Below are positions 1-64,000 of a DNA stretch of 64,000 nucleotides, one piece after another. A program made the position numbers and the translations under genes. The notes below the pieces were generated by a model. The model did not search any database. It saw nothing but the letters and a program-made list of their open reading frames with translations, and was not told where the DNA came from. This DNA is from Fragum whitleyi (lineage: Eukaryota > Mollusca > Bivalvia > Cardiida > Cardiidae): NCBI GenBank assembly GCA_948146395.1, contig OX411547.1, forward strand, positions 34,803,868 through 34,867,867, given 5' to 3'. Position 1 is the stretch's first letter. Each line of letters starts with the position of its first letter.

Positions 1-33
1 TTGGATGAAAGATTATGTTCTTTGTACTTTCAG

Positions 34-793
34 GGATCACTCTATGGCACGGACCAAGATGACAGAAAGAAAAGAGAAGTCAATCTTGATCTGCAGCAAG
101 TGCAAGGAGCCTTTCCCAAACCCTGACGAGTTAAAATACCATATAGAGAAATGTATGATGGGGAAAGACGGCTGTGACATCTGTCGGAAGACCTTCAACT
201 CTAAAAAGTCCCTCCAACAACATGTGCGCAGGAAGCTTAACGACACTATCGCAGAACACAGCGATTGGGAGGAACAGTCCGACGTTGAAGTTACAGAGGA
301 GAACGATCCTGAGTCTTCCGAAGATAGTTTGCTCCAGGGTAGGGTGCTGAACAAGCCTACACGTCCGTTGCCAGTAGCCGCCCCAAAGAAAAAGCCTGCT
401 GAAACTGAAACATCCACTTCTGAGTATTCAGCTGAAAGGAAAGATGAATCGGCGGACACTCCAAGTCCTAAAACCCCTAACATTAAGAGGAAGGCGGAGG
501 CAGTGAGTAACCTCATTCCTGCTTCAAGACCAAGGATGGAACCTGAGACTCACAGAGTCAGCATTCAGTGCATTTCAGGAAGGGCTGGGGCCCTTCATCG
601 GAAGGTATTAAAGGTGGAAGATAACCGCCATGGACTCATGTATTCCTCGGATACATCTATCCGTCCTCCGCAGGAGACAGAATTTCCCTTGGGTGACATT
701 CTTCCAGACGGATTGATTGACAGTAAGAGTGTTAGTGTGAAAATCGGTATTGACGGGGAAGTTTCTGTAAACTTTAACTATACCAAGAACTAA
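34..793 (+). CDS. Terminal exon of an unrecognised C2H2/C2HC zinc-finger-like protein
   Basis: A pyrimidine-rich tract ending in CAG at 31-33 is a good 3' splice site, so the open frame seen from base 5 is intronic before 34. The exon starts at base 34, which completes a split codon, and runs to TAA at 791-793. If only untranslated exons lie upstream, the ATG at 44 could be the start. Near the N-terminus are two CxxC pairs. The first continues as CxxC-x12-H-x3-C (a C2HC finger). The second has CxxC and one well-placed His but no second His at the normal spacing, so it looks degenerate. The middle is acidic, then Ser/Pro/Lys-rich and probably disordered. The last 35 residues look like a small ordered region. 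A nuclear or nucleic-acid-binding role is an inference from the fingers; I do not recognise the family. Confidence 0.6.
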
Positions 794-1340
794 TTTCAAG
801 TGGAATAGTATTATGACTGAATTTTAGTATTAACGCTCATTTATAGTATGATGAAGGTCTAGCTGATCTTGTAAATAGTATATGTTCTGCTTTTGAATCA
901 TTGTTCATTTTTTTAATGATGTTAATATTCCTAAAATACAGAATTGTTTTGCTACTTTGTGTCTTTATTTTTGTCAATAACAAAGTCACGCGAGACGCGT
1001 GTAGTCGGAGGCGTGGGTAGTGTAGCGAATTTGAATGGGTACGAATATACTCAAAGTCAATTAAGGATGTCAACAAGGTTATTCCCCTTTCTTCTTTCGG
1101 CGCCATCTATTCAAAAAGGAAGACCCCGTTATATCAGATTATTTCGGTTAGTTTTCCCTTTGCATCTATCTATTTAACTAGTACATGTTTAATGCCCTTT
1201 CTTGAATAAGCCTTGATAGGTTAAAGTATAAGCTACACGCCCTACGTTTCCATTTATTTGTAAATATTAGAAAACCTGCGTTCTTTGATTATCTGCAATC
1301 TCCAGACGCCCATTAAATTAAGAGGAGGCACTTCGTTAGC
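794..1340. other. 3' flank of the zinc-finger exon, no further gene seen
   Basis: AT-rich sequence following the stop at 793, presumably 3' UTR and then intergenic DNA. I see no exact AATAAA on the plus strand close to the stop, so the transcript end is not defined. No coding signal or recognisable repeat was found. Confidence 0.3.
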
Positions 1341-1398
1341 TTCCGTGACCAGTCGGCGACAATCGTTAATTCCCTAGGTGGCACTCTTGTTTAGTGGG

Positions 1399-1433
1399 TA
1401 TAAAAGAGCGTGTCAAGCAGTCTAGAGTCAGTT
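1399..1433 (+). promoter_or_regulatory. Orphan TATA box plus initiator
   Basis: TATAAAAG at 1399-1406 is followed by an arthropod-style initiator TCAGTT at 1428-1433. The initiator A (1430) lies 31 bases after the first T of the TATA box, the canonical spacing. An AGATT resembling a downstream element starts near +28. No host ORF follows. The arrangement is common in LTR promoters, so a solo LTR or LTR remnant is one explanation, but no TSD or partner LTR was found. Confidence 0.35.
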
Positions 1434-2331
1434 CGTGTGAGAACAGCAAGCGGTTAAGATTGCGATAACAACAACAACAACTGGAATTTGGGTATAAGAC
1501 TTATTTGTTTCCTTTCTCTGTTATATCCTAACAGTTATTAAGGAGCATCTTGTAGTCGTGCTGCCCGGTTCGAGCTTGATAAGGTTTCGCAGGTCTTTTT
1601 GAGGCAAGCGTCATTGAGGTTACCTACTTGCTTCACTGAAGCCAGTAGTAGTATAGGTTGACGCTGAGTGCCTGGTGACTTTGAGGTCATTACAGTTCCG
1701 AAGACTGCTGTTCTGTGCTGCCTAGGGTTATCGTGAAGACGCCATATTTGCCTTGCCGACTTGAAAGGTCCTGGAGAAGGGCTTTGTAAATACCTTGGTT
1801 CCCCCATCCTTTTTGATCCCGTAGGGTTCGTTACAGACATATGTTATCATATCAACTCGACTAGATAAAGAATGAAATTTAAGGCTTTTCTCAGCATTTA
1901 CGAAATTGTGTTTTGTCTACTTTTTCAGCTATACTAATTACGTAATTTAATTTAAAACTTCACATTCAATTTGATGATCATAGTGCTTCTAATAATTAAC
2001 AACAACAACAAGAAGAAAAATAGCATCAAGTAGATGTCAAAGACATGTCAATTTTTTTTCTTAAACAGCCGACCTGAAAATACCTTCAATTAGAAGACTC
2101 GATGGACGATAGTAAGATTATTCAAATCAATATTATGGTAGAAATATATAGCACTTAAAAAAGCGTCATTTTGCACACAATTTATGAGGAACAAAGCTAT
2201 CTTTGGGGTGCAAGATGTGTATTGCAAACCTGTACGTCATAACACACACATTAGATGTCCGTAAAGGAAATCCCGACGCTCTAACCGTTCATAGCTGTCA
2301 AGGGTCCCTGAATGCCAGGAGTGTGATAAAA

Positions 2332-2424
2332 AGTGTTTGGGGCCAGGGGGCCGCTAGGGCCCCCGGTGGGTCCAGGGCAAAGCCCTGGCCTGGGTTCTAG
2401 GGGGGCGGAGGCCCCTGGTAAACC
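2332..2424. repeat. GC-rich patch with nested short inverted repeats
   Basis: A G/C-rich island in AT-rich surroundings. It contains the perfect hairpin CCAGGGCAAAGCCCTGG at 2372-2388 and further GGGGCC/GGCCCC-type inverted pairs. Nothing supports coding, and the class is unknown. Confidence 0.4.
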
Positions 2425-3600
2425 ATGGATTTAAGTGATGCTAGTGACGTTTTGGGGGCATTTTCTTGGTAAACTTTTTGGAAAAATTCACATTTTCAAT
2501 CAATTCAGTATGACAATATCATGGTTCATTCGACGGTCACAAACACAAAGCACTAACGCATCTTCGGTAATTAAAAAGAAATGGGTTTGTAAAAATTTCT
2601 TCTGGTCATTTCCTTACTTTTACAACATGGCATCCCGAACATCAAGTCGAGCAAATCATCTGTTCTGGCATGAAAATCAAATGATTTTTTTTTTTTTGCG
2701 CTTTCACGTAAGCCGGTAAGGTCGGGTGTCATTTCTTAAAATTTTAAATGCAATCTAGCTTCATTTTGAGTTATCGACTCGGTTGATGTTAAATGGCAAA
2801 GAACCCTGAGATGTTAATGTACGCTTACAAATACGTTAGAGCTTTTTGTAAACTTTACGAGATCGGTAAGGACGAAGTGAAAGTAGATGTTATATAATCA
2901 GGAAATAAAGTCAAAGGACATGCGCACTAACAAGAGAAACTGAAACTAGACTAGTTACCGTTATGCCTCGCCGGGCGAATGAAATGACATGAAAGGAGAG
3001 AAATGCGATGGAAAGGGAATTTAAGGCGTTGAAATGCAGTGAATGATGTCGAAAAACGATGAAATAGATGTAAAGCCTTAGTTTCCAAGAGGTTCTATTG
3101 TGAAATTAGCAGTAATAATTGAAATGGTAAAACGGCTCCCCTGTGGAGTCATCGGAGAGTTGCTCCCCGCCGGACGTAAAAAGCGAAATGTCGATTTTCG
3201 GGTATAAAAAGCCAATTTCGAAAACGTTTAAAGGTTGTGGTCTTTTACTTTTGACCCCTAAAAATATCCTAAGGGTATGTTTTGCGTAAAACGACTTTAA
3301 CACGCCAGCATGTTTCATTTTCTCAAGATTTCCTTGGTTTGCTCACCTTCAGACGATTTTACAATTTGCGTGTTTCAAACTTTGGGGAACTAATTCTGGA
3401 AAATTACGGATTTTTTCATACAAACATATATATGTAGGGACGTGAAATCATAATTGCCAGGCCATCGTCTTTGTCTGGTGACAATCTGTTCCGTATTTAA
3501 GAAATAATCGCGAAAAATGTTACCTGAAGCGGGCGATTTTGCTCCCCTCCGTTTCCAAAAATGTCACGTGGTTTATACACCCTGTTGAATAAGGTTTAAT
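2425..3600. other. No gene or clear repeat recognised
   Basis: AT-rich DNA with a T-run near 2685. Short open frames here lack start context, splice signals or recognisable motifs. Confidence 0.3.
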
Positions 3601-3604
3601 GCTG

Positions 3605-3957
3605 CTTTTAACAATGTTTCAGTCATACCACTGTGACTGGAGCAACTAACAATGGATTTCTGGCAACTGCCCTGCTTTCAGGATGACAAAATGGTGCAAA
3701 ATGTTTGCAAATTATACCCCAATTTGCACACGAAAGCATGTGCAAAGTAGACACAATCTACAAACAGTTTGCACTTTTTTGTCATCCTGAGCATGGCTGT
3801 ACTACCATTACATTCTTTTCTTAGCCCTCAGCTGCTATCCCGCAATGGTTAATAATTAACAACCAATTAGCGGGATACAAGTCAGAAAAGATGAGTGCTA
3901 TTGTCAGGGATCAAACCTGGGACTTAATGACTTACAGTCTGACATGCTACCTGCTGC
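3605..3957 (-). mobile_element. tRNA-derived SINE, reverse, interrupted by a small hairpin MITE
   Basis: Read on the minus strand this matches the window's main SINE: a tRNA-like head with a B-box-like block near 3908-3918, then the body carrying the complements of CAGCTGCTATCCC and CTGGAGCAACTAACAATGG. A 111 bp element at 3679-3789 breaks the body. The SINE head abuts the head of the next SINE, giving a head-to-head pair. Confidence 0.65.
3679..3789. mobile_element. 111 bp hairpin MITE inside the SINE
   Basis: The ends form an inverted repeat (CAGGATGACAAAATGG against CAGGATGACAAAAAAG) followed by GTGCAAA on both arms. It interrupts the reverse SINE body. No clear target duplication is visible, so the superfamily is undetermined. 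Confidence 0.6.
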
Positions 3958-4405
3958 CGTCATAGTGAAGTTGGTAGTGCGTCGGACTGTCAATTAAGAG
4001 GTCCCAGGTTTGATCCCAGACAGCACCATCAACCTGTTCCCACTATTTGTCTCTCACAAATGGGTTGATAATTATAGACCAATGTGAGACGGCAGCTGGA
4101 GGCTAGGAAAGGATATGATTGTAGTACCACAGGGCTTGAAAATTCTACTCGTCTGCTCGTCCTGCATGATTTTTCCTTCTTTGTCTATATAAGCAGGATG
4201 AGTGGATTTTGCAAAATTTCACTTATGAAATTAATGTATCACTATATTTTCTTATATAGCAGGACAGGTAGAAATTTCAAGAATTTTCAAGCCCTGTACC
4301 AGTGAGAGAATACCAGGATTCCATTGTTAGGTGCTCCAGCTTCTGGGATATAACTGAAAGATTATGGAAAGCTGCGTAAAACCATATTCAAACAAACAAA
4401 CAAAC
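3957..4405 (+). mobile_element. tRNA-derived SINE, forward, interrupted by a CAGGG element
   Basis: The tRNA-like head has TTGGTAGTGCG (A-box region) and CAGGTTTGATCCC (B box). The SINE body follows (ACTATTTGTCTCTCAC, GGCTGGAGGCTAGGAAAGG homologues), with an (AAAC)n tail near 4390-4405. The copy is split at 4130-4296 by a short inverted-repeat element that duplicated TACCA. Removing it leaves a continuous SINE matching the copy at 16600-16890. Confidence 0.75.
4130..4296. mobile_element. hAT-like MITE with CAGGG ends and 5 bp TSD
   Basis: The inverted termini CAGGGCTTGAAAATTCT face each other. They are flanked by the direct repeat TACCA at 4125-4129 and 4297-4301, inside a SINE whose intact copies prove the insertion. 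CAGGG ends are typical of hAT elements. Most hATs make 8 bp duplications but some groups make 5 or 6. Non-coding, 167 bp. Confidence 0.75.
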
Positions 4406-4603
4406 TGAAATGCTACAGACTGCTCTATAACGTCATAGTATATATTATACTTGAGGGTTATGCATAATTGGGTTTCAGGTTGGAATACTAGTCCTTTGGG
4501 CCAAAAATAGAATTTGAACATTGTATGTTAAATACTTGTTAAGATTTTGGAAAATATCAAGTTGAAATGATAGCTTTCAAAACTAAATTTTTAAGATAAA
4601 TGT

Positions 4604-4858
4604 GACCTGTCAGACAGAAAGGGACCATGTTAGAACTGGGTGAAAGGAAATCACAAAAAAGAGATTTGCTACAGTAGACGTCAGCCGGTGGTTGCATTTC
4701 AAAGATTCTTTTACAGGAATATAGACTGGTAACTCTAGATTCAGAAAGTCTGGACAACATGAAAAGTCCGACATTAGTCAGCCGACGTAATCTGCGCGGT
4801 CTGACTAGGATCAACACATTACGCACTACAGAGATGGTCCCTTTTTGCATGACAGATA
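4604..4858. mobile_element. MITE-like element with about 22 bp inverted ends
   Basis: CTGTCAGACAGAAAGGGACC near 4604 pairs with the inverse of GGTCCCTTTTTGCATGACAG near 4837-4858, with a few mismatches. No convincing target duplication. The open frame crossing it on the minus strand is not supported as a gene. Confidence 0.5.
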
Positions 4859-5416
4859 ACAAATGTTAAACTTTTGATCTATATAACCTTAATGATAAGA
4901 ACCTTCTTGTTTGAATCCTTTTGTAAGCTATCTGCAAACCAAACATCAGAGGCCTGTTTTACTATACATCTTATGGTCATTTTTTGTGTAAGTCGCTTTT
5001 AGATTAATAACTAAATATGGAATTTTGCCATGCATTATCTCATTTGAATCATCTTCTTAAAAAGAATTCGATGAGATATTGCAAGGCAAAGTCTAACAAC
5101 AAATGAAAACACCAGGTACGATGTGATTTTGACTTGTTGTGATTAATTTTTCAGAAAGATGGGTGCTAGAGTTGTTGACGTGTCCCAAAAAGTTCAAAAT
5201 TTGTCTGAATCAAAATTTAAATTCAGCAGAATTGGGTTAAAAATCAGCAACGTTACCTTCAAGAATTTTTCTCACGGAATGATTCTTTGTCTTCACTGCA
5301 TATTCTCCCCTTCGATGAAACACCTTTTTCTGAAGATGACGCATAGATCTTGAGCTCAATACAATAGTGAGTTTCACCATTTTTTGAAGGAGTTGCTTAT
5401 TTCCTGCAAAAGAAAT

Positions 5417-5690
5417 AGAGGATATTGAATGAGTGGTCATGGAATACCTAATTTATTAAATGAGTCATCTATAAACAAATAAAAAACTAGGATTCGCCGA
5501 GTTTTTTATCTATAATAGATGAAGAGTGTAATTAATTCATATTTCATATTATATTCATAATATGACAAGAATTTTGCGAAAAATTGTCAAAATTCTGAGA
5601 ATTCACCATTTTAATTTTCCGCGAAACTTATAACGCCGTTTGAAACTGACGTCACAATATATACATAATGACGTCATTTTCACGGTTACT
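5417..5690. repeat. Dispersed repeat, related to 59189-59480
   Basis: Both stretches start AATAGAGGATAT, carry the AATGAGTGGTCA block and end in a segment with TGACGTCAC and TGACGTCATTTT. The similarity extends about 280 bases. Class unknown. Confidence 0.55.
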
Positions 5691-6734
5691 AATATTATGG
5701 TCAAAGAAGCATGTGTAAAGTTTCCAAGCAACAGCTTTAGTAGATACAGAAATATTACAGATGTACATCAGTTGCACGTAAAAACTTAACCAAGATTTCT
5801 AAGTCCGAAATGGGTTAAAAATCCACTAAATTCAATACCAGAAAATTGAATATTTGTCAAGAGGCTGTTATTATGATCACAGAAGCATGTGCAAAGTTTT
5901 CAAGCAATAGCTTGACTAGAATAAGAGATATAACTGATGTACAACATTTGCACATAAAAACTTAACCAAGAATTTCTGAGTCTGAAAAAGGTTAAAATTC
6001 GATGAAATTCAATATGAGAGTAATTAATCTTTGTCTAGAAGCTGATATCATGGTAACAGAAGCATGTGTGAAGTTTCCAAGGAAAAGATTAGGTAGAAAA
6101 AGAGCTATAACTGATATACTACATTCGCATGTAAAAACTTAAACAGGAATTTCCAAGTCCGAAAAGGGTTAAAATTCCATTAAATTCAATATCAGAGTAT
6201 TGAATCTTTGTCTAGAGGCTGATATTATGGTCACAGAAGCATGAGCAAAGTTTCAAAGCAATAGCTTTACTAGAATTAGCGATATTACTGATATACAACA
6301 TTTGCATATAAAAACTTAACCAAGAATTTCTAAGTCCGAAAAGGAATAAAATTCCACTAAATTCAATAACAGAGTAATGAATCGTTGTCAAGATGCTGAT
6401 ATTATGGTCACAGAAGCATGTGTAAAGTTTCAAAGCAATAGCTTTTATAGATGCAGAAATATTACAGATAAACAACATTTGCACGTAAAAACTTAACCAA
6501 GATTTTTAAGTCCAAAAAGGGTTAAAATTCCCATAAATTCAATATCAGGGTATTGAATCTTTGTCTAGAGGCTGATATTATGGTCACATAAGCATGTACA
6601 CAGTTTCAAAGCAATAGCTTTAATAGAAACAAGAATTTTAAACACTTGCAGGTAAAAACTTAAACAAAGCATTACGTGACGCCGACACCAACGTGACTGG
6701 AATAGCCCCCCTTTTCTTCGAATAGTCGAGCTAA
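5690..6734 (+). repeat. Tandem-core element, about 178 bp units, GAGCTAA 3' end
   Basis: Five to six imperfect copies of a roughly 178 bp unit recur, each with ATTATGGTCACAGAAGCATG and AAAAACTTAACCAAG blocks. After the array comes a short unique segment ending TCGAGCTAAAAATG. That 3' end is shared with the other tandem-core elements of this window. The 5' boundary is not clear. Confidence 0.6.
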
Positions 6735-7042
6735 AAATGATTTTGTGCTATTTAAGATTGCCTGATTGGTGGCAGGGATGAAAACGCTTACTTAAAAACG
6801 CCACAAAAAAGCCTATTCATTATGAAAACGCAAACTTAAATCACATTTGCAAGTTTTCTTCAAATGAACTAACTACAATGTAGTAGACAAATCATTTACA
6901 TCTCAGCATATTTTGAATCTTTTTTTCTGCGAGTATCAGAGAAAAGTTTCTTTTCATAAAAAGTTCTTCTATTATAAAAGTTCAATATTAACAAAATCAT
7001 TATTTGAAAGTAGTAGACTCTAAAGAAGTTGAAAATCTTTAA
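6735..7042. other. Short stretch without recognisable features
   Basis: AT-rich sequence between two tandem-core elements; no gene, RNA or repeat could be supported. Confidence 0.3.
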
Positions 7043-7760
7043 CAAGAGGACCATGATGATCCTAGATCGCTCACCTGAGTCTATTTGATCACTGGGACAT
7101 CATATCAATTAACAAGAGGACCATAGTGGCCATAAATCGCTCACCTGAATAAACTGTCAACATTCTTAAAAAGTACATTTAGAAAAAGGATGATGAATTC
7201 TGAATAAATTTCAGGTTGATCAGGCAACAATTGTGGCCTCTAGTGTACATACAAGATCATTCTAAGATTTAAGCCTATGACCTAGTTTTTAACCCCAGTT
7301 ACCCAATTTCAAACTTGTCCAAGATTTCATCAAGACAATCATTCTGACCAAATTTCAGGTTGATTGGGCAAAAAATATGGCCTCTAGAGTGTCGTCAAGG
7401 TTTTTCTAAGATCTGACCCCTTGACCTAGTTTTTGACCCTACTTGACCCAGTTTTATACTTGCCCAAGATTTGATGAAGATTATCATTCTGGCCAAATTT
7501 CAGGTCGATTAGGCTAAAAATATGGCCTCTACAGTGTCCATAAGGTTTTATTAGGATTTGAACCTGTGACCTAGTTTTGGACCACACTTGCCACAATTTC
7601 AAATTTGTCCGAGATTTCATCAAGATAATCATTCTGACCAATTTTCAGATTGATTGGGCAAAATATATGGTCTCTAGAGTGTCCACAAGGTAAATGTTGA
7701 TGACGGACAACTGACGACGGACATCAAGTAATCCCAAAAGCTCACCTTGAGCACTTTTGA
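7043..7760 (+). repeat. Tandem-core element, ACAAGAG 5' end, degraded 3' end
   Basis: Two 5' ends (ACAAGAGGACCAT at about 7042 and 7112) sit one after the other, each followed by ATCGCTCACCTGA-type sequence. Then come about four imperfect units of roughly 150 bp with TTTTTGACCC, ATTCTGACCAAATTTCAGG and ATGGCCTCTAGAGTG. The end contains CTCACCTTGAGCACTTTTGA but lacks the intact hairpin plus GAGCTAA. The element at 43781-44323 has the same core. Confidence 0.6.
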
Positions 7761-8480
7761 ATGTCAAATGGCAGAGCCCTTAGAAGTCACATTTACATAT
7801 AGCCAAAAAATTTGACATCTTCTTTGGAGGCATTAATAACAGATCCATGTAAAAAATCAAAAATACATAGTTCGGTTCGGTACATGCACACATGTAAGGA
7901 ACAAAGATGTGTTATCAGCGTTTTTTTCTATCTTTGAATGGTACCCTATAATGGACCTGTACCCAATGCCAAAGAGTGACATTTTTTAAAAAAATCATGA
8001 AAAAAAAATCCTAATCTTCCAAAGTCGAGGGCCTTGCCAAACATTAAAAGGTAAAATTAAGAGTAATACATGTTGTTTTTTAGTCTAGATATAATTTCAA
8101 AGTCTTGAGAGGCAAAGGAATATAGAGGCAAAGAAATATTTATTCTGGTAGTAATTGTTCAAAACAATTACTTAAGTTTTTTTCAAAAACAATGACAATT
8201 ATTATATACTTCCAAATTTCCCTAAAATAACTCAATTCATGAATATGTCAGGTACTGGGCCCGTCCCCAAATCCCAGAGAGAAAAAAGGTTATAAAACCT
8301 TGGCTTGAACAAAAGTGGAAAATGGTCAATCAAACAAAACCCATATTTAACAGGTGTCCTGACCGACCTCTTGCTAGAGCTTTTTGGATCCCTCTAATTA
8401 TTTTGTGATCTCTAGACACTATTAATGTTGAACCCTGCTAGATTTTGAAAGTTTGCAACAAGTGGGCAATAGAGGTATGT
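7761..8480. other. No gene or clear repeat recognised
   Basis: AT-rich DNA preceding the truncated LINE; no coding signal or structured repeat seen. Confidence 0.3.
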
Positions 8481-8901
8481 TTTCCTCCTCTTTCAGTAAA
8501 TATCCAGTCATGCCAGACATTACCATCTGCACTGGTGGAGTACAAAAGCTGATATCCAACCTGAAACCAGACAAAGCAGCAGGACCTGACAACATCAAAC
8601 CTTTAGTACTTAAAAACTTATGTTATCAAATTTCTCCTATTTTGCAAATTCTCTTTCAGAAATCCCTAGATACAGGCACCCTCCCCCAGGTATGGACGAA
8701 GGCAAACGTGACACCACTCTTAAAGAAAGGAAACAAAGAAGATCCTGCAAATTACAGGCCTATATCCTTAACATGTATATTGTGTAAAGTTCTTGAACAT
8801 ATTGTAGCATCAAATCTAACTAAACATTTTGACAAAAATAATATTCTTTATGATTTACAACATGGCTTCAGAGAACGGCGCTCATGTGAAACACAACTAC
8901 T
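8480..8901 (+). pseudogene. LINE reverse transcriptase, N-terminal part
   Basis: The frame encodes LKPDKAAGPDNI, then NYRPISLTCILCKVLEHI and LQHGFRERRSCETQLL. These are the conserved fingers/palm motifs (RT motifs 0-2) of Jockey/CR1-type non-LTR reverse transcriptases. The frame then runs into the inserted element and stops near 9049 in unrelated sequence, so this half cannot give a working enzyme alone. No promoter is apparent. Confidence 0.85.
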
Positions 8902-10584
8902 CAGGGCTCTCACTAGGGTTTTGAAAGTAGGATTCCAGGAATCCAACTTCAGAAAAAGTTGGATTCCACACAAAAAAGTTGGATTCCATCATTATGAGGT
9001 TGGATTTTGTACCGTGCAAAACTATGATATTGAAATTACAATTTATTAACCCTTTACTACACAATCCAATGTTTTAGTCACCAGAATGGTTATCTAAAGG
9101 AAAACATTGGTTGATAAGAAGGAATTGCTTGTAAAAACATTTTCTTGTTTTATCCCAATGCTTTTTACATTTTTATGCCCCCGATAGGGAGGCATCATAA
9201 ATTTGACTTGTCTGTCCGTCCGTCTGTCCGTCCGTCCGTCATTCCGTCCAAAAACTTTAACATTGGCCATAACTTCCTTATTACTTAACATATTCGCATC
9301 ATACTTTACCACAACATTCCTTGGTACATTACCTTTCTGTAGGCACATACTTTGGTGACCTTGACCCCTGGATGACCTTGACCTTCAACATAGATTGGCC
9401 ATAATTTAAAATCAAAGCGGTGTCGGGGGCATTGTCATCTTACAGTGACAGCTCTTGTTTTTATTCATTTTTGAGGATGGGATCAGTAGATGACAAAACT
9501 ATTCCCGGTTCAGTTTAAAACCATTGACTAGTACAGAAGCAAGTCTTTGAAACAGTTATATCTTCTTTTTGCCAGAAGTTTAAAAGAAGACAAAAAAAAG
9601 TTATTATATTTATTTAGACTTTAAAAAAACCTCAACATATACCGCTAAGTCTATGCCATGATTCTCTTTGCAGATGTTGTCAATTGAGAGAAAAATTTCA
9701 GAATTGATATTCATTACAAAAATTGTATGTTTGAACTGCATTGGTTATCTCTTTTTCTTCTTATTTTTTCTTTAAATTGAAATAATTAAACTTTCAGAAC
9801 CACCTGTCTCTTGATTTGTGTTCAGTTTTTTGTTGTTGTTTTTTTTTCTAACTTCAACACATGTCTGATCAGTAGGCTGATCCGGAGCTTTCCATTTTCG
9901 AAATATGTTATCCGACGGAATTAAGCACATGCACGGCGTTTAAGAGATTCATCGCTAGTGATAATTCATTTCGTATTTTTCCGGAACATTTCTTTAATCT
10001 AATGGTTATTTTTACTCAAATTACCAATTTTACAAAAGGTAAAAAGATTCGGAACAGTTCGAAGGAAACGGACTAATCATTTACTTGTTACAAATAAATT
10101 GGGTTGATTATGTTGTCTTACTATTGCCTTCGTCTAATTGGGGCCCTGCTCGAATTCAATTACCGGTATATAATCAGTGAATCAACTACTTCAATCAATA
10201 TATTAATGGTTCACATATATTCGTTTATGCATCAAAATTGCGAAAACACATCGCCGGGCAGAGTCTTGATTCCATTCATTGATAGTCAAGCTCCGCCTAC
10301 AAGGTCTACGAATAACCGATTACGATTGGCTGTTGGGGTCAATTAACGCCACGCCTACCGCACCCGTCTATCGGACTTCAGATATGGCTATTATCGATTT
10401 TTCACGCGACAGTTACCTTACGTAAACAATCAAATACATGTTATACACAGCCGAGAGGTTTTAAGTCGGGACGCGTGCCTAAGAAAAACTTGTCGTCCGG
10501 TGGAATCCTTTGATAGGATTTTTTATCGTCCGCTGAGAAAAGTTGTCGTCTCAGACGACACTACTGTCGTTTCCGAGAGCCCTG
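8902..10584. mobile_element. Non-autonomous hAT-like element with CAGGGCTCTC ends
   Basis: The termini CAGGGCTCTC (8902-8911) and GAGAGCCCTG (10575-10584) are perfect inverted repeats, flanked by the direct repeat ACTACT at 8896-8901 and 10585-10590. The 1683 bp interior has no transposase frame and holds another repeat at 9172-9459. It sits inside LINE reverse transcriptase sequence, which fixes its borders. The ends look hAT-like; a 6 bp duplication fits a minority of hAT groups. Confidence 0.8.
9172..9459 (-). repeat. Short dispersed repeat, ACAAGAG to GGGGGCATAAAA
   Basis: On the minus strand it begins ACAAGAGCTGTCACTG, contains GACCTTGACC-type blocks and a GACGGACGGACAGACGG-like run, and ends in CGGGGGCATAAAAA. 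The 5' ACAAGAG matches the larger tandem-core elements. The 3' end matches repeats ending near 13720, 41745, 56366 and 61685. Confidence 0.6.
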
Positions 10585-10590
10585 ACTACT

Positions 10591-11731
10591 GCAACTGACC
10601 GACCATCTTGCCAGAAACCTTACTAAAGGAAAACAAACTGATCTAGTTTTGTTAGACTTCAGCAAGGCTTTTGATAAAGTTAGCCACCTTAAACTTTTGT
10701 ATAAATTGCAGGAACATGGAGTTAACAATGCTACCCTTTTGTGGATTAAATCTTTTCTTATAGGCAGAACACAGAAAGTAGTCTTAGAAGGTGGATGCTC
10801 ATCCGAAGTACCAGTCACGTCAGGAGTACCTCAGGGATCAGTGCTTGGCCCTCTTCTGTTTCTCTTATATATTAATGACCTTCCTAACACTATCACCTCC
10901 CAAGTTCGTTTGTTTGCAGATGACACTGCCGTTTACTTAGCTATAGATAACAAGCAAGACTGTATCACCCTGCAAGAAGATCTAGACAAGCTAATGCAGT
11001 GGGAGAAAAAATGGGAAATGGAGTTTAACCCTAGCAAATGCATTGTCCTAAATATTACTAAAAAGAAGAAAAAGATTTCTTTTGATTACAGGCTACACGG
11101 ACAAGTGCTAGAGACTGTGGACAATGCCAAATACCTAGGTGTTACTATATCTGAAGATCTTTCCTGGAACAAGCATATTGACAATATAACATCTAATGCA
11201 AATAAAACTTTAGGTTTCCTCCGCAGAAACATCCAGACCAAAAATAAGAAGATCAGAGAAACAGCATACAAAACACTGGTTAGACCCCAGGTAGAATATG
11301 CATCAACTGTTTGGAGCCCTTACACAACATCCTGTATCAACAAAGTAGAAAAAGTACAACGTAGAGCAGCAAGATGGGTTCAAAATAATTTTTCTCATTA
11401 TGACAGTGTCACCTGCATGCAGAAGGATCTTGGCTGGCAAACTCTTCAATATAGACGAGACATCACCAGAGTCACCATGTTTTATAAAATTGTGAATTGT
11501 TTTGTTGCAGTACCCATACCAACTTATCTTGAAAGACCACTTAGGATCACCCGACATATGCACACAAAATCTTTCAGACAGATCCACACAAATGCTTCCT
11601 ACTTTAAATATTCCTTTTTTCCTTATACAGTGATACTTTGGAACAGCCTACCAGAAACAATCATACAGCAACCCGATATTGCCGCATTCAAGAAGAGTCT
11701 TGATTCTTTTCAGATAGTGAGCCGTCCCTGA
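10591..11731 (+). pseudogene. LINE reverse transcriptase, C-terminal part
   Basis: After the duplicated ACTACT the frame resumes with LLDFSKAFDKVSH (catalytic Asp region), SGVPQGSVLGPLLFLLYIND and FADDTAVY (the catalytic Asp pair). It continues through the thumb and the C-terminal region (YASTVWSPY, QRRAARWV, LWNSLP) to a stop at 11729-11731. The catalytic motifs are intact and the frame is uninterrupted, so this copy is not very old. Its enzyme half depends on the upstream fragment, from which it is separated by the insertion. Confidence 0.9.
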
Positions 11732-11875
11732 ATAACCAAAATTGTTTTACCAGATCTTTTAATCTAACACTCACAATACTTTTAAAATTTGGCACCCTAA
11801 CCAATGACTAACAGTTTTTATTCCAGCACAGACGCGCACCTGCCAGTAATACCCGAAAGGGGAGTCAGGCAGTAT

Positions 11876-11893
11876 ATATAGATAGATAGATAG
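11876..11893. repeat. (GATA)n tail of the LINE
   Basis: Short GATA microsatellite directly after the LINE 3' UTR, the expected position of the 3' tail of a retrotransposed copy. Confidence 0.6.
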
Positions 11894-11899
11894 GTATTT

Positions 11900-12740
11900 A
11901 AATTACTAAAAAGTTAATTTCTTCTCAATAGTTAAAATCATCATTTTGACAGTTTCTTTTGATGGTAATAAATATCAAGGTATGCCTACATAACCATTTC
12001 ACATTGCCCGATTGGAAAATCATTTGTCCTTTTCTCAATTAAATGGGCAATCCCACCAAACTGATTAAAGCCAGTAACTGCAAACATTGTGTCCAATTTC
12101 GAGGAAAAATCATAATAAGTGGACTTGGTGGTATTATAATATTGATATGCAGCAAAACATATACTTATACTGCAGTAAGAACAAGGAAAATGTGAAGATA
12201 GTCGAACTGATATCGCGAAAACTAATGACTATTCTAGAAAGTTCAGTATAGATTAACAAATAGTGAACAAAATATACTATATAGATCCAGGTGTAAACAA
12301 ATATTGGAAAATTCGAAACGATCTTAAAAAAAGCAGTTTAACCGATAAGTTTAACCTCCAAATTTGATCTTGAACTTTATTTTCGACCAAAAATCATCTA
12401 TGTCACGGAGCGACCAAGACGCTTGATTATCCGAAGATCAAAGTACTCACACTCATTTACAATTGGAGCGGTCCAGACCGGATTGCAGCCAATAAAACTG
12501 TCAAAAGCTACCTTTACCCCAACTCATATCCATTGTAAACAGCTTTTTTCGAAAATTGCTGGCAGAAACTGAGCTTCAGACCCCATCCCCCGAATGATAA
12601 AGGCCTAGCTGAACAGTTAATTTATTTTGCTTAACAACAGAATATTTTACTTTTATAATATATTTGTATATTTGAACTTACTGAACGTTTGAATATTTGA
12701 ACATGTGAAATATAAAGACTGTATCACTTACCAATCAAAA
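11900..12740. other. No gene or clear repeat recognised
   Basis: Moderately AT-rich sequence. A minus-strand ATG near 12536 opens only a very short frame with a possible splice donor, too weak to call an exon. Confidence 0.25.
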
Positions 12741-13722
12741 GTTATAGCCAATGTTAAAGTCTCAAGTTTTATTTTAGAAAATAGTGACCTTGAAAAATGA
12801 CCTCGACCTAGACAGACAACATTGACTTTTGTATTCACCAAAAGGTCTTGTCACAAGCAATGCACATGTGAAATATCATGGCTATATCACTTACCAATCC
12901 AAAGAGATGGCAAATATTTTCACAAATGGGACCTTGAAAAATGACAAGGACCTTGACATGTGACCTTGATAACAACAGAAAGGTCTTGTCCAAAGCCGTG
13001 AATAACCAGGTGCAACATAAAGGCTTTCACACTTACAATTCGACAGTTATGGCCACTGTTAACGTTTTAAGTTGAAAAATAGTGAACTTGAAAAAAATGA
13101 CATTGACCTTTACAGACGACCTTTTCTTAATTGTTCACAGAAAGGTCTTGTCACAAGCAAAACACATGTGACAAATCAAGGATGTATCACTTACCATTCC
13201 AAAGATATGGCAAATGTTTAAGTTTTAATTTTTCACATTTGACCTTGAAAATTACCTTGATCTTGACAAATGCCACTGGGCTAGGCAACATCAGAAAAGC
13301 CTTGTCCAAAGCAATCGTCATATGAATTATTAAGGTTCTATGACTTACAATTAAAAATCATGGCCAATGTTAAGGTTTGTTTTTTCAGTTTTGTTAAAAA
13401 AAAATAGGGACCTTGAAAAACTGCCATTGACCTTGACAGACGACATTGACTTTAGTATTCACAGAATGGTCTTGTCCCAATGCACATTAATTTTTCCACA
13501 AATGTTACCTTAAAAAATGACCTTGCACTTAACATATGGCCTTATGCTTGGTATCAACAGAATGGTCTTGTCCCCAAGCTATCATGGTGTGAAATTTGAA
13601 CGCTCTATGACTTACCATTCAAATTTATGGCCACTGTTAAAGTTTTCTTCGGACAAACGAACAAACACAGTAACAGATAGGCAAAAGACAATATGCCATC
13701 TATCAATGCGGGGGCATAAAAA
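12741..13722 (+). repeat. Tandem-core element ending GGGGGCATAAAA
   Basis: Several imperfect units of roughly 130-190 bp repeat, each with AGGTCTTGTC, CACTTACCAATCC and GACCTTGA blocks. The array ends with a GGACAAACGAACAAAC-type stretch and then TGCGGGGGCATAAAAA, the 3' end shared with 9172-9459 (reverse), 41600-41745, 56150-56366 and 61430-61685. Confidence 0.6.
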
Positions 13723-14575
13723 CCTTCTGTTTCCTCTAGTTGTATCTCCTATACACACGGCTCAATTTGATCAGAAGGTTGAAAATCAACTATTTTTATG
13801 TTTCTGACAGAAACCTTGTTCAATGCTGCCCATACATAATGAAATTGTCAAGGCTACCTGCGGTTCGGAAGGAAAAAAGATAGGGGGTAATTGTTTGTTT
13901 CTGAGTAAGATGAATTCACCTTTCAATGAGTGGACAACAACAACTATATTTTCACGAGTGGCAAAGCAACGAGGGAAAATATAGCTTTTGTTTTTCAAGA
14001 ATTGAGAGATATATTGATCTTACAAGAAAAACGAACAATTATTATATTTCTTTGATGTAAAAATTGAGACAAAATATAAAAATTCTGGGACAATTTTACT
14101 CTAAGAAAGTCATTTTGCCATCATGACGTCATTGAGATTTTGTTTTCTGGCTCTGCTCAGATAGCGTAAAATATACTGATAAAAGAAAGCAGGGCATTTT
14201 TTTTTATAATTTCACTGGTTTTCGACATTATTATCTAATGATAATCTAACATTATTTCTCGAAAAACCACCGGAAAATTGTGATATCTACGGTCTCTCAA
14301 TATCTAAAGGAAAGAATCCCAACAGCACAGGGTTATTCTAAAAGCAATTTAAAGTTTTTGACGAGATCAATACATATATCCCTTGACCGCTTGCTTAAGA
14401 CAGGTTAGACTGTATGTCAATTCCACACAGACAAAAATCAAGAAATGTAATCTAAGTCTTGTTGTTTGCAAAGAGAAGACTGTTGGAGCTTCTATCCGGC
14501 TCTCAAATTTTATGCATAAACCATGATCCGACACAAATTTGAATTTATTCTTTGCAAAGCCGGGGACAAGTAATA
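13723..14575. other. No gene or clear repeat recognised
   Basis: AT-rich sequence; no supported coding frame or structured element. Confidence 0.25.
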
Positions 14576-15042
14576 CGAGGGTTGTTACAGAAGCCTGTGG
14601 GCTTTCTAAATATCTCGAAAACTGTTTGTTTGAAATCATTGAAATTTGTACATAATGACCTTTTAGTAAGGGTGTTAGTGTACAATTTTTTTATTCCATT
14701 AATTCAAATAACACGCTCATCAGGCGTTGCTAAGAGACATGAATAATGTCAAGCGGAGCACGGAACATTTTTCATACTTAACGTCTATACATTCTGTTAC
14801 TTTAACACCTAAAATATGACCTAATAGTCATATAAGTTTCTCAGAATTTCGCTCACTTTTTCAATACTGATACAATGTTATTTCCGGACAACTTGCCCTA
14901 ATGCACATTAATTTTGAAACACTTTCGTTGCTCGAAAAAGGTGTCCTGACCGACGATGGTGGTAGATAGACTAAAGCCACCAGAACTTCAGAGTATTGTC
15001 GGAGATATGACTTCAGTCCACGAACTTCTGGAATACCCCTCG
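14576..15042. mobile_element. Mariner-like MITE with TA target duplication
   Basis: The left end CGAGGGTTGTTACAGAAGCC and the inverse of the right end, CGAGGGGTATTCCAGAAGTT, are similar inverted repeats of about 27 bp, each bordered by TA (14574-14575, 15043-15044). The CGAGGGGTATTC start is typical of mariner-family termini. The 467 bp interior lacks a transposase frame. Confidence 0.65.
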
Positions 15043-15044
15043 TA

Positions 15045-16238
15045 TATGAAACGCATATTTTTAAGATTTTTAAGCTTTCGTTCTTTATTTCTATCAGCCT
15101 TTCTAGCACATGCGGCGGCTTGCGGGCAAACAAACACCCGCCGTCTCGGATGACTTATTTTCACAAACCCAGTTTGTCGGCTATTATGGATGATCCATAC
15201 ATACTTTATTTTGAAAAAGTTGGTAATTTTGAAAAGTTCTATTAAAGAAAGTCGTCTGTCTTGGGATTTTATTGTTAGCCGACCATATTGAATAATCAAT
15301 TCTGGAGGCGACCGTTTATGATGATTTTTAGAACCTTACCGGCGAAGCCAAAGGGGAGCTTAGGTTTGCACTCAGTCCGTTTGTATGTAAACTGATAACT
15401 AAGTATGTACCTATCACCGACTTCAAAGACAAACTATTTCCTGCAATGTTGATTTCAATAGGTTAAAAGTATAATCAACTTATTTGATATCAGTATATAA
15501 ATAAGAAAAAAATAAGGACATCCGCTATCTGATATACTAAGTTACTATGACTTATTTTTTTCAGACAAAAACACAGAAATCTATCTTGCTTGACAATGAT
15601 TATTGTTTTTACCGAAATAAACTAAATTTACTAGAGGCGCTTGAGCTCCTGATTTGCTACACACGCCTGAATATACTGATAATTATTATTAGAGGATGAT
15701 TAGGCTGTTTAAACGAGAATTGAAGCGAATGAATGAGTAGTGTTTATTTCAAGTAAATAAGTGTTTTAAGTTTCATATTCTGAAATATTTCTGCAACGAA
15801 AAAATCATGATCAATGAATAACATATTAAAAAATGACCTCTGCCTGTTAAATACATATTTTTCATCCAATCACAATAATTTTGTGCAGTCTGATAATGGG
15901 TCACCCAAGTATGATTCCACTGAAATTTGGTTGAAATCCAAAAATAAAATTTTCGACACGAACAGAATGTTACCGCACAATATGCAATGTATTTTATCCG
16001 AAAAATTTTGATTGGAGATCTTTCCGCTTTTCATTAAACACTACTAATAGGATGTTACTTCACAATAATTGTTTGTCATCAAAACAAAATTCTAAAAAAA
16101 TGATAAGAAGTTAAGTATTCAATCCAATATATTTATTTCATTCTGCCCAATGCCTTAGAGTGCAGTTAACTCAACGCCTTCTACCCCACTCTGAACCTCA
16201 GTAGGTCAAAACATATTCTACACCAATTGTCCTCTCTG
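15045..16238. other. No gene or clear repeat recognised
   Basis: AT-rich sequence with short unsupported frames only. Confidence 0.25.
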
Positions 16239-16545
16239 TACACCAGCCAAGTTGGTAGAGCACCGGACTTCAAAACCATTGAAGTTCGTCGGCGTGGGTT
16301 CGATTCCCGGGCTGGTACACTAATAAAAACTAATTGTCTTTCGGACGAGACGTTAAACCGAGGCCCCGTGAGACAGTGCTTTACGACGAGCACGTTAAAG
16401 AACGATGGCGAATCTCAGCAGTAGTTTCGTCATGTATCCTTGCACTATCCCCCGTAACAACTAACCGTCTTCTGGGGGCGTTGCTCATATGGGCATGGGC
16501 TACGGTAGCGACGATAGATAAACGGAAATACACACACACACTCTC
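16239..16545 (+). mobile_element. Second tRNA-derived SINE family
   Basis: The tRNA-like head begins ACACCAGCCAAGTTGGTAGA and has a canonical B box, GGTTCGATTCC, closed by GGCTGG that pairs with CCAGCC at the start. The anticodon region is not a normal cloverleaf arm: it forms a 7 bp hairpin ACTTCAA/TTGAAGT. A tRNA-unrelated body follows, and the copy ends in a CA-rich microsatellite near 16530-16543. Read as a SINE, not a functional tRNA gene. Confidence 0.65.
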
Positions 16546-16599
16546 TGTACAGAGTCACCCTCTGTTCAACTAAACTGACTACGTCTCAGGGGGTATTCT

Positions 16600-16890
16600 C
16601 AGGCTACGTTTTTCACGCAGTTGGTAGCGCGTCGGACTGTCAATCTAGAGTTCGCGGGTTCGATCCCCGACGGCGGCACTCATTCTTTCCGACTATTTGT
16701 CTCTCACCAATGGGTTGATAATCGTAGACCTATGTGAGATAGCGGCTGGAGGCTAGGAAAGAATGTAGTGGTTGTACTGGTGATAGAAATACCAGGAATC
16801 CATAGTTAGGTGCTCCAGCCGCCGCGATATAACTGGAATAATGTTGAAAGCGGCGTTAAAGTCCATTCAATCAATCAATCAATTTTCAAC
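16600..16890 (+). mobile_element. tRNA-derived SINE, forward, near full length
   Basis: GCAGTTGGTAGCGCGTCGGA carries the A-box region and GGGTTCGATCCCCGACGG the B box. The shared SINE body follows, with CTATTTGTCTCTCACCAATG and GGCTGGAGGCTAGGAAAG, and the tail is (CAAT)n near 16870-16890. This is the cleanest copy of the family in the window and the reference for the interrupted or truncated ones. Confidence 0.85.
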
Positions 16891-16979
16891 TAATATTTCT
16901 ATACATTTGGATTTCAACAAAGGTTCTGTTCCTTCTAATCTACAATCTTAACACCAATTAATTCTTATAAGTCTAGAAA

Positions 16980-17886
16980 AATGATATCCAAAGGGTGATC
17001 AGATATTCACTTTATATGTTGAAATGTCCTCTGCCAATAAAATACACGCTGTTCATCTAATCAAAATAATTTTTAGCAGACTGATACAACTTCGCAGAGG
17101 TAAAATTCCTATGATATTTGGTTGAAATCCATCATTTTAAACTTTGAGAAAGATTGTTTTCCCTATATTGGATATTCCACCATATGACATATCTGAAGAA
17201 ATGATCTCATTGAAAGACATATTTTTTATTTGATCATAATATTTTTTGTAGGCTGAAAAAATATCACCAAAGATTCATTCGAGTGAAATTTGGTTAATAT
17301 CCACCAATTAGATAATGATATTTTCAAAGTTTTCACTTAACAACATAAGAAATGACCTCCGCCCATAAAATACATATTTTTCATCTGATCACAATATTTT
17401 TTTTAAATACTTGTAAATGAACTAAAGAATCATTCCAGTGAAATTTGGTTGATATCTATTTGTTAGATTCTGAGAAAATGATTTTCAAACTTTCCTCTGT
17501 ATGATATATAGAGAAATGACCTCCGCCCTTAAGATACATACTTTTCACCTGATCACAAACACTTTTTGCAGACTGATATGGGGTCAATCATGGATCATTC
17601 TAGTAAAATTTGGTTATATCCATCAATTAGTTACAGAGAAAAGTCACCTATTACCATATATGGAAATCAGCCAGGCCTACTACAGCCATGATTTCAACCG
17701 ATTAGAATTCTTTGAAGCAATCTGATTGAGAGTCACCCAAGGAACATTCCTGTGAAATTTTATTAGAACCCTTCGAGTACTTTATGAGGAGAAGATTTTT
17801 AAAGTAAAAGTTTACGGACGAAAAGGCGGACGGACGGACGCCCCGCCATGAGAATAGCCAGCTGGCCTTGCGGCCAGTGGAGCTAA
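16980..17886 (+). repeat. Tandem-core element, about 180 bp units, GAGCTAA 3' end
   Basis: About four units carry GACCTCYGCCCATAAAATAC, TTCATCTGATCACAAT and CCAGTGAAATTTGGTTG blocks. The end is a hairpin (CTGGCC TTGC GGCCAG) followed by TGGAGCTAA at 17878-17886. The same element occurs at 60476-61200. The hairpin followed closely by CTAA resembles a Helitron 3' end. The 5' border is approximate. Confidence 0.65.
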
Positions 17887-18055
17887 AACCGGGAAATAGG
17901 TATACGACCAACCACAATTCGGTAAGCAAAAAATAATGAATAAACTTATTAGCATAGTATTATGCAATTTCTTATTCTTACAAGTTTGTATGAACTTGAT
18001 CAGAATTTAGTAACAACTTATATCACCCGATTTATCGACCATATGACATGATTTT

Positions 18056-18303
18056 TGAACGCCACTTTCGACAATCTTTCAGTTATTTCGCGGGGGCTGG
18101 AGTACCTAACAATGGTATTTCTCACACCAGTACTACCATCACATCCTTTCCCAACCTCCAGCTGCTATCACCACATAGGTCTGCAATTTTCAACCCATTT
18201 CTTGGACACAAATAATAGGACAGAATTAGTGCCGCCGTCGGGGATCGAATCCGAGACCTTTTGAATGATAGTCCGACGCGCTACCTTTGCGCTATGACGG
18301 CGG
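18056..18303 (-). mobile_element. tRNA-derived SINE, reverse (duplication copy A)
   Basis: On the minus strand the head GCCGCCGTCATAGCGCAAAG, the B box GGATTCGATCCCC and the SINE body are recognisable. It is paired with the equivalent copy at 26152-26398, so the insertion is older than the duplication. Confidence 0.75.
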
Positions 18304-19665
18304 CAAGACATTCTTTTTAGAAGGGTTACCTCCCCATCCCCCGTTCGGAAGTACCCATTAGGTTAAGACCACAAACACGGTCTTCATCCTTATACCTAGA
18401 GTGGTCATAATGACGTTAGATCCTTCGAATCTCAAGGTAAGTCACAGAACAAAAAATAAATCGATCGAAAATATATGCCCATTTTTGCATAATGAACATT
18501 CTGAAAGTTTCATAAACTTTAGTGCATAGATGAAGGAGGGGTTAGGCTAACGTGGAAATTTACATTATGACCCCCTCTTTCCGTGGACCCACATCCTGAC
18601 AATTTGAGCATTATCAAATGATAATGAGAAGATGATTAACAGTTTATTAGGAATTTTCCATTTTACCTCGACACCGAGAAATTACAATGGCAAAAAATTT
18701 GCCGTGGTTACATGATTCGAATTAACCTATTAAAGTTTTAGGAGCGGTAGTTTTTAAGGTAACTGCGGACACATAGAGAGCCATTTTAGATCCAAATTTT
18801 AAATTGTCTGCATTCATGCCTTATACGATAAAACTACACTTTGAAGTACCCGCTTTCATATTTCGGTCATAAAAAGGAATTTCATAAAGTAGAGTTGACG
18901 TCATGACGTCATCAAGGGGCCGACCCCTTTTTGAGGGGCCAAAATCAGTAATGATCCATTTTTTCGGAAATAATAAACCGATTTTCATCCCGAAAACGCC
19001 ATTTGCTTCGTTTAAAGACGCATGATCTTATGTTCTATTGACATTAGGATATAAGTTTAAAAAATACAATTAACATTTGCGTATTAAATGTTAATGACTT
19101 CTGCGTTGCTATTTTCGAGTACAGTCACTGGAAATATTGCCTTTTTCTCGAAAATTGGTCCGGTGACTTATGCTGAAATTTAGATATGTTGCTGCCAAAC
19201 CATTCCGCTGAAGAAATTTGAAATAAAAAACATGTGTCTTCGGGTTAGATTTTTTGTAAAATTCGATTCCGCGTATATAACGCAAATCATAGGATATTTC
19301 AACGTCGCGTCAAATGTTCACAAAAGCTGTCTTTTTAAACGGATAAAACTTGAGTGATTTTTTTTTTATTTCTTAAAATCACATCCAGATTTAATGCTTT
19401 TGAACCTTATATTTTAAGATAAACCTAAATTTCAAATATTTTACAATAAGTTATTGCACGGAGATTGGCGCCAAATAAGCATAGTGCAGATGGTTTTAGT
19501 GCGACGTCGAATTCGACGAAAACTGTTCCAACAACTTCACAAAATCGAATTTAATAAAAAAATCTAACCCGCATATTCTTTCCGCTACAAATAACAAAAA
19601 ATCAGCATAGGTCACCGGACGAAATTTTGAGAAATTTCTACTTATTTACAAAAAATGAAATGAAA
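18304..19665. other. Non-coding part of duplication copy A
   Basis: Low-copy-looking sequence shared with copy B (26399-28106) with few substitutions. A block around TGACGTCATGACGTCATC and an expansion-free AT-rich remainder give no coding signal. Confidence 0.35.
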
Positions 19666-21129
19666 CAAGAGGACCCTGAGGGCCCTAAATCGCTCACCTG
19701 ATATTTCAAGTAAATCATCATTAAGACTCCATTTCCTATGATATTGCATGAACCTTCCCATTTTCAACAGAGTTCATTCTTGTGACCTGGCAAACATTTT
19801 GATCAAGTTTCATGAAGATTGGACTATATTTGTGGCGTTTGGAGCTCTTACGAGAAAATTGTCATTAAGGCCCCTTTTCCCGTGATATGGCATGTATACT
19901 CCCCATTTTCAAATGAGTTCATCCTCATGACCTAACAAACATTCTGAAAAAGTTTCATGATGATTGGACCATATTTGTGGCTTCTAGAGAGTAAACAAAA
20001 AAATGGCATTAAGGCCCTTTTTCCCGTGATATGGCACAGATCCTTTCCATTAGAGCAATTTTCATAAGGGACCACCCAAGGAATATTTCTGCCAAGTTTG
20101 GTTGATTTTGACCCATAAGTTTAGGAGATGTCATTTAAAGATATTGTTGACAAAAATGTCATTAAGGCGCCTTTTCTGTGAAATGGCACCGATCCTTCCC
20201 ATTTTCAATAGACTTCATCCTCATGACTTATCAAACATTCTGACCAAGTTTCATGAAGATTGGATAATATTTGTGGCTTCTAGAGTGAAAACAAGAAATT
20301 TGTCATTGAGGCCCCTTTTCCCATGATATGGCACGTATCCTTTCCATTTGAGCAATTTTCATACGGGACCACCCAAGGAATATTTCTGCCAAGTTTGTTG
20401 ATTTTGACCCATAAGTTTAGGAGGAGATGTCGTTTAAAGATATTGTTGACAAAATTGTCATTAAGGCGCCTTTTTCTGTGAAATGGCACCGATCCTTCCC
20501 ATTTTCAATAGACTTCATCCTCATGACCTATCAAACATTCTGACCAAGTTTCATGAAGATTGGACCATATTTGTGGCTTCTAGAGTGAAAACAAGAAATT
20601 TGTCATTAAGGCCCCTTTTCCCATGATATGGCACGGATCCTTTCCATTTGAGCAATTTTCATAAGGGACCACCCAAGGAATATTTCTGCCAAGTTTGTTG
20701 ATTTTGACCCATAAGTTTAGGAGGAGATGTCGTTTAAAGATATTGTTGACAAAAATGTCATTAAGGCGCCTTTTTCTGTGGAATGGCATGGATCCTGCCC
20801 ATTTTCAATAGACTTCATCCTCATGACCTTACAAACATTCTGACCAAGTTTGATGAAGATTGGACCATATTTGTGGCTTCTGGAGTGAAAACAAGAAATT
20901 TGTCATTAAGGCCCCTTTTCCCGTGATATGGCACATATCCTTTCCATTTGCGCAATTTTCATAAGGGACCACCCAAGAAATATTTCTGCCAAGTTTGCTT
21001 GATTTTGACCCATAAGTTTAGGAGGAGATGTCGTTTAAAGAAAAAGTTGACGCCGTGACGGACAGACGGACGCCGGACAACGATCGATCACAATAGCTCC
21101 CTTGAGCACTTCATGCTCAGGTGAGCTAA
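19666..21129 (+). mobile_element. Helitron-like tandem-core element, absent from the paralogous site
   Basis: The element runs from CAAGAGGACCC to GAGCTAA. Its core has about four units of roughly 300 bp, each with CATTAAGGC, TTTCTGTGAAATGGCAC and ACCAAGTTTCATGAAGATTGG. Near the end is the hairpin GAGCACTTCATGCTC, then AGGTGAGCTAA. The empty site in copy B is six A residues (28104-28109); the filled site has three A on each side. So, read from CAAGAG to CTAA, there is no target duplication. A 2 bp AA duplication with shifted borders cannot be excluded. No transposase or Rep/helicase frame, so non-autonomous. Confidence 0.7.
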
Positions 21130-22218
21130 AAAGGAACGCCAAATCCTAAAATTCGCGAAATAGTTAGCATTTGGGGCCTATTTTTCTATTTGAATGTGCA
21201 CAGAAATTAAACGAATAGTTCGGGCGTTCTTGGACATTCAAAATGAAACTTTTTTCGTGAAAATCTGCCGATTAATTCAGAAAATATTGCAAATATAGAT
21301 TTTGGCGGGTCGAAAAGGGGTTGGCCCCTTAATGACGTCATGACGTCAAATGAACAAGCTTCAGACCCTTTACATTGCGTGTTTGCTAATTCCCGCACTT
21401 CAAATATAAATCTCAGAAGTTATTGTGAGATTTTAAGAAAGTCGAAAATTCGACTATATTATCTGTAAGCAGTTACCTTAAATAACAAGGAAGTTAACAG
21501 TTTTCTTTGACGCAGTATAAAATCCCCAGGCCACGTCAATGTGCACATGGTCACATTTTGTGAAAATTTCATGAGCTTCTGTGCATAAATGTAGAACTAT
21601 TTAGAAGGTATTAGATGACGCTTGACTGATCGAACCAATTTTCGAAAGGAATGACCCTTTTGGTGGTGCAATCTATCTGAGCAAGTTTAAAGACAATCGG
21701 ATATTCACGTAAACCATGGTCTCTATTGTGTTAACGATGGTTTTTAATTTAATTTTAATTAATCCACATTTCACGTCATACTTCGCGATCCTGGCCAATA
21801 TTCGAAAAGAACGATCCTTGTGAACAATGCTTCTTGGCAAGTTTGAAGACAATTGAATGAGCTCTTTGGGATCTAGCTTTTCTACATAAATTTTCATTAT
21901 GCCCCTTTTCCTATGACATTTGAAGAATCAGACACATTTCGAAAGGAACAAACTTGGAAACTGTATTATCCATTTTGAACAATTTTGAAGACAATCGGAT
22001 GAAAAACGAAGGCTCTAAATGTTAACGAGGGTTTTCTTATTAATCTAGACACCTTTTTCCGTGACGCTTGTTGCAATGAACCCATTTTCGAAAAAGAACG
22101 ATCCTTGTAATGGTACAATTATTCTGAGCAACTTTGAAGACAATGGGATTTCACTAGGCCCCAATTCCTGTGGCACATTATCGAGAGAAAAAAATCCTTA
22201 TCGTACTATCATACTGAC

Positions 22219-22422
22219 TTAACACTTTCCTGTTTTACAAAATTTTGGACCTGTCAAAATTCAAAGGTTTTGCAGACAAAAATTTAAAGTGCATTTAATT
22301 TGAAAAATAAACATCCAGTAGGGTAGAAAATAGAGTGGAAAAAGAAGAAATTGCTTGTTAGAAGCAATTTCTTCTTTTTTCACAATGCACGTAAAATCAG
22401 GGATTAAACAGCAAAGAGTTAA
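22219..22422. mobile_element. TTAA-flanked palindromic MITE (piggyBac-like), copy A1
   Basis: TTAA at each end, then inverted AACACTTTCCTGTTTTAC and the inverse of AAACAGCAAAGAG. The centre is the hairpin GAAGAAATTGCTTGTTAGAAGCAATTTCTTC, the family hallmark. TTAA ends with CCCTTT-like termini resemble piggyBac MITEs. Non-coding; its duplicate is 29197-29426. Confidence 0.7.
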
Positions 22423-22882
22423 TTTTGGAGAAGAGTGGATAACGAACGGACTGGAGGAAGAACGCCGGACGGGAAAACCGTCACCGCTTTAGCTCTTTTG
22501 ATCTTTGGTATATTTTTAATGTTTTTCGGTGGATTATCGAGAAACAACAGTTGATTATCAATTCATAAACTCACCAACTAACCAGTGAAATCATCAAAAA
22601 ATTTATTCCCCACTTTCCTTTATTTCACCCTTTATGACCTTATCAAACTGGAGCTCAATAACTGACGTTATCATGAACGTTGCATAGCAATCACGTGAAA
22701 ATGAGCGCTTAAATGAAATTTGTCGGTAATTATTCACATTTTGTCACTTTTGCATTAAAGAAATAGAATAAACGTTTGTTTTTCAAGTAAGATTGATTGA
22801 CATTTCATTTTGTGAACAATAAAAGCTATTTTTTCACTCTTGGCTCTGCCACTCGTGAAAATATTGCTTTTGTTGTTCACCC

Positions 22883-22886
<4 letters not shown>

Positions 22887-22926
<40 letters not shown>
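22887..22926 (+). repeat. Poly-A tract, about 40 bases
   Basis: An uninterrupted A run; the matching place in copy B (about 29891-29910) holds only a short A-rich segment, so the run expanded in copy A, or may partly be an assembly artefact. Confidence 0.9.
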
Positions 22927-22929
<3 letters not shown>

Positions 22930-23337
22930 ATCTTTTACTCTGTATGCTTCTAAGGGATACATCAAGCTTGTATGGGATATGTTACCAACAAACAAAGGTG
23001 AATGACTAGCATATAATTTAATCATAACAGGTTGTATGTACATTTCATTAACAATGTGTATCATAAAAAATATATGAACCTTTTCTTGAGCAGTCCAATA
23101 ATTTCATCATCAGGTGATTTCATACTTGAGAAAATATTGTGGAAGAGAAGCAATTTCTGATTTCCCACAATATTTTTCACCATGTAGGATTTTCAAAGTG
23201 ATTTTTCTTCATTGGCTGCAACCTCACCAAGTGACCTTGACCTTTAATGGATTGCTCTAAGAGAAAAAAATAAATTATGTAAAGTTGAAGGTGAATGTCT
23301 GTGCAAATTTTGGTAACACCAGCTTCTTTCTGTTATA

Positions 23338-24090
23338 ATTGCAATCCAATGAAATAAAGAATTCTGATTTGTTTAAATCGCATCACGTGGGGAAATCCAT
23401 TGCACTTTATTTCTGTATAAAATGCAATAGGTCTTTCTGGAAACCCCAAATCTTAGATCTGCAAGTCCTGTGTTGTAGAAAATCGAATTAACATAGTTCC
23501 CCGATCATCAACGCAACATTGTTATTTAATCTATTATAAATAAAGATATTTTCGAAAGAATTTACGATTAAAAGCATGCAAATCTGATTCTGAGTCGACG
23601 TAAACTTAGAAAACTGCGAGTCGACAAAGATCATCAAGCAACCCTTTAAACTAAGACCGACCATGCCATTTCGTTTAAAAATACAGACTAACTTGGAAGA
23701 AACAAGTTTTTGTCATTAGTACCTCTACGAATTTCAAAGTTGTCGTTCATTTGTGTATCATTTGTTTAACTTTACAACATTTCACTTCGATAGCGAGATA
23801 AAAAATACACGATCTAAAAATAGATTGTGTAATCTATACGCGCAGAAAGTAGACTTGAAGCTTTAATGTTTGTCCGAGTATTTTAATAGTTTCTTCGGTC
23901 TAGAGGATTGCAATTATAAGGGACAAGTGTCTTTTTCATTGTGTTTATTTGGCGTATAAAGTGCAATTGCCTTAGCACATGGCCTAAACATACCGCCCTA
24001 CGGGCGTTATATTTGCCATGTGCTAAGGCAATTGCACTTTATACCCCAATAAAAGCAGTGAAAAAGACACTCATCCCTATATCAAGTCAT
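23338..24090 (+). mobile_element. Foldback-containing repeat P, copy A
   Basis: This repeat contains a long near-perfect inverted repeat at 23931-24072: GTGTCTTTTTCAYTG and TATAAAGTGCAATTGCC arms around ACCGCCCTACGGGCG. It is shared with 30316-31047 (copy B), and a third copy in inverted orientation lies at 40940-41592. No coding frame. Confidence 0.65.
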
Positions 24091-24178
24091 CATCTGGATT
24101 AGGTAGAGTCTTCTATTAGACTGACTGAACGTCATCTGCGACATCAGCCAGGCAACATAGGCTCACTTTGTTGAAAGT

Positions 24179-24195
24179 GGGGGGGGGGGGGGGGG
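24179..24195 (+). repeat. Poly-G run
   Basis: Seventeen consecutive G in copy A; the matching place in copy B (about 31142) has only GGGGGCGGAGGC. A similar G run occurs near 41725. Confidence 0.85.
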
Positions 24196-24518
24196 CAAAA
24201 ACTGTATGTTGTTATTGTTTCATCATGTAAATTTTCCATCATGCCTCTTACACAAGCATGGGCAAACACTGCAAACTTCACTTATAACCATGTTTAATAA
24301 TGGTATATAATATCAGTTACAACCAAGTGAATTTCAAGATCCCATCACTCTTCTAAAAAGAAAAGCATACATTTAAAACAATATTCAGACATAACAATGC
24401 ATTTTATTTGGTCCACAGAGCAATAACATATCGTAAAATTACCGTGTTAAGGATTTTGACGCAACATCGCTGCTGAAAGTAACTCCAGAACCAGCTAGAG
24501 ATTGACCTTGACCTCACC

Positions 24519-24747
24519 TTGACCCTTTCTTGTTTTACAAAATTTTGGACCTGTCCAAATTCAAAGGTTTTGCAGACGAAAATTTAAAGTGGATTTAATT
24601 TGAAAAATAACCATTCTGTAGGATAGAAAATAGTGTGGAAAAAGAAGAAATTGCTTGTCAGAAGCAATTTCTTCTGTTTTCACAATGTTTTGTCTATCAT
24701 AAAATCACAGGCACACAAAAAACAGGGATTAAACAGCAAAGGGTTAA
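24519..24747. mobile_element. TTAA-type palindromic MITE, copy A2
   Basis: Same family as 22219-22422, with the central GAAGAAATTGCTTGTCAGAAG stem. The left TTAA has become TTGA while the right TTAA (24744-24747) is intact. Its duplicate is 31456-31685, where both TTAA are intact. Confidence 0.7.
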
Positions 24748-24954
24748 AAAGGTCAACACAGTACATTGTACTTTTTAAATTGTCTGCATATTTATAGGTA
24801 CTTCCAATCCTTTGTGATGACCTTCCCATTTTAGTTGGAAAAACAATTTGACATGGAAAGATGCCTATATCCAGGTGCAGTCCTAAAGATAAGAGGGGAT
24901 AAAATCATTCTAGTTTTTATTTGTTTGAATCGGAGTTTTTACGCCCCTTTTACA

Positions 24955-25085
24955 TTATTTCAGTCATATCGCGGGGACTGGAGCGCCTAACCATGGATTC
25001 CTGGTATTTCTCAAACCAGTATTACCATCACATCCTTTCCTAGCCTCCAGCTGCTATCCCACATAGGTCTAGGATTATCAACCCA
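24955..25085 (-). mobile_element. Truncated tRNA-derived SINE body (copy A)
   Basis: The reverse SINE body is recognisable (GACTGGAGCGCCTAACCATGG to AACCCATTGGTGG) without the tRNA head. It would lie in the 3' UTR if the adjacent CDK5RAP3 exon copy is transcribed. Confidence 0.7.
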
Positions 25086-25232
25086 TTGGTGGTAGACGAA
25101 AAGTCTCAATAAGACGATTCAAATGAGTGTCAAATACAAAGAACTATTGAAAAATTTAGATCTTAAGTCAGTGTTCCCCCTTCCATCTGTAGCTTGGCAA
25201 AGATACAGGATAATTTCTATATCACAGAGTTA

Positions 25233-25304
25233 TCAAATAGTGTTTATTTCACCAATTATATTCACTTGTCTGTCTTTATACTTCTTGGAAATTTCACCCT
25301 CCAT
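25233..25304 (-). CDS. Second copy of the CDK5RAP3 terminal exon
   Basis: Behind a strong acceptor (TTTTGTTTCAG) the 72 bases encode 23 residues (MEGEISKKYKDRQVN, then IIGEINTI) and a stop. This matches the conserved C-terminus of CDK5RAP3. It equals the exon at 32171-32242 base for base, although about 15 substitutions occur in the roughly 290 bases on its 3' side. It lies 6.9 kb farther downstream in the transcription direction. It could serve as an alternative last exon or be unused; the phase (0) fits the upstream exon either way. Confidence 0.8.
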   Translation of the reverse strand: MEGEISKKYKDRQVNIIGEINTI

Positions 25305-25637
25305 CTGAAACAAAAGAATATATTCTTCTATTAGCCTAATATTTTGTTTACTTCTTTCCTTTTGACTTTCTGCCATTTAAGGTTTTGAGAGCCATCATAA
25401 ATATGGAATATTACAACAGCCTTTCTTTTTACTTGCCATTTGTGTAGTTCAGTAGCTTATGTACATACCAGGCGTTTAAAAGTATCATACATAAAGGTTA
25501 TAATAACCAAGCCTATTCTTGAAATGGAAAATGCGAAAATTATACCAGAGTTTTATCCTCATTGATAGTCTAGATAGCTCTTGTGATGGTTAACACACAT
25601 GCCAAGGATCAAAAAGATATCTTCAGTAACAACAGAG

Positions 25638-25885
25638 ATATGAGCCTGTGTATGACATTTCCAACAATTTGAAATGTTGGTGAGGTGCAAACATTGAGTA
25701 GCGTTGACAGTCACATACTGTAAATATTAAGTTACCTGATGGTCTACATATACTTTGAGATCTTATCTATCTACTGAACGCATAGTGAAGACTCTTATCA
25801 GACTGTGCGGATGCACAGGCTGGTAAGAGTCTTGTTTTTTTGAGCATATTTGAAATTGTTGGAAATCTCACGCACAGGCTCATAT
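25638..25885. mobile_element. MITE with about 33 bp inverted ends and internal cruciform, copy A
   Basis: ATATGAGCCTGTGTATGACA pairs with the inverse of ACGCACAGGCTCATAT. Nested inside, AAGACTCTTATCAGACTGTG forms a stem with its partner ending AAGAGTCTT. The duplicate in copy B is 32578-32822. Confidence 0.65.
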
Positions 25886-26151
25886 GAAAGAGAGACAATG
25901 GGTTCTAACCAATACTACCAATTTTTACAACTGGGTGTACTGGGGACAGGCGGTCGGACGCACGGACGGACGCCCCGCCATGACAAAAACGGGAAATAGG
26001 TATCCGACCAACCACAATTCGGTAAGCAAAAAATAATGAATAAACTTATTAGCATATGTAATTTCTTATTTTTACAAGTTTGTATGAACTTGATCAGATT
26101 TTATTAATAACTTATATCATCAGATTAATCGTCCATATTACATGATTTTTG

Positions 26152-26398
26152 AACGCCGCTTTCAACAATCTTTCAGTTATTTCGCGGGGGCTGGAACACC
26201 TAACAATGGTATTTCTCACACCAGTACTACCATCACATCCTTTCCCAACCTCCAGCTGCTATCCCACAAAGGTCTGCGATTTTCAACCCATTGGTTGGAC
26301 ACAAATAATAGAACAGGATTAGTGCCGCCTTCGGGGATTGAGTCCGAGACCTTTTGAATGATAGCTCAAAGCGCTACCCTTGCGCTATGACGGCGGCA
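26152..26398 (-). mobile_element. tRNA-derived SINE, reverse (duplication copy B)
   Basis: Counterpart of 18056-18303 with the same truncations. Small substitutions only. Confidence 0.75.
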
Positions 26399-26569
26399 CG
26401 ACATACCTTTTAGAAGGGTTACCTCCCCATCCCTCCGTTCGGAAGTACCAATAAGGTTAAGACCACAAATACGGTCTTCATCCTTCTACCTAGAGTGGTC
26501 ATAATGACGTTAGATCCTTCGAATCTCAAGACAAGTCACAGAACAAAAATATATAATCCATCGGAAATA

Positions 26570-26917
26570 CAGTAAAACTTGTATTAAGCGAGCACTTAAG
26601 GGACCACAAAAAAGCGGTCGTTTATGGGAATGGTTGCTTAATACGAAATACCATGATAAACGTGACAGTTTATTTTGACAGCATTTATAAAGCGTCGGTC
26701 AAGTCGAACTGAATCTTATGTTGTTGAAACCCGTTAGAATCGTCTAATTGAGACGATTTTATTGGGTTTCAACAACATTAGATTCAACAATAACCAATTT
26801 TTCGTTAAGAACGTCCTCTTTTTCAGAGAATTTGCTTACGGTGAGGGGACTTTTTATGGTGGTCGGTTAATAAAATCGGTCGCTTAATAGACGTGGTCGC
26901 TCGAGCAATATTGGCTG
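26570..26917. mobile_element. TA-flanked CAGTAAAACTTG MITE, present only in copy B
   Basis: The ends CAGTAAAACTTGTATTAAGC and the inverse CAGCCAATATTGCTCGAGCG are inverted repeats bordered by TA at 26568-26569 and 26918-26919. Copy A has the uninterrupted site ATATATGCCC near 18470. A long internal inverted repeat (GTTGTTGAAACCCG with CGGGTTTCAACAAC-like arm) folds the centre. TA duplication and CAGT ends fit the Tc1/mariner/pogo group. Relatives: 49075-49380 and 61928-62247. Confidence 0.8.
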
Positions 26918-29196
26918 TATATGCCCATTTTCACATAATGCACATTGTGAAAGTTTCATAAACTTTCGTGCATAGATGAAGGAGGAGTTATGCTAACGTG
27001 GAAATTTACATTATGACCCCCTCTTTCCGAGAACCCACATCCTGACAATTTTAGCATTATCAAATGAAAATGAGAAGATGATTAAAAGTTTATTAGGAAT
27101 TTTCCATTTTACCTCGACACCGAGAAATTACAATGGCAAAAAATTTGCCGTGGTTACACGATTCAAATTAACCTATTAAAGTTTTAGGAGCGGTAGTTTT
27201 TAAGGTAACTGCGGACACATAGAGAGCCATTTTAGGTCCAAATTTTAAATTGTCTGCATTCATGCCTAATGCGATAAAACTACACCTTGAAGTAGCCGCT
27301 TTCATATTTCGGTCATAAAAAGGAATTTCATAAAGTAGAGTTGACGTCATGACGTCATCAAGGGGCAGACCCCTTTTTTAGGGGCCAAAATCAGTAATGA
27401 TCCATTTTTTTCGGAAATAATAAACCGATTTTCATCCCGAAAACGCCATTTGCTTCGTTTAAAGACGCATGATCTTATGTTCTATTGACATTAGGATATA
27501 AGTTTAAGAAATACAATTAACGTATTAAATGTTAATGTCTTCTGCGTTGCTATTTTCGAGTACAGTCACTGGAAATACTGCCTTTTTCTCGAAAATTGGT
27601 CCGGTGACTTATGCTGAAATTTAGATATGTTGCTGCCAAACCATTCCGCTGAAGAAATTTGAAATAAAAAACATGTGTCTTCGGGTTAGATTTTTTGTAA
27701 AATTCGATTCCGCGTAGATAACGCAAATCATAGGATATTTCAACGTCGCGTCAAATGTTCACAAAAGCTGTCTTTTTTAACGGATAAAACTTAAGTGATT
27801 TTTTTATATTTCTTAAAATCACATCCAGATTTAATGCTTTTGAACCTTATATTTTAAGATAAACCTAAATTTCAAATATTTTACAATAAGTTATTGCACG
27901 GAGATTGGCGCCAAATAAGCATAGTGCAGATGGTTTTAGTGCGACGTCGAATTCGACGAAAACTGTTCCAACAACTTCACAAAATCGAATTTAATAAAAA
28001 AAATCTAACCCGCATATTCTTTCCGCTACAAATAACAAAAAATCAGCATAGGTCACCGGACGAAATTTTGAGAAATTTCTACTTATTTACAAAAAATGAA
28101 ATGAAAAAAGGAACGTCAAATCCTAAAATTCGCGAAATAGATAGCGTTTCGGGCCTATTATTCTATTTGAATGTGCACTGAAATTAAACAAATAGCTCGG
28201 GCGTTCTTGGACATTCAAAATGAAACATTTTTCGTGAAAATCGGCCGATTAATTCAGAAATATTGCAAATATAGATTTTGGCGGGTCGAAAAGGGGTTGG
28301 CCCCTTAATGACGTCACGACGTCAAATGAACGAGCTTCAGACCCTTTACATTGCGTGTTCGCTAATTCCCGCACTTCAAATATAAATCTCAGAAGTTATT
28401 GTGAGATTTTAAGAAAGTCGAAAATTCGACTATGTTATGTGTCCGCAGTTACCTTAAATAACAAGGAAGTTAACAGTTTTCTTTGACGCAGTATAAAATC
28501 CCCAGGCCACGTCAATGTGCACATGGTCACATTTTGTGAAAATTTCATGAACTTCTGTGCATAAATGAAGAACTATTTAGAAGGTATTAGATGACACTTG
28601 ACTGATCGAACCAATTTTCGAAAGGAATGACCCTTTTGGTGGTGCAATCTATCTGAGCAAGTTTAAAGACAATCGGATATTCACGTAAACCATGGTCTCT
28701 ATTGTGTTAACGATGGTTTTTAATTTAATTTTAATTAATCCACATTTCACGTCATACTTCGCGATCCTGGCCAATATTCGAAAAGAACGATCCTTGTGTT
28801 GGAACAATGCTTCTTGGCAAGTTTGAAGACAATTGAATGAGCTCTTTGGGCTCTAGCTTTTCTACATAAATTTTCATTATGCCCCTTTTCCCATGACGTT
28901 TGAAGAATCAGACACATTTCGAAAGGAACAAACCTGGAAACTGTATTATCATTTTGAACAATTTTGAAGACAATCGGATGAAAAACGTAGGCTCTAAATG
29001 TTAACGAGGGTTTTCTTATTGATCTAGACACCTTTTTCCGTGACGCTTGTTGCAATGAACCCATTTTCGAAAAAGAACGATCCTTGTAATGGTACAATTA
29101 TTCTGAGCAACTTTGAAGACAATCGGATTTCACTAGGCCCCAATTCCTGTGGCACATTTTCGAGAGAAAAAAATCCTTATCGTACTATCATACTGA

Positions 29197-29426
29197 CTTA
29201 ACACTTTCCTGTTTTACAAAATTTTGGACCTGTCAAAATTCAAAGGTTTTGCAGACGAAAATTTAAAGTGCATTTAATTTGAAAAAAAACCATCCAGTCG
29301 GGTAGAAAATAGAGTGGAAAATGAAGAAATTGCTTGTCAGAAGCAATTTCTTCTTTTTTCACAATGTTTTCTCAATCATAAAATCACAGGCATGTAAAAA
29401 GCAGGGATTATATAGCAAAGGGTTAA
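29197..29426. mobile_element. TTAA-flanked palindromic MITE, copy B1
   Basis: Both TTAA borders (29197-29200, 29423-29426), inverted ends and the central GAAGAAATTGCTTGTCAGAAG stem are present. It pairs with 22219-22422, which has an internal deletion on its right arm. Confidence 0.75.
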
Positions 29427-30315
29427 TTTTGAAGAAGAGTTGATAACGAACGGACTGAAGGAAGAACGCCAGACGGGAAAACCGTCACCGCATTAGCTTT
29501 TTTGATCTTTGGTATATTTTTTAATGCTTTTCGGTCGATTATCGAGAAATAACGGTAGATTATCACTTCATAAACTCACCAACTAACCAGTGAAATTATC
29601 AAAAACTTATTCCCCACTTTCCTCTATTTGACCCTTTATGACCTTATCAAAGTGGAGCTCAATAACTGACGTCATCATGAGCTGCATAGCAATCATGTGC
29701 TAAATGAGCGCTTAAATGAAATTTGTCAGTAATTAATCACATTTTGTCATTTTTGCATTAAAGAAATGAAATAAACGTTTGGTTTTCAAGTAAGATTGAT
29801 TGTAATTTCATTTTGTGAACAATAAAAGATATATTTTCACTCTTGGCTCTGCCACTCGTGAAAAAAGAAGCTTTTATTGTTCACCCAATAAAAATTTTAA
29901 AAAAAAAATAATCAATCTTATACTCTGCATGCTTCTAAGGGATACATCAAGCTTGTATGGGATGTGTTACCAACAAACAAAGGTGAGTGACTAGCATATA
30001 ATTTAATCATAACATGTTGTATGTACATTTCATTAACAATGTGTATCATCAAAAATGAACCTTTTCTTGAGCAGTCCAATAATTTCATCATCAGGAGATT
30101 TCATACTTGAGGTAATATTGTGAAGGAGAAGCAATTTCTGATTTCCTACAATATTTTTCACCATGTAGGATTTTCAAAGTGATTTTTCTTCATTGGCTGC
30201 AACCACACCAAGCGACCTTCACCTTTAATGGATTGCTCTAAGAGAAAAAAATAAATCGTGTAAAGTTGAAGGTGAATGTCTGCAAATTTTGGTAACACTA
30301 GCTTCATTTTGTTAT

Positions 30316-31047
30316 AATTGCAATCCAATAAAATAAAGAATTCTAATTGGTTTAAATAGCATCATGTTGGGGAAAACCATTGCACTTTATTTCTGTATAA
30401 AATGCAATAGGTCTTTCGAGAAACCCCAGACCTTCGACCAAAAGGTCCTGTGTTGTAGGATCTCGAAATAACCTAGTTTCCGATCATCAATGCACTATTG
30501 TAGTTTAATCTATTATAAATTAAGATATTTTCAAAAGAATTTACGATTACAAGCATGCAGTTCTGTTTCTGAGCCAACGTAAACTTAGAAAACAGCAAGT
30601 CGACAAAGACCATCAAGCGACCCTCTCAACTAGGACAGACCACGCTGTTTTCGTTTAAAAATACAGACTAACTTGGCAGAAACAAGTTTTTGTCATTAGT
30701 ACCTCTACGAATTTAAAAGTTGTCGTTTATTTGTGTATCATTTGTTTAACTTTATGACATTTCACTTCGATAGCGAGATAAAAAATACATGATCTAAAAG
30801 TAGATCGTGTATTCTATACACGCAGAAAGTAGACTTGAAGCTTTAATGTTTGTCCGAGTATTTTTATAGTTTCTTCGGTCTTGAGGATTGCAATTATAAG
30901 GGACGAGTGTCTTTTTCACTGCGTTTATTTGGGTATAAAGTGCATTTGCCTTAGCACATGGCTACGGGCGTTATGTTTAAGCCATGTGCTAAGGCAATTG
31001 CACTTTATACCCCAATAAACGCAGTGAAAAAGACACTCGTCCCTATA
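30316..31047 (+). mobile_element. Foldback-containing repeat P, copy B
   Basis: Equivalent of 23338-24090. The inverted repeat at 30908-31041 retains the GTGTCTTTTTCACTGCG and TATAAAGTGC arms, with a shorter loop than in copy A. Confidence 0.65.
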
Positions 31048-31455
31048 TCAAGTCATCATCTGGATAAGGTAGAGTGTACTTTTTGACTGACTGAACGACA
31101 ACTGTGACATCAGCCAGGCAACATAGGCTCACTTTGTTGAAGGGGGCGGAGGCAAAAAATGCATGTAAATTTTCCATCATGCCTCTTTCACAAGCATAGG
31201 CAAAAACTGCAAACTTCACTTATAACCATGTTTAATAATGGTATATAATATCAATTACAACCAAGTGAATTTCAAGATCCCACCACTCTTCTAAAAAGAA
31301 AAGCATCCATTAAAACAATATTCGGACATAACAATGCATTTTCTTTGGTCCACAGAGCAATAACATAACAGGATATTACTGTATCAAGGTTTTTACCACA
31401 ACATCACTGCTGAAAGTTACTCCAGAACCAGCTAGAGCTTGACCTCGACCTCACC

Positions 31456-31685
31456 TTAACCCTTTCCTGTTTTACAAAATTTTGGACCTGTCCAAATTCA
31501 AAGGTTTTGCAGACAAAAATTTAAAGTGGATTTAATTTGAAAAATAACCATATAGCAGGATAGAAAATAGTGTGGAAAAAGAAGAAATTGCTTGTCAGAA
31601 GCAATTTCTTCTTTTTTCACAATGTTTTTGTCTATCATAAAATCACAGGCACGTAAAAAGTAGGGATTAAACAGCAAAGGGTTAA
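31456..31685. mobile_element. TTAA-flanked palindromic MITE, copy B2
   Basis: TTAACCCTTTCCTGTTT at the left and the inverse of AAACAGCAAAGGGTTAA at the right, with the central hairpin. The cleanest member of the family; counterpart of 24519-24747. Confidence 0.8.
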
Positions 31686-31853
31686 AAAGGTCAACACAGT
31701 ACATTGTACTATTGAAATTGCCTGCATATTTATAGATACTTCCAATCCTTTGTGATGACCTTCCCATTTTAGTTGGAAAAACAATTTGACATGGAATGAT
31801 GCCTATATCTAGGTGCAGTCCTAAAGGTAAGAGGGGATAAAATCATTCTAGTT

Positions 31854-31859
31854 TTTATT
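31854..31859 (-). terminator. Candidate poly-A signal for CDK5RAP3
   Basis: TTTATT on the plus strand, AATAAA on the minus strand, about 310 bases past the CDK5RAP3 stop at 32171. The same signal exists in copy A at 24917-24922. Whether either is used is unknown. Confidence 0.3.
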
Positions 31860-31885
31860 TGTTTGAAACGTAGTTTTTAAGCCCC

Positions 31886-32030
31886 TTTTACATTATTTCA
31901 GTCATATCGCAGAGGCTGGAGCACCTAACCATGGATTCCTGGTATTTCTCAAACCAGTATTACCATCACATCCTTTCCTAGCCTCCAGCTGCTATCCCAC
32001 ATAGGTCTAGGATTATCAACCCATTGGTGG
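31886..32030 (-). mobile_element. Truncated tRNA-derived SINE body (copy B)
   Basis: Counterpart of 24955-25085, lacking the tRNA head. It lies within the presumed 3' UTR of CDK5RAP3. Confidence 0.7.
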
Positions 32031-32170
32031 TAGACGAAAAGTCTCAATGAGATGATTCAAATGAGTGTCCAATACAAAGAATTATTGAAATATTTAGATC
32101 TTAAGTCAGTTTTCCCCCTTCTATCCGTAGCTTTGCAAAGATACAGGACAATTTCTATATCACAGAATTA

Positions 32171-32242
32171 TCAAATAGTGTTTATTTCACCAATTATATT
32201 CACTTGTCTGTCTTTATACTTCTTGGAAATTTCACCCTCCAT
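32171..32242 (-). CDS. CDK5RAP3: CDK5RAP3 terminal exon (proximal copy)
   Basis: Phase 0 acceptor TTTTGTTTCAG, then 23 codons and TGA. It encodes the conserved basic C-terminus (ISKKYKDRQVN). This copy is the first reached by a transcript leaving the exon at 40593-40764, across an 8.35 kb intron of which about 6.4 kb is the Gypsy element. An identical second exon lies at 25233-25304. Confidence 0.88.
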   Translation of the reverse strand: MEGEISKKYKDRQVNIIGEINTI

Positions 32243-35200
32243 CTGAAACAAAAGAATATATTCTTCTATTAGCCTAATATTTTGTTTACTTCTTTTCCTT
32301 TTGACTTTCTGCCACTTAAGGCTTTGAGAGCCATCATAAATATGGAATATTACAACAGCCTTTCTTTTTTACTTGCCATTTGTGTAGTTTAGTAGCTTAT
32401 GTACATACCAGGCGTTTAAAAGTATCATACATAAAGGTTATAATAACCAAGCCTATTCTTGAAATGGAAAATGCGAAAATTATACCAGAGTTTTATCCTC
32501 ATTGATAGTCTAGATAGCTCTTGTGATGGTAAACACACATGCCAAGGAACAAAAAGATATCTTCAGTAACAACAGAGATATGAGCCTGTGTGTGACATTT
32601 CCAACAATTTGAAATGTTGGTGAGGTGCAAACATGGAGTAGCGTTGACAGTCACATACTGTAAATATTAAGTTTCCTGATGGTCTACATATACTTGAGAC
32701 CTTATCTATCTACTGAAAGCATAGTGAAGACTCTTGTCAGACTGTGCGGATGCACAGGCTGGTAAGAGTCTTGTTTTTGTGTATATTTGAAATTGTTGGA
32801 AATCTCACGCACAGGCTCATATGAGAGAGACAAAGGGTTCTAACCAATACTACCCATTTTTACAACTGGGTGTACTGGGGACACTACCCTTCTCTGGTGG
32901 GACTTTAAGCCCGCATCTATCCGATTAAAGGTCAAGCATGCTTACTACTCAGCCATAGAGCTAGAAAATATAATTTCTGGTCTAAATGATTTTTTTTTCC
33001 AAGAATTATTATTTATAATAACTAATGGATGTAAAAAACAAACTTCACAAACCAAAAGATATAGTGGATAATCATTGGTTGCTATGTAAGATCTCAAAAA
33101 AATCTATAACATCAATACCATGAAATGTTCTCAGCCAAGGGCAAGACAGATATGCCTTTTCACTCTTTGAATCTGCGTAAAAAAGGGTTGCACCCGGGTA
33201 GAGCCCAAATGTGACCCCAGGGTGTTGATATGAACAAACCATTAGAGAGGTCCATTAGATGATAATACAAACTTAATATGAAAGCTGTTTGCCTTCTGGT
33301 TTCAGAGAAGATGATTTTTGAAGGTTTACCTATTTTCACCCATCGTGCTCAGATGAGCAAAAAGGGATGCGCCCAAGTGGAGCCCCAATATGACTCCAGG
33401 GTCTTGATATGAACAAACTTGGTAGGGACCCACTAGATGATGCTACATACCAAGTATGAAAGCTGTGTGCCCTCTGGTTTGGGAAAACAAGATTTTTTAA
33501 GATTTTCGCTCTTGATTCTATGTAAAAGGGTTGCTCCCGGGTAGAGCCCAAATATGACCCCAGGGTCTTGATATGAACAAACTTGGTAAAGGTCCACTAG
33601 ATAATGCTACATACCATATATTGTTACGTGCCAATGTAACACGAACAAAGAAGCCAGCAACAAACTTTACAATTAACAATATTTATTGACAATAATACCA
33701 GAATTATTGACAATATGAAATTAATACAAAAACAATTTACAATACCTTGAATGTTTAATCCTAAAGTTTTAATTTTAGATCCAATTTAATTAAGTTCCTG
33801 GTCCACAAATAATAAGTCCAATAATATCCGAATTTAAAATTAAACACGCTTTTAAACACACTTTTAAGATAACAAGAAATCCCCTTTTAGTTTAACACAG
33901 TACTACTAAATGAAACCATAAGTCTAAATCAAGTGAACCAAGAATGCTGTAGGAACCCCTTTATATAATACTATAGAACAATCTGGAATAGTATAGAACA
34001 TAAGAATACTCTAGAGTCTGAATCACCTTCCAAAAGGCCTTTCTAGAAAGATCTACATAATTCTACATACATTTACGTAACAGAATCAAGAGATAAGAAA
34101 ATTCCCAGTCTAAAAATAGACACGGTAAATACCATTAGGTTTATTTATAGCTTATACATAACACTTTCCCCCTTGAAAGAAAAAAGAAAGGTTTATGAAA
34201 TAAATCTTTCTTTTTGTATTATCTTTAGCATATACAATGATAATATACTTTACATAATTAATAATATCATGATTTGTTGAAACATTTCAGCACATCTAGC
34301 ATGAAAATACAAACAATTTTCATCAAAAGAATTGAAAAAGAGATATATATATACAAACATATATACATATAAACAAAAAATATAGTGAAATGGTACTGTT
34401 AAATTCAATTTTATATTAAAGATAAGACAATTCAAAATTTTAGACTCTTGACAGAGCATCTGGTATAATATTGTCTTTTCCTTTAATGTGTCTTACATCA
34501 AGATCAAATTCTTGAAGTGACAAACTCCACCTCAATAATCTTTGGTTCTTACTCTTAAGTTTGTGAAGAAAACTTAAGGGATTGTGATCACTGAAAACAA
34601 CTATAGGAGAAGTTGCAGATGTTAAATAAACTTCAAAATGTTGGATTGCCAAAATCAGAGCAAGACATTCTTTTTCAATGGTTGAGTAGTTTTTCTGATG
34701 TTTGTTTAATTTTTTAGAAAAATAACAAACGGGATGATCAATACCATCATCGTCTTCTTGCAAGAGAACAGCACCAATACCCACATCACTTGCATCAACA
34801 GCTAATTTAAAACATTTTTCAAAATCAGGTGCTAAAAGAACTGGTGTGCTCTTTAGTATGGCTTTCAAGCGATCAAAGGCAACTTGACAGTTATCATTCC
34901 ATTTGAACTTAACATTTTTCTTTAATAAATTTGTTAAAGGTTCAGCTATTATAGAAAAATTCTTACAAAACTTTCTATAGTAGCCAGCCATACCAAGAAA
35001 TCGCATCAGTTGCTTTTTAGTAGCAGGCACTGGAAACTCAGAGATAGCATTGACCTTAGATTCTAAAGGTTTAACTTGACCCTGTCCCACAAGATGTCCT
35101 AAAAAAGTAACAGTAGCATGACAAAATTCTGTTTTTCCCAGATTAACAGTCAATTTTGCTTCACTGAGACGGTCGAAGAATTGTTTGATTCTTTGAAGGT

Positions 35201-38200
35201 GGTCACTCCATGTATCTGTATAGATGATGACATCATCGATGTATGCGTCACAGCCATCCAAGCCAGCTATAACCATATTTACAAGCCGCTGAAACGTCGC
35301 AGGAGAATTTTTCATCCCAAACGGCATAACTTTGTACTGGTACAGACCAGTTGGAGTAGCAAATGCTGATACTTCTTTAGCCCTATCAGTGAGCGGAACT
35401 TGCCAGAATCCTTTGAGAAGGTCAAATTTGGTGACATATTTAGAATTACCGACTTTGTCAATACAGTCATCAATTCTTGGAATTGGAAAAGAGTCAGTTT
35501 TTGTCACAGAGTTCACTTTTCGATAGTCAGTACACATTCTGTATGTTCCATTTGGCTTTGGAACTAATATACATGGTGAACTGTAATTACTTTGGCTGGG
35601 TTCAATAAAGTCATTCTCCAATAAGTAATTCACTTCGTCTTGAAGGGCTTTTTGTTTCACTGGATTCATTCTATAAGGATGTTGTTTTATTGGTTGAGAA
35701 TCTTCCACAATGACATCATGATATATTTTATCAGTTCTTGTTGGAATGTCAGGAAACAAGTGTTCATATTCATTAATCAACTGTTTCAGCTCTTCTCGTT
35801 GAGATGGCTCCAAATGTGAAAGTTTGTCGTCAAGATTCTTTAGTATTTCAGAGTTCTCAAGTTTAGGTGGACCAGGAACGGATTTTTCACTAAAGTCTGA
35901 ATTAACTTCTGATTCAATCACATTTGATTCTTGTGGGACAGTGTTTACAACTGTAGCCGGTTTTAAAATAGAGCTATCTCTGTCAAAATACTTTTTTAAC
36001 ATATTCACATGACACATTTGTTTATTTTTACGCCTTCCAGGAGTATTGATGATATAATACAAATCACTTGTTTTCTTATCAATAGTATACGGGCCATAAT
36101 ATCTTGCCTGTAAGGGTCGGCCAGGTATTGGCAAAAGAGCAAGGACTTTATCACCTGGTTCAAATTTCCTATCAACACTATGCTTGTCATATCTTGCCTT
36201 CATTTTGCTCTGAGATGATTTAAGATTTGACCTAGCAACCTCACATGCCCTAGACAGTTTATTTCTGAAGTCAGAAACATACTGTAATAAGTTCAAGGGT
36301 GTTTCATCATCAGCAAGAAATTTCTCTTTTAAGAGTGTTAATGGCCCACGAACAGAATGACCAAAAACTAACTCAAAGGGGCTAAAGCCAAGAGATTCTT
36401 GAACAGATTCTCTGACTGCAAATAATAGCAAATGAATACCTTCATCCCAGTTTTTCTCAGTATCGAAACAATATGACCTTATCATATTCTTTAGGGTCTG
36501 ATGAAATCTTTCTAAAGCACCTTGACTTTCAGGATGATAAGCAGATGACAGATATTGCTTGATACCTAATTCATGCATAACCTGTTGGAATATGCCTGAC
36601 ATGAAGTTTGATCCTTGATCAGACTGAACTGATTTTGGAAGGCCAACAAAAGTAAAGAACTTGACAAGAGCCTTAACGATTGACTTTGCCTTAATGTTTC
36701 TTAAAGGAATTGCTTCTGGGAAGCGAGTAGAAGCACACATAATTGTCAACAAATATTCAGAACCTGACTTGGTTTTTGGTAAAGGACCAACGCAGTCTAT
36801 TATTATTCGACTGAAAGGTTCATCAAAAGCTGGAATGGGTTGTAACCTTGCTTTTGGAATAACTTGGTTAGGTTTCCCTACCATTTGACAAGTGTGGCAA
36901 CTTTTACAATATTTGGAAACGTCCGATTTAAGTCCAGGCCAAAAGAAATGAGTTATAATCTTGTGATAAGTCTTGTTTACACCTAAATGACCAGACATTG
37001 GACTTTCATGTGCTATACTAAGTATTTCATGGCGATATGACTTTGGAACAACAATTTGGTGATGAACAGCCCAATCATCATCAGCTGAGACACCAAATGG
37101 TCGCCATTTTCTCATCAGCATACCATTCTTTTTATAGTAACAAACAGGATTCTGAGACATTTCTTTTTCGGGTAATGCCCTATCAATCAACTTTGAAATC
37201 TCAGGATCATTTTGCTGTTCCTGGATTAACTTTGACTTTGAATGCGTTTCATGACCTTGGTCATTTGACCTTGGAGATGACTGACAAAATTTTGACGAGT
37301 CTGTCTGAGTATCAGGCAGACTAAGATTAAAAGACTTTTTAATCTCGTCATTGAAATATTGACCAACAAAAGTATCAGTTAAGTCAATATCATTTGAATT
37401 TTTCAAGGAAGCTTTTTTAGCCATACCCCGAGTTACTGCACATGAAGGGTACAAATCAGGTATTTCCTGCAAAATAGGATCATCTGTTTGACCTACATTA
37501 GGTGTGTCAGTTACAAGAGGATTAACAACAACCTTATCTCCAGCTAAGTCATTGCCTAGCAATAAATGTACACCTTTAAATGGTAAAGAATGTTTAACAC
37601 CAACAACCACAGAACCAGTAACCAAATCCGAGGACAAATTAACCTTATGAAGAGGAACATTAATAACACCACACTCTACACCCTGAATAAGGACACTAGT
37701 ACCAGACGAAGTCTTCTCAGAAAAAGGCAGAACATCTGCTAAAATAAGAGATTGAGAAGCTCCTGTGTCTCTTAAAATTTTAATAGGGGTAGGTGGGCAC
37801 ATATCACCTGAAAGTGATACAAAACCATCCAAAATGAACGGTTCAAAAATCTCCATACAGGAATCAGAATTTGGTTCTGCCTTAACAATTGAATTTAACT
37901 CAAAAGAAGGCTGTGATTTAGGCTGAAGGCTGGTGAGCCCTGTAGGTTTGGCTGCACTCAGTTCCTTCTTCCTTTTTAATCTAAAACATTCCGAAATAAG
38001 GTGACCTGGTTTTTTACAAAAAGTACAATGTACTCGAGATAAGGGATTTTGAACATTGGTTTCACCAGTAGACTTTGGTTTAGGTGAATTCGATTGACTA
38101 GACATGCTAGATGAATCACCAGACATAGATTTATTTTGGGGATGTGAGGAAGCAGGTTTTGCTTTATTAACGAAAGAATTTTTGTGTGTAAGGTAGTAAT

Positions 38201-41200
38201 CATCAGCTAAACGAGCTGCTTCATGTATAGTTTCAACAGTTTTTTCATCTAAATGTGACTTAATGTCAGATTGAATGCAATTTTTGAATTGTTCAATTAA
38301 TATAAGTTGTCTAAGATTATCATAATTTTGGTCTATTTTCTTAGAATAGCACCACCTGTCAAATAATTTTTCTTCGTTTCTTGCAAATTCAACGTGAGTC
38401 TGGCCAGATTCTTTTCTACAACTTCTAAATTGTTGTCTGTATGCTTCTGGAACCAGCTCATAACCTTTGAGAATGAGTTCTTTTACAGTATCATAATCAT
38501 TGCTTTGTTCTGTTCTAAGTTGCGAATAAATATTGCGAGCTTTTCCTACTAAGACACTTTGGAGAAGTAAGGTCCATTGCTCCTTTGGCCATTTCAAGTT
38601 ATTTGCAACTTTTTCAAAATGTTCGAAATATGTATCAACTTCATTTTCTTGAAATTGAGGAACAAGCCTAAAATGTTTTGTTACATCAAAATTGTCATTA
38701 TACATATCTCTGGGCTGATTTGCTCTATCTTGTATTTCTAATTCTTTTAATCGTAATTGAAATGCTCTTTCTTCTCTTTCCCTCTCTCTTTCTATTTCTC
38801 TCTCTTCTCTTTCTCGCTCTTCCTTTTCCCTTTCTCTCTCTCTTTCCCTTTCTTCCTTTTCCCTTTGAAATTGCCTTTCTCTTTCTTTTTCTTCAATTTC
38901 TCTTTGTGCTCTTTCTCTTTCAATTTCAATTTCTAATTGCTTTTCTTGAAATTTCCGCTCTTCTCTCTCTCTTTCTATTTCCAATTCCTTCTCCCTTTGT
39001 TGAAGTTTTAACAGTTCAAGATCTCTTGAGCTTGAAACTGATGGAACATCAACAATGAGAGACAGAGCCTTTTCATCAAAAATGTCCTCATCAACAAAAT
39101 ATTGAACCAAAATATTCTTAATTTCATGCTTTCGCAATGAGGACTTGACTTCTTTTAATTCATAATGCTTGGCAAGATTGAGCAAATCAGGCTTTTTACC
39201 CAAATTCAATAACTCCACGGAAGGTTCGTGCGTAAATTTTTCTAAGTCAAAAGACATGGTAGCTTGTTGCTGTATTTGAATAAGAATGTAAGATTTCGAT
39301 AAATAATAGTGAAAGTGCACTCTAGATTTATCAAAATTGAAATATGAAATTAATTTCTTAAATAATTTTGAACAGTAGATATAAATAAAGAATTTGTTTG
39401 ATTTGTTTTGTTTTGTTTGTTTGTCTGATATTCGTATCTCGAGACGAGCCCCCAAATTGTTACGTGCCAATGTAACACGAACAAAGAAGCCAGCAACAAA
39501 CTTTACAATTAACAATATTTATTGACAATAATACCAGAATTATTGACAATTTGAAATTAATACAAAAACAATTTACAATACCTTGAATGTTTAATCCTAA
39601 AGTTTTAATTTTAGATCCAATTTAATTAAGTTCCTGGTCCACAAATAATAAGTCCAATAATATCCGAATTTAAAATTAAACACGCTTTTAAACACACTTT
39701 TAAGATAACAAGAAATCCCCTTTTAGTTTAACACAGTACTACTAAATGAAACCATAAGTCTAAATCAAGTGAACCAAGAATGCTGTAGGAACCCCTTTAT
39801 ATAATACTATAGAACAATCTGGAATAGTATAGAACATAAGAATACTCTAGAGTCTGAATCACCTTCCAAAAGGCCTTTCTAGAAAGATCTACATAATTCT
39901 ACATACATTTACGTAACAGAATCAAGAGATAAGAAAATTCCCAGTCTAAAAATAGACACGGTAAATACCATTAGGTTTATTTATAGCTTATACATAACAA
40001 TATGAAAGCTGTCTGCCTTCTGGTTTCAGAGAAGAAGATTTTTGAATATTTTCATATTTTTTACCCTTTTTGTTAAGGGTAAAGGGAAAGTTAAGGGTGG
40101 ATTTCATTTATTTGAACAAATTTGGTAGAGCTTGACCCAAGGAAGATCCCTGCCAAGTTTCATCAAGATTAGCCAACTGGTTTAGGCGGAGAAGATGTTT
40201 AAAGAAATTGTGGACGAGGCATGACGCACGACTGACATTCTACTATCACAATAGCTCACCCTAAGCACTTCCTGCTCAGGTGAGCTAAAAACTAACAATT
40301 AATCTATTTCAATTTCTTTATTGCAGAATGACACATAAAATTAAGGGCTAATTTTCTTTAAGTGCGTCATTTTGCATGAAATTACTATGCAATGTTCATG
40401 GTGACTTAACTTTTTTTGGACTCCGCTTTGATGACATTAGATAGGGTGAGATGAACAAAAGCAGGGTATAAGTCTTTGGTAATTTCACTTTTCAGGCACT
40501 TTCAAGTGATAATCTACCCTTGTTTCGTGATAAACCACCAAAAAGCTTGAACAATTTTTTTTTTAACCAGGGCTTACTCATACTGTACATACCTGTTTTT
40601 TCATCTCTTTAGTTTTACGTACAAGAAAGTCAATACTTGGTTGTATTTCATTCTCATCCTGCAATGCCTGGTTTCTCTTTATCACAACTTTTTTCTCATT
40701 AAAGGCCATCTTATCTGCTACAGTTAACAACTGCTTCAAGGAGTCTCTTAGTCGATCTACATATCTGTAAAATCAATCGAAGATATATCCTGATAATTCA
40801 TATCCTCTCAATAGGGAACAAGCAACTACCAGTGGTTATATACTACATGGAATTAAGAAGTATATCATATTAAACTTTGAAAATGACTTTGACTGATGTC
40901 CATGAAAATGTTACCAACAGAAAGGGTTGTTACAAGTAATATAGGGATGAGTGTCTTTTTCACTGCGTTAATTGGGGTATAAAGTGCAATTGTGCAAACG
41001 CTGTGAAAAAGACACTCTGCTCTTATAATTGCAATCCTCTTGGTCTAAGAAACTATTAAAATACTCGGCTAAACATCAAAATTTCGAGTCTACTTTCTGC
41101 GTGTATTACACAATCTATTTTTAGATCGTGTATTTTTTTCTCGCTATCGAAGTTAAACGGCATAAAGTTAAACAAATGGTACACAAATAAACGACAATTT

Positions 41201-44200
41201 GACATTCGTAGAGGTACTTATGATCTAAAAATAATTTTGACAAGTTTGACAAGTCTGCATTTTAAACCGTAACTATCGTGATCGGGCTTAGCTGAGAGGG
41301 TTGCTTGGTGGTCTTCGTCGACTCGCTGTAAACATCAACTCAGAATCTGAACTGCATGCTTTTAATAATAAATCTTTCGAAAATATTCTATTATAATAAA
41401 TAGCAATATTACGATATGGAAGGGGAACGAGGGGTTTTCGAGTTCCTAAAACACAGGACATGCAGATCGAAGGTCGGGGGTTTCCCGATAGACCTATTGC
41501 ATTTTATACAGATATAAAGTGCAATGGATTTCCCCATGTGATGCGATTAAAACCAATCAAAATTCTTTATTTTATTAGAATGCAATTATTACTAATTTAA
41601 CATATGAAGACACTTTCACTTACCAATAAAAAGTTGAGGCTCAAAATAAAAAAAATATGGACAAATGGATAAACAATTAAACAGGTAAATAGACACAACA
41701 AAAACAATATGCCCCCAATCTATCAAGGGGGGGGGGGCATAAAAAGTTCCAGGGGACCTTCATATCTATTTAAGATACATGTATTTATCCTAGCCCTACT
41801 CATCATAATGCATAAATAGGTCTATAGTAGAACTTGTGATACATTAGAAGATTATTACTGGTCGAATGAAAAATTTTCTAAGAAGAGTTTTAATAGCATA
41901 GGTCAAAATACAGATAGTACTTTTAGAAAATTAACAGGTCAAAAATTCAAAATTTATCATGCAATGAAGATTGTATTTTATCTTAAATCTATACAGATAT
42001 CTGTGTGATAACAACCTGTATGATATTTTTTATGATATCACATAGTTATTTTTAGAACAATGATATCATGCAGTTATTTTTAGAAACTTGCATTTCAGTT
42101 AGAAACATCGACGAAAACAAGACAACAAGAGTTGTCCGCGGACAACGTAGCTCGCCCAAACAGCTGCTTGTCACAAACAGCGCTTGACCGAAGACTGAAG
42201 TTCAAAGTGGTTTCTTTCAATGTTAAAGTCCATGATCTAATATATATCTGTTTGAGTAGTAATTAAGAAATATAAAAACTTTTTTGTTTTAATTGCATGT
42301 ATACGGTAAGGGTAAAGTGAAAGCCTACAAGCAGATGAGGTTATCAATGGAATTTCTTTGTATCAAACATGAAATTTTTCTCTTAAAAATTTTTCTAAGT
42401 CCACAAAAGGTCAAGATCAAGGTCAAATTGTGAAGGACCTTGGTCTCTGTAGAAGCCTATCACCTTGTGAGTATGTGTATGAAGTAACAATGTCCCTGAG
42501 TAAAGCATTTAGAAAATATAAGCAAGGTTAAATTTTTGGTAAAAGTTTTTCAGTTTAAGTTTTTCCAAGTCCATAAAAGGTCAAGGTCAAGGTCAAATTG
42601 TCAAGGCCCTTAGTTTCTGGTGAAAGCCTTTCATCTGGTGACTATGTATATGAAGTAATGAAGTCCCTAGGTTAAAGCATTCAGAAAATATAAGCAAGGT
42701 TAAAGTTTTTGGTTAAAGTTTTCAGTTAAAGTTTTTCTAAGTCCACAAATGGTAAAGGTCAAGGTCAAATTGTGAAGGACCTTGGTCTCTGGTGAAAGCC
42801 TATCACCTGGTGATTATATATATGAAGCTATGATGTCCCTAGGTTAGAGCATTAAAAAAATAAATGCAAGGTTAAAGTTTTTGGTTAAAGTTTTTTGGTT
42901 AAAGTTTTTTTTAAGTCCACAAAGGGTCAAGGTCAAGGTCAAATTGTCAAGGACCTTTGTCTATGGTGAAAGCCTATCACCTAATGAGTATGCATATGAA
43001 GTAATGATGTCTCTAGTTTAAAGCTTACAGAAAATATAAGCAAAAATAAAGTTTTTTTGGTTAAAGTTTTTGGTTAAAGTTTTTGGTAAAAGTTTTTTTG
43101 AAAGGGTCAAGGTCACAGTCTAAAGGTCATTTCGACATGGATGTTGGTCTCAAATGAAAGCCTATGCCCTAATGAGTGTTTCTGTAAAAAATAAAGCCTC
43201 TAGGATAAATATTGATAGAAATAAAAACTTTAACCTAATGCGGACGCTGACACCGACGCTGACGCCGACGCTGATGCCGACATCGGAGGGTATGACAATA
43301 GCTCTTCCGATACTTTCGTCCAGGGCGAGCTAAAAAGAGGTTATAAGATAAATATAATATGTACTAAGTGTATTGTATGAAAAAAATATCAAACTCGGTT
43401 GTGAGAATTGATAATTGTCTCGGCAGAGCCTTGACAATTTTCAATTCTCCCAACCTCGTTAGATATTTTTTTTTCATAAAATACACTAAGTACGTATTAT
43501 ATATGACTTGATTACAATAAAATGATATCAAACAGCCTTTCCGAAACAATTTCATTATTCATGATCTTAACCAGTACCACTTTCACATGATTTATTTGGT
43601 TTAACAGATTTCATTAAGAGATGAAGGGAGTATTTTTCAATTTAATGGAGGTTTGAAACTAAAAACCTTATCACACTGTATAGATACCCAAAGTGAATTC
43701 ATATATGAGTGTGATTAGGTTGAAGGTTTCATACCTCCATTAAATTAAAAAAAAATCTTTAATTTAAAATCATTTTGCAACAAGACTGACAAAATGGCCC
43801 TAAATCGCTTACCTGAGTTAACTGTGTTATCTGACCTCTTAACCTAGTTTTAAACCACAATAATTGAACCAGAATGAAATTCCATAAAGACAATCAATCT
43901 GACGAACTTTCATGTCGATTTGGCAAAAATTATGGCCTCTAGGGAGTTTACAAGATTGTTTCTAAGTTTGACTCCATTACCTCATTTTTGACCCCTCTTG
44001 ACCAAATTTAGAACTTGACCTAGATTTCATCAAAATAATCATCTGACTTATTTTCAGGTTGATCAGGTTAAAAATGTGGCCTCTAGAGTGTCTACAAGGT
44101 TTTTCTAAAATTTGACCCTGTTACCTAGTTTTTGATCCCACTTGACCCAATTTCCAATTTTTCTGAGATTTCCTCAAGATAATCATTCTGACTTATCTTC

Positions 44201-47200
44201 AAGTTGATTGGGCTAAAAATATGGCCTCTAGAATGTCCACAAGTTTTTTTTGAGATTTGACACAGTGACCTGGTTTGTGACCAAATTAAGATCTTGTCAG
44301 AGATTCGAGCTAAGGTTAGCTAAAAATGGAAAAAAAATCTCCATACTAAAAAAGGAAACTCAAAATAAGCCTCTCATTGTCACGCCTGAATATATGGACC
44401 AATCTAAATTTTGCCAACAATTTTTGAAAAGGGTCACCCAAGGAACATTCCGCTTCAGTTTCATTGAAATCAGCCCAGTGGTTCAGGAGGAGATGTTGCT
44501 CAAAGATTTTGGGCTCAAAATAAGCCCAGCCCTGCAACGCCCATATTAATGGGCCTATAAAAATTTCACGAACAATTTTTGACACCAAAGGAAAACTCTG
44601 GTAGAGTTTCATTGAAATTGGCCCAGTGGTTCAGGTGGAGATGTCATTGAAAGATTTTGGGCTCAAAATAAGCCCTGCACTGTCACACCCATTTTCAAGG
44701 GCCAATCAAATTTCATGAACAATTTTTGAAGAGGGTCACTCAAGGATATTCTGGTAGAGTTGCATTGAAATTGGCCAAGTGGTTCAGGAGAAGATGTCGT
44801 TCAAAGATTTTGGGCTCAAAATAAGCCCCATCCTACCACGCCCATATTCATTGGCCAATCAAAATTTCGTCAACAATTTTTGAAAAGAGTCACCCATGGA
44901 ACATCATGCTTAAGTTTCATTGAAATAAGCCAAGTGGTTCAGGAGGAGAGGTGGTTCAAAGATTTTGGGCTCAAAATAAGCCCCACCCTGCCATGCCCTT
45001 ATTTATGGGCCAATCAAAAGTTCATTCGTCAACAAATTTTGAAAAGAGTCACCCATGGAACATCATGCTTAAGTTTCATTGAAATAAGCCGAGAGGTTCA
45101 GGAGGAGAGGTGGTTCAAAGATTTTGCGCTCAAAATAAGCCCCGTCCTAACATGCCCTTATTTATGGGCCAATCAAAAGTTCAAATACAATTTTTGACAC
45201 CTAAGGAACATTCTGGTAAATTTTCATTGAAATTTGCCGGTTGGTTCAGGAGGAGATGTCATTCAAAGATTTCAGGCTCAAAATAAGCCCTGCCCTGTCA
45301 CGCCAATACTAATGGGCCAAGCAAAATTTAATTAACAATTTTTGAAGAGGGTAACCCAGGGAACATTCTGGTAGAGTTGCATTGAAATTGGCCAAGTGGT
45401 TCAGGAGAAGATGTTGTTCAAAGATCTTGGTCTCAAAATAAGCTCCATCCTACCACGCCTATATTCATTGGCCAATCAAAATTTCGTCAACAATTTTTGA
45501 AAAGAGTCACCCACAGAACATTGTGCTTGAGTTTCATTGAAATAAGCCAAGTGGTTCAGGAGGAGAGGTGGTTCAAAGATTTTGGGCTCAAAATAAGCCC
45601 CGTCCTGCCATGCCCTTGTTTATGGGCCAATCAAAAGTTCAATTACCATTTTTGACACCAAAGGAACATTCTGGTAAATTTTCATTGAAATTTGCCGGTT
45701 GGTTCAGGAGGAGATGTCATATAAAGATTTCAGGCTCAAAATAAGCCCACCTGCCACGCCAATACTAATGGGCCAATCAAAATTTCAATCACAATTTTTG
45801 AAGAGGGTAACCCAGGGAACATTCTGGTAGAGTTGCATTGAAATTGGTCAAGTTGTTCAGGAGAAATGTTGTTCAAAGATTTTGGGCTCAAAATAATCCC
45901 TGTCCTGCCCTACCCATATTCATGGGCCAATTAATATTTTGCAAACATTTTGTGAAAAAGGTCACCCAGGGAACATTCTGGTACATTTCATTGAAATCAG
46001 CCCAGGAGGAGATGTCATTTAAAGATTTCGGGCTCAAAATAAGCCTAGTCCTGCCATGCCCATATTTATTGGCCAATCAAAAGTTCATGAACAATTTTTG
46101 CAGATGGTCATCCAAGGAGCATTCTGGTAAAGTTTCATTGAAATTGGCTGGGTGGTTCAGGAGGAGATGTTGTTCAAAGATTTTTGGGCTCAAAATTAGC
46201 CCTGACCTGAAATGCCCACATTTATGGGCCTTCAAAATTTCAGGAACAAATTTTGAAGTAGGTCACCCAAAAGAACACTCTGGTAAAGTTTCATTGAAAT
46301 TGTCTTAAGTGTTTAGGAGGAGATGTTGTTCAAAGGATTTGGGCTCAAAATAAGCCCTGCCCTGCCACGCCCTTTTTTATGGGCCAATCAAAATTTCAAG
46401 AACAATTTTTGAAGAGGGTCAACCAAGAAACTTTCTGGTAAAGTTTCATTGAAATCAGCTCAGTGGTTCAGGAAGAGATGTCATTCAAATATTTAGGGCT
46501 CTAAATAAACCCCACCCTGCAATGCCCATATTTATGGGCTAATCAAAATTTCAGGATAATTTTTTGAAAAGGGTCATCTATTCTGGCAAAGTTGAAATCC
46601 CAGTGGTTTGGGAGAAGAAGAAGGTTTTATAGATTGTTGATGACAGACGAAGCACTAAGCACGACAGACTCATGGTGATCCTTAAAGCTCCCCTTAAGCA
46701 TGTTGTGCTTTGGTGAGCTAAAAATGATTCCATGATAATCAGAATGATATGTAAGCATCATCAAGATAAATTCTCCCAACCTCAACTAGATAACATTGAT
46801 ATTTATGAAATAATGTCATTTCGCTATGATGTGTAGATGAAAAAGTCTGGTGGAGAAGGAGTTATATGCAAAAGGTAAATTCTGAGGGTGGAGCCCGAGG
46901 ATTTTGCTTTGCATATAACTCCTCCCCAAGTGTTATTTATGGGTTATACGATATCAAAAGAATAGATGTTCGAGCTAAAGATGACATTGATGAAAAAATG
47001 TGTGGAGCTATTCTGTGTTCACATGTAAAACACATGACATATGAATTTTATAGCAAATAAAGTTTTAAGTAATTTTTTCTTATTTCATATAAGAGTTTTA
47101 TGCCATTGTGTTATAATATAAGACATTAAAATATTCTCTATACAATACCTGGGTGAATTTCTTATTAACATTAAATGTTGAATCTGTTTTGATGTAAATT

Positions 47201-50200
47201 TCTCAATAATGTGCCTGACATCTATCAACATAGTCTCTACTTCATTGGCATCTATCTGTATGGACAAAGGGGCTGAACTCAACTGTGTTGATGAGGTGTA
47301 GTTATTATCTCCCTTTAACTCCAAAAGTCTCTCTGACAGGAATGCCTCTAACTATAATTAAATTGCATATTCATTTCATACCTTAAAGACACACTTTGTA
47401 AATGTTTAAATATTCAGTTGCATATTTTCTAATTAATGATGTAAGAGGTTCTGATCTCTTTAATACTTGATAATGAAAAGTTGTTTGAGAAACAACATTT
47501 GGTTAGTTTAAAATCTTTGTATTATAAAACTTTATTGCATGTCAAAAATTAAGAATACATGTATTCAATACTAGTATATTAATAATTAAGATGACATAGG
47601 TAAATTTAAAAAGTTTAAGTTAAAACATTAAGTACACTTTTTTTTTCATAAAATAAATTATGAATTTGACTCTGAAGTTAACGCAAATGGATAGACATTT
47701 TGTGTTTACTGAAAGATTTGTCAAATAGAAGCTACTTTGAATCAAATGGAAAGACATATGCAAAGATTGACAGAAAAGATGTGTGTGTAAGGTCACAGAG
47801 TGTTTTGTCAAACATAAGCCATTTTAAATCAAATTGCAAATTCAATTCTAAAGAGCAAATAAATTTGAGGGATCAGTGCATCACTATTGTAAGTGTCTAT
47901 GGTGTTACATAAACCCCATCGATCTTAGGATTTACAGACAGAGAGACAAATTGACAATGAGAGCCTCACCTCATACAGGTCATCCAAGAAGAGATTGCGT
48001 GTTGTTGGGTTATCTAACAATGACAGAGCATCTTCACCGGCTGCCACTCCTGCTGTAAAGATAAATAAGCTTGCACGTGACATTACCAACAATTTTACAT
48101 GTACACAAAGCTAAGTCTCTGGCCAGTCTGTGCATCTGCATAGTCTGACCAGAGTCTCAGCTATGCGCTCTATAGATAGAAAAGGTCTCAGCTCCTCTAA
48201 TGGCTGTCTGTCTGATATTCTTTTTGCAATGTTTAGTTTTCTATGCAACATTATTTTCTATCAATCACATACACATGAAATGTACGCACAGGCTCGAATA
48301 ATGCTAAACTAGAAGGTATAAACGAGATAAACCCTTTACTATTCTACATTTGACATCTTATGAACTTTTATAATATCTATTGATTGATTGAATGGAGTTA
48401 TACGCTGTTTTCAACATTTTTTCAGTTATGTTGCAAAGGCTGGAGCACCTAACAATGGAGTCCTGGTATTTCTCACACCAGTACTACCTTAATATTCTTT
48501 CCTAGCCTCCAGCTGCTACACCACATAGGTCTAGGATTATTGACCAATTGGTGGGAGACAAATAGTCGGAAAGAATTAAAAGTGCCGCTGTCTGGGATCA
48601 AACCCAGGACCTCTAGATTGACAGTCCTATACGCTACCGAATGTGCTATAACCTATGTTGCCTGAGTGAATATTTTTTATGCTTATATAAGTATTATTAT
48701 TAGTATTATTACTTAGTGCATGTAAATGAGCTCAGAGCATATATCAATGCTATTTTTGTAAGCCTGAAAATGACAACAATATGTATTATGTGAAGAGGTC
48801 ATTTTTAAATGATGTATGTAACAAGAAAAGAAATAAATGGTAAATTTCAATAATTTTGCTTTCCAAAGCCTTAATTGCTCTGTCTATAGATGATTTGTCT
48901 AATAAATTTGGTATTTTGGGACCAGTATTTTTATATTTTATTAATGATATAACTCAATTTGCAATAAATCATACCATTATATGTATATAGAGAATATTGA
49001 ATGAGTGGACATAAAATACCAAATTTATTGAACTTGTCAACTAAAACAGATTAACTCGGCACTGCCTTGTTATACATTTAATCTTGCTTGAGCGACCACT
49101 TCTATTAATCGACCACTTTTATTAAGCAACCATTGTAAAAAGTCCCTTCGCCGTAAGTGAAATTTCCGCAAAAATGGACATTCTTAAATGAAAAAATGTC
49201 TCATTGAGATGATTCTTATGGGTTCGAACATCCTATGATTCAGTCAGAATTATGTTGCAGTCTTTATATTCTATAAAAAACACGTCCTTTTAACATTTAT
49301 AATTGTATTAAGCGACCATTTCCATAAGCGACTGCTTTTTTAATGGCCCCCTCAGTAGTCGCTTAGCGCAAGTTTTACTGTAATTCTAATTTCTCCACTA
49401 TGACCACATCCTCACCATTATTCTGATCTCCCCCGTTTGATTCTTCACCTAGCTGTTCTACACTTTGATCATAGTACCATGCATATATGTTACACTAAGG
49501 TTGTTACAGTAATTACCCTCTGATTTCTCCACTATAACCACATCCTCACAACAGTCATGCTTTCCCAGGTCTATTTCTTCACGTATAGGTAGATTTTGCG
49601 TGGTGAGCCATGAAATCAACTTTTTAACGTTAGATTCTCGTGCCATTTGTTCCAAATAGATAAAACAGGTTTAAAACGCGAATTAAGAAAGTTTAAAATA
49701 TACCTTTCAAACCAACGTTATTGCTTGTCTTACAACGTAAGGTTCACTCAAACATGTACTTTCATAATTGCAGTGAAGGGATCTGGTTAAATTCCTTTCA
49801 TTTGCTTTTTTAATCATACCCAATTCACCTATGGTAATAGACTCGGCGCCTACGTCAGAGCTCAGTTTTGAAAATACACCTATAGCTGTTCTACTTTAGA
49901 TCATAGTACCATGCATAAATGTTACACAAAGGAAGTTATAATAATTACCCTCTGATTTCTCCACTGTAACCACATCCTCACCATTACCCTGATCTCCCAA
50001 GTTTATTTCTTCTCCTAACTGTTCTACACTTCAATCTATAGCACAATGTATATCGAGGGGTCAAAGCAACACACTTGTAAGTGCCTATAAATATAGGCAC
50101 TTACAAAAGTGTCGCACTGACCCATCGATATGTGTATATCACACCAATAATTACCCTCTGATTTCTCCACTATAACCACATCTTCACCATTACCCTGATC

Positions 50201-53200
50201 TCCCCAGTTTATTTCTTCTCCTAACTGTTCTACACTTAGATCTATAGCACAATGTATATTGAGGGGTCAAAACAACACACTTGTAAGTGCCTATAAATAT
50301 AGGCACTTACAAAAGTGTCGCACTGACCCCTTAATATGTGTACATAACACTAAGGTTGTTACAATAATTACCCTCTGATTTCTCCACTATAACCACATTC
50401 TCACCATTATCCTGATTTCCCTAGTCTATTTCTTCTCCTAGCTGTTCTACACTTAGATCATAGTACCATGCATAAATGTGTTACACTAAGATTGTTACAA
50501 TAATTACCCTCTGATCTCTCCACTATTACCTCATCCTCACAACTGTAATGCGTTCCAAAGTCTGTTTCTTCACCTAACTGTTCTACACTTAGATCATAGT
50601 ATCATTTATATGTGTATATAACACTAATGAAGTTACAATAATTACCCTCTGATTTCTCCACTATAACCACATTCTCACAACTGTCATGCTTTCCCAGGTC
50701 CGTTTTCTTCACCTAGCTGTTCTACATTTAGATCATAGTATCATTTATATGTGTATATAACACCAAGGAAGTTACAATAATTACCCTCTGATTTCTCCAC
50801 TATAACCACATCTTCACCATTACCCTGATCTCCCCAGTCTATTTCTTCTCCTAGCTGTTCTACACTTAGATCTATTGTGCCCTGCGAAAAATGAAAGTAA
50901 TGATGAAAATGGCCAAGAACAACTAAAACACTAGATTCAAAACAGCAAAGCTAAAATCCATTCATTTTAAAGATATTATGGGGGAATTTCTAGATTTTTG
51001 TTTTACTATTCTTGAATTCTAGAATTGATTCTTTCATTCTAACATATTAACAGGTTTCAAAGCTTTAGATAATAGGTTGTCTTATTAAGTTAGTGGACCT
51101 GTAAAAGATCTGCAACATTTCGAAATTATGAACTTTAACACTTTCCTGTTTGAATTCAAAGGTTTTGCAGACAAAAATCTACAGTGGATTTAATTTTTGC
51201 TTTTTACGTGCCTGTGTGTTTTTATGATTGAGAAAACATTGTGAAAAAAGAAGAAATTGCTTCTGACAAGCGATTTCTTCTTTTTCCACACTTTTTTCTA
51301 CCCTACTGAATGGCTATTTTTCAAATCAAATCCACTTTTATTTTTTGTCTGCAAAACCTTTGAATTTGGACAGGTCCAAAATTTTGTAAAACAGGAAAGG
51401 GGTAATTAAAAGATGAATGTTGATGTCATTTAGAATGTAATGCTTCACATGTGTAAGACAAGGATATCTCTGATTGGTGATTATTAAAAGGCAAGAGGGG
51501 CTATGTGAGATTATTATACTTAACCCTTGTCATGCTGAACCCGGAATATTCCTGCTTTGGCAGGAGCTTTAGACAAACACCAGCCTGCACATATGTGCAG
51601 TCTGATGTTAGTCTACACCACCTGTTTCTCACTTTCAAACCAGAATTGTCAATAGATTTAGTTTTTCAAATAAAATTTGACCTACAGTTGGGATTTTCAG
51701 TGCTTTTTGCCCTTTGATTTTGATAGAAATTTTTAGCCAAAATTTATTCAGCATGACAAGGGTTAAGATGAATTGACTACCTGTCCTTCATCTGTCCCTC
51801 CACTCTCTATAGTTATATCTGATATATCAAAGTCTATCTCTGCCTCGGTGTTGCCAGTGTCCAAGTCTATATCTCCCCAATCTATCTGTAATTACAGAAG
51901 GGGAAAATGTTTTAGGAGGATATGATAAACTGTAATGAACAGCCCTGCTAACGAATGCTACACCAGGGTTCAACACTTACTTTTGTGGGTAAGGAGTCCA
52001 GTGGACTCCCAACAAAAGAAATCATCGAGTCCAAACTCAAAGTAAGGAGTTCAAATTTTCATATTTGGAAGAACATTGTGGAAAAGACAAAATTGCTTGC
52101 TAAAAGCAATTTCTTCTTTTCCTCATGTTCCCTCTGAAATGTTATCTGCAACATCTCATATTGTAAACAGAGCTAAACGAATGAAAGTTGCTCTGTTTGT
52201 TGAACTATTCTTCTATGACCAAGGGAGTCCATTGAACTCCTAACTTACAAAATAAGGGATTATGAACTGAAAAATAAGGAGTATTGGACTCCTGGGCTCT
52301 CCGTAGTGTCGAACCCTGCACACTCAGCTGCCAGGGCCTACCCTGGGTCAAAATTTCTTTTAGCCAACCTTTTAGGCAATTTGAAAATATTTTAGTCAAA
52401 TTGACTTTATTTTAGCCATCTAATTCTCTCAAGGTAAAAAAAAATCTAAAAGTTGCAATATATCTTTGCCTCTTGACAAGTCAATCAAAGGTGTGAAGGA
52501 TTATCTCACACATCAATTTGTTAATTGTTCTACCAATGATCTTAACACTTTTGATTTCACTTTTCTATATAATGGCCTTTCCAAAATTATATCCACCCTT
52601 AGCCAACATTTTTAGCCAATTGAATTTTTTTGTAGCCAATTTTTTGAAATTTTAGCCAATGGCTAAATTGGCTTAGGGCAGGGTAAGCCCTGGCTGCAGA
52701 TGTATGAAATAGAATAAATCTTAATTGACCAACATTTGTTAATGAAAAAAACAAAATAAGACCAGAAGACAAACCATGATGGTCCTAAATCACTCGCCCT
52801 TGTCTTCTTGACTTCTCCCTAGGCAAATTGAAATGTCTATGCAGATCATTTGATGAACATTAAAGGCTAATTTTTCAGCAAAAGATATTATTGTAGTGTT
52901 ATCAATTTTACCCGTTCCCAAACGACAAAATTTTAGGGTAGTTCAAATTCAAAGCTGCTGCAGACGACAACATTAAAGTAACTAAAATGGAATATTATGT
53001 ACAATATAGCACATAAAATATTGAGGCAAAAGGAGAAACTTCTTTTGCCTCAATGTTTTCCAAAGCCTTTTCTCTTAGGGACGTCAAAACCCGGTCTTGG
53101 TTGGAAAAGGGTTAATGGGATGATACAATTATCAATAGGGTTCATCCTCATGATGAAACAGACATTCTGACCATGTTTCATTATGATTGGGCCATACTTG

Positions 53201-56200
53201 TAGCCCCTAGTGTGTAAGTAAATTGCACTGCCTTGTGATGAAAAAGAAAGTAATTTCTTCCTTGGTTGCAACAATTTGATCTCAGATTCAATACTTATAG
53301 AATAAGAGGTTATAAAATGAGTGATAACAAGTCATAGATAAAGGAAACAACTCTAGTTTTCTATCATTTTTTATTTTACAGTAGATCTGTTAGGTTTTTA
53401 AATATCAAATTCATCAATTCATCTAAACATATGATGAACAATTATCAATTTATAGTTGGGAATATCTTGCAATGGCTGAAAAAGTATGGACGCTCTACAA
53501 AGGTTTCAGCATAAATCAAAGAAACACATATCTAACAAGAGGACCATGATGGTCCTAGATTGCTCACCTGAGTCTCTTTGACCCCTGGGACATCACATTT
53601 ATTAAATAGGCAGATGTCAAAAAGGAGATCATTTCTACATAGGATCAATACCATGGAGTATTTTCAGCCAAGAGCAAGAAGGATGTGCCTTTTCACTCTT
53701 TGATTCTATGTTAAAAGGATGCACCAATCATGCTAAGATGAGCTAAAAGGGATGCACCCACATGGAGCCCAAATATTACCCCAGGGTTTTGATATGAACA
53801 GACTCTGTAGGGGGCCACTAGATAATGCTACATACCAAATATGAAAGCTGTGTGCCCTCTGGTTTCAGATTTTCAAAGATTTTCACTCTTTCATTCTATG
53901 TAAAAAGGGTTGCACATGGGTGGAGCCCAAATATGATCCAAGGGTCTTGATATGAACAAACTTGGTAGAAGTCCACTAGATGATGCTACATACAAAATAT
54001 GAAAGCTGTCTGCCTTCTGGTTTCAGAGAAGAAGATTTTTGAAGATTTTCCTTTTTTTACCCTTCGTGCTCAGAAGAGCTTAAAGGGATGCGCCTGGGTG
54101 GAATCCAAATATGACCCCAGGGTCTTGATTTGAACAAACTTGGTACAGGCCCACTAGATGATGCTACATACCAAATATGAAAGCTGCCTTCTGGTTTCAG
54201 AGAAGAAGATTTTTAAAGATTTTTGCTCTTTGATTCTTTGTAAAAAGGGTTGCGCCAGGGCAAAGCCCAAATATGACCCAAGGGTCTTGATATGAACAAA
54301 CTTGGTAGAAGTCCACTAGATCATGCTACATACCAAATTGAAAGCTGTCTATCATCTGGTTTCAGAGAAGATTTTTGAAAATATTCATATTTTCACCCTT
54401 TTTGATAAGGGTAAAGGGAAAGATAAGGGTGGATTTCATTTATTTGAACAACTTTGGTAGAGCTTGACCCAAAGAACAACCCTGACAAGTTTCATCAAGA
54501 TTGGTTCACTGGTTTAGGAGGAGAAGATGTTTAAAGAAATTGTAGACGATGGATGACGCACGACGCACAAGGCACGTCTGATGATGTCTGACGGACATTG
54601 TACGATCACAATAGCTCATCTTGAGCACTTTGTGCTCAGGTGAGCTAAAATTACTTTATTTTTTTTTTCTCAGTTGTTAAGCTTAATCAAGATCATTATA
54701 ACCATCCCTCTGCTCAAGATATAAAACCATTTGTTGTTGTTTCCATATTGTTCCTACTTTGCATGTGAGTACACATGCAAAGTAGGGTAACATTTGTTCA
54801 CTACTGTAAAAGGCTTTATATTGGCGGTATCCACATTTGGCAATTTTTCAATTACGATTAATTGGCGGTGATTTATTTTGGCTCATCTTACTTTAACGCC
54901 AAAATAAAACGCTTAATCTATATTTCATTTCGTCGTTCAAAACAACGTAAGTAAAAGAAAGGCAATTTCTAAAGTAATGTCAATTTTCTACAAACTTGAC
55001 AATAGTTTGTTTTCACTCCTTTTATTATAATTATAACGCCACTATAAGTTTTTCCACACTTTTTTGCTGTGATTTTCATAACAATGTATCAACCAACTTA
55101 GATATGGAATCTTGAAATTGAGGGATCAGTGCAATACTATTGTAAGTGCCTATAATTTATAGGCACTTACAATCGTAATGCGCTGGCCCGTCGAAATGTC
55201 CATGTTGTCAGCAGTTTTTCTTATTCCAATTTGAATAAGTATAAAGTAAGTATTTATAAGTATAAGTTATTCCAAATATGGGTGGTGGATTAATTTTGGC
55301 ATGTTTTAGCTTGACCGCCAATATAGCCAAAATAAAACCACCACCAAAATAACCCCGTTTATAGTATTTTGCCATTTGTTTATCATGAACACAGGGCATA
55401 TTTTTTGTATCTTACATCTTCTACGACCTCCTGCCCCGTGTTTGTTTCATTTTCATCTGTCGTATCTATGACCAGTTTGGTCTCTTCCACATGTTCAGGT
55501 TTTGTCCCGTATTTCCATTCATATGTTGTCACATTCCCCATCTCCTGTACAAGTCGTAACATTGGCACACAGTCTTTGTCCTCAAGTTTGCTGATTAAAG
55601 AGAACAAACATCTAGTAGTGCCTCATTATTACACAATCACTTTCTAGCAAGAATAATGTTGTTATAGATGACAGATAGATGACAGGCAAAGATTGCAACC
55701 TTTCGAAAATTTCAATTTGTACAAATTCATGATCATTGCCTTTGAATCTTCAGAGGTAAATAAATTTCAACTTTGATTGATTGATTGATTGACTGACTGA
55801 CTGACTGACTGACTGACTGACTGACTGACTGACTGACTGACTGATTAATTGATTGATTGATTGATTGATTGTAGGGGGTTTGCCACTACTTTCAACATTT
55901 TTTTCAGTTAAATTGCAGTGGCTGGGGCACCTTACAATGGATTCCTGGTATTTCTCTCACCAGTACAATCATCACATCCTTTCTTAGCCTCCTATATCAC
56001 ATTGGTCTACAATTGTCAACCCATTGGTGACATACAAAAAGTCTAAAAGAATGAGTGGGACCCATAGATTGTCAGTCCGACGCGCTACCAACTGCACTAT
56101 GATGGCGGCTCAAGAAGTGTATGTAGAGCCTCTGTACAAGCAATTAATTGTTTTCTTGACAGCTGACCTTACTCTTGTCACATGACCTTGACATCTGCAG

Positions 56201-59200
56201 GTATGTTTTAAGGAGATCTATCATCATGCCAAATATAAGCATTGTATCTTGAATAGACCTGAAGTATTTGCCAAAGTTAAGTTTTCTGGTTAAAGTTTGC
56301 AGACAGACAGAAAAATGGACAATTGTTAAACAATATGACCCTGGTCTTATCAATTTGGGGGCATAAAAACTTCATTTAACATTTGTAAAAGGGTGTGTGC
56401 CCCCATTGGGGATTAAACCACAGGGACTCGACACATGATAAATAAGCATTAAAAAATGATTTGGGAAGGAAAAAATATAAAAAAATACATATTTTTATTT
56501 TTTTTTTAATTTTTCCTGCCAAATCATTTCCAAGGATTTATATACTTTTTTTCTCTGCCAAATCAATTTTAGAGGCTTATCTATTATGTACTGAGTCCCT
56601 GTGGATTGAACATGTGATCCCATAATTGTGAGTGTGATACTTTACCAAATAGGCTATGACAATGGCTCTAGTTACATCAATGTTTTCATCCTAAAAAACC
56701 TACCTTCCTAGCAGATAGCTGGTGAAGTCTTGGTAATATGCTATAGATGACTTGAGATCTTTACTACTGGAGGCCACTTCTTCAAAAGTTTTCGGTACAT
56801 CTTCTACGAGATCTGATAACTCAGATTTTATTTTCTCTCCCTGAAAATGTAAAGAAAAAATCTTCCTTTGATAGTATACATTGCCTAGTTTTTCCATGGA
56901 CCCAAGATCTTGGGGGTCATTGTGACCCCCATACCTTTAGATTAGGGGTCATTACCCCGATTTTGGAAGTAAAACACTTTTATTTGTTTGAACATTTTGT
57001 AAATGCCTGTGTCTGGTTAACAGTATTTTTTATCACAAGAATTCCATTCAAGGGATGTTTAAATGACTACAACCCATATTAGGCACCTTTAGCTATCTAA
57101 AAATAGAACAAGGTTGAAAGTGCACTAAGTTTATCAACACTGGAAAACCTGGCTTTCAACAAAGGTCTCATAAATGTTGAATCTGACACTTGTTAACAGG
57201 TGAGTTATGTCAATTTCAACACCCATGACAATCTTTGATCAAAGATTTCCAATTACAACATTTTTACAGCACAGAGCTGGATTTCAAAATTTGCGTCATT
57301 AATGACATATGGGTAAAATTTTAGCCAATCATTTTTTTTGAAGTTGCAAAAATGATGTGTTTTTTTTATATGGAAAACCCTGTTCTTTCTTTAGTCAATA
57401 AACTGCCCCAAACTTCAGTTTAGTCCGTTTGACTTTTATATGGACCAACCTTTCAATCAATTACATAAAATTGCTTTTGTATGAGTATTAATGATAATAT
57501 TTTTCGCATTTTCTGCTCTTAAATCCCAGAGGTAATGGAGTCTGTTAAGTAGTAAGAAAAAGAAAACATATAGTAAAAACACATGATTCTATGCTAAACA
57601 TTTGACAGAAGAAATATCCATAATTCCTTATTTGGAAATGCTAATTACCATATCCACTGTTATGTCATCTTTAAATTAGATATCACATGATTTGTACCGT
57701 TATTACCCACCTGCTTATCCAGTTATCCCTGTAAAAATCACAACAACTTCATTAAATAATGCTTTTTGATTTGTATAAATATGTGACTTTGGGGTTCATC
57801 TCAGAAAAGATGTAAACAAATACCAATTATCTGGTCAAACGGTTTTTGAACAAAGAGAATAGTTACAATCAGATTTGCTATCCTAAGGAGGTAAATATCT
57901 TCAACAAAATTTATTTTATATTAATACCCACTTTGATTCTTCAACAACTCACTTTAATTCATACACTTTTGTCTCGGCCCCTATGCAAATCAAAACTATT
58001 TTTGGATAGAAAATTTGCTGTTCCGTTTAATACAGACACAAGTAGGTATGAAAGGCTAAGAGTTAACATGTAGACGGATGGACAAAAATCATTATTTTAC
58101 ATTAAAAAATTCTGGAAAATGAAATTCTTCAAAGTATTAGATGGAAAATATGATATGACAAGAAAAGAATATTCTTCATTAACTCCATTTTGAAATTTCG
58201 GGCTAAATGTTGGTCTATATTGTATGCGGCTTGCTTTACAGCCTGGGGTAATGGGTTATGTCTGATATACACAGTACATCATTTCATACATTACAATTAT
58301 TTTATACCTTGATTCCAAGTTCTTTACACTTTTTGTCATACAGCTTTCTCTGTTCTGCAGCCTTTTTTGCATATTCAGCTTCCTTTTTATCACACTCCTG
58401 TCAATAGAAAATCCTATACATGTATCTTCAGTCTAGATTGATTCAGAAATGGCTCTTTAACCCTTTGCTGTTTAATCCCTTCTTTTTACGTATCTATGAT
58501 TTTGATTGAGAAAACATTGTGAAAAAAGAAGAAATTGCTCCTGACAAGCAATTTCTTCCTTTTCCACACTATTTTCTACCTTACTGAATGGTTATTTTTC
58601 AAATTAAATACACTTTAAATTTTCGTCTGCAAAACCTTTGTATTTGGACAGGTCCAAAATTTTGAAAAACAGGAAAGTGTTGAAAAAAGTTATTACTTTT
58701 TCTTGCCTTTTATTATCCCTAAAAAGTAGTTCAGATAACAATGTGTTAATCTTATCATAACACAAAAGTGTATAACACATGAATGAATAAGAAGAAATTA
58801 TATAGAACTTAATTTGCAATAAAATTTATATGTCATTTGTGTTAACTGTGTACACAGATAGCTCTACCCATTTTTAACTCATTGTCATCCTTAGCACAAA
58901 TGTTGATTCTTTTGACATCATTTAACCCACATGCTAAATGAAGTGCTTCGCTTTCTGTTGAATTCTCCAATCATCAATATCATTACTTTTTTTATCATTT
59001 TACATCCAGAAAAATGTTCTAATACAATTTTACATCTAGAAGAGGGTAAAAACCAATTTTGCACTTGTGATTAAGTTTTATGGATATAATTACATTTTTG
59101 CTATGATGTGTAGATGAATGAAGTCTTATTGGGGAAGAGTTATATGCTCTACCTTAGGATTTTACCTTTCACTTTATTCGAGGACATATCATAGGGAAAA

Positions 59201-62200
59201 TAGAGGATATTTAATGAGTGGTCATTGAATACTGTATCTATTAAATGAGTCATATACAAACAGATAAAAACAAGGCTGTGCCAAGATGTAGATGACAAGT
59301 TTGATAAATTTCTATATTTCATGAGCACAAATTTGATATTCTATTTGTAATATGATCCGAATTTTTCGCGAAAAATTGTCAAAATTCTTGAAATTCAACA
59401 TTTCAACTAAACTTATAACGCTGTTTAAAACTGACGTCACACTATATAGATTATGACGTCATTTTTGGGGTTCCACTTATGTTATAACACTTGTGTAATA
59501 TCAAACATATTCAATGGGGTTATTTCACAACATTGGTCAAATTATAATTGAAATTATTTCATAAAATAAATGGTTGTCCTAGGAAAACTGGTGTTGCGCC
59601 TGAAAATAATGTTTGACCTTGACCTTGGAGCATCCCAAAATTTCTTTGAAATGGCACAACTAATCATGGTGGAGTATAATTTTGCCTAGTTATTTCAAAA
59701 ACATCCATCAATGTACATGTACAAATAATGGTCAGGGTTTCAAGGGTCGTAATTTTTACGCATCTGAGATGCAAAAATAAGTAGACATGACCCTAAAAAT
59801 TGTGAGTTACTCTGGGGACCAACTTCAGTAAAGAATTGAAAACTGCTTTAAACAGACTTCAATTTTTCCTGAAGTTGAGCCCCAAATATTAATATATGTC
59901 TATCAATTTCTTTACCTTTAACCAGGATATAGCTCTAAATCTACAAAATACAAGATTATAACCAAAAAGAAATAGTCTATACCTAAATCAGGGACTCCCG
60001 AAATTTAAGAAAGGACCCCCAAGAAACCGATGATTGAGACCTGTGATCCCTATTTTGATGATGTCAGACTAAAACCCTGTAATGGTCCAGACAAATTTAG
60101 ATCCACAGACTTACATACTAACACACACTCACTGTCAAAGTGACAACCATGTCTCGCTCATTACAATTTGGCTTGAAAAAATTGCCTTCAACTACTTATT
60201 TCTGCAATTTCTATTTTATTTTCTTCTAGAATTTTTCAGCTGTAATTTCGGTGATTTTGAACAGGTTAGATTGAATAACTGCTTTAGCTATATCAAATTA
60301 AGATGTCAAATATATTTGTCTTTATATTAGATAAGCCTACTTTTTGAATCTGTTGACATTTAGTTACTTGTTTCTTCAATGCAGGTATTTCATAGTTCAC
60401 ATTTCTGGCCATCATTTGAGAGGTTTCAGCTGTAAAATATAGAAATATGCTAGATTTACTATTCTAAGCCAAAAACTAGAAAGCCATGAATGGCTTGAGT
60501 TGCTCCACAGGCTTGAAATTCTTGTAAAAGGAAATCAAAGTTTTGGCTAGATTTTTAGATATTTTGTGTTCTACTGATGTTGAAAATGATTTTCAAAGTT
60601 TCCACTATAAAACATATAGAGAAATGGCCTTTGCCCATAAATACATATTTTTTCATCCGATCACAATAATTTTTGGGAAACTGGGATAAACGGTCACTCA
60701 AGGATCATTCCAGTGAAATTTGGTTGATACCCATTTATTACATTCTGAGAAAATGATTTCCAAAGTTTCCACTATATAACATATATAGAAAAATGACCTC
60801 TGCCCATAAAATTCATATTTTTCATCCAATCACAACAAATTTTGATAGACTGATAAAGGGTCACTCAAGGATCATTCCAGTGAAATTTGGCTGATATCCA
60901 TCAGTTACATTCTGAGAAAATGATTTTCAAAGTTTCCACTAAATAACATATAGAAAAATGACCTCCACCCATAAAATACATATTTTTCATCTGATCACAA
61001 TAATTTTTTGTAGACTTATAAAGAGTCACCCAAAGATCAGTTATGTAAAATTTCATTAAGTTTGGTTGAAATTCATCCAATAGTTGCTGAGGAGAAGATT
61101 TTTAAAGAAAAAAATTATGACCGGACACACGGAGGCATGGACGCACGACGGACACGACACCGTGACAATAGCCCCAGTGGCCTCTGGCCAGTGGAGCTAA
61201 AAACGAGTAAGATTAATTATGAAAATTTAAGGATTAGTTCATAAAATTGTGTCATTCAGCATAATAACATAGGCATAATGTGCTCAATGAAATTAACAAA
61301 TCTGTTGAAGCTGTGACTTTAATATCAAGGTAACTTCTCCAGTAGTAAATTATCAAGTAAAATTCCATGAAAAATTTTGACAATCTATGAGTAAACTTTA
61401 ATGTTTACATTAAAGTTACCTTAAAAACAAGATCAACAATGCTCTTGCAAATGCCTTTTTTTCAGAAATTTTCAATGTATTTCACCTTGAAAAAAGATCT
61501 TGACCTCATTTGATCCCTTCAAAATGGTATCAGAAAGGTATTGTGACATGCAATACTAATATTTAATATGAAGACTCTTTCCTTCAACAACTCAAAAGTT
61601 ATGGTCAATGTTAGAGATTTTTCAGGACAAACAGAGTCACAGACAGGCCAAAAGCAATGGGCTCTATTGAAATGGGAGCGTAAAAAGTGAAGTCCAAAAG
61701 AGAAAAATCACTGTCTTTTTTCTTTGCAACATTACTCCTGATATTATGTAAATCATATTAAAAATATTTTGATCAGACACTGAAACTAAGAGAATATTGT
61801 ACAACATCAACAAAATAGTGACCAAAATTATTCCCTTCTCTATTCAAATGAAACTAAAAATGTTGGAGAAATTTATGAGTCACAGTAGCATCTAGCCTGA
61901 CCCTCAATCTTAGAAATTTGATTATTACTGTAAAACTTGTGTAAAGCCATCAATAAGGGGACCATCAAAAATATAGTGATAATCGGAATGGTAGCTTAAC
62001 ACAATATTTCATGATGATGACAGGTCATTGTGATAGCAAAAATAGATAGTAGCCAGAGTTAAACATAAACCTATGATGTTCAAACACAAAAAAATCTTCC
62101 CATTGAGACAATGCTAATGGGTTCCAACAACACAAAATTCAATAATAAACATTTTTTTAAGAATGTCAACTTTTTCAGAAATTTTGATAACATGGAAGGG

Positions 62201-62642
62201 GCTTTTTTATGAAGGTTGGTTAGTATAAATGGTTGCTTGGTCAACAGTACTTTAACCCTTTCCAATTTACAAAATTTTAGACCTGTCCAAATTCAAAGGT
62301 TTTGCAGACGAAAATCTAAAATGGATTTAATTTGAAAAATATCCATTCAGTAGGGTAGAAAATAGTGTGGAAAAAGAAGAAATTGCTTGTCAGAAGCAAT
62401 TTCTTCTTTTTTTCACAATGTTTTCTCAATTATAAAATCACAGGCATGTAAAAAGCAGGGATTAAACAGCAAAGGGTTAAATGTTTTCTCACCTAAATAG
62501 ACGCTGTCCCTCTCATACATACGGACGATGTTGGACCAATCTTTCATGTTTTGAGAGGAATACTGACCAAAGACATTCTTTTCTCCATGTGAAGTTTCCT
62601 TCAGTAAATCGATGATTTTAAGGCAATGAAAATAATTCACAT
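32171..62642 (-). CDS. CDK5RAP3: CDK5RAP3 (C53/LZAP), eleven exons visible, 5' end outside the window
   Basis: CDK5RAP3 is the substrate adaptor of the UFL1-UFBP1 UFM1 ligase at the ER and an ER-phagy receptor. Its disordered middle carries IDWG motifs known to bind UFM1 and ATG8 proteins. Minus-strand exons, in order: 62493-62642, 60341-60429, 58308-58397, 56704-56840, 55416-55590, 51781-51885, 50785-50881, 47970-48052, 47149-47351, 40593-40764 and 32171-32242. All have AG acceptors and GT donors, and the phases agree at every junction, giving about 455 residues. The human protein is about 506 residues, so about 60 N-terminal residues lie beyond base 64000. Recognisable blocks are YFHCLKIIDLL, RNVNYEIPALKKQ, MLRLVQEMGN with TYEWKYGT, two IDWGD motifs, DALSLLDNPTTR, RNSPRYVDR and the basic C-terminus. 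The family identification is firm; splicing is predicted, not observed. Confidence 0.95.
32578..32822. mobile_element. MITE with about 33 bp inverted ends, copy B
   Basis: Counterpart of 25638-25885 with the same nested cruciform; located in the last CDK5RAP3 intron. Confidence 0.65.
33622..34163 (-). repeat. 3' LTR of the Gypsy element
   Basis: 542 bp. On the minus strand it starts TGTTATGTATAAGC and ends CACGTAACA. It contains a TATATAAAGG promoter box around 33958-33966 and AATAAA as TTTATT at 33682-33687. GAA triplets at 33976, 33986, 33996 and 34004 and TTCTAGAA at 34041-34048 resemble heat-shock elements. Confidence 0.95.
34164..34180 (-). other. Polypurine tract
   Basis: On the minus strand TCTTTCAAGGGGGAAAG runs directly into the 3' LTR, the expected position of the plus-strand primer. 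Confidence 0.85.
34440..39257 (-). CDS. Gag-Pol polyprotein of a Gmr1-like Ty3/Gypsy element
   Basis: The start is taken at 39257 (ATG, 200 bases past the 5' LTR) because the open frame upstream runs into the LTR. 1605 residues, no stop. Gag: charged Glu/Arg coiled coil about 80-175, capsid about 195-360 whose second half resembles the SCAN fold, and a zinc knuckle C411-C414-H419-C424. Protease: DTGA at 497-500. Integrase: H750, H757, C787, C790; then D821, D880, E916; GPY at 1055-1057. Reverse transcriptase: about 1165-1345 with YIDD at 1339-1342. RNase H: about 1480-1600 with D1488, E1528 and D1557. Integrase before reverse transcriptase is the copia-like order known from Gmr1-type Gypsy elements. 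Gag and pol share one frame with no visible frameshift, and no envelope gene is present. All catalytic residues listed are present, so activity is plausible but unproved. Confidence 0.95.
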   Translation of the reverse strand: MSFDLEKFTHEPSVELLNLGKKPDLLNLAKHYELKEVKSSLRKHEIKNILVQYFVDEDIFDEKALSLIVDVPSVSSSRDLELLKLQQREKELEIEREREERKFQEKQLEIEIERERAQREIEEKERERQFQREKEEREREREREKEEREREEREIEREREREERAFQLRLKELEIQDRANQPRDMYNDNFDVTKHFRLVPQFQENEVDTYFEHFEKVANNLKWPKEQWTLLLQSVLVGKARNIYSQLRTEQSNDYDTVKELILKGYELVPEAYRQQFRSCRKESGQTHVEFARNEEKLFDRWCYSKKIDQNYDNLRQLILIEQFKNCIQSDIKSHLDEKTVETIHEAARLADDYYLTHKNSFVNKAKPASSHPQNKSMSGDSSSMSSQSNSPKPKSTGETNVQNPLSRVHCTFCKKPGHLISECFRLKRKKELSAAKPTGLTSLQPKSQPSFELNSIVKAEPNSDSCMEIFEPFILDGFVSLSGDMCPPTPIKILRDTGASQSLILADVLPFSEKTSSGTSVLIQGVECGVINVPLHKVNLSSDLVTGSVVVGVKHSLPFKGVHLLLGNDLAGDKVVVNPLVTDTPNVGQTDDPILQEIPDLYPSCAVTRGMAKKASLKNSNDIDLTDTFVGQYFNDEIKKSFNLSLPDTQTDSSKFCQSSPRSNDQGHETHSKSKLIQEQQNDPEISKLIDRALPEKEMSQNPVCYYKKNGMLMRKWRPFGVSADDDWAVHHQIVVPKSYRHEILSIAHESPMSGHLGVNKTYHKIITHFFWPGLKSDVSKYCKSCHTCQMVGKPNQVIPKARLQPIPAFDEPFSRIIIDCVGPLPKTKSGSEYLLTIMCASTRFPEAIPLRNIKAKSIVKALVKFFTFVGLPKSVQSDQGSNFMSGIFQQVMHELGIKQYLSSAYHPESQGALERFHQTLKNMIRSYCFDTEKNWDEGIHLLLFAVRESVQESLGFSPFELVFGHSVRGPLTLLKEKFLADDETPLNLLQYVSDFRNKLSRACEVARSNLKSSQSKMKARYDKHSVDRKFEPGDKVLALLPIPGRPLQARYYGPYTIDKKTSDLYYIINTPGRRKNKQMCHVNMLKKYFDRDSSILKPATVVNTVPQESNVIESEVNSDFSEKSVPGPPKLENSEILKNLDDKLSHLEPSQREELKQLINEYEHLFPDIPTRTDKIYHDVIVEDSQPIKQHPYRMNPVKQKALQDEVNYLLENDFIEPSQSNYSSPCILVPKPNGTYRMCTDYRKVNSVTKTDSFPIPRIDDCIDKVGNSKYVTKFDLLKGFWQVPLTDRAKEVSAFATPTGLYQYKVMPFGMKNSPATFQRLVNMVIAGLDGCDAYIDDVIIYTDTWSDHLQRIKQFFDRLSEAKLTVNLGKTEFCHATVTFLGHLVGQGQVKPLESKVNAISEFPVPATKKQLMRFLGMAGYYRKFCKNFSIIAEPLTNLLKKNVKFKWNDNCQVAFDRLKAILKSTPVLLAPDFEKCFKLAVDASDVGIGAVLLQEDDDGIDHPVCYFSKKLNKHQKNYSTIEKECLALILAIQHFEVYLTSATSPIVVFSDHNPLSFLHKLKSKNQRLLRWSLSLQEFDLDVRHIKGKDNIIPDALSRV
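39439..39454 (-). other. Primer-binding site, tRNA-Pro-like
   Basis: Three bases inside the 5' LTR the minus strand reads TGGGGGCTCGTCTCGA. The first 12 bases match the complement of animal tRNA-Pro 3' ends, a primer known from several retroviruses. Agreement is lost afterwards. Confidence 0.6.
39458..39999 (-). repeat. 5' LTR of the Gypsy element
   Basis: 542 bp, identical to the 3' LTR except T at 39551 where the other has A at 33715. It contains the TATATAAAGG box at about 39796-39803 that would drive the gag-pol transcript, and TTTATT (AATAAA on the minus strand) at 39518-39523. Confidence 0.95.
40593..40764 (-). CDS. CDK5RAP3: CDK5RAP3 exon, penultimate
   Basis: The acceptor is GATTTTACAG and the donor CAG|GTATGT. 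One base completes Arg and 57 codons follow (YVDRLRDSLKQLL to KTKEMKKQ). It matches the long C-terminal helix of CDK5RAP3. Ends in phase 0. Confidence 0.93.
40940..41592 (-). mobile_element. Foldback repeat P, third copy, inverted
   Basis: This is the inverse of 23338-24090: GTGTCTTTTTCACTGCG, TATAAAGTGCAATTG, then CTATTTTTAGATCGTG and ATTTTATACAGATATAAAGTG. The foldback loop is nearly absent here. It lies in the CDK5RAP3 intron between exons 47149-47351 and 40593-40764. Confidence 0.65.
41600..41745 (+). repeat. Short repeat ending GGGGGCATAAAA
   Basis: Fragment of the family described at 12741-13722, with CACTTACCAATAAAAAG and the end GGGGGGGCATAAAAAG. Confidence 0.5.
42126..43333 (+). repeat. 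Tandem-core element, about 185 bp units, ACAAGAG to GAGCTAA
   Basis: The 5' end is ACAAGAGTTGTCCGCGGACAAC, a palindrome. Five units carry GGTCAAGGTCAAATTGTGAAG, CTATCACCTGGTGA and AAGTTTTTGGTTAAAG. A GACGCCGACGCTGATGCC run follows, and the end is TTCGTCCAGGGCGAGCTAA. Intronic in CDK5RAP3. Confidence 0.7.
43354..43504. mobile_element. Foldback MITE
   Basis: Arms of about 65 bases: ATAATATGTACTAAGTGTAT pairs with the inverse of ATACACTAAGTACGTATTAT, continuing through the T-run and AATTGTC to a loop of about 15 bases around CTCGGCAGAGC. Confidence 0.65.
43633..43757. mobile_element. Foldback MITE, second type
   Basis: TTTTTCAATTTAATGGAGGT with AACCTTATCACACT forms the left arm. Its inverse, AGTGTGATTAGGTT with CCTCCATTAAATTAAAAA, forms the right arm. 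Confidence 0.6.
43781..44323 (+). repeat. Tandem-core element, about 150 bp units
   Basis: 5' CAAGACTGACAAAATGGCCC and the CGCTTACCTGAG block, then units with GACTTATTTTCAGGTTGATC and ATGGCCTCTAGAGTGTC. Ends GTTAGCTAA. Same core as 7043-7760. Confidence 0.6.
44340..46721 (+). repeat. Tandem-core element with about 13 units of roughly 170 bp, GAGCTAA 3' end
   Basis: Each unit has CAATTTTTGAAAAGGGTCA, GTTTCATTGAAATCAGCC, GTGGTTCAGGAGGAGATG and GGGCTCAAAATAAGCCC blocks. GGGCTCAAAATAAGCCC is itself a hairpin. The array ends in a hairpin around AAGCATGTTGTGCTTTGGTGAGCTAA. Protein-like open frames crossing units follow the repeat period and are not genes. Intronic in CDK5RAP3. Confidence 0.75.
46856..46925. 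repeat. Short inverted repeat
   Basis: GGAGTTATATGCAAAAGG pairs with the inverse GCTTTGCATATAACTCC; a related single arm occurs near 59140. Confidence 0.5.
47149..47351 (-). CDS. CDK5RAP3: CDK5RAP3 exon
   Basis: The acceptor is TTAATTATAG and the donor CCCAG|GTATTG; 67 codons plus two bases. It encodes LEAFLSERLLELKG, IIEKFTSKQIQHLMLI and RNSP, aligning with the helical region before the conserved SPRY segment, which is split across this junction. Confidence 0.93.
47352..47969. other. CDK5RAP3 intron
   Basis: AT-rich intron. One arm of the small GTAAGTG hairpin MITE appears near 47868-47905; nothing else recognised. Confidence 0.5.
47970..48052 (-). CDS. CDK5RAP3: CDK5RAP3 exon
   Basis: Acceptor ATCTTTACAG, donor GAG|GTGAGG. 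Two bases complete Ala, then 27 codons (GVAAGEDALSLLDNPTTRN to LYE). Its phase 1 start fits the phase 1 end of the IDWGD exon and of every symmetric unit in the adjacent array. Confidence 0.93.
48388..48655 (-). mobile_element. tRNA-derived SINE, reverse
   Basis: The body (AAAGGCTGGAGCACCTAACA) and the tRNA head with B box (inverse of GATCAAACCCAGGACC) are present. Intronic in CDK5RAP3. Confidence 0.75.
49075..49380. mobile_element. TA-flanked CAGTAAAACTTG MITE at the donor of the last exon unit
   Basis: The right end reads, inverted, CAGTAAAACTTGCGCTAAGC; the left end is CATTTAATCTTGCTTGAGCG. TA flanks it at 49073-49074 and 49381-49382. It belongs to the family of 26570-26917. It replaced the GTAATT splice donor seen in the other exon units. 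Confidence 0.75.
49383..49470 (-). pseudogene. Exon unit U8, donor destroyed by a MITE
   Basis: The frame stays open (EESNGGDQNNGEDVVIVEKLE) but the IDWG motif is lost, and the GT donor is gone because a MITE begins at the exon end. Confidence 0.75.
49517..49902 (-). pseudogene. Exon unit U7, split by a TA-flanked transposon
   Basis: Unit parts 49517-49583 and 49883-49902 are separated by a 297 bp element. The 3' part encodes EEIDLGKHDCCEDVVIVEKSE and keeps the GTAATT donor. The open frame continues into the transposon, giving a chimeric ORF that starts MARESNVKKLISWL. Confidence 0.75.
49586..49882. mobile_element. 297 bp TA-flanked element with TAGGTRKATTTT ends
   Basis: The inverted ends TAGGTAGATTTT and TAGGTGTATTTT (inverse) are bordered by TA at 49584-49585 and 49883-49884. 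Neighbouring units show the empty site CACCTAGCTG. It contains an ATG-started open frame facing the exon unit. Confidence 0.7.
49949..50035 (-). pseudogene. Exon unit U6
   Basis: An 87-base unit of the DQGNGED type with EINLGDQ in place of EIDWGDQ. If the TATAG acceptor is used the second codon is TGA; only the inner GTGTAG acceptor leaves it open. Confidence 0.7.
50054..50131. mobile_element. About 75 bp hairpin MITE between exon units U6 and U5
   Basis: The arms GTAAGTGCCTATA and TATAGGCACTTAC form a near-perfect stem, bordered by GGGGTC and GACCC. The same element sits at the equivalent place next to U5 (50258-50335) and near 55119-55192. Confidence 0.65.
50155..50241 (-). CDS. Exon unit U5, open symmetric cassette
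   Basis: 87 bases in phase 1-1: acceptor CTATAG, donor GTAATT, no stop. It encodes DLSVEQLGEEINWGDQGNGE and the shared tail. The IDWGD motif is changed to INWGD. It could be included between U1 and the exon at 47970-48052 without shifting frame. Use in transcripts is unknown. Confidence 0.5.
50258..50335. mobile_element. About 75 bp hairpin MITE between exon units U5 and U4
   Basis: Near-identical to 50054-50131 in sequence and position, so it was copied with the exon unit. Confidence 0.65.
50372..50459 (-). pseudogene. Exon unit U4, stop in the IDWG motif
   Basis: The motif codons read ATA GAC TAG GGA, so Trp has become an amber stop. Other positions are well conserved. Confidence 0.8.
50508..50595 (-). 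pseudogene. Exon unit U3, open but motif lost
   Basis: The KHDCCED-type unit reads EETDFGTHYSCEDEVIVERSE. A GATGAG|GTAATA creates a possible early donor. The frame is open, but IDWG is lost. Confidence 0.65.
50646..50734 (-). pseudogene. Exon unit U2, frameshifted
   Basis: One extra base after GAAGAAAA shifts the frame relative to unit U7, of the same subtype, and leads to TGA at the GCATGA site. Confidence 0.75.
50785..50881 (-). CDS. CDK5RAP3: CDK5RAP3 IDWGD exon (unit U1)
   Basis: The acceptor is TTTTTCGCAG and the donor GAGG|GTAATT; 32 codons plus one base. It encodes GTIDLSVEQLGEEIDWGDQG and NGEDVVIVEKSE. Phase 0 to 1 joins perfectly to the exons at 51781-51885 and 47970-48052. In the CDK5RAP3 family such IDWG motifs are shuffled ATG8-interacting motifs that also bind UFM1. 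Confidence 0.92.
51135..51409. mobile_element. Palindromic TTAA-type MITE, enlarged foldback form
   Basis: Both ends carry the same family end (ACACTTTCCTGTTT and inverse ACAGGAAAGG, with TTGCAGACAAAAA on both arms). This copy therefore has two left-type arms around the GAAGAAATTGCTTCTGACAAG stem. The left TTAA is intact; the right border is ambiguous (51402-51409). Confidence 0.65.
51781..51885 (-). CDS. CDK5RAP3: CDK5RAP3 exon with the first IDWGD motif
   Basis: Acceptor GTAATTACAG, donor CAG|GTAGTC, 35 codons in phase 0. It starts IDWGDIDLDTGNTE and also holds EIDFDISD. It corresponds to the acidic disordered region of the family. Confidence 0.93.
51965..52317. mobile_element. hAT-like MITE with CAGGGTTC ends
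   Basis: CAGGGTTCAACACT faces the inverse CAGGGTTCGACACT. Internal AAGGAGTCCAGTGGACTCC palindromes occur on both sides. The flanks TACAC and CACAC differ at one of five bases, compatible with a decayed 5 bp duplication. It contains an internal stem similar to the TTAA family (AAATTGCTTGCTAAAAGC). Confidence 0.65.
52332..52692. mobile_element. hAT-like MITE with CAGGGCYTACCCTG ends
   Basis: CAGGGCCTACCCTG and the inverse CAGGGCTTACCCTG flank an interior of TTTTAGCCAA repeats on both arms. The 5 bp direct repeat GCTGC borders it. Confidence 0.7.
52907..53116. mobile_element. Divergent relative of the TTAA palindromic MITE
   Basis: Similar layout: ACAAAATTTTAGGG, AAATTCAAAG and GCAGACGA blocks, a central GAGGCAAAAGGAGAAACTTC stem, and a right end GGGTTAA. 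The left end is poorly preserved. Confidence 0.4.
53536..54648 (+). repeat. Complete ACAAGAG to GAGCTAA tandem-core element
   Basis: 5' CAAGAGGACCATGATGGTCC (an internal hairpin) and GATTGCTCACCTGAG. Three to four units with TTTTCACTCTTTGATTCT, GGGTCTTGATATGAACAAAC and CATACCAAATATGAAAGCTG follow, then a GGACGATGGATGACG region. The end is TTGAGCACTTTGTGCTCAGG followed by TGAGCTAA. It serves as the intact template for 33060-40288. Intronic in CDK5RAP3. Confidence 0.75.
54764..54787. repeat. Near-perfect hairpin
   Basis: CTACTTTGCATGT and its inverse ACATGCAAAGTAG around a 4-5 base loop; intronic, function unknown. Confidence 0.6.
55119..55192. mobile_element. About 75 bp hairpin MITE
   Basis: GTAAGTGCCTATAATTTATAG with its inverse arm, same family as the two copies in the exon array. 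Confidence 0.6.
55416..55590 (-). CDS. CDK5RAP3: CDK5RAP3 exon
   Basis: Acceptor CTTTAATCAG, donor GAT|GTAAGA. One base completes Ser, then 58 codons (KLEDKDCVPMLRLVQEMGN, TTYEWKYGT to QEVVED). The YEW segment is a family signature. Confidence 0.95.
55775..56113 (-). mobile_element. tRNA-derived SINE, reverse, with expanded microsatellite tail
   Basis: The reverse body and head (CGCTACCAACTGCACTATGAT) are present. The tail, (GATT)n/(GACT)n at about 55775-55872, is an expanded version of the (CAAT)n tail of intact copies. Confidence 0.75.
56150..56366 (+). repeat. Short repeat ending GGGGGCATAAAA
   Basis: Contains TGACCTTGACATCTG, GACAGACAGAAAAATGGAC and the end TTTGGGGGCATAAAAAC. Confidence 0.5.
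56704..56840 (-). CDS. CDK5RAP3: CDK5RAP3 exon
   Basis: Acceptor TACATTTTCAG, donor AAG|GTAGGT; 45 codons plus two bases (GEKIKSELSDLVEDVPKTFE to FTSYLLG). Confidence 0.93.
56841..58307. other. CDK5RAP3 intron without recognised repeats
   Basis: AT-rich intron; no coding or structured repeat could be supported. Confidence 0.4.
58308..58397 (-). CDS. CDK5RAP3: CDK5RAP3 exon
   Basis: Acceptor CTATTGACAG, donor AAG|GTATAA; 30 codons (ECDKKEAEYAKKAAEQRK to KELGIK), a charged helix. Confidence 0.92.
58457..58683. mobile_element. TTAA-type palindromic MITE, reverse orientation
   Basis: TTAACCCTTTGCTGTTTAAT at the left; the right end has become TTGA. The central stem is present. Confidence 0.7.
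59189..59480. repeat. Dispersed repeat, related to 5417-5690
   Basis: Shares AATAGAGGATATT, TTTTCGCGAAAAATTGTCAA and the TGACGTCA pair with the copy near 5.5 kb; a fragment also occurs near 48990. Confidence 0.55.
59481..60340. other. CDK5RAP3 intron, nothing recognised
   Basis: AT-rich, no supported feature. Confidence 0.35.
60341..60429 (-). CDS. CDK5RAP3: CDK5RAP3 exon
   Basis: Acceptor TATTTTACAG, donor AAA|GTAGGC (weak). Two bases complete Ala, then 29 codons (ETSQMMARNVNYEIPALKKQ to CQQIQK). The RNVNYEIP block is highly conserved in the family. Confidence 0.94.
60476..61200 (+). repeat. Tandem-core element, about 180 bp units, GAGCTAA 3' end
   Basis: Begins CTAGAAAGCCATGAATGGCT (a hairpin), then about three units like those of 16980-17886. 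The end is the CTGGCCAG stem and TGGAGCTAA. Confidence 0.7.
61430..61685 (+). repeat. Short repeat of the GCATAAAA/GCGTAAAA-ending family
   Basis: GACCTCATTTGATCC, GACAAACAGAGTCACAGACAG and the end GGGAGCGTAAAAAG. Confidence 0.45.
61928..62247. mobile_element. TA-flanked CTGTAAAACTTG MITE
   Basis: CTGTAAAACTTGTGTAAAGC and the inverse end CTGTTGACCAAGCAACC, bordered by TA at 61926-61927 and 62248-62249. Same family as 26570-26917 and 49075-49380. Confidence 0.65.
62252..62480. mobile_element. TTAA-flanked palindromic MITE
   Basis: Both TTAA borders, inverted ends and the central GAAGAAATTGCTTGTCAGAAG stem are present. It ends 12 bases from the donor of the adjacent CDK5RAP3 exon. Confidence 0.78.
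62493..62642 (-). CDS. CDK5RAP3: CDK5RAP3 exon, most 5' one in the window
   Basis: Acceptor AATTCTTTTCAG, donor TTAG|GTGAGA. Two bases complete a split codon, then 49 codons (VNYFHCLKIIDLLKET, NVFGQYSSQNMKDW to SVYL) and one base. The acceptor phase requires an upstream coding exon, which must lie beyond base 64000 or went unrecognised. Confidence 0.95.
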
Positions 62643-64000
62643 CTGAAAAGAATTCAAGTATAAAAATCACCTTGTACCTTGACCCACACTTGACAATGAT
62701 TAAGCATCGAGAATCTAGATGAGAAATTGAGAAATATAGCCTAGGCAAAATACATGGAAGATGTGTAGATGGTGAAGGATGTGGAAATATTGATTTCTAC
62801 TTGTCCAGTGTTAAATGAGCTTGTCCACAAATAATCTATAACAAATTTTGATAAAGAAATTAAACGATGGGAAGCAGCATTTTTATATCAACAACATTTT
62901 CTACTCTTCAATACAAAAATCAAGATAATTTCTTTTAGATCAATTCCAATATTAGGCTAAGATCAGACTGCACATTTTGAGAGTCCAGCACAACCCTGCA
63001 TTAATTGTCTTTAGACAGTTACATACCTTAATGATTAAGAAGATGTCCTTTAGGTGATTTTCAGTCAATCACCATCTCAACTGTCCATTTTATTCTTAAG
63101 TTTTGTAGTCATGAAGCTTAAAGCAAACCTATATTCAATGCCTCCCTTGCTCTTAATCAGAGGAGTGACATAAATAGAGATCAGATGAAAACCATCTCCA
63201 AAATTCTCCCGAGTCAAATAAAATCTGTGTTGAATCCATCCAGATAAATGCTTAAATAACCTGTTTTTGAGGTTGAATGTATACATGCATTTCAAGCTTC
63301 ATCACAGTTTTGAAGATTATGTCATAAACCATGTTGTACTGATTTGATTTTCAAAATTAAGGGAATCAAGTGAAATATTTTTTAACAAAAATCGACACTT
63401 AACACACCGTACAACCGGTTGCGGCGATGACGGGTGAGAGTCAACGATGACAGCATCGGAACATTATGCCGAGGAGACGATAGGTCAAATAAATTTATTC
63501 GTGTAAATAAACGATTGAAGCTTTGGTATTCTAAAGCAGATAAATGATCGTGTAAGTGTTCAGCGCTTCTATAGAATAAATCTTTTCTCATATCCCTCCC
63601 AAATAAGGCTACAATCATTGATTATTTCGGAGGTTTCCCATGAAAAGTTACGAAATTAGACTTTATGCTCTCATATTTCGCCTATCTCTCAATAAATGCT
63701 ATTTCAACTTGTACACAGCTGAAGTCTAATCATCCGCCGATATTTCTTCCAAATTTGAAGCCATAATTCAAAAAAATAAACACACAGCGGGTCCCCAAAG
63801 ACGACATGTAGTAAGAAAAATGCTGCCTCTGTAGACAGTCGGAATTTCACCGGGTTGCCATAGATGACAGAACTGAATTATTTGTGATTGCCGATGTCGA
63901 CAGACCCTTATTCAGATATTCGCATAAAAATGATCTTTTTTGGTGTTGCATTTTTTAATAACACACCAAAACAATTGAATTCGACATACATGCTGACATT
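62643..64000. other. CDK5RAP3 5' intron, nothing further recognised
   Basis: I looked for the expected N-terminal coding exon (about 60 residues) and did not find it. Open frames at 63077-63295 and 63382-63618 (minus) show no similarity to it. Confidence 0.4.

Follow-up and report, generated by a model that had tools for sequence, protein, structure and literature searches.

The window, a stretch of 64,000 nucleotides of the Fragum whitleyi genome analysed at its full length, holds on its minus strand a gene for CDK5RAP3/C53, an ER-stress protein whose IDWG region is a shuffled ATG8-interacting motif and which acts as a UFM1/ATG8 switch. The PF05600 profile was matched across most of the protein, as befits a member of the family (E 1e-83, profile positions 138-484 of 502), a further exon matching positions 115-138, and the human C53 chain was aligned with the gene at E 3.5e-71; these matches bear out the preliminary description, which had named this gene and an IDWG exon of it as the source of the array treated here. 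Two IDWGD motifs are carried by constitutive exons, one by the exon starting at 51885 (acceptor score 8.7, donor score 10.2) and the other by the exon designated U1, and they align with the first and the third human IDWG, respectively, while the second human motif has no IDWG counterpart in Fragum whitleyi, where IDFD occurs in between. Judging by the sequence, the motifs are located in the middle disordered region, as expected of CDK5RAP3/C53.

In the intron following U1, some seven tandem copies of most of this short exon and of a little intron are found, giving a row of eight homologous minus-strand units (window positions 49383-50881; Table 1). The repeated piece comprises the last 88 of the 97 exonic bases of U1, the donor and roughly 50 intron bases. 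The array, with its head-to-tail units and regular spacing, was detected by Tandem Repeats Finder (scores 823 and 731, periods 139 and 206 bp), and an ungapped repeat search returned seven copies of 86 nt including the reference, that is, every unit except U2, the one with an additional base. Seven units (all but U7) were found with a unit-start pattern that allowed at most 3 mismatches, against 0.27 expected, and none of 100 shuffles reached seven, which rules out chance similarity. Pairwise identity of the exon-like cores was 75.4-97.7% over 28 pairs, U7 being compared over 65 nt and the extra base of U2 being omitted. No second locus was found in the 1.22-Gb genome when positions 50360-50900 (U1-U4) were used as query in a search that passes over very common words, the 4 match rows all falling at the CDK5RAP3/C53 locus; this result, together with the homology of U1 to human C53, rules out a dispersed repeat in place of an exon of this gene. 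The tandem row of eight exon-plus-intron units and its minisatellite-like make-up, both claimed beforehand, therefore stand. Eight other long-period arrays, with periods of 144-456 bp, are present in the 64-kb window, five of them lying by position in CDK5RAP3/C53 introns.

Table 1. Exons, array units and inserted elements of the CDK5RAP3/C53 locus (window positions)
Feature	Position	Strand	Description
Upstream constitutive exon	51781..51885	-	phase 0-0, 35 codons, splice sites read; IDWGD at start, IDFD further on
U1, real exon	50785..50881	-	97 nt, phase 0-1, GTIDLSVEQLGEEIDWGDQGNGEDVVIVEKSE; acceptor gcag 50882-50885, donor GT 50784-50783
U2, pseudo-exon	50647..50734	-	single additional base; AG absent from U1 acceptor position; donor copy 50645
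U3, pseudo-exon	50509..50595	-	TDFG instead of IDWG; no AG at U1 acceptor position
U4, pseudo-exon	50373..50459	-	TAG within motif; no AG at U1 acceptor position
Palindromic element, copy 1	50256..50337	.	between U4 and U5; hairpin -51.4 kcal/mol
U5, candidate cassette	50155..50241	-	87 nt, 29 aa, open, phase 1-1, INWGD; acceptor score 3.3
Palindromic element, copy 2	50050..50131	.	between U5 and U6; in register with copy 1
U6, pseudo-exon	49950..50036	-	TGA at codon 2; INLG
U7, 5' piece	49883..49902	-	split from 3' piece by TIR element
TIR element in U7	49584..49884	.	about 300 bp; TA at both ends; ends TAGGTGTATTTT / TAGGTAGATTTT
U7, 3' piece	49518..49582	-	donor copy 49516
U8, pseudo-exon	49384..49470	-	SNGG instead of IDWG; donor lost, other sequence starts at about 49383
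Downstream constitutive exon	47970..48052	-	phase 1-0, GVAAGEDALSLLDNPTTRNLFLDDLYE, tandem CAGCAG acceptor

Five of the seven copies are broken, by the extra base in U2, the stop within the motif of U4, the stop at codon 2 of U6, the insert in U7 and the loss of the donor in U8. The earlier account of an intact U1, an open symmetric U5 with INWGD, and a TAG in the motif, a frameshift or altered motifs elsewhere was confirmed, since U1 has an open frame and a good acceptor, U5 has phase 1-1, the TAG belongs to U4 and the frameshift to U2, and motif variants occur in U3, U6 and U8. The early TGA of U6, the splitting of U7 and the missing donor of U8 are additional to that account.

None of the seven copies has an AG at the place of the U1 acceptor, and the two splice sites expected of the copies in a functional tandem exon duplication were not found together at the positions of U1. 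The amplification, tandem as stated in the preliminary description, is therefore not one of the whole exon. The U1 acceptor is the top-scoring AG of the array (6.7, the other 8 acceptors of the gene scoring 4.0-14.3). The U1 donor, AGG/GTAATT, is weak (3.6 against 6.7-10.6 for the other 8 donors), and because of this the splice scores, which were built from 8 sites, serve as a rough guide. This donor is present in each of U1-U7, seven altogether, six copies sharing it with U1. From these 7 donors, AG-to-donor segments of up to 200 nt were tested in two phase settings, 1-1 and 0-1; the best in-frame stop-free segment in U2-U7 was that of U5, at 3.3, followed by scores of 0.6 and below. Within U3, an AG at 50542 reaches 4.3, more than the weakest gene acceptor (4.0); combined with the donor of U3, it yielded an in-frame exon in neither setting. 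The upstream flank weakly resembles the U1 acceptor region in three of the seven copies (p 0.011-0.013 each, not independent) and shows no such likeness in the other four (p 0.19-0.75). Because of this resemblance, an acceptor may formerly have been part of the copied piece and have disappeared since, and the duplication may have been one of the whole exon with its acceptor, the likeness being confined to those three copies.

The alternative that survives best, improbable as we consider it, is that U5 serves as a genuine cassette exon, included in some tissues between U1 and the downstream exon (48052), which would add 29 residues with INWGD and alter UFM1/ATG8 binding. U5 is the only copy open in phase 1-1 with an immediately preceding AG scoring above 0, the top score among the copies; it has a U1-type donor, and farther upstream a pyrimidine stretch is provided by the palindromic element. 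Moreover, 2 substitutions in 87 bases separate it from U1 (97.7% identity), one base (column 59) is shared with U1 alone and, like U1, it has a branch length of zero in the unit tree, which is weakly supported (bootstrap 40-53 at every node except one, 96). Nevertheless, its acceptor score lies below those of all 8 other acceptors of the gene and is attained by 10.4% of 1245 nearby AGs, and the near-identity with U1 may reflect exchange between units. The sister unit U6, with the same AG, has its stop at codon 2; the 5 core differences between U5 and U6, too few to judge, include 3 unique to U6, 2 common with other units and none unique to U5. Furthermore, U5 has asparagine at motif position 2, where the authors of PMC10183829, in their discussion, think that aspartate matters for UFM1 binding. 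Slightly less probable still is a version in which U5 would be a new MITE-flanked cassette with a new acceptor, giving an extra, weaker INWGD isoform, the copy number of the array differing between individuals.

The preliminary description had proposed that the units are a former functional multi-motif array of higher valency, the constraint on which has since been relaxed. U3, U5 and U8 are stop-free when read in the frame of the exon, and variants of the motif are present, as this proposal would have it, but the substitution pattern and the absent acceptor AGs make it very unlikely. Parsimony changes in the cores of the units numbered 16, 15 and 11 at codon positions 1, 2 and 3, and variable columns 10, 11 and 9 of 29 each, while 8 of 35 distinct changes were synonymous, where neutrality gives a mean of 8.7 (P of at least 8, 0.69). 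Codon positions are thus even, the synonymous share is neutral and no synonymous excess exists among the units; given that the 87 bases hold 35-42 changes, this test would hardly detect constraint acting on one unit alone, for example U5. The exon-like core diverges no less than the intron-like flank of 26 nt (means 0.147 and 0.120, 15 pairs). The degraded state of most units was thus correctly perceived, but the data do not need the earlier constraint that "relaxed" implies. The claim that the units added binding motifs, now or earlier, was not supported by these observations, and a gain of motif valency by all units is ruled out by the absent acceptors and the lack of coding constraint. The zero branch length of U1 looks as if U1 had been kept while the copies drift. 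In U3 and U4 the flanks diverge by 3.8% but the cores by 18.4%, and in U2 and U7 the cores diverge by 6.2% but the flanks by 15.4%; types of exon and of flank have been recombined among the units, as expected from unequal exchange.

The two palindromic elements are in register at a 206-bp period with 13 of 206 differences, and for this reason the second copy was probably duplicated jointly with a unit. The region with U5 between them folds at -130.3 kcal/mol (z -11.6, none of 100 shuffles as good), which, along with the seven donors, one in each of U1-U7, could speak for an array acting on splicing or RNA, either by competition of its donors with that of U1 or by looping out of U5 (back-splicing, RNA editing). 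However, pairing limited to 110 nt, that is, two separate hairpins, gives -127.5 kcal/mol, so that the loop-out is hardly favoured by energy, and translation reading through from U1 into the intron ends at a stop once 13 codons have been passed; such a role can be given little credence. The insert in U7 is a TIR transposon or MITE, with terminal inverted repeats, a target duplication and many dispersed copies: of 47 match rows, obtained by scoring 40 of 6199 first-look candidates, 44 fall at other places in the genome, and all 7 copies retrieved terminate in a TIR adjoining TA. Although mis-assembly of tandem arrays can occur, an assembly artefact is extremely unlikely, the units being 2-25% apart and their insertions differing.

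By far the most probable explanation is an intronic minisatellite that captured the 3' part of an exon and has decayed neutrally, with no gain in motif valency. In CDK5RAP3/C53, U1 alone would function as the exon that encodes the third IDWG motif. The segment containing its last 88 bases, the donor and roughly 50 intron bases would have multiplied tandemly in the downstream intron by unequal exchange, first as a 139-bp unit and later, once the palindromic element had inserted, as a 206-bp unit. The copies, having no acceptor, would be removed along with the intron in splicing, and would decay neutrally while transposons insert into them. Both the exchange mechanism and the exclusion of the copies from the mRNA are what we infer from the sequence. 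Since the copies have no good splice entrance and decay like non-coding DNA, the count of binding motifs in the mature protein, two IDWGD and one IDFD, is probably still the usual one.

No exon array in CDK5RAP3 was described in the titles and abstract beginnings of the open-licence PMC literature searched. With tandem exon duplication, as presented in parts of PMC9013439 and PMC9741552, the array has in common that exon-like sequence was copied beside its source within the same gene; the copies treated in those parts are expressed or possibly expressed, often in a mutually exclusive manner, whereas the seven of Fragum whitleyi have no acceptor at the position of the source and look dead. An intronic minisatellite or long-period array is resembled in the 139-206 bp period, the mosaic units and the company of the other arrays in the window, but here a donor site and the greater part of a coding exon belong to the unit. 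The locus thus represents a clear case of failed tandem exon duplication, in which the copied piece ends short of a working acceptor, and illustrates that an exon with a donor can become multiplied within an intron and afterwards decay while the protein is unaffected. It is also a warning to gene finders and to readers that such units should not be counted as additional protein motifs. If U5 were spliced after all, the UFM1/ATG8 switch of C53 would offer a natural experiment on the number of its motifs.

The minus strand of the window carries a CDK5RAP3/C53 gene, and the protein translated from its nine recognised exons matches Pfam family PF05600, with E 1e-83 over its main part and 8.2e-08 over one further exon, as well as the chain of human C53 in solved structures (E 3.5e-71). 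Three IDWG motifs are given for human C53 (W269, W294 and W312; PMC7515635), and ATG8 proteins and UFM1 are described as binding partners of these motifs in C53 (PMC10183829). Two constitutive exons carry IDWGD and align to the first and third human motifs; the second human motif has no IDWG counterpart in the window protein, and IDFD is present in exon 51885-51781. Inside U1, the working exon at the head of the array, a second AGG/GTAATG site occurs at 50823 (minus strand), 39 nt before the donor and also in phase 1, scoring 4.3 compared with 3.6 for the exon's own donor; if it served as an alternative donor, the 13 residues after IDWGDQ would be dropped in frame. The exon following the array has a tandem CAGCAG acceptor (NAGNAG), either choice of which keeps the frame, with a difference of one residue.

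Features of the CDK5RAP3 locus and state of the units (window coordinates)
Feature	Position	Strand	Remark
Constitutive exon with IDWGD	51885-51781	-	aligned to first human IDWG
U1, constitutive exon with IDWGD	50881-50785	-	aligned to third human IDWG
U2			extra base
U4			TAG in motif
U6			TGA at codon 2
U7			cut by TIR element, about 300 bp
U8			other sequence in place of donor
CAGCAG acceptor	48050-48055		exon following the array
Other long-period array	44359-46576		about 14 units of 155 bp
LTR retroelement	33620-39999		last intron of CDK5RAP3
Segmental duplication, two copies	17885-25948; 25985-32883		
Candidate last exons	about 32240; about 25300	-	
tRNA-like matches	18230-18301; 26323-26394	-	one per duplication copy

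Seven further copies, U2-U8, lie downstream of U1 and reach 49383. A simple pattern allowing up to three mismatches found seven unit starts against 0.27 expected, missing only U7, whose sequence an insert interrupts, and the exon-like cores of the units are 75.4-97.7% identical to each other (28 pairs). When the U1-U4 stretch was searched against the whole 1.22-Gb, 38-contig assembly, with very common words skipped, the four match rows (one candidate) all fell at the CDK5RAP3 locus; rare unit copies elsewhere in the genome appear unlikely. The array is therefore genuine and, within what was searched, confined to this locus, and the eight-unit tandem amplification of the IDWGD exon proposed in the preliminary description is borne out. 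Clear homology does not extend to the first nine bases of the U1 exon but starts with GATC at 50872, the repeated piece comprising the 88 remaining exonic bases, the donor and roughly 50 bases of intron.

The stop codon inside the motif and the frameshift previously reported among the units were both recovered. The TIR element of U7 is dispersed: 44 of 47 match rows from a genome search (40 of 6199 candidates scored) lay elsewhere in the genome, all 44 on this element, and its ends were identical and adjoined TA in 7/7 copies retrieved. Once joined, the U7 flanks form a unit: the 14 bases round the junction contain a single mismatch, and one base is missing at a greater distance.

At the position of the U1 acceptor (gcag), AG is absent from all seven copies, which have gcat, aaat or acat instead. 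The upstream flank of U4, U7 and U8 is nearer to the U1 acceptor region than random sequence is (p 0.011-0.013, values which are not independent), while that of the other four copies shows no resemblance beyond random sequence (p 0.19-0.75), so that the acceptor would either have been lost early or never have been copied. In a small model built from the gene's eight other acceptors, the U1 acceptor, scoring 6.7, was the best AG of the array, and the runner-up, at 50542 inside U3 (4.3), could not be combined in frame with the U3 donor to form an exon. In U5 and U6 a different AG lies ten bases beyond U1's acceptor position; its score, 3.3, is attained by 10.4% of the 1245 AGs in the surrounding 22 kb. 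In-frame, stop-free exons were sought from AGs up to 200 nt from the seven donors of U1-U7, with two phase settings, U8 being without a donor; no copy besides U5 rose above 0.6. The earlier view of U5 as an open symmetric cassette with INWGD held for its frame and its symmetry (a candidate of 87 nt, phase 1-1), but its acceptor scores 3.3, the gene's others ranging from 4.0 to 14.3. Splice scores are nevertheless a guide and not proof, because U1's own working donor is weak in the same model (3.6 versus 6.7-10.6 for the gene's other donors).

As regards the evolution of the copies, parsimony on the maximum-likelihood tree of the units gave 16 changes at first, 15 at second and 11 at third codon positions, the column of U2's extra base being excluded and the 5' piece of U7 set as missing. 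Eight of the 35 distinct changes from U1 were synonymous; 5000 random draws matched for the number of transitions gave an expectation of 8.7. One of the changes made a stop by itself, where 1.9 were expected from the draws. Tree support was low, at 40-53, the only better-supported group being that of U2, U3 and U7 (96); the branches of U1 and U5 have zero length, both differences between them being placed on the branch common to U5 and U6. Core and flank types are discordant, U3 and U4 being close in flank and U2 and U7 in core, a pattern consistent with exchange among the units. Both U5 and U6 include one copy of a palindromic element, and a comparison of these two units gives 13 differences in 206 bases (5/87 in the core, 8/119 outside), a spread which gives no sign of constraint; three of the five core differences are unique to U6, two are shared with other units and none is unique to U5, which leans slightly towards U5 but is too little to weigh.

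Other features surround the array. The 64-kb window contains eight other long-period arrays (period 144-456 bp), among them the tabulated one in another intron of CDK5RAP3 (Table). A tandem segmental duplication of 7-8 kb, aligned in three pieces that are 91-97% identical, includes a putative last exon of CDK5RAP3, judged by eye against the human end. In each duplication copy this putative exon has an identical TTTCAG acceptor, and its open frame ends ISKKYKDRQVNIIGEINTI, so that CDK5RAP3 may have two possible last exons. The tRNA-like matches score 39.7 bits and 29 bits, the latter just at the gathering score. The LTR retroelement, gypsy-like by eye, contains a long minus-strand open frame, and the two members of its LTR-like pair share 99.8% identity across 544 bases; the element is probably a recent insertion.

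The system is a tandem exon duplication and an intronic minisatellite in one and, to our knowledge, a dead array of seven donor-bearing exon copies is uncommon, though not a new kind. Exon copies with actual or possible expression are described in PMC9013439, PMC9741552 and PMC6071210, the last of which proposes duplications that include adjacent intron with stem-loops. In the explanation proposed here, the anatomy, the missing AGs and the substitution pattern are direct observations, while growth would have proceeded by unequal exchange and the copies would be absent from the mRNA. The array would have grown in the manner of intronic arrays in this region, where there are eight more arrays in 64 kb. 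Most likely, the array is spliced away with its intron and gives the protein nothing.
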